Origin: Candidatus Parcubacteria bacterium
GTDB taxonomy: Bacteria > Patescibacteriota > Minisyncoccia > Phycocordibacterales > Zambryskibacteraceae
Direction of reading: 5' to 3'
Assembly: GCA_019661785.1 (NCBI GenBank)
Contig: JAIFWP010000002.1
Span: forward strand, 1-39,058
DNA: 39,058 nucleotides
The notes under the pieces are model-generated. The model saw only the letters and a list, made by a program, of their open reading frames with translations, searched no databases and had not been told where the DNA came from. The position numbers and the translations under genes were made by a program. Positions 1 through 39,058 of this stretch are shown here, piece by piece (the first letter of the stretch is position 1; every line of letters begins with the position of its first letter).

Positions 1-1208
<1,208 letters not shown>

Positions 1209-1522
1209 ACATTGAGTTTTCTCTATGCACCGTCCAGATGCATAGAGACTGCTCTGTCCTGCTAAACGAAATCAATCATTTAGCATTTTCTTTTTGTCCT
1301 CAGAACCTACAATCAGTCCTGAGAACGCTTGCCCCACCTCCAGATGCGAAAAGACCCACTTAATGCGGTCTATCATCCGTGGTGGAATTGAATTGTTAAG
1401 GAACCCCTAGAATGCGAGACCCCCGCCTCTTTCGAAGCGGGGGTCGTAGACCCGGACGGCTCTACTGAGCCGTCTTTACCGCTTGAATTGGTTAGGTCGT
1501 ATAAACATATCTAGGTTTGCCT

Positions 1523-1551
1523 ATTCTATAGGAACCGTTTTAGCCTGTCAA
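1523..1551 (-). promoter_or_regulatory. Predicted sigma70-type promoter for the 23S rRNA gene
   Basis: Minus strand TTGACA-N17-TAGAAT (-35 at 1546-1551, -10 at 1523-1528), about 315 nt upstream of the 23S 5' end. Confidence 0.7.
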
Positions 1552-1593
1552 ATGGCTTAAACTAAGCCCTTCTGTGGGTATCCTGGGGACAAA

Positions 1594-1622
1594 AGAAGGC
1601 GCCCTTTTTAGGGGGCGCCCTT
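1594..1622 (-). terminator. Intrinsic terminator downstream of the PurM-like gene
   Basis: GGGCGCC...GGCGCCC inverted repeat followed on the minus strand by TTCTTTT. Confidence 0.75.
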
Positions 1623-1636
1623 AGCACTCGTCAGCT

Positions 1637-2749
1637 CTACCGGACCTGGAGCGATTCGGCTTCGAAGACGAGATTCTTCGGCCCGATGACGACTCGCTTT
1701 TGATCACTTACTTCGATGTGTCCGGCGTCGACTGCTTTGAAGGGGTGTCCCTTCTTTGCCAAGACTTCGGACACCTGCTCGACAGAGACGTCTGGCGATA
1801 CGAACAGAGCGAAACCTCCTCCCATGTTCAGATTACCGAACGCCTCTTCGTCGCTTACAGGACCGTGCTCCTGAATGAAATCGAAGATCAGCTGCTGCGA
1901 CGGCAGCCTTTCGATTACGTAGGTGAACGGCGTCTGGGCACGCATGAGCTTGCGCCAACCATGCCCGGTGATGTTCACCGCGTACTTGATTCGGAACTCA
2001 TCGAGACAATCCTCCACCGCCGCGGAGTAGATATGCGTCGGAGTGAGGAGAGCTTCGCCATACATGGTGCCGTCCGAGAGTTTCGTGAGATACCCTTCAG
2101 GCAGCTTCTCGGCGATCTGGCGCGCGAGCGTTAAGGCGTTGGCATGGATGCCCGAGCTCTCGAAGATGATAATGCGATCGCCTTCAGAGATGTCCAGTGC
2201 ATAGAGCGGATCCGTCGACATCGGCATCCCCACAGCAGAGCCCGAGATGAGAGACGCCTCGGGCATGATAATGCCCTTGAGAGTCGGTGTCTCGCCTGGC
2301 CCCCAGATGGCTCGAGCGATGTCGCACGCCCTGCCCCATCCTTCGATGAGATCGCGCACGCGCGGCTCATCTTTGAACCAATCCGAGCTTCCGACGGCGA
2401 GATGCATGGCAATGACGAGCGGCGCTATGCCGAGCGTCGCCATGTCGTTGACGATCATAGCCACAGAATCCTGGGCAATCTGGTCGTAGTAAGACTTGCC
2501 AGTGAGCTTGTACATCGCATCGGCGACGAGGCTCTTCGTGCCGAGACCTTCTTCAACCAACCCGTAGATTGGTCCATCCCGCCACCCGAAAAGGAAGGCG
2601 CTTTCTCCGCGGCTAGACTCGAACGAGGAAACATCGTATCGCCGCGCGTTGTCTGCCGTGAGCGCCGCGCGCTCTTGGCACATCCGCTTGAAGGGATCGA
2701 GCGCCTGATAGTCGACGCCTGTGCCCTTATACGTCATTCTTTCGGTCAT
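1637..2749 (-). CDS. PurM-like (AIR synthase-fold) protein, divergent
   Basis: 370 aa. PurM-like segments GLGTKSLVAD, VNDMATLGIAPL and ITGHGWRKLMR. AGGAG 5 nt upstream of ATG. Confidence 0.75.
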   Translation of the reverse strand: MTERMTYKGTGVDYQALDPFKRMCQERAALTADNARRYDVSSFESSRGESAFLFGWRDGPIYGLVEEGLGTKSLVADAMYKLTGKSYYDQIAQDSVAMIVNDMATLGIAPLVIAMHLAVGSSDWFKDEPRVRDLIEGWGRACDIARAIWGPGETPTLKGIIMPEASLISGSAVGMPMSTDPLYALDISEGDRIIIFESSGIHANALTLARQIAEKLPEGYLTKLSDGTMYGEALLTPTHIYSAAVEDCLDEFRIKYAVNITGHGWRKLMRAQTPFTYVIERLPSQQLIFDFIQEHGPVSDEEAFGNLNMGGGFALFVSPDVSVEQVSEVLAKKGHPFKAVDAGHIEVSDQKRVVIGPKNLVFEAESLQVR

Positions 2750-2779
2750 GCGTTCTCCTGTTGAGGTTCAAATCTGACT

Positions 2780-3565
2780 CTACCCTACTCGACCGAAGGA
2801 AATTGTAAAGAGATATGCAAAGAAGTTTCTAACCTTATCCAATAAAGACACCTTCGTTGGTTCTGTAGGGAGCTCCGGCGTCGAAGTAGCAACCAGCTCA
2901 GCAGAGGTTGTCGTAGTGGCCACAGCTATCTCCTTCGCCTCGACTTTCTTAACCACTGAATTTTTTGCAGACTTAACTACAGATTTAACTGCCGCATTAG
3001 TTTTTGTTATAGGCATAGGAGCAGGAGATGGACTAGGAACTTGAGCGAGTCGGACTGGTGCTGGCGATAAGGTCGGTGCAGACTCCGGAGCAATAGCAGA
3101 TGCCTTAGGCACGCCGAATTCCTCAGCCACGAAGAGAGTGGACTTGCCTTGGTATATGCCGACGGCCATGCCTATGCCTGTCTCTGTATAGCGCGAGTCC
3201 ATGATGATGGCCTTGTGGGCAGGAGACTGCATCCAAGCCTCGATGATGGCGGTGTCGCTCTCAGTATTAGTATTCATTGCCAATATCTCCCCTGCCCAGC
3301 TCCAGTCGTAACCAACCTTGGCATACCAAGACCATGGGTCCTTGCCGTCAGGCCCAATATGCTCAAAGTAACCCTGGGATAGCATATCGTCCGCCTTCAT
3401 CTGCGCGGCCTGCGAGAGTTTAGTATTCATCGTCACAGCCGAGAGCCCTGCTTTAGCTCTCTCTATGTTTATAAGATTCAATATCGAAGATGAGCTCACG
3501 GCCGCATGAGCTGGCACTAGAGGGAGAAAGAGAAGAGCCATAGAAAGGTACTTAAATTTCTGCAT
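2780..3565 (-). CDS. Secreted CAP/SCP-domain protein with C-terminal hydrophobic segment
   Basis: N-terminal signal-like sequence. CAP-type LLNLINIERAKAGL, YFEHIGPDGKDPWSW and WMQSPAHKAIIMDSRYTETGIG. Confidence 0.85.
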   Translation of the reverse strand: MQKFKYLSMALLFLPLVPAHAAVSSSSILNLINIERAKAGLSAVTMNTKLSQAAQMKADDMLSQGYFEHIGPDGKDPWSWYAKVGYDWSWAGEILAMNTNTESDTAIIEAWMQSPAHKAIIMDSRYTETGIGMAVGIYQGKSTLFVAEEFGVPKASAIAPESAPTLSPAPVRLAQVPSPSPAPMPITKTNAAVKSVVKSAKNSVVKKVEAKEIAVATTTTSAELVATSTPELPTEPTKVSLLDKVRNFFAYLFTISFGRVG

Positions 3566-3606
3566 CCGAGTATTCTACCCGCCTCATTTATGCAAGCAAG
3601 CACAGC

Positions 3607-3634
3607 AATAAACCCGCCATGCGGCGGGTTTATT
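3607..3634. terminator. Hairpin terminator
   Basis: 12-bp perfect stem AATAAACCCGCC-ATGC-GGCGGGTTTATT. Confidence 0.7.
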
Positions 3635-3656
3635 TGTCCTCTACTAAGGTTGAATC

Positions 3657-5189
3657 TTAGCGTGAGGCGAGGATTGAGGCATTGAGAGCCGCTAGGGTCT
3701 TCACTCCGACATTACCTGTCTGAGTTATACCGTGTGCTCTCTGGTAAGCCATGACCGCTGCCCTAGTGAGAGGGCCGAACTGTCCTGTGATAGGACCGTT
3801 GTAGAAGCCGAGTTCCTTGAGAAGAGTCTGGAGCTCAGTCACTTCTATTCCTCGAAGGCCTTGCGACATGAGAGTCATGAAGGTGAAGGTGCCACCGGTG
3901 TTCGGTATACCTACTCGTAGTCGGAGCGGGCTGTCGTCGATGACGATGCCGGCGAGAACGTAGGCCACGGCCGAGTTAGGGTTAGCAACCTGTCCGGCAT
4001 TCACAAGACCAGTAGCCCCGCTGTTGCTACCCGATGAGCTGCCGCCGCCAGTGTTGCTTCCGCCCGTGCTGCCGCCCTGCGCTACCACCTCAACATTTCT
4101 AGTCGTCGAGGCAGTGTTGCCTGCACAGTCAGTGGCCGTGTAAGTAAGGGTGTAGGTACCCAGTGTCGATGTATCGACGTGACCAGTAGTAACTACCGTA
4201 GTCGAGGCGCCAAGGTTGTCTGTAGCACTAGCACCCGGGTCAACGAAGTTGGTGCTCTGGAAGGCCGAGGTGTAGTTAGGCTGGTTGACTGTGATGACCG
4301 GGGCCGTGTTGTCGAAGACAGCATTTACTGTCGTTGAAGCCACTACATTGCTGCTAGCATCGAGCATCTCGATGACGAGAGGGGTTGAAGCGTTGGCGTT
4401 CAAGCCGACTGTCGTTGTGAAGTGTCCTGCACCATTAGCAGTAGTCGTAGCTGTGCTCGTGCCGCCCAAGATGCGGATGTCTGCGTTAGCATCTGACGTA
4501 CCGCTAATGGTTACTGGCGAGACTGCAGTACAGAACTGGCCAAGGCTGACCGTCGGATTGGTAATGGTTACCGGTAGAGTAGTCGTAGCTGTCGTAGTGG
4601 TACCTGTAACTTGGCTTACGATAACGTCGAAGGTGGTCGAAGCTGAGTTACCCGACTCGTCGCTTGCCGTACAGTTCACTGTAGTCGTGCCGAGAGTGAA
4701 GAGGCTTCCAGAGACTGGAGCACAAGTCACTGTGACACTCGACGACATGTCGTCAGTCACTGCTGGATCGGCAAAGGATACATGCGTACCCGCGCTCGAC
4801 GTAGTCGTAGCAGTGATGTCAGTTGTCGTGCCGAAAACCGGAGTGGTGTTGTCGAAGGTGATGTCTACAGTAGCGGCTGCGCTCGTCGAGCCCATGCCAT
4901 CATCCGCCGTAATGCTCAAGTGGTTCACCGAGCTAGGCGTGAGACCGACCGTTGCGGTCCAGCTGCCCGAGCCATTTGTGCTGGCTGTCGAGGTCGACGC
5001 GCCGCCAACTATGGTGATAGTTGTGCTTGCATCAGCTGTACCAGACACTGTCACTGGGGTAGAGCTTGCGAATTGAGGATAGTTCGTCACTGTCGGCGTA
5101 GTCAGAGCCGCGAAGGCCGAACTGGTGAGGAAGAAGCTCCCGAGCAGAAGCGCAAGCCACTTCTGCCTCTTTAAGCTGTTAATTGTCAT
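3657..5189 (-). CDS. Secreted Ig-like/HYR-repeat protein with C-terminal peptidoglycan-binding domain
   Basis: 510 aa. Signal-like N-terminus, repeated Ig-like/HYR-like modules, and C-terminal ELQTLLKELGFYNGPITGQFGPLTRAAVMAYQRAHGI (PG_binding_1-like). Confidence 0.8.
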   Translation of the reverse strand: MTINSLKRQKWLALLLGSFFLTSSAFAALTTPTVTNYPQFASSTPVTVSGTADASTTITIVGGASTSTASTNGSGSWTATVGLTPSSVNHLSITADDGMGSTSAAATVDITFDNTTPVFGTTTDITATTTSSAGTHVSFADPAVTDDMSSSVTVTCAPVSGSLFTLGTTTVNCTASDESGNSASTTFDVIVSQVTGTTTTATTTLPVTITNPTVSLGQFCTAVSPVTISGTSDANADIRILGGTSTATTTANGAGHFTTTVGLNANASTPLVIEMLDASSNVVASTTVNAVFDNTAPVITVNQPNYTSAFQSTNFVDPGASATDNLGASTTVVTTGHVDTSTLGTYTLTYTATDCAGNTASTTRNVEVVAQGGSTGGSNTGGGSSSGSNSGATGLVNAGQVANPNSAVAYVLAGIVIDDSPLRLRVGIPNTGGTFTFMTLMSQGLRGIEVTELQTLLKELGFYNGPITGQFGPLTRAAVMAYQRAHGITQTGNVGVKTLAALNASILASR

Positions 5190-5279
5190 TGTTTTTCCTT
5201 ATAAGCTGGTAAGTCTGCCCGAGTCAAATAATCATGGGCATAATGCCAGAGACGGTATGGAACAGACCTCCTTAACGGC

Positions 5280-6650
5280 TCACCTTAAACCAAAGAAGTG
5301 CTTCATAGTAGAGAGCCACTCATGACTATTACTCGTCGGCAAAGACTCGCCTGCAGCAGCTGTTTGTAAACGATTATCAGTAGATGAACCAATCGATGCT
5401 ATAGAGGCCGAGCTAGGCCCGGAGAGCATGTCACTCAAGACCTTCTCCGCATGAGATAGTTGCATGGTGAGATCATCAATCTGTTTTTGTTTATCAGGAT
5501 TCATGCCTATGGCTGGTATTACTTGTGGCTCTCTAGCCGAGGCCAGGCTAGCGTTTATATTTAAGGATTCGTCCTTCTTCATAAGAGCGATGCTGTCTTG
5601 ATTTGCCGGATATAATTTTGTCACTCCTCCAGGAAACGTGACTGTCTCCCCAGGACCGATAATGGTATCCAGTGGAAATTCAAAATAGCCTTTGAGCGAG
5701 GCCAAATGCCAACCATATAAATTCACCTCGTATTTAGATTTATTGGTTATAGAAACATGGCTCGGCGTCACTTCAGTAATGAACACCTCCGGCTCCACCA
5801 CATTTACCGTTACCCTAGACACAGCAACACTGCCCATGAGTTCGGAATTTAGCACTACTATATACCGGCCGGGGAAACCATATATATGCTGAGGATCTCG
5901 CCCAGTAGCTGTACTGCCATCACCGAAATTCCAGAAATATGTGGAGTTGGGGTCATTGGTATTTGTAGTAGCCTTGAAGGCGAGCGGTAGCCCGACAAAT
6001 CCCAACCTATTACGCCCAGCGCTCACCTTGTAAGACGCCCCGGGTTCAAAGTTCGATATAGGCACAAAACTATAATGCGAGGAGACTATGGCTGGCGTTG
6101 CTTGTGTCGATGTATCAGCGCTCTCAGTGGTAGTAGCCGTAGTGGTCGAGGCGGTGCCAGAGCCAGCATCAATTGGCGGCGCAGGCGGGGCAGTGTTCAC
6201 TCCGCCAGGGGTAGGCAAGGCCGCAACCCAAGTGCCATCGACTTGCTTCTGTAGAGAATTGCCACTAGTGACCACCCCGTCAGAAAATGTCGTCGTATCT
6301 ATGACAGAAGTACCTTTCTTCAGCACAATAGTATCCCCAGTAGTCTTTATGCCAAGAGAGGCTTTATAAAGATATGTAGCAGACACTGCGGAGGTATTGC
6401 TCGAGATGACAAGGACTCCGTAGTCATGCGCGGGTATTAACCCGCCAGAGACGGCCGTAATGCCGTGACCATTTACTGAGGCGCCAGAATCCAGAATCTT
6501 GTACAAGGCCAAGTCGAGCACCGCATCAGTATTATTATAAATCTCCACCCACTGTTTGCTCGTAGGAGAGTAGGATATCTCGTTTATCACCTGCGCCTCA
6601 GCCCTAGATAAGGCAAGAAGGGTGAGGACGGCGAAAAAGATATATCGCAT
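5280..6650 (-). CDS. Secreted protein with lamin-tail (LTD)-like and PKD domains
   Basis: INEISYSPTSKQWVEIYNNTDAVLDLALYKI (LTD-like), YFWNFGDGSTATGRDPQHIYGFPGRYIV (PKD), and a second LTD-like region. Confidence 0.8.
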   Translation of the reverse strand: MRYIFFAVLTLLALSRAEAQVINEISYSPTSKQWVEIYNNTDAVLDLALYKILDSGASVNGHGITAVSGGLIPAHDYGVLVISSNTSAVSATYLYKASLGIKTTGDTIVLKKGTSVIDTTTFSDGVVTSGNSLQKQVDGTWVAALPTPGGVNTAPPAPPIDAGSGTASTTTATTTESADTSTQATPAIVSSHYSFVPISNFEPGASYKVSAGRNRLGFVGLPLAFKATTNTNDPNSTYFWNFGDGSTATGRDPQHIYGFPGRYIVVLNSELMGSVAVSRVTVNVVEPEVFITEVTPSHVSITNKSKYEVNLYGWHLASLKGYFEFPLDTIIGPGETVTFPGGVTKLYPANQDSIALMKKDESLNINASLASAREPQVIPAIGMNPDKQKQIDDLTMQLSHAEKVLSDMLSGPSSASIASIGSSTDNRLQTAAAGESLPTSNSHEWLSTMKHFFGLR

Positions 6651-6680
6651 CGTCTAATTATACCTATATAAAGCAGACCG

Positions 6681-7172
6681 CTATTTAGCCGGGTTGGCAA
6701 ACATCTGGACAACAAAAGTGGCTTGTCTGCCGTTGTAGATACCAGTAGCTGTCCCTATGCCGATCTCCGTGTATTGAGGGCGCAAGATATTGAACCTATG
6801 TGTCGGAGACGCAAGCCAGGCATTAACCACCCTGTCTGAGTCCTCGAAGTTCACGGCCAAGTTCTCCCCTGCATACTCATACCTGTACCCTGCTCTAGAG
6901 ATCCACTGCCATGGCAATGTGCCATCTGGACTCACATGGGAGAAGTAGCCCTTGGTTGCCATATCATTGGCCTTGGCCTGAGCAGCTTTGTCTAAGAGAG
7001 CATTACCTGTGAGACTCGCCTCATTGTTGACTCTACGCGCATCGTTAGTGAGCGCGGCTACGACTGCTGGGAGGACAGCTGCCAAGTCCATATCGAACTT
7101 CGATAAGACAACAACCTTGATCAGTCCTCCGGCCAAAACTATGAGGATTAACGCGAGACCCAGCTTCTTCAT
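6681..7172 (-). CDS. Secreted CAP/SCP-domain protein (paralog of 2780-3565)
   Basis: 163 aa. YFSHVSPDGTLPWQW, WLASPTHRFNILRPQYTEIGIGTATG. Confidence 0.85.
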   Translation of the reverse strand: MKKLGLALILIVLAGGLIKVVVLSKFDMDLAAVLPAVVAALTNDARRVNNEASLTGNALLDKAAQAKANDMATKGYFSHVSPDGTLPWQWISRAGYRYEYAGENLAVNFEDSDRVVNAWLASPTHRFNILRPQYTEIGIGTATGIYNGRQATFVVQMFANPAK

Positions 7173-7206
7173 CTCTCTATATTACCCTGACTAACCTCAG
7201 TTTGTC

Positions 7207-9081
7207 TTAGTAGACGCCCGCAGCTATGACATTAGCAAGCTGTGCCTGGAGCATCGAGATGAGCTGCTTTATAAGCGAAGCTAGCTGGGTCTTCACAGCT
7301 ATAACCTGTGGCGAGTCTATGTTTGTACCCTCTGGACCAACGAATGCACCCAAGACTTGTCCGGGATTCACGCTAGCTGAGGCGCCACCTCCAATGCTTG
7401 CCAAGTTAGCCGCTCTTCGCGCTGGGCTAGATGATGGAGGCTGTGAACTGCCACCTGAGACGACTGGCGTAGGAGCTTGGGTGTAGGTTACGAATGTAGT
7501 GAAGTGCTTAGTCCAGACGACGAGGTCTGCGCCAACATCTGAGATTTTGCAGTCTTCTCCGGGATTAAGCTGCCCATCAACAGTTGTTTGGTCATCTGCA
7601 TTACACGATTCTACAATTGGAGAGAATCCCCCGCGTATCCAGCCCACCAATTTTCCAGCTTGACCTGGAAATACAAGTCGTGCCGCCTTATCGAGCGTGA
7701 GCGCGACATCGCCAGCTCCAACTTCGATTGCCATAGAGACTGAGGCCGTATTACCAGCGTCCGGAGTCACGGTTACAGTCGATATGCTTACAACTTGAGG
7801 AAGGTCCAGGACTCCATCCCAGTCTGATGGTCCTGACACTACGGTATTCTGAGGAATATCCACTTCGACAGTACCAGCATCAGTTGTAACCGTCTCCGAA
7901 ACCGGGGTGGACAAGGAGCTGGTGACTTCAGATCCAGTAGTGGATACAGAACAGTTGCTGCTAGTACACCATGGGCTGAAACTGACTAAGCCTGAGTGTG
8001 TAGCTGCTATGGAAGTGGAGTCTACCGTTCCCCAGTAATTATTCGCGGCATTAACATCCGATGTAGTAAAGTTGTTCAGATTTACCGCATTATCATTTAT
8101 GTTGTTGTGACTTACTACTACTCCGGTCGGGCCGCTAGTATTAGCTGCTTGTCCAAATCTGATAGCCGTCTGATTACCTGTGATAACATTGCCAGTAAGT
8201 GAAACTCCTGCAAGCGTTGCCGAGGAAGCAGCGTTCGCCTTCATGCTTATCCCTGCCCCGTTTGTAGAATTGTTAATCGTAGAATTCTCCAAAGCAATAG
8301 TCTGGTATGCTCCAAATCCAAGACTTGTGCCGAAACCATAATCACTGGCTCCTGTCCCGCTATGATCGACAGTAATCCCGCTAAAGATGGCGTGGTCGGC
8401 CTTCTCCAGATAAACACCTCTTGATGTGTTGTTGTTGAATGTCGTGCCTGTGACAGAGATATTAGTGAATCCAGTCTGGTTTGTTGTAATCGCTATATTA
8501 GCTGCGGTGTATAAGCCATAGGCATTATTATCGAATGAACCACCAGATATTGTAAGTCCATTTACCGATCCTGTGGTTGATACTCGAAACCCCACGCTGT
8601 TATTTGTCAGAGCAACATTTGTGAGCACGAGATCAGTCAGAACTGCACTGTTGTGAATTTCAATGCCATTTCCGGTGTTATTTGCCGAAACGACATTATC
8701 GAGCTTAAGGTAGGAAACCGGAGAATTGATATATACACCGTCCGTCGAATTCTGAACACGGAGATTTTTCACTACAACGCGATCAAGTGAACTAGAGCCG
8801 CTTGCATCAATCGTAATCCCCGTTCCGCTTCCACCTTGTATAATCGTGCTGGATAAAGGATCGCTGCCGTTACCTGCGCCTTGCAAAGTCAACTTTTTGT
8901 CGATAATAAGATTCTCTGTGTATGTACCCGCAGCAACGGTGATAGTGTCGCCTGGTGCTGATGCTGTAATGGCAGCCTGGATAGTCGACTGATCGGCCGG
9001 AACATTAATAATCGCCGCATTGGCAGTCAGAACGAAGCCGAACAGGCCGGCGACAGTTCCCACACTTAGTAATCTCTTCAT
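7207..9081 (-). CDS. Secreted right-handed beta-helix (NosD/pectate-lyase-like) repeat protein
   Basis: 624 aa. Signal peptide, then INVPADQSTIQAAITASAPGDTITVAAGTYTENLIIDKKLTLQGAG and repeated N-rich coils. Confidence 0.8.
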   Translation of the reverse strand: MKRLLSVGTVAGLFGFVLTANAAIINVPADQSTIQAAITASAPGDTITVAAGTYTENLIIDKKLTLQGAGNGSDPLSSTIIQGGSGTGITIDASGSSSLDRVVVKNLRVQNSTDGVYINSPVSYLKLDNVVSANNTGNGIEIHNSAVLTDLVLTNVALTNNSVGFRVSTTGSVNGLTISGGSFDNNAYGLYTAANIAITTNQTGFTNISVTGTTFNNNTSRGVYLEKADHAIFSGITVDHSGTGASDYGFGTSLGFGAYQTIALENSTINNSTNGAGISMKANAASSATLAGVSLTGNVITGNQTAIRFGQAANTSGPTGVVVSHNNINDNAVNLNNFTTSDVNAANNYWGTVDSTSIAATHSGLVSFSPWCTSSNCSVSTTGSEVTSSLSTPVSETVTTDAGTVEVDIPQNTVVSGPSDWDGVLDLPQVVSISTVTVTPDAGNTASVSMAIEVGAGDVALTLDKAARLVFPGQAGKLVGWIRGGFSPIVESCNADDQTTVDGQLNPGEDCKISDVGADLVVWTKHFTTFVTYTQAPTPVVSGGSSQPPSSSPARRAANLASIGGGASASVNPGQVLGAFVGPEGTNIDSPQVIAVKTQLASLIKQLISMLQAQLANVIAAGVY

Positions 9082-9195
9082 TATTTTATGGCTAATTTAT
9101 TGGTTAAAAGTTGACACAGCACACATAGCCCCTTGACCCTACGCTTGTGCCTAGTCCATGTCAACAATGCAATTGGGTAAAAGCTGTTCACATCC

Positions 9196-9213
9196 TGTGG
9201 ACAATGTGGACAA
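9196..9213. repeat. Two abutting TGTGGACAA 9-mers
   Basis: tgtggacaa at 9196-9204 and 9205-9213; each is one mismatch from the DnaA box TGTGGATAA. Confidence 0.9.
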
Positions 9214-9217
9214 ACAA

Positions 9218-9242
9218 AAACCGCCTGTATGGGGCGGTTTTT
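9218..9242. terminator. Bidirectional intrinsic terminator (3' of the 9281-11239 gene)
   Basis: aaaaaccgcc-tgtatgg-ggcggttttt. Confidence 0.8.
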
Positions 9243-9280
9243 GCATTCCTAGTTAAGCTAGGTCTTTAGTAATCCCTAGA

Positions 9281-11239
9281 TTACGGAAGGCTTACGCCGT
9301 TCGATCTCCAGAGAGTGTCAGTTGCCATGAAGGTAGATGCCTGGCGACCAGTGACGCTGGTGAGCCAGTTGATTCTTGCGACCTGGAACTGGTAGACACC
9401 TGAGGTTACGTCAGCACCAGCCGAAGTCTTGGTGTACATGACGTAGTCAACTGGTATGTCTATCGAGTTGCCCTTCGCGAGGATGTAGCTGTTCGAGCCA
9501 CCCGATGCCACCTTTGAGGTGTCGATCGTGAGAGCTGTCGAAGAGGATACAGCCGGAGTTGCAGCCGAGCCACCCAAGAGAGGGTTGATCGACTGACCAC
9601 CACCGATAGTGTTGTCACCATCGATGAAGGCGAAGGTTGTTGAGGACGTATCACCGAACTCAACTGCTGTACCAACGGCGGTCATGCGTACAACGAAGTG
9701 TACAGCGGCCGACGAAGTTGCACCTGAGAAGCCTGCTGGAGCGATCCTGGTAGCAACTGGGCTACCACCAACGAGTGCGAAGACCGGACCAACGCTTCTA
9801 ACAAGCTGGTTGTTACCAGTAGCCGAACCAGTAACTGTAGTGACAGTGTCACCAGCAGAGTTGGTAGCTACGATGTTCGTGCTGTTTCCAGTGACGGAAG
9901 CAGTGAAGGTATCCTGAGTAGTTCTAGCGCTTCGGATATCAGCTGCGATCGTAAAGGACCTTGTGGTGCCCTTAGGAATCGTGTAGCTCATATTGCTGAA
10001 GGTAGCTGTAGAACCAGAGAGGGAAGCCGATGCGAGAACCTGACCAGTAGTACCGGCACCTGCGATGAGGTAGGTGCTCGATGCTGTAGCGCCTGTCGAC
10101 GGAGCAGTGCCCGTGACGGAAGCTGTGAGGTCAGTAATAGTCACATCATCCTTGTCAGCTGCTATGTCGAAGGTCAAGAGCGCGAGTTTGTCGAGCTCAT
10201 TGTTCGAAGCACCGTTAGATGCAACAACTTCTGCACCACGAGGATTTGCTGAGTCAGCAGAAACCGTGAGCGAAGCGCTGTCTGTAAGGGAAGCCGAGAC
10301 CGTGAAGGTCTTGGTAACAGTCGAACCTGTTGAAGGTCCGTAGAGGTCTATACCTGCGCCGTCAACTGCGCGAACGCCGTTGTCAGCAAGAAGGATAGTA
10401 CCTGAGGTAACACCGTCAGCTACCGCGTTGTCGCGGACACCAACCTTGATAGTGTAAGTCCTCTGTGTACCCTTAGGAACAATCGAGCTAAAACCAGAAA
10501 GGGTTAGGTAGTAAGTAGTACCGTCCTTTATGACCGTAGTCGAGTTGGTGTCAGACTGAGCAAGGACGCGTCCCTGATCGTCAACGAGAGATACGCGCGA
10601 AAGTCCCTTGTTGTACAAGGTAGTAGCCGTACCGAGGTTAAGCTTGACGCGCTGGATAGCGAGGTCAGAGCCAGTAGCCTTCGCGTTGAAAGCGAGGACT
10701 GCATCGTTCTGATCGCCTTCGTAGACGGTCGAGTTCGAAACCGGAGCCGCGGTGATAGAGAGAGTACCCTCTGCACCTGGGGTAGTAATGCTTCCAGTTA
10801 CGCCACCGACGGTTGTGCCGCCAGTAGTTGTGCCACCGACGGTTGTGCCGCCAGTAACGCTACCGTTGAATCGAGCTCTCGAAAGAGGACCGAAAAAGCC
10901 GGTAGAAGGGAGACCTGCAGCAGACTGCCAAGCCATGACAGCAGCCTTTGTGAGGGAGCCGAAGTAGCCAGTAGCTGATACGTGTAGGTAACCCTGAGCA
11001 ATGAGTGCATTCTGAAGAGCAGTAACCTGTGCGCCAGACGAACCAACCGTGAGGTCAGAAGTGATAGCTGCACCGTTGCTGACAGAACCGCCCTGCAAGC
11101 TCTGAAGCTGTGCCATAAGCGCAGCGATCTGAGCCTGGAGGTCAGCGATGGTAACGGCACCTGCCTGTGAGGCAAAGCCGAGGGCCATAGCCGCACCAAT
11201 AGCGAGGCCAGAAGCGCGTGCGATTTTTGTTCTAATCAT
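9281..11239 (-). CDS. Putative surface (S-layer-like) protein with N-terminal coiled segment and peptidoglycan-binding domain
   Basis: 652 aa. Signal peptide; IADLQAQIAALMAQLQSLQG; DLTVGSSGAQVTALQNALIAQGYLHVSATGYFGSLTKAAVMAWQSAAGLPSTGFFGPLSRARFN; then Thr/Ser-rich beta repeats. Confidence 0.75.
   Translation of the reverse strand: MIRTKIARASGLAIGAAMALGFASQAGAVTIADLQAQIAALMAQLQSLQGGSVSNGAAITSDLTVGSSGAQVTALQNALIAQGYLHVSATGYFGSLTKAAVMAWQSAAGLPSTGFFGPLSRARFNGSVTGGTTVGGTTTGGTTVGGVTGSITTPGAEGTLSITAAPVSNSTVYEGDQNDAVLAFNAKATGSDLAIQRVKLNLGTATTLYNKGLSRVSLVDDQGRVLAQSDTNSTTVIKDGTTYYLTLSGFSSIVPKGTQRTYTIKVGVRDNAVADGVTSGTILLADNGVRAVDGAGIDLYGPSTGSTVTKTFTVSASLTDSASLTVSADSANPRGAEVVASNGASNNELDKLALLTFDIAADKDDVTITDLTASVTGTAPSTGATASSTYLIAGAGTTGQVLASASLSGSTATFSNMSYTIPKGTTRSFTIAADIRSARTTQDTFTASVTGNSTNIVATNSAGDTVTTVTGSATGNNQLVRSVGPVFALVGGSPVATRIAPAGFSGATSSAAVHFVVRMTAVGTAVEFGDTSSTTFAFIDGDNTIGGGQSINPLLGGSAATPAVSSSTALTIDTSKVASGGSNSYILAKGNSIDIPVDYVMYTKTSAGADVTSGVYQFQVARINWLTSVTGRQASTFMATDTLWRSNGVSLP
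10802..10856. repeat. 30-bp-period in-frame tandem repeat (linker)
   Basis: gccaccgacggttgtgccgccagta at 10802-10826 and 10832-10856 (25/25 identical); encodes GGTTVGG-type repeats. Confidence 0.9.
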
Positions 11240-11450
11240 TTTTAATTTATTTCTTTCTAATTGCGCCTGACTTGTCCGATTATTCTAATTGAGTTCAGAC
11301 AAGCGCGACGTTTACTAATTGCCGACAACGGATAAGCCTTTGCCGGCAAGCTTATAATTCCTACAAGAGTTAATTATATAGAGCTCTGCCTGAAGAACCT
11401 AACAGAACAGCTAATTTACTGTGGATAACTACCATTATACTCGTTTTTTC

Positions 11451-12098
11451 CTATTCTGCAAGGGTGTAGCGGGACCACCTTTTCTCCCCTATTTTACGCA
11501 ATATTCCGGCCGCTACCATGGCCAAAAGCTCCCTTTGGATGGTCTTCTCACTTACCCCTGGTATGAGGGGGGTTACATCACCCACGATGATTTCGTTTTT
11601 CTTCTTTAAGAGGGTCAAAATAGTGGTTTGGCGAGAGTTCTTTTTCACGCTTACCACACCATCTTCTCTCGGCTTGTCCTTTACTACAATGGGCCTTTGG
11701 GGAGGGGTATGCGCTATAGATGAGCCTATATAATCTGGCTTAGGTTCGGCCTTTTCTAGTCTTTCCTCTACTTTATCGGGGGCTGATTTAGCCTCAGGCA
11801 ATGATGCCTCGGCACGATAGAACATCTCACCCAAAGTCTCGTTTGGGACTAGGTTGCCGAACTCTCGATGGATAATTTCAAAATTCGCATCCGATATTAG
11901 ACCAGCGTTCTTAGCCACAGTGAGGAGACTCATGGTCTCAAGGACAATATTTCTTGGCTCTTTTTGGGCCACAAGTTTGCCCCCAAGCTCCCTCAAACGC
12001 CATTTCATAGGCTCTTTTTCATCAAAAAAGCTCGTCAGGAGATATAGGGCGCTAACTAGTTTTTCTGTCCTTTTTGAATCCATGTGTCCTTTATGCAA
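11451..12098 (-). CDS. HTH (DeoR-like C-terminal) putative transcriptional regulator
   Basis: 215 aa. C-terminal NSRQTTILTLLKKKNEIIVGDVTPLIPGVSEKTIQRELLAMVAAGILRKIGEKRWSRYTL resembles a winged HTH. Confidence 0.6.
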   Translation of the reverse strand: MHKGHMDSKRTEKLVSALYLLTSFFDEKEPMKWRLRELGGKLVAQKEPRNIVLETMSLLTVAKNAGLISDANFEIIHREFGNLVPNETLGEMFYRAEASLPEAKSAPDKVEERLEKAEPKPDYIGSSIAHTPPQRPIVVKDKPREDGVVSVKKNSRQTTILTLLKKKNEIIVGDVTPLIPGVSEKTIQRELLAMVAAGILRKIGEKRWSRYTLAE

Positions 12099-12140
12099 TG
12101 TCTGTTATATCACAGAATGTCCTTTATTGCAAGATGTCTC
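12086..12140. promoter_or_regulatory. Direct repeats overlapping the predicted promoter of the HTH gene
   Basis: tgtccttta-tgcaa--tgtct (12086-12104) and tgtcctttattgcaagatgtct (12119-12140). Minus-strand TTGCAA-N17-TATAAC lies across them. Confidence 0.6.
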
Positions 12141-12230
12141 AGTATAGGACATCAGGGACAGTACTGCCAATAGACACCCGCTTAAAAATGATGCGAACTC
12201 TCCGTGATATAATTCACCTACAAACCTAAA

Positions 12231-14348
12231 ATGGCGCGCAAAGAGAAGGAGAGAAAATCCAGAGATACCGAGAGGGAGAGCCGCATCGCTCCGGAGACTA
12301 GGCATGCCATCTTGGGTGTGGCCTCTCTAGTAGCTACGGTCCTCCTCGTTCTTGCTGCCTTTGGTATAGGAGGTCCAGTCGGCGGGCTCACCTTCAAGGG
12401 ACTCTCATACCTCTTCGGTATTGGATACTATCTAGTGCCGCTAGTCACTCTTATATTGGTCGTATCCTTCTTCCGCTCGCATGAGCAGAATGTGGCCCTG
12501 CCTCAGATACTTGGCGCAATACTCTTCTTCTTCTCGGCTCTAGGCGTCGTGGAGATCATCTTCGCCACTAGAGGCGGGGTCATCGGCGGCCTCATATCGA
12601 AGCCCCTTCTCTCGCTCTTTGACCTCTACCTCTCGCTCGTCATCCTCCTCGCTCTTATGGTCATTGCGCTCCTCATAGTCTTCGATACCACTATCAAGCT
12701 CGACTTCTTGCGTCTCATTGGTAAGCTCTTCAGGAGAGGCGGCGAAGAAGACGCAGAGATGCTCCCGGTAGAGAACGCTGCTGTGGCTGAAGCTGTAGAG
12801 AAGATGAGCCGAGCCGAGGCTGCTCCAGAACCCAAAGTGCGCAAAGTGGCTGAGGAGGAGTCTGAGGGCTTCGCCCCTATGAAGATGAAGCGGAGCGGCA
12901 AGGCATGGAACCCGCCTCCCCTCTCCTTGCTTGAGCGCGACCGTGGCAAGCCTGGCGTCGGCGACATCAAGGCCAATGCCAACCTCATCAAGCGCACACT
13001 GCAGAACTTCGGCATCGTCGTCGAGATGGACGAGATATCCATCGGTCCTTCCGTCACTCGTTATGCTCTTAAGCCTGCCGAGGGAGTGAAGCTCGCGAAG
13101 ATCGTCGGCCTCCAGCAGAACCTCGAGCTCGCCTTGGCTGCTCATCCTGTACGCATCGAAGCGCCTATACCAGGCAAGTCCTTGGTGGGTATCGAAGTGC
13201 CAAACAGCGCCAAGACTATCATCGGCCTCGGCTCGCTCCTGGCTAACAAGACATACGAAGAGAGCGACAAGCCCCTACTCGTGGCCTTGGGCCGAGACGT
13301 GTCCGGCGAGTCCCACTTCGCCAACTTGGCCAAGATGCCACATGCCCTTGTGGCCGGAGCTACCGGCTCGGGCAAGTCGGTCACTATCCACGCTATTGTT
13401 AACTCGCTCCTCTTTAGGAACCCGCCTGAGAATTTGAAGTTCATTATGATTGACCCTAAGCGTGTAGAGCTCACTGTATACAATAAAATCCCTCACCTCC
13501 TTACTCCCGTCATCACCGACGCCAAGAAGGCCATACTCGCTCTCAAGTGGGCCGCAAAGGAAATGGATAGGCGCTACGACGTGCTTGAGAAGGCCTCTGT
13601 GCGCGACATCGGCTCATACCACAGCAATGTTAAAGACGGCGAGCCTATGCCTTATATAGTCGTCATCATCGACGAGCTCGCCGACCTCATGCAGGTCTAT
13701 CCTAGAGAGCTTGAGGCTGCCATTGTCCGCCTGGCCCAGATGTCACGCGCCGTCGGCATCCACCTCCTTATCTCTACCCAGCGACCATCGGTAAACATCA
13801 TTACCGGCCTCATCAAGGCTAACGTCCCTACCCGAGTAGCTCTCCAGGTAGCCTCACAGATAGACTCACGTACCATCCTCGATGCCGCCGGAGCGGAGAA
13901 GCTCCTCGGCGCCGGAGACATGCTCTACCAGTCTGGAGAAATGTCGAAGCCTGTGCGTCTCCAATCCTCTTATATCTCAGAAGCTGAGGTCAAGAAGGTC
14001 GTCAAATACCTTATAGACAACTATGCTGATGAATTAAATGACGAGATAAGCCTCACAGGAGAGACTACATCGAATGCCATCTTCAGCGCGACACTCGATG
14101 ACGATGCAGCATCTGGAGACGATGACGAGCTCTACGAGGAGGCCCGCGAGATAGTCATGCAGGCAGGCAAGGCCTCAACCTCATACCTGCAGAGGAAGCT
14201 CCGCATAGGCTATGCTCGTGCTGCTCGCCTCATCGATATCTTAGAGGAGAAAGGGGTCATAGGTCCGGGCTCAGGAGCCAAGCCTCGAGAGGTCATGGAT
14301 GCGATGGGAGGCAATCCAACCGCTACCGATACCGATGAAGAGATATAG
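12231..14348 (+). CDS. ftsK: DNA translocase FtsK/SpoIIIE
   Basis: 705 aa. N-terminal TM segments, Walker A GATGSGKSV, IIDELADLM, STQRPSVNIITGLIKAN and a C-terminal winged helix. Confidence 0.95.
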   Translation: MARKEKERKSRDTERESRIAPETRHAILGVASLVATVLLVLAAFGIGGPVGGLTFKGLSYLFGIGYYLVPLVTLILVVSFFRSHEQNVALPQILGAILFFFSALGVVEIIFATRGGVIGGLISKPLLSLFDLYLSLVILLALMVIALLIVFDTTIKLDFLRLIGKLFRRGGEEDAEMLPVENAAVAEAVEKMSRAEAAPEPKVRKVAEEESEGFAPMKMKRSGKAWNPPPLSLLERDRGKPGVGDIKANANLIKRTLQNFGIVVEMDEISIGPSVTRYALKPAEGVKLAKIVGLQQNLELALAAHPVRIEAPIPGKSLVGIEVPNSAKTIIGLGSLLANKTYEESDKPLLVALGRDVSGESHFANLAKMPHALVAGATGSGKSVTIHAIVNSLLFRNPPENLKFIMIDPKRVELTVYNKIPHLLTPVITDAKKAILALKWAAKEMDRRYDVLEKASVRDIGSYHSNVKDGEPMPYIVVIIDELADLMQVYPRELEAAIVRLAQMSRAVGIHLLISTQRPSVNIITGLIKANVPTRVALQVASQIDSRTILDAAGAEKLLGAGDMLYQSGEMSKPVRLQSSYISEAEVKKVVKYLIDNYADELNDEISLTGETTSNAIFSATLDDDAASGDDDELYEEAREIVMQAGKASTSYLQRKLRIGYARAARLIDILEEKGVIGPGSGAKPREVMDAMGGNPTATDTDEEI

Positions 14349-14658
14349 CTACCTAGCCTTCGGCCTCCTTCTTGTAGCCTACATACTCTTCCAGGCGCGG
14401 TATCTCCTGCTTGGGCCGCGGATAAGCGTTGACACTCCAGAGGATAACTCGACCGCAGCCAATGCGACCCTTACTGTCTCGGGTACGGCCAGGAACACCT
14501 CCCTCCTCACCCTTGACGACAGGCCTATATATACGGACAAAGCGGGCCATTGGCAGGATAAATTGATACTCTCCCCCGGACTTAATATAATTAAGCTCGA
14601 CGCCAAAGACCGCTTCGGCCGGCAAACAGAGAAGCTCTTGCGGGTGGTGCTTAACTAA
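14335..14658 (+). CDS. Small membrane-anchored Ig-like protein overlapping the ftsK 3' end
   Basis: 107 aa from the internal ATG at 14335. N-terminal TM, then RISVDTPEDNSTAANATLTVSGTARN...GLNIIKLDAKDRFG. Confidence 0.65.
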   Translation: MKRYSYLAFGLLLVAYILFQARYLLLGPRISVDTPEDNSTAANATLTVSGTARNTSLLTLDDRPIYTDKAGHWQDKLILSPGLNIIKLDAKDRFGRQTEKLLRVVLN

Positions 14659-14688
14659 TAATTCGAGTTTGCGAGAATAAAATACAGA

Positions 14689-15717
14689 ATGAAAAAAACA
14701 AAAATACCAAAGGCGCCAAAGGAGATAGGCGTACGCGACGAGTCTAAGAACATCGACTCTACGCTTGATGCCATCAAGATGAAGTTCGGCGAGGACTCCA
14801 TTATGATGCTCGGCGCGAAGCCGCGCGTCGGGGTAGACGCCATATCGACCGGCTCCATCGGTCTTGATGCCGCTCTCGGCGTGGGCGGACTTCCCCGCGG
14901 ACGCATCATAGAGATTTTCGGTCCAGAGTCCTCAGGCAAGACCACTCTCTCGCTCCACGTCATCGCTGAGGCTCAGAAACTCGGAGGCATATGCGCCTTC
15001 ATCGACGCAGAGCACGCCATGGACCCTGAGTATGCTGGCAGGCTTGGGGTGAAAATCAACGAACTCCTCATCTCTCAGCCAGACACAGGCGAGCAGGCTC
15101 TTGAGATAGTCGAGAGCCTAGTAAGAAGCGGTAAGATGGATGTCATCGTCATCGACTCCGTCGCCGCTCTCACACCTAAGGACGAGATAGAGGGTGATAT
15201 GGGAGCGCATCATGTCGGCAAGCAGGCTCGCCTCATGAGCCAGGCCCTTAGGAAGCTCACCGCCATCGTCGCCAAGTCTAAGACCATAGTCATCTTCATC
15301 AACCAGATACGCATGCAAATAGGCGTGATGTTCGGCAATCCTGAGACGACGCCAGGAGGCAAAGCTTTGAAGTTCTACACCTCAGTACGCATAGATATAC
15401 GCCGCATAGCCCAGATTAAGAAGGGCGAGGAGGTTATGGGCGGACGCATCAGAGTGAAAGTGGTGAAGAACAAGGTGGCTCCCCCATTCCGCCAGACAGA
15501 GTTCGACCTCATGTATAACGAAGGCATCAGTAGAGAGGGTGAGATGATAGCCCTAGGAGAGAAGATGGGCATCATCGGCAAATCAGGCAACTCATACAAG
15601 TACGGGGAGGAGACTCTCGGCCGCGGCTACGACGCTACGCGCCAATACCTAAGGGAGAACAAACCTATCTCTACTCAGATTTTGAAGGAGATTAGACAAA
15701 AGCTCAAAGAGGAGTAG
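14689..15717 (+). CDS. recA: Recombinase RecA
   Basis: 342 aa. [58 protein letters not shown]. Confidence 0.97.
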
Positions 15718-15950
15718 AATCTCCCCCAGAGCATAGACGGTGAGGATTGTACCAGCGGAAGCATCTACTCGTTGCCCCAGAACACAAGGCCTGGTCATAC
15801 ACGACAGATGTTGGGTCGAGTTACGAATGCGGTTCGGATATTTCTAATGAGTGTTCGGTCCTGTACAACCGCTTCGCGCGGCGGCGATCACCACTCAAAG
15901 GAAGAACTTGTACTTCGTAGCAATCTAACCCCGAGTGCTCCCCGAGCACG

Positions 15951-15979
15951 AAAGCCATGGCCTCCGCCCATGGCTTTTT
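15951..15979. terminator. Strong hairpin terminator upstream of efp
   Basis: aaagccatgg-cctccgc-ccatggcttttt. Confidence 0.8.
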
Positions 15980-16021
15980 CGTACCTGGACTTTCCTCAGT
16001 TTTCCGATAGAATGACGCTCT

Positions 16022-16603
16022 ATGCTTGAGTACAGCGAGATAACAGAGCGCAAATATATAGTTTATGAAGACGAGCCGTGGGAGGTCATCGACTCGCACG
16101 TCTTTAGGAAGCAGCAAAGGAAGCCGGTCAATGCTACCAAGCTACGCAACCTCATCACAGGCAGGATTACCGAAGTCTCCTTCCATGTATCTGACAAGGT
16201 CGAGGAAGCAGATATCTCGAAGAAGGAAGTTAAGTATCTATATGTGAACAAGGGTGAGTTCTGGTTCTGTGATGTTAAGGACCCGTCCAAGCGCTTTGAA
16301 CTCCCAGAAGTGATGATTGGCGAGACCGCAGCCAAGTTCCTTAAACCTAATACCATAGTCGACGCTCTCATCTTCGACGACGGCAAGTCTGACGAGGGCA
16401 AGATCATCGGTCTTAAGCTCCCTATCAAGATGGATTTGAAGGTCGTGGAGGCTCACCCAGCTACCAAGGGTAATACCGCTCAAGGCGCATCGAAGGCCGT
16501 AGTCCTCGAGACCGGAGCCGAGATACAGGTGCCGATGTTTATCAAAGAGGGCGACACCGTGCGCATCAATACCGAGACAGGACAATACACTGACCGAGTA
16601 TAA
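16022..16603 (+). CDS. efp: Elongation factor P
   Basis: 193 aa. KLRNLITGRITEVSFHVSDKVEEADI, EVMIGETAAKFLKPNT and C-terminal GDTVRINTETGQYTDRV. Confidence 0.92.
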   Translation: MLEYSEITERKYIVYEDEPWEVIDSHVFRKQQRKPVNATKLRNLITGRITEVSFHVSDKVEEADISKKEVKYLYVNKGEFWFCDVKDPSKRFELPEVMIGETAAKFLKPNTIVDALIFDDGKSDEGKIIGLKLPIKMDLKVVEAHPATKGNTAQGASKAVVLETGAEIQVPMFIKEGDTVRINTETGQYTDRV

Positions 16604-16639
16604 ATAGTTTCGCAAATATAATACGAAAAACCACACAGT

Positions 16640-16691
16640 AATTCCCTGCTGGGAATTCTGCTCGAACTCGGCTCGGCAGCCTCCGTTAGGC
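16640..16691 (+). repeat. REP-like structured element, copy A
   Basis: 52 nt. aattccctgctgggaatt hairpin followed by ctcggctcggcagcctccgttaggc. The 3' end also forms a terminator hairpin. Confidence 0.7.
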
Positions 16692-16697
16692 TTTTTC
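16678..16697 (+). terminator. Intrinsic terminator of efp
   Basis: agcct-ccgtt-aggct-tttt. Confidence 0.65.
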
Positions 16698-16738
16698 TTC
16701 CATTATATTTGCTGTACAAGCAAAAAAGCAGATTTCGA

Positions 16739-16790
16739 GCGTCACGGAGGCCGACGGGCCGAGTGGAGCGTGCGTTTCCAGCAGGAAACG
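16739..16790 (-). repeat. REP-like structured element, copy B (inverted relative to A)
   Basis: Reverse complement CGTTTCCTGCTGGAAACGCACGCTCCACTCGGCCCGTCGGCCTCCGTGACGC aligns to copy A without gaps (about 34/52 identical by eye). Confidence 0.7.
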
Positions 16791-16822
16791 ATAGCGCGCT
16801 AAGAAATCTGCTTTTTGCGTGA

Positions 16823-17014
16823 TTACCTAGAAACGTATGGGAGGAGTCCCATGAACCTTGCGCGCTTGATAGCAGTGGCCAAAGAGCGCTGGAAGTGCGA
16901 CGGCGCGCCCGAGCGCTTCCTCGACTGGATGCGAGCGTGCGGAGTGAGGAACTTCTTTAGAGTCTCTACATCCTTATAGTCTATGTGGTCTATGTTTACT
17001 TCTGGATTTTTCAT
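16823..17014 (-). CDS. rpsR: 30S ribosomal protein S18
   Basis: 63 aa. IDYKDVETLKKFLTPHARIQSRKRSGAPSHFQRSLATAIKRARFMGLLPYV. Confidence 0.92.
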   Translation of the reverse strand: MKNPEVNIDHIDYKDVETLKKFLTPHARIQSRKRSGAPSHFQRSLATAIKRARFMGLLPYVSR

Positions 17015-17054
17015 TTCTTTTTAATTATTCTCGTAAACTCGAAAATTTAGGTCT

Positions 17055-17510
17055 TTAAAACGGTATGTCGTCTAGGTTGATGCTCTCTTCAGGATAGTCG
17101 ATGGTCTCCATTGGAGGTACGGGCTGCTTATCTTGAGCCTGAGGAGCAGAAGCGGCTGGGGTGCCACCCTGAGCACTGCCTGTAGGGCGAGGACCGAACT
17201 GAACTCTGTCAGCGACAACCTCGGTACGGTAGTTCTTCTTTCCATCGGCGCCGTCCCATGAGCGGGTCTGCATTCTGCCTTCTACGAGGACAGACGAGCC
17301 CTTGCGCAAGTACTGCGCGACGGTCTCAGCCTGGCGTCCGAAGACGACAATGTTGTGGAAGTCGGTCGACTCCTGCTTAGCGCCGTTCTTGTCCTTGTAG
17401 GTGCGGTTCGTAGCTATGCCGAAGGATGTTACCTGTATGCCTGAGGGAAGCGACTTCATCTCTGGATCGCGGGTAAGGTTGCCTATGAGAAGGGCTTTGT
17501 TGAGATACAT
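17055..17510 (-). CDS. ssb: Single-stranded DNA-binding protein
   Basis: 151 aa. LNKALLIGNLTRDPEMKSLPSG, C-terminal acidic tail ...INLDDIPF. Confidence 0.95.
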   Translation of the reverse strand: MYLNKALLIGNLTRDPEMKSLPSGIQVTSFGIATNRTYKDKNGAKQESTDFHNIVVFGRQAETVAQYLRKGSSVLVEGRMQTRSWDGADGKKNYRTEVVADRVQFGPRPTGSAQGGTPAASAPQAQDKQPVPPMETIDYPEESINLDDIPF

Positions 17511-17514
17511 AAGG

Positions 17515-17961
17515 CTATTGTACTACAGGCTCAACCGGAGCCTCGGCAGGCTTATCCCCCTCCAATTTGGCCTCCTCGGCCTCTTCCTGCTTCTTCAAAG
17601 CCTCGGCGAAGGTGAAGTGCGTCTCCTTAGTAGTCTTAACCAAGAGATGGCGCAAGACCTCGTCGAGCTGCTTTACCGCAGTGTCTATCTCGTTTATGCA
17701 GCTTGGCTCGCACTCGAACTTAACCCAGCCGATGTAGGCGTCATCTACAACGTACTTCCTTGCGCCAGTCACTTTAGACATGGTGTAAGCCAGGTCTATC
17801 TTTATCGGCATCTCGGAGTCGAGTTCAGTGCCGCCTACTTTGCTTATAATTCCCTTTAATGCGTTGACCACGTCGGAGAGGCTGTCCTCGGCGATGCTTG
17901 GGAGTATGAGATACCCGAGCTCGTAGACTTGGCTTTCCTTGTGGTCTTCTGTAGTGGACAT
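17515..17961 (-). CDS. rpsF: 30S ribosomal protein S6
   Basis: 148 aa. YELGYLILPSIAEDSLSDVVNALKGII; first gene of the rpsF-ssb-rpsR order. Confidence 0.88.
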   Translation of the reverse strand: MSTTEDHKESQVYELGYLILPSIAEDSLSDVVNALKGIISKVGGTELDSEMPIKIDLAYTMSKVTGARKYVVDDAYIGWVKFECEPSCINEIDTAVKQLDEVLRHLLVKTTKETHFTFAEALKKQEEAEEAKLEGDKPAEAPVEPVVQ

Positions 17962-18044
17962 CAGTTTATGATTATCTGGTAAACCTCAGCCCCGAGCCGT
18001 GGCACGGGGTACAGAAGAGGTCTGGGTACATTACCATGTTTGTA

Positions 18045-18083
18045 TAAAAAAGAAAGGCCCCGGTGCGCAACGCGCGCACCGGG
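18045..18083 (-). terminator. Intrinsic terminator of the candidate ncRNA
   Basis: CCCGGTGCGC-GCGTT-GCGCACCGGG then GGCCTTTCTTTTTT. Confidence 0.85.
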
Positions 18084-18263
18084 AGCCAGGATTCGGGGCT
18101 TGGAACTATCACGGTTCCCCCGTAAAAACCGTTGGTGGTGAGCACGTGGACTCACATTCCCCCCTTGCCGGAGGCTGGCGTTTATCCCCAGGAAGGGCAA
18201 GCTCCCTGGATTTATCGCCTCTTAGCCACAGAGTGGGCCTTTATTCACCAAAACTACATCCTC
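18045..18263 (-). ncRNA. Candidate structured ncRNA, or attenuated leader of rpsF-ssb-rpsR
   Basis: Consensus promoter immediately upstream, no convincing ORF, several hairpins, complementary ends, and an intrinsic terminator at the 3' end. Confidence 0.6.
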
Positions 18264-18268
18264 CGTTA

Positions 18269-18296
18269 ATTATACACCCTGCAATTTATTTGTCAA
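18269..18296 (-). promoter_or_regulatory. Consensus promoter TTGACA-N16-TATAAT
   Basis: -35 at 18291-18296 overlaps the tatD stop codon; -10 at 18269-18274. Confidence 0.8.
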
Positions 18297-19069
18297 GCAC
18301 TTAATTTAAACATCTTTTCTGCGTTCAAAAATAAGGCTTTTTGGATGGTTTCTAAGTCTTCTCCTCTTATTTCAGCAATTTTCTTCACCACTTCCTGCAC
18401 ATAGCTGGGTTCATTCCTCTTCCCTCTATACGGAGCTGGGGCGACGAAGGGAGCATCTGTCTCGGACATAAGCATTTCAAGCGGAGCATTCTTGATTACT
18501 TCATCATAATTTCTAGCAAACGTGATAACACCTGTGAAAGAGGTTGTGAACCCTACGTTCCAGAATCTTTTAGCCTCATCGAGACTGCCGGCAAAGAAGT
18601 GCACATCGCCACGGAGCTTGTCCCCGTGTTCTCTCTTCAATGGCTCTAAGATTTGTAAAAGTTCTAAGTACGCGTCTCGGGAGTGAATCATAATTGGCTT
18701 GTCATGCTCCAGGGCGAAGTCAATCTGCTCTAGAAATAGATTCTTCTGCCTTTCGAAGTCCTGTGCCTTGTCGACATGGAAGAAGTCCAATCCGCATTCG
18801 CCTACTGCCACGACCTTAGGATGTTTTACCAACTCCTCAAACTTATCTTTCTCAAATACTTTCGTCGGATCGTCCACCGGGTGCAAACCTATACAGGCCC
18901 AGACATTGTCGTTCTCATTAGCTAACTCTACCGCCTTAGCGCTCGACTCATAGTCAGTGCCCACAACGATAGTCCCGGTCTCAGTCTCCTTCATTCTCGC
19001 TAGCACGGCTTCTCTATCATCGTACAAATCGGCGAAGTTTAAGTGCGAGTGTATGTCTATGTACTTCAT
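18293..19069 (-). CDS. tatD: TatD family DNase/hydrolase
   Basis: 258 aa. IDIHSHLNF, GLHPVDD, GECGLDFF, IHSRDAYLELLQIL, SETDAPFVAPAPYRGKRNEPSYV. Confidence 0.93.
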   Translation of the reverse strand: MKYIDIHSHLNFADLYDDREAVLARMKETETGTIVVGTDYESSAKAVELANENDNVWACIGLHPVDDPTKVFEKDKFEELVKHPKVVAVGECGLDFFHVDKAQDFERQKNLFLEQIDFALEHDKPIMIHSRDAYLELLQILEPLKREHGDKLRGDVHFFAGSLDEAKRFWNVGFTTSFTGVITFARNYDEVIKNAPLEMLMSETDAPFVAPAPYRGKRNEPSYVQEVVKKIAEIRGEDLETIQKALFLNAEKMFKLSA

Positions 19070-20487
19070 TAGTCTTTGCGGAGAAAGAGAGGCGTACCTG
19101 GCTTCTTGTTTTCCTTAACTAGAGCCTTAATCTTGGCCGAAGTCTCCGGCATTATTGGGTTTAGCATTCTGCCGATGGTATAGAGCTTAACCGCAAGGCT
19201 TGCTATTAAGTCTTTATCTTTTGATTCCCACGGTTTCTTCTCTTGTATCTCTTTATCGAGCTCGGCGATTTTTCCCCAGACAATATTTGCGACCCTATTT
19301 ATCTCAAATTTTTCAATGGCATCTATGTAGTCCTGCGGGATTGATTTCTCTGGTAATTCCACAGGAGCAGAGAGGTTCGTCTCGGCTAAGGTCATTATGC
19401 GGGAAGTTAAGTTGCCTAAGCCATTGGCTAAATCACCGTTGTAAGCATCTTTGAAGGATTCTTTGGTCATGTCGCTGTCCTCGAATATAGATACCTTCCT
19501 CGCGAGGAAGTAGCGGAGGGCTTCGGCGCCATACTCATCGATAAGCTCCTTAGGATTTATGACATTGCCTATGGTCTTAGACATCTTCTGCCCGCCCAAG
19601 ATAATGAGTCCGTGGACTAGAACCTTCTTCGGTAGTGGCAAACCAGCGGCCAAGAGCATGCCAGGCCAAATAGCGGTGTGAAAGCGAAGTATGTCCTTGC
19701 CCACTACGTGATAGTCGGCTGGCCAGAACTTATTGAAATTGGCATCATCCTCGCGTCCGTAACCAAGAGCCGAGATGTAGCTCACTAAGGCATCGCACCA
19801 TACATAGATGACTTGTTCCTCGTCTCCGGGCACTGGTATGCCGTGAGGCACAGCGCTCTTCGGTCTTGAGAAGCTCACATCCTCGAGTCCTCGGCCAATG
19901 AAGGCGAGTATCTCGTTCTTCCTCGACTCGGGCAACACCTCCATCTCTCCCGACTCAATAGCTCGCTTTATCTCCGGAGCATACTTGGAGAGTCTGAAGA
20001 AGTAGTTGTTCTCCTTTATCCTCTCCGGCACCGTGCCGTGCACTGGACACTTGCCGTCGACAAGCTCCTTCTCGGTATAAAAAGTCTCGCACGAGACACA
20101 GTAGAGGCCTTCGTATGTGCCTTTGTATATTGCATCGGCCTTAACGAGCGACTCCCACATCTTGAGCGCGCCTGGCCAATGCACAGTCTTGTCTGAAGTC
20201 CTTATGAACTGGTCATGAGAAATCTCCAGCTCTTTGTACAAGGACTCGAAACCAGCACTGACCTTGTCGAGGAACTCCTCGACGCTCTGTCCATTTTCCT
20301 CGGCTACTTTGAGGACCTTGGCCGTGTTCTCGTCGCTACCAGCGAGGAAATACGTATCATCCCCTTTTAACCTGTGCCACCTAGCCATGATGTCGGCGAT
20401 TGTCATCACATAAGCGTGCCCCATGTGAAGGCTCGCATTAGGATAAAAGATGGGAGTAGTTAGATAGAAACTCTTTTTGTCGCTCAT
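19069..20487 (-). CDS. metG: Methionyl-tRNA synthetase
   Basis: 472 aa. TPIFYPNASLHMGHAY, KMSKTIGN, GADAL-type catalytic core. Confidence 0.95.
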   Translation of the reverse strand: MSDKKSFYLTTPIFYPNASLHMGHAYVMTIADIMARWHRLKGDDTYFLAGSDENTAKVLKVAEENGQSVEEFLDKVSAGFESLYKELEISHDQFIRTSDKTVHWPGALKMWESLVKADAIYKGTYEGLYCVSCETFYTEKELVDGKCPVHGTVPERIKENNYFFRLSKYAPEIKRAIESGEMEVLPESRKNEILAFIGRGLEDVSFSRPKSAVPHGIPVPGDEEQVIYVWCDALVSYISALGYGREDDANFNKFWPADYHVVGKDILRFHTAIWPGMLLAAGLPLPKKVLVHGLIILGGQKMSKTIGNVINPKELIDEYGAEALRYFLARKVSIFEDSDMTKESFKDAYNGDLANGLGNLTSRIMTLAETNLSAPVELPEKSIPQDYIDAIEKFEINRVANIVWGKIAELDKEIQEKKPWESKDKDLIASLAVKLYTIGRMLNPIMPETSAKIKALVKENKKPGTPLFLRKD

Positions 20488-20500
20488 CCAGTTAGATTAT

Positions 20501-21562
20501 TTATGATGCGTCCTCAGTTACGGCGGCTATGCGCGCGCTTTTCTCCCTCTCGAGGTCAGAGAGGAACTCCATGAGTATTGCGGCCATTGGCACAGAGATG
20601 AGGATACCAAGGAAGCCAGCCAGCTTGCCTCCGATGAGGAGGGCGAGGATTGAAACCATGGGAGGTACGCCGATGACCTTCTTCACCACGAGTGGATATA
20701 TGAGCTGATTCTCAAATTGGTGGATGATGAGGTAGAGACCAGCGACTATGAGCGCCTGAGGCATGCCGCCGGCACCGAAGGCTACGAGGACAGCAGGGAT
20801 AGCGGCGATGATAGGTCCGAAGAGCGGCACTATCTCGAAGACTCCCGCAGCCACAGAGAGGAGAAGTGCGTGCGGCAAGCGAAGTAAGAGAAGCCCGAGA
20901 TATACGAGCACTGCGATGATAACCGCCAAGAGCAGCTGGCCCTGCATCCAAAGACCGATTTTCTTCTTAGACCTATCCCATAGGTCGATGATATAGCGCT
21001 CCTCCTTCCATGGAGTGATGACTTTGAGGAACTTGCCCACCCCGTCCTCTTGCACTGCTAGATAGAAGGATAGGATGACAATGAGGATAAAGCTGAAGAA
21101 TCCTCCGAAGACGAATGAGGCCGAAGTGAAGACTCCTTGAGAGAAGGAGAGCAGCAGGTCATTGACCCTGCCGGCTATGTCTCCAAGCGAGATGGCCGAG
21201 GAGCCGAAGAGCGTATCCTGGCTGAGAGAGCTCGCATAGTCTGGGAACTGAGCGATGAATCCGGTGAACTCACCCAAGAGCGGTATGAAGAGGAAGTAGA
21301 AGAGCCCAGCGAAGACGAGGGCCGCGGATATGTATATGCCGATAATGGACGGCAAGCGGGGTATCCCCTTCCTCTTGGCCCAGACGGCGGCCGGCTCGAT
21401 GGCGCTCGCGATGACGATAGAGGCTAGGAGCACGAGCAAGAGGTCCTTTATGAGGAAGAGAGCCAGCACGACGATTATGACGATAACCGCCCTCACCCAC
21501 GAGCCTGTGGTGATAATCATCTGGCGCTTATCTGGGGCTCTGCGGCGTTCTAGATCTGACAT
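20501..21562 (-). CDS. AI-2E transporter (PerM) family membrane protein
   Basis: 353 aa. Multiple TM segments; GVFEIVPLFGPIIAAIPAVLVAF; HQFENQLIYPLVVKKVIGVPPMVSILALLIGGKLAGFLGILISVPMAAI. Confidence 0.88.
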   Translation of the reverse strand: MSDLERRRAPDKRQMIITTGSWVRAVIVIIVVLALFLIKDLLLVLLASIVIASAIEPAAVWAKRKGIPRLPSIIGIYISAALVFAGLFYFLFIPLLGEFTGFIAQFPDYASSLSQDTLFGSSAISLGDIAGRVNDLLLSFSQGVFTSASFVFGGFFSFILIVILSFYLAVQEDGVGKFLKVITPWKEERYIIDLWDRSKKKIGLWMQGQLLLAVIIAVLVYLGLLLLRLPHALLLSVAAGVFEIVPLFGPIIAAIPAVLVAFGAGGMPQALIVAGLYLIIHQFENQLIYPLVVKKVIGVPPMVSILALLIGGKLAGFLGILISVPMAAILMEFLSDLEREKSARIAAVTEDAS

Positions 21563-21569
21563 ATGGCCA

Positions 21570-22838
21570 TCATATCACCAAGAGTTTACGCAGGCGAGCA
21601 GAGTTCTTGACGTTGCCCACCACAGCTAGATTCAAGTTCTTCCTCTGGAAAATCTCTCTCGCCACCTCCTGCACCTCCTCGGCAGTGACAGAGCGCACCT
21701 CTCGCTCCACCTTCTCGGGCGTCTTTATAGAATGCTTCACTGTCTCTTGTATTGAGTAGAACTCGGCCAGAGCATCTGAGGTCTCGAGACCAAGATACAT
21801 GCGTCCACAGAGGTATTCTTTAGCCTTCTCAAGCTCCCTCTCCGACACTGGCTCCTCCGTAAGCCTCTTGCACTCCTCAAGCAGCACTTTGACTATCTCC
21901 TCTATGCGCTTGCCATCGATACCGGTAGATATATGGAAGTTGCCATGGTCGCTATAGTCGTCGACATGGCTACTCACATAGTAGCAGGCGCCTAGCTCGT
22001 TACGGAGCTTCTGGTAGAGCCTCGACGAAGCTCCTCGGCCAAGCACGCCAGAGAGTACCGAAAGGGCGGGTATGCGCTTGTCCTTAGTGTCAAAGGCTCG
22101 GAAGCCCAAGATGACATGGGTCTGGTCGGTCTTCTTCCAATGCACGGAGAGTCCCGGAGACTTCTGCTTGTCTTTGACTGGGAGTTTGCCCACGGCCTTG
22201 CCCTTAGAGATATCTTTGAAAACTCTCGACACCTCCCTGCGAGCCTTCGCCTCATTTATACCGCCTGAGACAATGACGACAGTCTTCTTAGCCGTGTAGT
22301 GAGTGTCGCGATACTTATCGAAATCAGTTTTTTTGAACTTCTTTATATTAGAGACTGGACCAGCGATGGGACGGCCGGCCGGAGCGTTGCCGTACAAGAG
22401 TTTGGCGAACTCCTCAACAACTTTAGACTGAGGCTGGTCCTCGTACATAAGTATCTCTTGGATGATGACCCCTCTCTCCTTCTCCATCTCGGCTTCAGGA
22501 AGAGTCGGATTCAAGTACATGTCGGAGACGATATCTAGGAGCTTCTCGAAGTGGCGGAACTCGCCCTTGGCGTAGTACGCGGTGAACTCATTGCCAGTGA
22601 AGGCGTTGTGCTGGGCTCCAAGAGCATCGAACTCCCTAGCGATATTGATAGGATTTGGGCGCTTCTTGGTCCCCTTGAACATCATGTGCTCAAGGAAGTG
22701 AGAGAGCCCGTTTTGCTCCTTGGTCTCGTAGTTAGACCCTGCCTCAACCATAACCAAAACCGTCACGGCTGGGTTATCTTTAATAGGCACCGTTATTATG
22801 CGCAGGCCGTTCTTGAGGGTGGTCTTCTTATACTTCAT
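21570..22838 (-). CDS. M16 family zinc peptidase
   Basis: 422 aa. Inverted zinc motif HFLEH in GLSHFLEHMMFKGTKKR. Confidence 0.93.
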   Translation of the reverse strand: MKYKKTTLKNGLRIITVPIKDNPAVTVLVMVEAGSNYETKEQNGLSHFLEHMMFKGTKKRPNPINIAREFDALGAQHNAFTGNEFTAYYAKGEFRHFEKLLDIVSDMYLNPTLPEAEMEKERGVIIQEILMYEDQPQSKVVEEFAKLLYGNAPAGRPIAGPVSNIKKFKKTDFDKYRDTHYTAKKTVVIVSGGINEAKARREVSRVFKDISKGKAVGKLPVKDKQKSPGLSVHWKKTDQTHVILGFRAFDTKDKRIPALSVLSGVLGRGASSRLYQKLRNELGACYYVSSHVDDYSDHGNFHISTGIDGKRIEEIVKVLLEECKRLTEEPVSERELEKAKEYLCGRMYLGLETSDALAEFYSIQETVKHSIKTPEKVEREVRSVTAEEVQEVAREIFQRKNLNLAVVGNVKNSARLRKLLVI

Positions 22839-22886
22839 AGAGGCTAAGACTACTCTACCCTACCGCTTCTTTCAATATAAAAGAAA

Positions 22887-22911
22887 GGGCGCGGTCTTTC
22901 GACTCGCGCCC
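22887..22911 (-). terminator. Terminator of the lipoprotein gene
   Basis: GGGCGCGAGTCGAAAGACCGCGCCC followed by TTTCTTTTATA. Confidence 0.8.
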
Positions 22912-22929
22912 CTTACGTCCTGCTGCAGA

Positions 22930-23391
22930 TTAGTGCGGACAAATCACAATCATCCCGGCAGAGACATCCTCTCCTGCAACTGTTATGTTGCAAGAGGCAC
23001 GACTTGCGCCGCGATTGAAGTGGACGTACGCCCTAATGACATCGACGCTGCCTGGGTATGCCCACCCCTTCACCTGATGCCAAATGCCATCAAGTGTCTC
23101 CCGATCAGACCGGAAGTTCGTGATAACGAGGTCCGGAGCGATGATTGAAGTGCCCGGGAACTGCTGCTTTGCCCGAAACACGCTGTCTCCGAGGTACTCG
23201 ACCACGAAGAGCGCACCGCCAGCACGAATGGAGTACGTGTATGGCCGCGGCAGAGACGGGTTGCCCGTGCTGTCCGACGGATACACTGACTCGACAACAA
23301 CCGGCGGAGTGTCATCAGACGATGCGCTCGCACCGCTGCAGGCTGAGGCCAGTACGGCCGCCATGAGGATAACAACGAACTGTTTCAACAA
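22930..23391 (-). CDS. Hypothetical lipoprotein (TTG start)
   Basis: 153 aa. Lipobox-like LASAC; AGGAG 7 nt upstream of TTG; own promoter and terminator. Confidence 0.65.
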   Translation of the reverse strand: MLKQFVVILMAAVLASACSGASASSDDTPPVVVESVYPSDSTGNPSLPRPYTYSIRAGGALFVVEYLGDSVFRAKQQFPGTSIIAPDLVITNFRSDRETLDGIWHQVKGWAYPGSVDVIRAYVHFNRGASRASCNITVAGEDVSAGMIVICPH

Positions 23392-23419
23392 GGAGTAACT
23401 CCTGTGAGAGACTCTCTTT

Positions 23420-23449
23420 ATTATACTACTAGAAATAGTAGTATGTCAA
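23420..23449 (-). promoter_or_regulatory. Consensus promoter TTGACA-N18-TATAAT overlapped by a palindromic operator candidate
   Basis: -35 at 23444-23449, -10 at 23420-23425; inverted repeat atactact-agaaat-agtagtat at 23423-23444. Confidence 0.75.
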
Positions 23450-23463
23450 GCTCAAGAATGAGC

Positions 23464-24777
23464 TTAGTTTAGGGCCTCTTTTAGCTCTGAGATTGCTACT
23501 CTCTTCTGCTCTCCTGTATCGCGGTCGCGGATAGTTACGGTATTTAATAGGTCAGGATTCTCGCCTAAAGTATCGAAATCGACGGTGATGCAGTATGGAG
23601 TGCCTATCTCGTCTTGCCTGCGGTATCTCTTGCCGATATTGCCATTGTCATCAAGGATGATATTGCTAAACTCCTTTTTAAGTTCAGCGTAAATCTCCCG
23701 CGCCTTAGCAATCAGCTCAGGCTTGTTTTTGAGAAGCGGAAAAATAGCAGCTCTCACAGGTGCGACATCAGGTTTGAAAGCTAAGTAAACTCGCTTCTCT
23801 CCATTCATCTCATCTTCTCTGTAAGCCGAGAGGAGAACGGCTAGCACTGTACGTCCATGTCCGAAGCTTGGCTCAATAACATGTGGCATAAATCTCTGAT
23901 TGCTCTCGTCATCAAAATAGCTAAGATCAACACCCGATGCCTCCGAATGCATGCGCAAATCATAATCTGTCCTATATGCGAGCCCGTACAGCTCCTTACG
24001 TCCAAAAGGATAATCAAACTCGAAGTCCACTGTGCGCTTGGAATAATGCGCGCGATCTTCATCTGACACTTCAAGCTCGTGAACGCTGTCTTTACTTATA
24101 CCGACTCTCTCAATCCATTTCCACATCTCTTCCTTCCACATCTCAAAATATTTCTCCCAATCAGACTCCTTGATGAAATACTCAAACTCCATTAAATCAA
24201 ACTCTCTTACTCTGAATAAGAAATCTCTTGGAGAAATCTCGTTCCTAAAGGCCTTCCCAATCTGAGCCAAACCGAAAGGCAATTTTGGCTGCATGGTATC
24301 AAGAACATTCTTGAAGTTTACAAACATGCCCTGAGCAAGTTCGCCTCGCAAATAAGCAACGCCCTGGCCAGGAGATGAACCCATCCCAATTGGGAACATT
24401 AGATTAAAGCTGGCTTGGCTTTTTAACTTTCCTCCACAATCTGGGCAAACTTCTTTATCCTCTAGATGGTCAGTACGAAATGTGTGCCCGCACTTTGTGC
24501 AGATAGAAACGGGATCGCTGAAATTTTCCAAGTGCCCACTTGCACGCCAGACTGCCTCTGGAACAACTAAGGATGTAGAGATGGGGAGAATGTCTTCTCT
24601 TTCCTTTACGAAATGCTTCCACCAGAGCTCTTTAATATTATGCGCTAAATCTGCTCCAAGAGGACCGAAATCCCAAGTACCGGCTAAACCACCATAGATA
24701 TCAGACCCAGGAAATACGAAACCCCGCCTCTTTGAGAGCGAGATGACCTTCTCCATCTTGTCGTTAACCTCTGCCAT
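23464..24777 (-). CDS. glyS: Glycyl-tRNA synthetase (dimeric type)
   Basis: 437 aa. SLSKRRGFVFPGSDIYGG, GPLGADLAHNIKELWW, CPDCGGKL, EPSFGHGRTVLAVL. Confidence 0.93.
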   Translation of the reverse strand: MAEVNDKMEKVISLSKRRGFVFPGSDIYGGLAGTWDFGPLGADLAHNIKELWWKHFVKEREDILPISTSLVVPEAVWRASGHLENFSDPVSICTKCGHTFRTDHLEDKEVCPDCGGKLKSQASFNLMFPIGMGSSPGQGVAYLRGELAQGMFVNFKNVLDTMQPKLPFGLAQIGKAFRNEISPRDFLFRVREFDLMEFEYFIKESDWEKYFEMWKEEMWKWIERVGISKDSVHELEVSDEDRAHYSKRTVDFEFDYPFGRKELYGLAYRTDYDLRMHSEASGVDLSYFDDESNQRFMPHVIEPSFGHGRTVLAVLLSAYREDEMNGEKRVYLAFKPDVAPVRAAIFPLLKNKPELIAKAREIYAELKKEFSNIILDDNGNIGKRYRRQDEIGTPYCITVDFDTLGENPDLLNTVTIRDRDTGEQKRVAISELKEALN

Positions 24778-24782
24778 TCACC

Positions 24783-26708
24783 CTACTTTACAACAGTTTC
24801 GTCTCCCTGGACATAGCGGGGGTCGGAGGAGATTCTGGTAGTAACAGCCGCGTTAGTGACCTTCACAGGTAGGTGGGTAAAGCCGTCCGTACCGCTGAAT
24901 ACGATATTAGAGAAGAGGACCGGCACTGCCCCTACCTGGCCCAAGGACGGCGTGAGCGATACGCGGAAGAAAGCCTGTCTGGCCGGAGAGGAAAAGCCCG
25001 CCCCCGAAGCCAAGGTACCCGCATCCCAAGTGACAGTCTTCGTAGTCGCGTCGTAGGTGATAGCGTCATCCTTAGGGCTTATCTCGCCAAGCCAAGTGAC
25101 ATTGGCGCCCAGGGTGCCTGTGACTCTCGAGCCGCCCACATCGTTCTGCGTGTTGCCAAGGTCTAGCTCGATAGTGTAGGTAGTGCCAGTCTCAGCCCTG
25201 GGCGGTATGGGTCCGATGTTAGTGAAGGGTCCTCGCGAGTACAAGGACTTGGACGAGAGAGATACCTCGGAGGCAATCTTCACTGTGCGGCTCTCGCTCA
25301 CACTCACCTGTGACTTGCCCTGCTCAAGGCCCGAGAGAGTAACTACGAGATCTATCTTCTGGTTATTCGAGCCCGCTGTTGGCGCGGAGATGGAAGCGAG
25401 GTTCAGTGAGACGCTCCCCTCCTTGCCTGGGGCGAGGTTACTAAGATCAGAGTCGTTCGACTGATTCCATACTACTCGGCTCTGGTTTGAGTCGTAGAAG
25501 CCGATGGAACCTGGGTCCACTTTGTTGCGGTCGAGGGATGCGCCGGAGAGCTTCACTTCTATTTGCGGAGAGATGAGGTTGGATGAAAGGTTGTTCTTGA
25601 AATCTATTACCATGTGTATCGGCTGTCCGGCTGGAGCAGAGTAGACGGCCGAAGAGTCGCCGTTCAGCTTCACACCCAAATCGAGCGAAGGCCTGTTGAT
25701 GGCGATAACAACCGAGTCAGATGAGAGCGATGTGTCGAAAGTGCTACCGCCCCCGCTTCCCGACCCTACAAAAAAGCGGAATGTCCGCTCTTCGTTGTCT
25801 TCGCCTATGAGAGTCCCGCTCAGACTTACCACCTTCTTGCCTCCCGGGGAGAGGTCGCCAAGGACCCAGACGTTCTTATCCGAGCCAGTCGGTGCTGGCG
25901 AGGAGCCGCTCTGAGTCCAGCCGTACGGATACTCTGCGCGCAAGATAATATTCTTCAGAGGCTCTTCGGAGTTGGCAACTACGCTTACCGTAGCAGTGAA
26001 GGGTTTACCCGATGTCACCGTATCAGGATGCGATACAGTGAGCGATACTGGGGCTGAGCCTATGGTGAGCTCAAAGAGCTTCTCCTTGGTGAAGGTGGCA
26101 TTTGAGCCTCCAACCTTGTAGTCGACAGTGATGCGCACCTCCTTCACATCGCCCTCGGCTCCTAGGAAGATAGCCCTTTCCGGTTTGACCATCTTCTCTC
26201 CGGAACCCAAGACATCTATAACCTCTTTAGTGTGCAAGAGCTCTTGGGTTGGGTTGTCTGCATTGCGAGTCCCGTTAGGGTAAGTGATGTTCAGATGAAC
26301 GTTTGAGAGAGTGCCGTTATTGCCATTCTTCACTGTGACATGGAGTTCGACAGGACTGCCAGCCGAGATAGAGACTGGTCCCTCGACAGAGATGTCTACG
26401 TTCTTGGTGGAGATGAAGTTATCACCCTTAATATATAGAAGTACCGCGGCTATGATAGCGCAGACGCAGAAGAGCGACGCCACAAGGAATATCTTCTTTA
26501 TAAGCGGATACGGTTCAGCCCTGCGCCTCTCGGAGAGGAGCATCTCGTCTATGGGAGTGGACTGCCACGCCTCAGGAGCAGTGTCCCCACTCTCAGACAC
26601 AGGCTCGCGGCTGTCTACGGGACTGTGGTAGCGGGTGCGCGAATTGAGCTTCTCATTGAGTCCCTCTATTCGACCCTTATCTTTTTCCGGCAACATGTTT
26701 GTGATCAA
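24783..26708 (-). CDS. Membrane-anchored CARDB/DUF11-like beta-repeat protein
   Basis: 641 aa. One TM (IFLVASLFCVCAIIAAVLLYI), then repeated domains such as SPVELHVTVKNGNNGTLSNVHLNITYPNG. The start may instead be the ATG at 26696. Confidence 0.65.
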   Translation of the reverse strand: MITNMLPEKDKGRIEGLNEKLNSRTRYHSPVDSREPVSESGDTAPEAWQSTPIDEMLLSERRRAEPYPLIKKIFLVASLFCVCAIIAAVLLYIKGDNFISTKNVDISVEGPVSISAGSPVELHVTVKNGNNGTLSNVHLNITYPNGTRNADNPTQELLHTKEVIDVLGSGEKMVKPERAIFLGAEGDVKEVRITVDYKVGGSNATFTKEKLFELTIGSAPVSLTVSHPDTVTSGKPFTATVSVVANSEEPLKNIILRAEYPYGWTQSGSSPAPTGSDKNVWVLGDLSPGGKKVVSLSGTLIGEDNEERTFRFFVGSGSGGGSTFDTSLSSDSVVIAINRPSLDLGVKLNGDSSAVYSAPAGQPIHMVIDFKNNLSSNLISPQIEVKLSGASLDRNKVDPGSIGFYDSNQSRVVWNQSNDSDLSNLAPGKEGSVSLNLASISAPTAGSNNQKIDLVVTLSGLEQGKSQVSVSESRTVKIASEVSLSSKSLYSRGPFTNIGPIPPRAETGTTYTIELDLGNTQNDVGGSRVTGTLGANVTWLGEISPKDDAITYDATTKTVTWDAGTLASGAGFSSPARQAFFRVSLTPSLGQVGAVPVLFSNIVFSGTDGFTHLPVKVTNAAVTTRISSDPRYVQGDETVVK

Positions 26709-27251
26709 TTATACATTATTGAGCCCGCTTTCTTTGAGACCTTGATTTATAGCTTTGATGAGTTCTGCCCGAGGCAAGTCGAGGCTGTCTTTGTCGAGAT
26801 ATCCGAGCCGGAAGAGAATGCGTGAGACTGTACCAGTTTCCCAGTCAGAGACTTCCGTCTCTTTGTCGTCCAGGAGCTTCAAAGCAGATGCATTGAACTC
26901 GTGGAAGAGCTCAGGATGCTTCTCCTCACCTCTCACTAGGCGCATAAGAAGTGTGCCGACCGAGTAGAGGGACCTGAGAGCATCCTTCCGTCCTCTTAGC
27001 TCTGAGCCTGCATCTCTGACTAGGCCAGCCGTGGTTATGCGCCAGGTATTCTTTCCTCTTACTAGGGAGACCTTGACCAGGGCCATCTCAAGGAGGATAG
27101 AGGCAAGCTTGGAGTCCCTCTTCCTCAACCCTCTCGCTCCGGCATGTATAAGGCCGAGGTCGCGCGTGAGGACTACTACCAGTTTATCCGCCTCGCGCAT
27201 CGGACGGAGAGCAAGGACCACCCCTTCCGTAGTGTAGACGTGGTGCGCCAT
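26709..27251 (-). CDS. recO: DNA repair protein RecO (short)
   Basis: 180 aa. YTTEGVVLALRPMREADKLVVVLTRDLGLIHAGARGLRK. Confidence 0.85.
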   Translation of the reverse strand: MAHHVYTTEGVVLALRPMREADKLVVVLTRDLGLIHAGARGLRKRDSKLASILLEMALVKVSLVRGKNTWRITTAGLVRDAGSELRGRKDALRSLYSVGTLLMRLVRGEEKHPELFHEFNASALKLLDDKETEVSDWETGTVSRILFRLGYLDKDSLDLPRAELIKAINQGLKESGLNNV

Positions 27252-27257
27252 GCCTTT

Positions 27258-30200
27258 TTACAGGACTGGGTCTATGTTCGTAGCGCGCTTCACCTCGTCT
27301 GCGTACTTTATGAAGAGCTCCTTATGCTCCTCTGGGACCTCGTACTGCATGACGTCTCCCGGCTTCAAATCCTTCTCCTTCCTCATCTCTTGGATGCTTC
27401 TTATAATATCTCTCACTCTTCCTTCTTCAATAAGTTCAGGATTGAGGTTCGTGTCGAGAGTGACTCCTTCAATATCCGAGTCCTTAACCTCCTTCACATT
27501 TACCTCGTCCCTTATAAGCTCGGCGTAAGCGCCGTCTAATTTAGCAACGAGTAAGGCGAGGGGCTGGCGTATCTTTATATTGGCCTTCGAACGGGCTTCT
27601 AGAGTCTGCGAGACAATGAGCCTGGTGCGCTCCATATTCTTTATTACCTTCTCATCAACTGCTTTGCCGCTTACCCAGTCACTGAGATGCACGCTTTCGA
27701 CGTCTTCGCTCACTCTCAACTTCTGGAATAGTTCATCGGCATAGAATGGGGCAAAGGGGGCTAGTAGCTTAGACACAGACTTGAGGACGTAGTAAAGAGT
27801 CTGCTTGGCTCCTGCATCTCCATCTTTCAGCCTATCGCGGGAGCGGCGCAAGTACCAAGTAGAAAGGTCATCGATGAAATCTCTTAGAGTTCGCACTGGC
27901 TCAAGGAGCTTGTAGCCGTCGAGCTTCTCAGTCATTGACCCTGCTGTCTCATTGAGACGCGCGAGTATCCACTTATCAAGGATGTGGCGCTCCGAGAGCC
28001 TCATATCCTCTGACTCCAAACTCTTGTCTCTATATAGCTCAAAAAATGCGTAAACATTGTCGAGCAGGTTGAAGACTCTCTTGTTGAGCTCATCGACGGT
28101 CTTTTCGTCGAAATTCTTTGGCTCGCCAGGCTGGTTTACCGAATACATCCAGAGACGCAGAGTGTCTACTCCGTACTTCTCTATCATTTGCCATGGGTCT
28201 ATGACGTTCCCTACGGACTTCGACATCTTTTTGCCCTCCTTATCCAATATGAGGCCGAGGCAGATGGCGTTCTTGAAGGCCCTCCCCTTCTCCATAAGCA
28301 CGCCTACGGCGTGTAATGTGTAGAACCAGCCTCGAGTCTGATCAATTCCCTCAGATATGAAGTCCGCCGGATAACCCGCTCCAGACGCTAGCGACATAGA
28401 GCCCGAGTCGAGCCAGACGTCCATGACTTCCTTCACTCTCCTGTACTCCTTTCCATCTTTCACAAGCACAACATCGTCGATATAAGGCTTGTGCAAGTCG
28501 AGCTCGAAATTATCATTGTGAGGGAGATGGTCTAGCTCAAGCGGGCGCACCTCAGCATTTTCTAGATATACATCCATCGCCTCGGACTCTTTGGCATTGA
28601 AACGTTTGCCCGCGACTATAAGAAGCCAAGCTGGTATCTTGTGCGTCACGATGAGTATCCTCTTGCCTTGGTGCTCCCTATCCAAGCTATCAAGCGCCTG
28701 ACCGAGACGGCGCTTAGTCTCATCGAAATTCTCTCCGCCTTCGCAGCGACCGCTCCACATGTCTCGAGAGTTCAGGAAGGTATGCATCTCATCCTCTGAC
28801 TTGCCCTCAAAGTCTCCGGCGTCGAACTCTCTCAAGCGCTCGTCAAAGATAATGGAGTCCTTGTCTACTCCCAACTTTTGAGCGGCTATCTCGGCTGTCT
28901 CCTTCGTGCGTGCGAAAGGAGAGGCTACTATGAGGTCTATCTTCTTCAGCTTGCCTGCAGTCTTGGCGGATTGCTCCTTGCCTAGGTCAGAGAGATGATG
29001 GCTGTTCTCAAGGCAAGTGCTTACAATCCTCCTAACATTGTTCTCAGCTTGGCCGTGCCGCATAACGAAGTAGGTATTGCCATTGGTCTTGGCGTATTTC
29101 TTGAGCGTGTCGATAGAGTCGACGACGATTCTATCCTTGCCATCTTCTGTCTGCCACACAGGTAGAGGGGTTCCCCAATAGCGCTCGCGGCTTATAGCCC
29201 AGTCCTTAACTTCTCTTAGCCACTCACCAAAACGTCCTTCCTTGATGTAGCTTGGCTCCCAGTTTATCTTCTCGTTCTCCTTAGTAAGCTTATCGCGCAG
29301 GTCGGACATGCGTATATACCAAGAGTCGCGAGCATAGTAGATAAGCGGTGTCTTGCAGCGCCAACAATGAGGATACGAATGCTTAACATTCTCCTGTTTG
29401 AAGAAAAGATTTCGCACTTTAAGATCGTCGATAATGTCTACGGCTAATGTTGGCTTACCGTTCTCGTCTGCCTCATGAACATACCTTCCAGATAAAAACT
29501 CCGTATTAGATTTTTGATCATTTTGAAGTTTTTGGAAGATTTTGTAGTGACCGTCATCAAGAACTAGGTGATATTTAGGAAGACCAATTTTAGTTCCTAA
29601 CTCAAAATCATCTTGTCCATACATTACTGCCGTGTGGACAATGCCTGTGCCGTCATCGGTGTTAACAAAATCTGCTGCATAAATCTTAAAAGCTTTATCT
29701 TTGCCAGGAATATTGAAGACCGAAATTGAATCAGCCAGATAGTCATATAGAGGCTCGTAAGCCAATCCTACTAGATTTGATCCTTTAATTTCCTCGACAA
29801 TCTCATACCCTGCATTTTCGAAAAAGGAGGTGTTATTTTTTTTATCTAGAAAAATCTTTTTAGAGAGAACATACGTTTCTCCATTTCCGGTAGGTGATGG
29901 GTATTCACCATACTTTCCTGGCCCATTCATTTGTCCAGCAGAATTCTGTCTTATTTTTACGTAATCCATGTTTGTGCCAACCGCCAAAGCCACATTTCCT
30001 GGTAGTGTCCAGGGAGTTGTTGTCCATGCGAGTAAATACGTGTTTTCCTCACCAACTAACTTAAACTTTGCGTACACGGAGAGGTCTTTGACGTCTTCAT
30101 AACCCTGAGCGAGCTCGTGTGAGGATAGAGCTGTCCCGCATCGCGGGCACCACGGCAGGACCTTGTAATCTTTATATAAGAGCTTCCTCTTCTCCACATG

Positions 30201-30686
30201 CGAGATGACGCCCCACACTGACTCTATATATGAGTTGTCGAAGGTGTAGTAAGCATCCTTCAGATTGACCCAGTAGCCAATACGATCAGTAAACCTCTCC
30301 CACTCGCTTATATACTCAAAGACGCTCTCGCGGCATTCTTTATTAAACTTCTCCACCCCATAAGCCTCAATATCCTTCTTCGACTTGAAGCCTAGCTTCT
30401 TCTCTATCTGGAGCTCCACTGGGAGGCCGTGCGTGTCCCATCCAGCTTTGCGAGGCACTCGGTAGCCGCGCATGGTCTTGTAGCGAGGCACGGCATCCTT
30501 GAAGGCCCTTGACTCAAGGTGATGTATGCCCGGCTTGCCATTGGCAGTTGGAGGACCTTCATAGAACACGAAGTCTCCCTTAGGGGATTTCTTATCGAGA
30601 GTCTTCTCGAAGATGTTATTTTCCTTCCAAAATTGTAGAACTTTCTCTTCTCTTTGAGATCTAGAAAGCCCTTTATCTTCAGGCAT
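27258..30686 (-). CDS. ileS: Isoleucyl-tRNA synthetase with an inserted histidine phosphatase domain
   Basis: 1142 aa. ClassI synthetase core with TTTPWTLPGNVAL, KMSKSVGN, DVWLDSGSM and DQTRGWFY. RHGQAENN...SPFARTKETA...REFDAGDFEG...VTH lies in the middle of one ORF. Confidence 0.93.
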   Translation of the reverse strand: MPEDKGLSRSQREEKVLQFWKENNIFEKTLDKKSPKGDFVFYEGPPTANGKPGIHHLESRAFKDAVPRYKTMRGYRVPRKAGWDTHGLPVELQIEKKLGFKSKKDIEAYGVEKFNKECRESVFEYISEWERFTDRIGYWVNLKDAYYTFDNSYIESVWGVISHVEKRKLLYKDYKVLPWCPRCGTALSSHELAQGYEDVKDLSVYAKFKLVGEENTYLLAWTTTPWTLPGNVALAVGTNMDYVKIRQNSAGQMNGPGKYGEYPSPTGNGETYVLSKKIFLDKKNNTSFFENAGYEIVEEIKGSNLVGLAYEPLYDYLADSISVFNIPGKDKAFKIYAADFVNTDDGTGIVHTAVMYGQDDFELGTKIGLPKYHLVLDDGHYKIFQKLQNDQKSNTEFLSGRYVHEADENGKPTLAVDIIDDLKVRNLFFKQENVKHSYPHCWRCKTPLIYYARDSWYIRMSDLRDKLTKENEKINWEPSYIKEGRFGEWLREVKDWAISRERYWGTPLPVWQTEDGKDRIVVDSIDTLKKYAKTNGNTYFVMRHGQAENNVRRIVSTCLENSHHLSDLGKEQSAKTAGKLKKIDLIVASPFARTKETAEIAAQKLGVDKDSIIFDERLREFDAGDFEGKSEDEMHTFLNSRDMWSGRCEGGENFDETKRRLGQALDSLDREHQGKRILIVTHKIPAWLLIVAGKRFNAKESEAMDVYLENAEVRPLELDHLPHNDNFELDLHKPYIDDVVLVKDGKEYRRVKEVMDVWLDSGSMSLASGAGYPADFISEGIDQTRGWFYTLHAVGVLMEKGRAFKNAICLGLILDKEGKKMSKSVGNVIDPWQMIEKYGVDTLRLWMYSVNQPGEPKNFDEKTVDELNKRVFNLLDNVYAFFELYRDKSLESEDMRLSERHILDKWILARLNETAGSMTEKLDGYKLLEPVRTLRDFIDDLSTWYLRRSRDRLKDGDAGAKQTLYYVLKSVSKLLAPFAPFYADELFQKLRVSEDVESVHLSDWVSGKAVDEKVIKNMERTRLIVSQTLEARSKANIKIRQPLALLVAKLDGAYAELIRDEVNVKEVKDSDIEGVTLDTNLNPELIEEGRVRDIIRSIQEMRKEKDLKPGDVMQYEVPEEHKELFIKYADEVKRATNIDPVL

Positions 30687-30727
30687 TGTGGGGTTATCTT
30701 AGCATTTTTGCAGACTTTATAAAAGAA

Positions 30728-30758
30728 ACGGCCGGCCTCGTAATGAGGTCGGCCGTTG
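30728..30758 (-). terminator. Terminator of gmk
   Basis: aacggccggcctc-gtaat-gaggtcggccgtt, then T-rich on the minus strand. Confidence 0.75.
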
Positions 30759-30762
30759 TGGG

Positions 30763-31416
30763 TTAGACTGGCACAGTCTCCCATGTAGCGCTCACGCACT
30801 GGCGCACCAGGGTGGGGTTGTGGTATAGCATCATAGATACGGCGCGCCCCTCGGAAATATCTGCGATGAGATTGTTGAGGAAGGAGGCAGTCTGGTTAAG
30901 GTTCACATTCTTGATGACCCAGTCCGCTTCGCCTGCTTGATGGAGCTCCCCCACGGCCGCGTTCAGGCGAGTCTCGAGTTCTTCCGGCGACTCTCCGCTG
31001 TTCCGCTCCATGAGCCGCTTTCGCAACTCCTCGAGTGAAGGCGGCGCGATGAAGATCATCTGGAACTCAGGGAATCTTGCCTTGAGATGCTTCGCCCCCT
31101 GGACGTCGAGGTCGAAGATGACATCCTTGCCGCTTGAGATAAGCGACTCCAGGTTCGAAAGGAGCGTCCCGTAGAAGTTGCCATGGACTTGCGCCCATTC
31201 AGCGAAGAGACCCCTCTCCACCCAGTTCATGAACTCTGCGCGGATGATGAAGTGGTAATGCTTTCCATCGACTTCACCATCTCTCGGCTTGCGGGTCGTG
31301 CACGAGACAGTGACTCCGAAGTCCTTGAGCTCCCGCACCTTCTCGATCAGCGTGGTTTTGCCCACTGCAGACGGCCCAACTACCATGAAGACTTTGCCCT
31401 GCTTGTCTTGCAACAT
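30763..31416 (-). CDS. gmk: Guanylate kinase
   Basis: 217 aa. VVGPSAVGKTTLIEKV, SCTTRKPRDGEVDGKHYHFI, VIFDLDVQGAKHLK. AGGAG upstream. Confidence 0.93.
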   Translation of the reverse strand: MLQDKQGKVFMVVGPSAVGKTTLIEKVRELKDFGVTVSCTTRKPRDGEVDGKHYHFIIRAEFMNWVERGLFAEWAQVHGNFYGTLLSNLESLISSGKDVIFDLDVQGAKHLKARFPEFQMIFIAPPSLEELRKRLMERNSGESPEELETRLNAAVGELHQAGEADWVIKNVNLNQTASFLNNLIADISEGRAVSMMLYHNPTLVRQCVSATWETVPV

Positions 31417-31473
31417 GTGTCATCTCTCCTGAAAGAAGTCTTCGACTACTCTACAATAATTTCCTACTTATGT

Positions 31474-33048
31474 CTACATTTTCTCTGGCGCTGGCATGCC
31501 GAGCACAGTCAGCCCGTTTTTCATCACTATTTTAAAAGCCTCTACTATGGCTAGTCGGTATGGCGACTCGGCATCGTCAGATATGACCTGCTCGTGCGCA
31601 TAGAAGTTATTGAAGCTCGAAGCAAGCTCAGTAAGATATGTGGTTATGAAATGCGGAGCATACTCCCTTTGTGAGCGTAGGACTATCTCGGGGAATCTGT
31701 ACAAGAGTCTCTCAACCATCCTCACCTCTCCCTGTAGGGCTCCCGCATCGCCCTTCTTGTCCGCCTTCTCAAGCACAGAGTTGGCTCGCGCGTGAGCATA
31801 CTGCAGATACACCCCCGAGTCCCCTTCTGTTGAAACCGACTTATCGACGTCAAAGATGATATCCCCGCCCACGTTCGAGCGCAGTATCATATATTTGATA
31901 GCTCCAACAGCTACAGCCTCATCATCCTTGGTCTTTCCCTTCACCTCGTTTATCAAACTCTCGGCAGATATGACCTCGCCTGTGCGCGAGCTCATCTTGC
32001 CGCTTGGCAAGCGCAGAACGCCGTGCGCGAGATGCATCATTTTATTGCGCCATCGGGGATTTATCTGATTCACTGCTTCTAAGACAACGCGGAAGTAGTC
32101 TGTCTGTTCATTAGCTGTGATGACTATTGATTGGTCCAAGTCCTCAGTCTCGAATTTCTGTTTTGTTAGTCCCAGTTCTTTAGCCTCATAAGTCGGTAGG
32201 CCTTGAGAGTTTATAAAAACGCGAGTATGCAGTTGCGGATTGAATTTCTCAGCGTGGAAGACCACTGCCCCCTCGGACTCATCGAATATCTTGCCCATAT
32301 TATCTTCTACAATCTGCTTGCCTATCGGTGCAGTCTCAGACTCGAAGAAGTAACGGTCGAACTTGGTCCCGAGCTTCTTGTATATCTGCTCAAATTTGTC
32401 CAGTGAGTCCTTCTTCCCCGACTCGTACAATGCATTTAACTCCAGGTCTTTGTGTTCGTAAATTTTCTTATTTAGGTCCTCAATCTCCTGCTTCGCCTGC
32501 TCATCCTCCGTATAAGCCTTAGCGCCAGCTGCGTATGGATTCTCTACTTGCTTCATCATGCCCCATATGGCCTTGGCTACGTGGAGTCCCACATCACCTT
32601 GGTAGTTAGCGCGCTTCACCTCTGCTCCGCTCCACTCAGTCACGCGAGCGACAGCCTCGCCGATAGCATTGCTCATAAGATGTCCTATGTGGAGTTCCTT
32701 AAAGGGGTTCGCGTCCGTGTACTCGACCATGACCTTCTCGCCCTTGAGGCTCTCGTTTCTGCCGAAGTCGCCACCCCTCTTTATTATTCCTTTTATATTC
32801 CCCGCAAAGAATTGGCTAGATAGGTAGAAGTTGATAAATCCAGCCCTCTGCTCGACTCGATCTACCTCCTCTGGCTTGTGGCTCTCTAACCACTCTGCAA
32901 GGTCTTGGGACTTTTTTGAAGTGATGCCCGCATTAGTCGAGTAGTCGCCGAACTCGACACGCGTCGGATGCTCCACGCTAAACTTCGTACCGCTTGCTCC
33001 AAGCTCATTCAGCGCTTTCTCGATTAATTTATATAGCTTCTCTTGCAT
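31474..33048 (-). CDS. argS: Arginyl-tRNA synthetase
   Basis: 524 aa. VEYTDANPFKELHIGHLMSNAIGEAVAR, GDVGLHVAKAIWG, LPSGKMSSRTGEVI. Confidence 0.95.
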   Translation of the reverse strand: MQEKLYKLIEKALNELGASGTKFSVEHPTRVEFGDYSTNAGITSKKSQDLAEWLESHKPEEVDRVEQRAGFINFYLSSQFFAGNIKGIIKRGGDFGRNESLKGEKVMVEYTDANPFKELHIGHLMSNAIGEAVARVTEWSGAEVKRANYQGDVGLHVAKAIWGMMKQVENPYAAGAKAYTEDEQAKQEIEDLNKKIYEHKDLELNALYESGKKDSLDKFEQIYKKLGTKFDRYFFESETAPIGKQIVEDNMGKIFDESEGAVVFHAEKFNPQLHTRVFINSQGLPTYEAKELGLTKQKFETEDLDQSIVITANEQTDYFRVVLEAVNQINPRWRNKMMHLAHGVLRLPSGKMSSRTGEVISAESLINEVKGKTKDDEAVAVGAIKYMILRSNVGGDIIFDVDKSVSTEGDSGVYLQYAHARANSVLEKADKKGDAGALQGEVRMVERLLYRFPEIVLRSQREYAPHFITTYLTELASSFNNFYAHEQVISDDAESPYRLAIVEAFKIVMKNGLTVLGMPAPEKM

Positions 33049-33052
33049 TAAG

Positions 33053-33658
33053 TTATTTGCCCGACTTCTTGTTCTTCACCCACTTGCCAGCTAGAGCCAT
33101 GTGCCAAGCGTTCGGGTCGGACTTCTTTATATCATCCCACATTTTCTTAGCAGTCTTAGTATAGAGCTTGGTAGACCTTACATGGGGCCGATGCTCCTTC
33201 ATCATCCTCTCGGCGGCAGTGTCGCCGATACGCACCATCTCCTTGAGCTCGAGATCAACATCCAGATTGTCGGCATCTTTGACTATCCTTGACTCCAAGG
33301 TCTTCCTCTCCTCGTATTCCTTGAGCAAGGCGGCTGTATCTTTGGCCATGATAGTATCCTCGAACATGTCCTTCTCTGCCTGGTCCTCGTGTCTCACCAC
33401 ATAGCCCCTATGGAGGAAGGCTATGTCCCCTGTCCTCGACTCGCCCATGTCGTGTACAAGCATCATCCTTATGACCTTTGAGACATCTGCTCCCTCAGCG
33501 ATGGCAAGCATCCAAGCTATCATGGTGGCCCTAAAGGTGTGCTCAACGATGTTCTGCACCCTGCCTGAGAGGACTTGCTGCCAGGCTCTGGGGACATTCC
33601 TGAGCGAACCGATCTCGAAAAGCAGGTCTATGTCCCTCTTTGGTTTGTTTGGGGCCAT
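33053..33658 (-). CDS. HD-domain hydrolase (YfbR/HDDC2-like)
   Basis: 201 aa. VEHTFRATMIAWMLA, VHDMGESRTGDI, DADNLDVDLELKEM. Confidence 0.85.
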   Translation of the reverse strand: MAPNKPKRDIDLLFEIGSLRNVPRAWQQVLSGRVQNIVEHTFRATMIAWMLAIAEGADVSKVIRMMLVHDMGESRTGDIAFLHRGYVVRHEDQAEKDMFEDTIMAKDTAALLKEYEERKTLESRIVKDADNLDVDLELKEMVRIGDTAAERMMKEHRPHVRSTKLYTKTAKKMWDDIKKSDPNAWHMALAGKWVKNKKSGK

Positions 33659-34903
33659 TTAATTGAAGGTTTTTGGTATTGGGAATCGCTTAGCCAGAGC
33701 CTTAATCTCTTTGTGGACTCTCTGCTTCAGCTTCTCATCATCTTTATTGCGAAGGACTTCCAAGATGAGCTCGGCCACCCTTTTGCACTCTTTTTCTTTA
33801 AATCCTCTCGTCGTTATCGCCGGAGTGCCAAACCTGATACCCGAAGGGTCCATGGGCTTCCTTGGGTCATCCGCAATCATGTTCATGTTGAGAGTAATGC
33901 CAACCTCATCGAGCACTGTCTGAGCCTCTTTACCGGAAACTCCAAGGGAACTATGTATATCGGCCAGAACGCAATGGTTATCCGTACCTCCGCCGATAAG
34001 CCTGACATTATTGTTCTTGAACACTTCCGCCATGGCCTTGGCATTCTTCACAATTTGAGTTGCATACTTTTTAAACCCAGGTCGGAGCGCTTCGTCGAAG
34101 CAAACTGCTTTAGCTGCAATGTTATGCATCAAGGGTCCGCCTTGTAGGCCTGGGAAGACGCTCTTGTCTATCTTTTTCGCAATCTCTTCGCTCTCTCTTA
34201 CGAGAATCATGCCTCCGCGAGGGCCGCGCAATGTCTTATGGGTAGTTGTAGTAATGATGTCAAAACCATAATCAAACGGGTTTTTGGCTGCCTTGCCGGC
34301 AATAAGCCCCGCAATGTGAGACATGTCAGCCATGGTCAGAGCGCCAACCTCCTTAGCAATATCAACAATCTTTTTATAATTGAGCTCGCGAGTGTAAGCG
34401 GAGAATCCTGCCAAGATTAACTTGGGCTTTTCCTTCTTGGCAACACGGAGCATCTCATCATAATCTATCTCGCCTGTTTCAATATTCTTCATCTTATAGC
34501 GAACGAAGCGGAAGATTTTGCTCACGTGAGTCACGGGATGTCCGTGAGTTAAGTGTCCGCCATGAGAGAGGTCCATGCCAAGCACGGTATCGCCAGGTTC
34601 GAGAAGAGCAAAGTAGGCTGCGATATTGGCTGGTGCACCGGCATGGGGTTGAACATTGGCATACTTACATCCAAATAATTTACAGGCACGTTCAATAGCC
34701 AATAGTTCAACTTGATCTGTATAATCCTGTCCACCATAGTAGCGCTTGCCTGGGTAGCCTTCGGAATATTTATTAGTAAAGACAGACCCGTTAGCGGTCA
34801 AAACATCTTGGGAGACGTAATTCTCGGATGGTATGAGCTCAAGGCCCTCGCGCTGCCTCTTCTCCTCTAGCTTTATTAATTTCTCAACCTTTTTGTCTTT
34901 CAT
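33659..34903 (-). CDS. glyA: Serine hydroxymethyltransferase
   Basis: 414 aa. LELIPSENYVSQDVL, NKYSEGYPGKRYYGG, TTTHKTLRGPRGGMIL. Confidence 0.96.
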   Translation of the reverse strand: MKDKKVEKLIKLEEKRQREGLELIPSENYVSQDVLTANGSVFTNKYSEGYPGKRYYGGQDYTDQVELLAIERACKLFGCKYANVQPHAGAPANIAAYFALLEPGDTVLGMDLSHGGHLTHGHPVTHVSKIFRFVRYKMKNIETGEIDYDEMLRVAKKEKPKLILAGFSAYTRELNYKKIVDIAKEVGALTMADMSHIAGLIAGKAAKNPFDYGFDIITTTTHKTLRGPRGGMILVRESEEIAKKIDKSVFPGLQGGPLMHNIAAKAVCFDEALRPGFKKYATQIVKNAKAMAEVFKNNNVRLIGGGTDNHCVLADIHSSLGVSGKEAQTVLDEVGITLNMNMIADDPRKPMDPSGIRFGTPAITTRGFKEKECKRVAELILEVLRNKDDEKLKQRVHKEIKALAKRFPIPKTFN

Positions 34904-35895
34904 TTCGCTTTCTTTTTATTTTGTAGCTTATCTTTCTTAAAAGTACCAAAACCGCCCGTTACAGATAACTCGGCCTTAATCGGCGGATGAGGATTATACC
35001 CTTCAAGTGTTACATGCTCAGGCCTAAAGTCATCGATACCCCTCACCTTCGAGTGAATCTTTACCCTTGGGAAGGGCTTCGGCTTGCGCTTGAGCTGCTC
35101 CCTTGCCTGGTCTAGATGCTTCTCGTACACATGCACATCGCCGAAGCTGTGTACGAACTCGCCAGGCTTGTAACCAAGTACTTTGGCGATAATCACCGTG
35201 AGCAGCGCATAGCTAGCGATATTGAACGGCACTCCGAGAAAGATATCTGCGCTTCTCTGGTACAGATGCAGCGAGAGCTTTTTATCGATAACATTTATCT
35301 GGAACATGTTATGGCAAATCGGGAAGTATGAGGTATCTTTCCTCTCGGCCATAGTGTAGAGATACTCGGGATTCCAGGAGTTCACAATGGCGTTGTGAGC
35401 ATTGGGGTCATCCTTCAACTCCTCTACGGCCCACTTCAGCTGATCTATGGTCTTGCCTGTGCGAGTCGGCCAATGGCGCCACAGCTCCCCATATATCTTC
35501 GGCAGCACTCCCCACTTCTTAGCAAAGGCCTTGTCGCTCGCAATCTTGCCAATGAACTCCTCTTTGGTCATCTTTTGCGCTTGCTTCGAGCCCTTGTTCT
35601 TTATCTTGTAGATACGATAGGGGTAGTCGTCCCAGATGTGCACGTTGTTGTCTACCAGATACTTAATGTTGTTCTGCCCGGACATGAACCAGTAAAGTTC
35701 CCGCAGAACTCCGTTCCAATAAACCTTCTTTGTAGTAAGGAGAGGCAATCCCTCGGAGAGGTCGAACCTCATTTGCCTGCCGAACAAGCTGTACGAGGCA
35801 TCGCCCGTCCCCCTGTCCACCTTGCGGTCGCCGTCCTTGAGGATTTCTTGGAGCAGATTGAGATACTGCTGTTCGGGGTGTCTATCTTTTGGCAT
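34900..35895 (-). CDS. thyA: Thymidylate synthase ThyA
   Basis: Likely start at the internal ATG near 35895. SYFPICHNMFQINVIDKKLSLHLYQRSADIFLGVPFNIASYALL contains the catalytic Cys region. Confidence 0.95.
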   Translation of the reverse strand: MPKDRHPEQQYLNLLQEILKDGDRKVDRGTGDASYSLFGRQMRFDLSEGLPLLTTKKVYWNGVLRELYWFMSGQNNIKYLVDNNVHIWDDYPYRIYKIKNKGSKQAQKMTKEEFIGKIASDKAFAKKWGVLPKIYGELWRHWPTRTGKTIDQLKWAVEELKDDPNAHNAIVNSWNPEYLYTMAERKDTSYFPICHNMFQINVIDKKLSLHLYQRSADIFLGVPFNIASYALLTVIIAKVLGYKPGEFVHSFGDVHVYEKHLDQAREQLKRKPKPFPRVKIHSKVRGIDDFRPEHVTLEGYNPHPPIKAELSVTGGFGTFKKDKLQNKKKAK

Positions 35896-36451
35896 TTCTT
35901 TTCTTCTTAGTTTTCTTGGGCGGGGCATCGGTCTTCCACTTCTCGTTCACATACTTGGTAGCCACTTTGTAGGTCGTGTCTGGATCAGAGGTCATCTGAG
36001 AGAAGGTCAGTTGCCCCACCGGCATGCCTGGAGTGAGCACTATAGGCACCTCATTAAGGTTGCAGAGCTCGAAGGTAATACGGAGAAAGTGGCCCGGGTT
36101 CACTAACCCTGCGGTGTTATGCACCATGAGTCCGATGCGCGCTAGGCTCGACTTGCCATGAAGCTGTATTAAATACTTGTTGGAGCCGAAGTAGTCCTCA
36201 GATATGCCGAGGATGCTGACTCCAGGATGGAGGATGAAGGTCTCTCCCTTTTTGAGCACTATCTCACGCATCTTGGCGTACTGCTTTTTGACCGGGTCTA
36301 TGGCGCCAATGCTCGACGACTCAGTGAGCATGAACCTGTTGCCTAAGAGGATGTCATAGCTTGCGGGCTGAAGCCTCTTCACATCGAAGTCAGAGAGTAC
36401 TATGTCGCCCGACTTAACCGCCTTCTTTATATATGTATCAGATAAGAACAT
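35882..36451 (-). CDS. dcd: dCTP deaminase
   Basis: 189 aa. LQPASYDILLGNRFML, LHGKSSLARIGLMVHNTAGLVNPGHFLRITFELCN. Confidence 0.9.
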   Translation of the reverse strand: MFLSDTYIKKAVKSGDIVLSDFDVKRLQPASYDILLGNRFMLTESSSIGAIDPVKKQYAKMREIVLKKGETFILHPGVSILGISEDYFGSNKYLIQLHGKSSLARIGLMVHNTAGLVNPGHFLRITFELCNLNEVPIVLTPGMPVGQLTFSQMTSDPDTTYKVATKYVNEKWKTDAPPKKTKKKRNAKR

Positions 36452-36464
36452 GTTACTCGCGATT

Positions 36465-37133
36465 TTATTTTATAGTAAATACCTTTTCTGTCCCGTAATA
36501 ATCCCTCCAGTTCTGGTTGTAATGCTTGAACATCCTCTCGAGCCTGTCTTGAGGCAATTCAACAACTCCGAACTCGCCCATGAGAGCATGAATCTCCTTT
36601 TTGAGCGTGTCCGCCTGTGCGGCGTCCTTCCCCATCTTCTCAAACTCGGCAAGGTAGCCGTAGCCCGCATTCTTGTCGAGGCATACATGCGCATCACCAA
36701 GCTCATACTCCTCTCTCTCACGCGACCATTTAGCCTGGTACTCGAGCCCGGCCTGAAGAAGGAGCTGGTCTAGCTCGGCAAGACTCATGTCCATGGCCGA
36801 CTCGAACTCCATCCTCGAGACGCCGTTTGCGCTCGTGTCGTCGCCGACTGAAGCCTTCACCACTAGGAGTACCTTGCCATCCGCATTGCGAGTGCGGACG
36901 GATACGTCTTTGGGATTCTCTAGTATCTTATCGAATGACTCTCTCTTATCTACAGGAATATGCGGCGCCAGAGCCTGTTTGAATCTAGGCGCATCAGTGA
37001 GCACGAAGTAGTGGTTAAGCTGCTTATTCTCGCCTATGAGCTTGGCTCCCCTGGCTAGAACCGCGGTGCGCAGCTTATCTGCATTCTCTTTGCTCCCCAA
37101 TAAACTCTTAACTTCTATTTCATATTGGGACAT
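36465..37133 (-). CDS. CYTH-domain protein (class IV adenylate cyclase/thiamine-triphosphatase-like)
   Basis: 222 aa. N-terminal YEIEVKS (ExExK) and VSVRTRNADGKVLLVVKAS. Confidence 0.82.
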   Translation of the reverse strand: MSQYEIEVKSLLGSKENADKLRTAVLARGAKLIGENKQLNHYFVLTDAPRFKQALAPHIPVDKRESFDKILENPKDVSVRTRNADGKVLLVVKASVGDDTSANGVSRMEFESAMDMSLAELDQLLLQAGLEYQAKWSREREEYELGDAHVCLDKNAGYGYLAEFEKMGKDAAQADTLKKEIHALMGEFGVVELPQDRLERMFKHYNQNWRDYYGTEKVFTIK

Positions 37134-37196
37134 TGCAAGAGAAATAATCGTATATAATCAGTGCCTGTTAGTGGCCCAAGTATAACAACTACAGAG

Positions 37197-37706
37197 ATGC
37201 CCTCAAATCTTGCCAAACCCGTGAAAATCAGTCTAATTGCAGCTATTGGCCGTAACCGCGAGCTCGGGTCTAAGCAAGGACTCATTTGGCCCATACCTGA
37301 GGACTTGAAACGCTTCAAAGCCATCACCAATGGCCACCCCATAGTCATGGGGCTTAATACCTATCGCTCGATAGGTCGCTCACTACCAGGGCGTACCAAT
37401 GTGGTTTTGTCTAGAGGTGGAGAGAGCATCGAGGGGGCAGTCGTCGCAGGGAGCCTAGAGGAAGCTCTTAGCGTAGCGACCGCTTCTTCTGGCGGAGAAG
37501 AGATATTCATAATCGGCGGCGGTCAGGTCTTCGCCGAGGCAATGCCTAGAGCAGATAAACTCTACCTAACACTCATAGACGCTGAGGCTCCGGCTGATGT
37601 CTTCTTCCCCGAGTACTCAGACTTTACTAAAAAGATTTCTGAAGAGAGCGGCGACTACAATGGCCTCAAATACTCCTACCTTGTGCTAGAGAGGCCCACG
37701 GTGTAA
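37197..37706 (+). CDS. folA: Dihydrofolate reductase
   Basis: KISLIAAIGRNRELGSKQGLIWPIPEDLKRFKAITNGHPIVMGLNTYRSIGRSLPGRTNVVLSR...IFIIGGGQVFAEAMP. The start could also be the upstream GTG at 37161. Confidence 0.93.
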   Translation: MPSNLAKPVKISLIAAIGRNRELGSKQGLIWPIPEDLKRFKAITNGHPIVMGLNTYRSIGRSLPGRTNVVLSRGGESIEGAVVAGSLEEALSVATASSGGEEIFIIGGGQVFAEAMPRADKLYLTLIDAEAPADVFFPEYSDFTKKISEESGDYNGLKYSYLVLERPTV

Positions 37707-37751
37707 TATCGCCGCAGGCAATCCATCTTCCACTCTTGCAGGAGCGTACAA

Positions 37752-38162
37752 ATGGTCGAGCGCACGCTCGTCATCATAAAGCCCGACGCAGTAGCAATGG
37801 GTAACGAGAATAGAATCAAGTCTCGGTACCTCACGAAGGACTTCAACATCGTGAGAGAACGTCGCACCACTCTCACTGCAGAAGTCGCTATGGAGTTTTA
37901 CGAGGAACACGAAGGAAAGTTCTTCTTCATGGGAACCATCCTCGCCATGACAAGCGGTCCGTGCGTCATCCTTGTCCTCGAGGGTGAGAACGCCATTGAG
38001 ACTGTTCGTGCACTGAATGGCGCGACCGACCCGTTGAAAGCAGCCCTTGGCACAATCCGGTGCGACTTCCGGAGTGCGGGAGGTCCCTTCAACACGGTGC
38101 ATGCCTCTGACAGCGAGGAGTCGTTCGAGCGTGAGATGCAGCTCCTCTTCTCTGACGCGTAG
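37752..38162 (+). CDS. ndk: Nucleoside diphosphate kinase-like protein
   Basis: 136 aa. ERTLVIIKPDAV; active-site region FNTVHASDSEESFEREM. AGGAG 7 nt upstream. Confidence 0.9.
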   Translation: MVERTLVIIKPDAVAMGNENRIKSRYLTKDFNIVRERRTTLTAEVAMEFYEEHEGKFFFMGTILAMTSGPCVILVLEGENAIETVRALNGATDPLKAALGTIRCDFRSAGGPFNTVHASDSEESFEREMQLLFSDA

Positions 38163-38174
38163 TGGTAACAAACA

Positions 38175-38204
38175 AAAGCGCCCCGACACTGTCGGGGCGC
38201 TTTC
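38175..38204. terminator. Bidirectional terminator between convergent ndk and rplK
   Basis: gcgccccgac-act-gtcggggcgc with flanking A- and T-rich sequence. Confidence 0.85.
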
Positions 38205-38223
38205 ACTTTTATATGTAGTTAGA

Positions 38224-38646
38224 TTATCTCACGTCCACACCCATTGAGCGGGCTGAACCTTCAATGATTTTCATGGCTGCGTCGATGTCGTTCGCGTTCA
38301 AGTCGGCCATCTTCTTCTCGGCGATCTCCTTGACCTGCTTCTTTGTGATAGTGCCGATCTTAGCAGTATTCGGCTTGCCGCTGCCCTTCTCCTTGCCCAT
38401 GGCCTTTAAGATGAGGTTCGATGCGGGCTCCGTCTTGTATATGAGCTGATAAGTGCGGTCCTCGAAGACGTTCACGATGGTAGGGACCACGTCTCCTACT
38501 CGGTCCTTGGTCTCATCGTTAAAACGCTTGACGAATTCGCCGATGTTAATGCCAGCGCCTCCCAAGACTGGGCCGAGCTGCTGTCCAGGCACAGCCTTGC
38601 CGCCTGGTATTTGGAGCTTTAGTACTTTGGTGATTTTCTTAGCCAT
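38224..38646 (-). CDS. rplK: 50S ribosomal protein L11
   Basis: 140 aa. MAKKITKVLKLQIPGGKAVPGQQLGPVLGGAGINIGEFVKRFNDET. Confidence 0.96.
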   Translation of the reverse strand: MAKKITKVLKLQIPGGKAVPGQQLGPVLGGAGINIGEFVKRFNDETKDRVGDVVPTIVNVFEDRTYQLIYKTEPASNLILKAMGKEKGSGKPNTAKIGTITKKQVKEIAEKKMADLNANDIDAAMKIIEGSARSMGVDVR

Positions 38647-38672
38647 GGTGGATACGAGACAGATAGATTACC

Positions 38673-39058
38673 TTACATCTTCTTGACCTGCAAGAAGTCG
38701 AGCTCGACTGGCGTCTCGCGGCCGAACATAGAGACCAAGACCTTGACCTTGCCTCTCTCCTGGTCAATCTCACTAACTTTACCCTCGAGGTCCTTGAAGG
38801 GACCATCGACTATGAGCACAGAGTCATCCTGAGAGAGGTTGATGGTATGCATGACCTTGTCGGCATTCATGCGAGAGAAGAGACTCTCCACCTCCTTCTG
38901 GTCTATAGGCACCGGATACACTCCCGAGCCGACGAAGCCGGTCACGCGAGGGGTGTTGCGTACTACGTACCACGAGTCATCGGTCACTATCATGTCTACG
39001 AGGATGTAGCCGGGGTATATCTTCTCCTCCTCCTCAACACGCTTGCCGCCCTTGATCT
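38673..39058 (-). CDS. nusG: Transcription antitermination protein NusG (partial, runs off the window end)
   Basis: EEEKIYPGYILVDMIVTDDSWYVVRNTPRVTGFVG...VLIVDGPFKDLEGKVSEIDQERGKVKVLVSMFGRETPVELDFLQVKKM. Confidence 0.92.
   Translation of the reverse strand, partial: IKGGKRVEEEEKIYPGYILVDMIVTDDSWYVVRNTPRVTGFVGSGVYPVPIDQKEVESLFSRMNADKVMHTINLSQDDSVLIVDGPFKDLEGKVSEIDQERGKVKVLVSMFGRETPVELDFLQVKKM

Follow-up and report, generated by a model that had tools for sequence, protein, structure and literature searches.

The ileS gene and its nested histidine phosphatase

The window analysed here, a 39,058-nucleotide stretch of a Candidatus Parcubacteria genome (contig JAIFWP010000002.1), contains on its minus strand an ileS gene (27258–30686) that encodes an isoleucyl-tRNA synthetase (IleRS) with a nested histidine phosphatase (HP). 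On the same strand, a recO-like gene (26709–27251; PF11967, RecO_N) lies directly downstream, and the genes for guanylate kinase (gmk; 30763–31416; PF00625) and ArgS (31474–33048; PF00750 and PF05746) lie upstream. The surrounding region (19069–36451) was observed to form a translation and nucleotide cluster, comprising a metG-like gene, a class II synthetase gene, the recO-like gene, ileS, gmk, argS, an HD/YfbR-like gene and the genes for SHMT, thymidylate synthase and a dCTP deaminase-like protein.

The ileS gene is one unbroken frame of 1142 amino acids, as an earlier note on this DNA had read it. In an NCBIfam scan, the protein matched TIGR00392 (ileS) at 848.7 bits against a cut-off of 621.4, and in a Pfam scan, tRNA-synt_1 flanked His_Phos_1 (PF00300) on both sides. 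All three IleRS motifs that were sought are found in the protein, namely, GIHH, the HIGH-equivalent signature (aa 53–56; 30519–30530, minus strand), identified from the sequence and alignment; TTTPWTLPGN of the editing domain (aa 222–231; 29994–30023, minus strand), which is largely invariant in alignments; and KMSKS (aa 820–824; 28215–28229, minus strand), the residues of which are invariant or nearly so. The last two had already been described as intact, and their positions bear this out. Judged from its sequence, the host IleRS belongs to class Ia, has its synthetic and editing parts intact and is predicted to charge tRNA-Ile with isoleucine. We also considered whether it might be a GNAT-type IleRS, and rejected this identity, in that NF040702 (ileS_w_GNAT) scored 306 bits against a cut-off of 1999 and the Pfam scan gave no GNAT match.

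The HP domain belongs to branch 1 and occupies aa 537–720 (28527–29078, minus strand), as supported by the profile match, the AlphaFold2 model and Foldseek. The match to PF00300 covers aa 540–719 at 109.3 bits (up to 114 in another scan; gathering cut-off, 21.7), and the whole inserted stretch, including its linkers, spans approximately aa 534–728. The extent of 28513–29078 given previously was thus off by a few residues at most. The insertion point lies between the strand RYWGTPLPVW and DLHKPYID. In an alignment with the IleRS of Thermus thermophilus (1ILE), residue 477 corresponds to residue 529 of the query and residue 488 to residue 729, so that about 200 residues replace about 10. In 1ILE, the equivalent gap has a CxxC half-site (WVCQAC) on one side and a CxC half-site (CACGG) on the other, an arrangement that we take to be the second zinc knuckle in the connective-peptide region of IleRS. 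The flanks had been said to be nearly contiguous in bacterial IleRS; this holds for IleRS of this type, and it is what we saw in four relatives of the same order. The zinc cysteines are absent from the window protein. Of 78 carriers of an insert at this first site, 25 retain both cysteine half-sites and 37, including the window protein, retain neither.

The four catalytic positions named in the earlier note are all present: the RHG motif (aa 543–545; 29052–29060), in which H544 is the expected phosphate-accepting histidine; the second catalytic arginine, R593, in SPFAR (28908–28910); the catalytic acid/base, E618, in DERLRE (28833–28835); and the second catalytic histidine, H680, in IVTH (28647–28649), all on the minus strand. 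R543, H544, R593, E618 and H680 are each 100% conserved in the 64 main inserts. A full-length AlphaFold2 model built from a 42-row alignment reached a pLDDT of 89.2 and a pTM of 0.81, with most of the HP part at 91–97. In Foldseek, this model matched IleRS structures, best of all the type-2 enzyme of P. megaterium (8c8v/8c8u) and also 1ile, which suggests that the synthetase fold is undisturbed by the HP. Modelled alone, the HP reached a pLDDT of 91.1 and a pTM of 0.89 and showed the alpha/beta phosphatase fold of PF00300. Its best structural match was PhoE (1h2e; TM 0.80, 27% identity over the structural match), followed by TIGAR, phosphoserine phosphatase and mycobacterial phosphatases. Two of the checks that had been suggested for the insert, a PF00300 profile match and a model of its folding, thus came out in its favour; by sequence and structure prediction, the domain nested in IleRS is a complete PhoE-like histidine phosphatase that folds on its own.

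Conservation of the catalytic residues

Loss of the catalytic residues in relatives had been named as a sign against the earlier reading. Of 80 first-site IleRS inserts, 78 have the full catalytic set (R, H, R, E and H), the two exceptions being cut off or N-masked; so do 12 of 12 second copies, two of two third copies and four of five ValRS inserts. The 64 main inserts have a mean pairwise identity of only 0.38, and R543, H544, S589, R593, T597, E618 and H680 are invariant among them in fully occupied columns. Even the shortened HP forms without the cap region, found in genomes of the same family (L269–L274, L278 and L279), retain R-H, R, E and H. Because the catalytic residues are invariant at 38% mean identity, the predicted phosphatase activity of the insert is almost certainly under selection, and the pattern of conservation would be hard to explain without catalysis. 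The suggestion that the domain may be active is thus supported by a catalytic set conserved in essentially every insert, with the activity itself a prediction from sequence.

Distribution in Patescibacteria

The window genome is 545 kb in size and 95% complete, and the insert is its sole PF00300 match. By our count, 92 of the 99 genomes examined from the same genus, family and order (its own included) have an HP inside ileS. This figure combines 81 genomes in which, among the matches listed, PF00300 falls in a synthetase-sized ORF or in a synthetase ORF broken by a contig end, with 11 in which a shortened HP was read by eye; three of the 99 could not be judged. The remaining four (G051, G058, G082 and G083) have an insert-free IleRS of about 972–980 aa, and one of them, G058, has no PF00300 match anywhere in its genome. 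We consider that the domain is dispensable in these four genomes.

In an even sample of 287 genomes from across the phylum, at least about 50 have, among the matches listed, an HP in an ORF longer than 850 aa, and those HP-bearing ORFs that were fetched encode IleRS or ValRS. Relatives with the same architecture include Nomurabacteria, Yanofskybacteria, Paceibacterota and Peregrinibacteria. A nested HP was found in none of 68 IleRS of other phyla, and among the matches listed for 550 genomes of Chloroflexota, Pseudomonadota and Bacillota, in a search that detects only HPs resembling that of the window, no HP fell in a synthetase-sized ORF. On the sequence matches, the nested HP is the rule in the order of the window genome and occurs across Patescibacteria. 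The same insertion, which was to be sought in other patescibacterial IleRS, is thus present there, and the architecture is not a one-off, as it might have seemed from a single genome, given that it extends through the phylum and to ValRS as well.

This distribution also bears on whether the gene could be a chimera of the assembly or an artefact of annotation, a refutation that the earlier note had foreseen. Because an identical junction recurs in dozens of independent genomes, and the same nesting in many families, chance and chimerism are excluded for practical purposes, and the probability left to such an error is negligible. An apparently split or frameshifted IleRS that we examined (L109) proved to be a break of the ORF at an N gap and not biology. 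In another genome (L068; G278:C1:870500-876500), the IleRS occupies two frames beside an A run at approximately 2290–2340, probably as the result of a homopolymer error in the assembly.

ValRS hosts, additional copies and other inserted enzymes

Several variants of the architecture were found. Seven ValRS (L069, L070, L071, L094, L101, L265 and L266) have an HP at the equivalent place, the assignment of L265 and L266 to ValRS being made from sequence only. In the Peregrinibacteria-type IleRS, there are two HPs, the second about 50–60 residues past the first. A 1569-aa IleRS (L062; G338:C4:177000-184000, ORF 676-5382) carries three HPs in three different loops, the last of which precedes the anticodon-binding domain. 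Other enzymes have been inserted too. One IleRS (L066; G143:C25:72500-78500, ORF 1638-5903, minus strand) carries a GNAT acetyltransferase together with an HP ahead of the anticodon-binding domain, and one of the ValRS (L101; G326:C13:19500-25500, ORF 333-4157) holds a HAD-like hydrolase, a serine hydrolase and an HP.

History of the module

How might the insert have come to be so widespread? In a tree of HP sequences, the construction of which had been proposed earlier, one supported main clade unites 57 first-site inserts with five free HPs, and the first- and second-site copies of Peregrinibacteria, the anticodon-side copies and the ValRS copies fall outside it. An approximately unbiased (AU) test does not reject the joining of the Peregrinibacteria first-site copies with the main clade (p = 0.145), and for this reason, the first-site copies of the two groups are not put forward here as having arisen independently. 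Whichever holds for these, the ValRS inserts and those at other loops go back to separate events or to transfers.

Patescibacteria have IleRS lineages of two signature types, and both carry the HP, many carriers having GxHH/AxHH and others HxGH backbones. Vertical inheritance of the insert together with its backbone was rejected, because a single clade of the C-type inserts is rejected (AU p = 5.65e-6); this result should be read with caution, as the T/C label of the backbone switches five times on the IleRS tree. From these two observations, we infer that the HP module has probably been transferred between IleRS genes at one and the same junction.

The five free HPs of the main clade come from G272, G369, G151, G115 and G133, and all five genomes have an insert-free IleRS. 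In G369 (L247; G369:C2:27000-38000, 1590–6820), argS, the free HP gene and an insert-free ileS stand in a row, with a gap of 4 bases before ileS; the place of the HP gene in this cluster is filled by the guanylate kinase gene in the window. In G272, G115, G133 and G151, the free HP is far from ileS. The pattern of fused or free HPs is evidence that HP and IleRS form a functional unit, though only one of the five free copies adjoins ileS and G058 has neither form.

Comparison with known enzymes

The window protein resembles the type-2-like IleRS (P. megaterium IleRS2, 8c8u/8c8v; T. thermophilus, 1ILE) in the whole synthetase fold, the editing domain, KMSKS and the GxHH-type signature, and differs from them in having about 200 extra residues (the HP) in the second zinc knuckle, from which the zinc cysteines are gone. 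The IleRS described by NF040702 likewise bear an extra enzyme domain; there, the cargo is a GNAT, whereas it is a phosphatase in the window, and the patescibacterial L066 has both kinds. With PhoE (1h2e) and other branch-1 HPs, the insert shares the fold (TM 0.80) and the catalytic R-H, R, E and H, but those are free enzymes, whereas the present one is nested in a synthetase and is 27% identical to PhoE over the structural match. Mycobacterial MutT1 and the RNase H/acid phosphatase of NF005567 are also HPs fused to an enzyme acting on nucleotides or nucleic acids; their partners are, however, different enzymes, with no nesting in a synthetase. In MutT1, changing RHG to RAG left the activity on pNPP and NDK-phosphate unaltered (PMC11784022). 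The phosphatase activity measured for MutT1 thus does not stem from its RHG domain, which calls for caution, in that such a domain may be conserved and yet show no catalysis in known assays.

A search of open-licence full text found no report that joins IleRS or any other synthetase with a histidine phosphatase, in agreement with the earlier impression that the architecture had not been described. Extra domains on synthetases are already known; what is new is the combination with an HP and its recurrence throughout a phylum.

A possible role of the nested phosphatase

On sequence and structure prediction, we regard it as very likely that an active, selected phosphatase is nested here inside a working IleRS. 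In histidine phosphatases, the first histidine accepts the phosphate and an acidic residue protonates the leaving group; a pair of arginines and the second histidine bind the phosphate, which is released by water. In the window protein, R543, R593 and H680 would bind the phosphate, H544 would accept it from the substrate before water frees it, and E618 would serve as the proton donor/acceptor. The product of ileS would then be a two-enzyme polypeptide, in which the phosphatase is carried by a synthetase that is both essential and abundant. Placed in a surface loop, the HP may disturb neither part, so that each IleRS molecule would have one phosphatase.

What might this phosphatase act on? Of the NCBIfam equivalog models tried for characterised HP subfamilies (dPGM_arch, cobC, GpmB, PspA, SixA and RNase H/acid phosphatase), none was reached at its cut-off by the window HP. 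The best scores were 87.2 against 326 (NF005567), 77.6 against 225 (dPGM_arch) and 62.2 against 162.9 (cobC), and the substrate is consequently not predictable by homology. Our leading guess is a small phosphorylated metabolite or a nucleotide. Inorganic pyrophosphate (PPi), which the earlier note had listed among the conceivable targets, is disfavoured, as is a replacement of pyrophosphatase by the insert: a soluble pyrophosphatase (PF00719) is encoded in the genome itself and in 63 of 99 relatives, and its presence or absence does not track the insert, G051 and G082 among the insert-free genomes having it and G058 and G083 lacking it.

The HP may well be a passenger, a reading to which we give somewhat less than an even chance. 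The zinc-knuckle loop would be permissive, and an HP, common as a free enzyme in these bacteria, would have been parked there to do ordinary phosphatase work that has nothing to do with aminoacylation (e.g., on phosphates of sugars or nucleosides), with the fusion fixing its dose and expression. The insertion of other enzymes (GNAT in the IleRS of L066, HAD-like and serine hydrolases in the ValRS of L101), the HPs in three different loops of L062, the distance of four of the free main-clade HPs from ileS and the fact that the insert is the only HP of its genome all fit this reading. However, a pure passenger leaves the repeated choice of an HP unexplained; moreover, the hosts found again and again are IleRS and the closely related ValRS, and in G369, the free HP gene stands 4 bases upstream of ileS. 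Alternatively, the HP may be a coupled enzyme that acts on something the synthetase makes or meets, such as AMP, Ap4A-type dinucleotides, or a phosphorylated amino acid or tRNA end, and thereby pulls the reaction or clears inhibitory by-products. The recurrent fusion to two editing synthetases, the complementary fused and free distribution of one HP clade with one operon including ileS, and the precedent of an HP fused to a nucleotide hydrolase in MutT1 argue for such coupling; removal of PPi, on the other side, would be superfluous beside a soluble pyrophosphatase that does not track the insert. Passenger and coupled enzyme both fit the data, and we regard coupling as possible, if rather unlikely.

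Two further explanations seem less probable. The HP could protect the cell by dephosphorylating a synthetase-targeting antibiotic (an adenylate or nucleotide mimic) or a synthetase inactivated by a kinase. The GxHH-type signature of type-2 IleRS is linked to mupirocin hyper-resistance, many carriers have a GxHH/AxHH signature, the structure nearest to the model is that of a type-2 IleRS resistant to mupirocin, and GNAT, for which NCBI has a model of IleRS bearing it, is another insert partner. Yet the HP is found on HxGH backbones as well, PADLOC gave no hit and nothing ties the HP to a specific inhibitor, so that protection appears improbable. That the domain is a dead structural filler, stabilising a knuckle that has lost its zinc cysteines, would suit the 37 of 78 carriers, including the window protein, in which neither half-site is kept; it is at odds with the 25 that keep both cysteine pairs and with catalytic residues that stay invariant as the rest drifts, and we consider it very unlikely.

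A more far-reaching, tentative reading is that the IleRS and ValRS of Patescibacteria might repeatedly have taken in an active HP that acts on a product, an inhibitor or a regulatory mark of aminoacylation, as a third activity beside synthesis and editing.

With the nested phosphatase, these bacteria of minimal genome would have an unexpected enzyme on every IleRS, which raises the question of whether translation depends on, or is regulated by, a built-in phosphatase. The findings also point to the zinc knuckle of class Ia synthetases as a place where whole enzymes are prone to become nested, which should be useful for studies of protein evolution, and they matter for annotation, because curated models call such genes simply IleRS.

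Other features of the window

Apart from the negative PADLOC result, a PHROGs search matched one family only, of unknown function. At 7207–9081, we observed an ORF of 624 aa that has no Pfam match and whose neighbours are genes of secreted type encoding peptidoglycan-binding and Ig-like domains.
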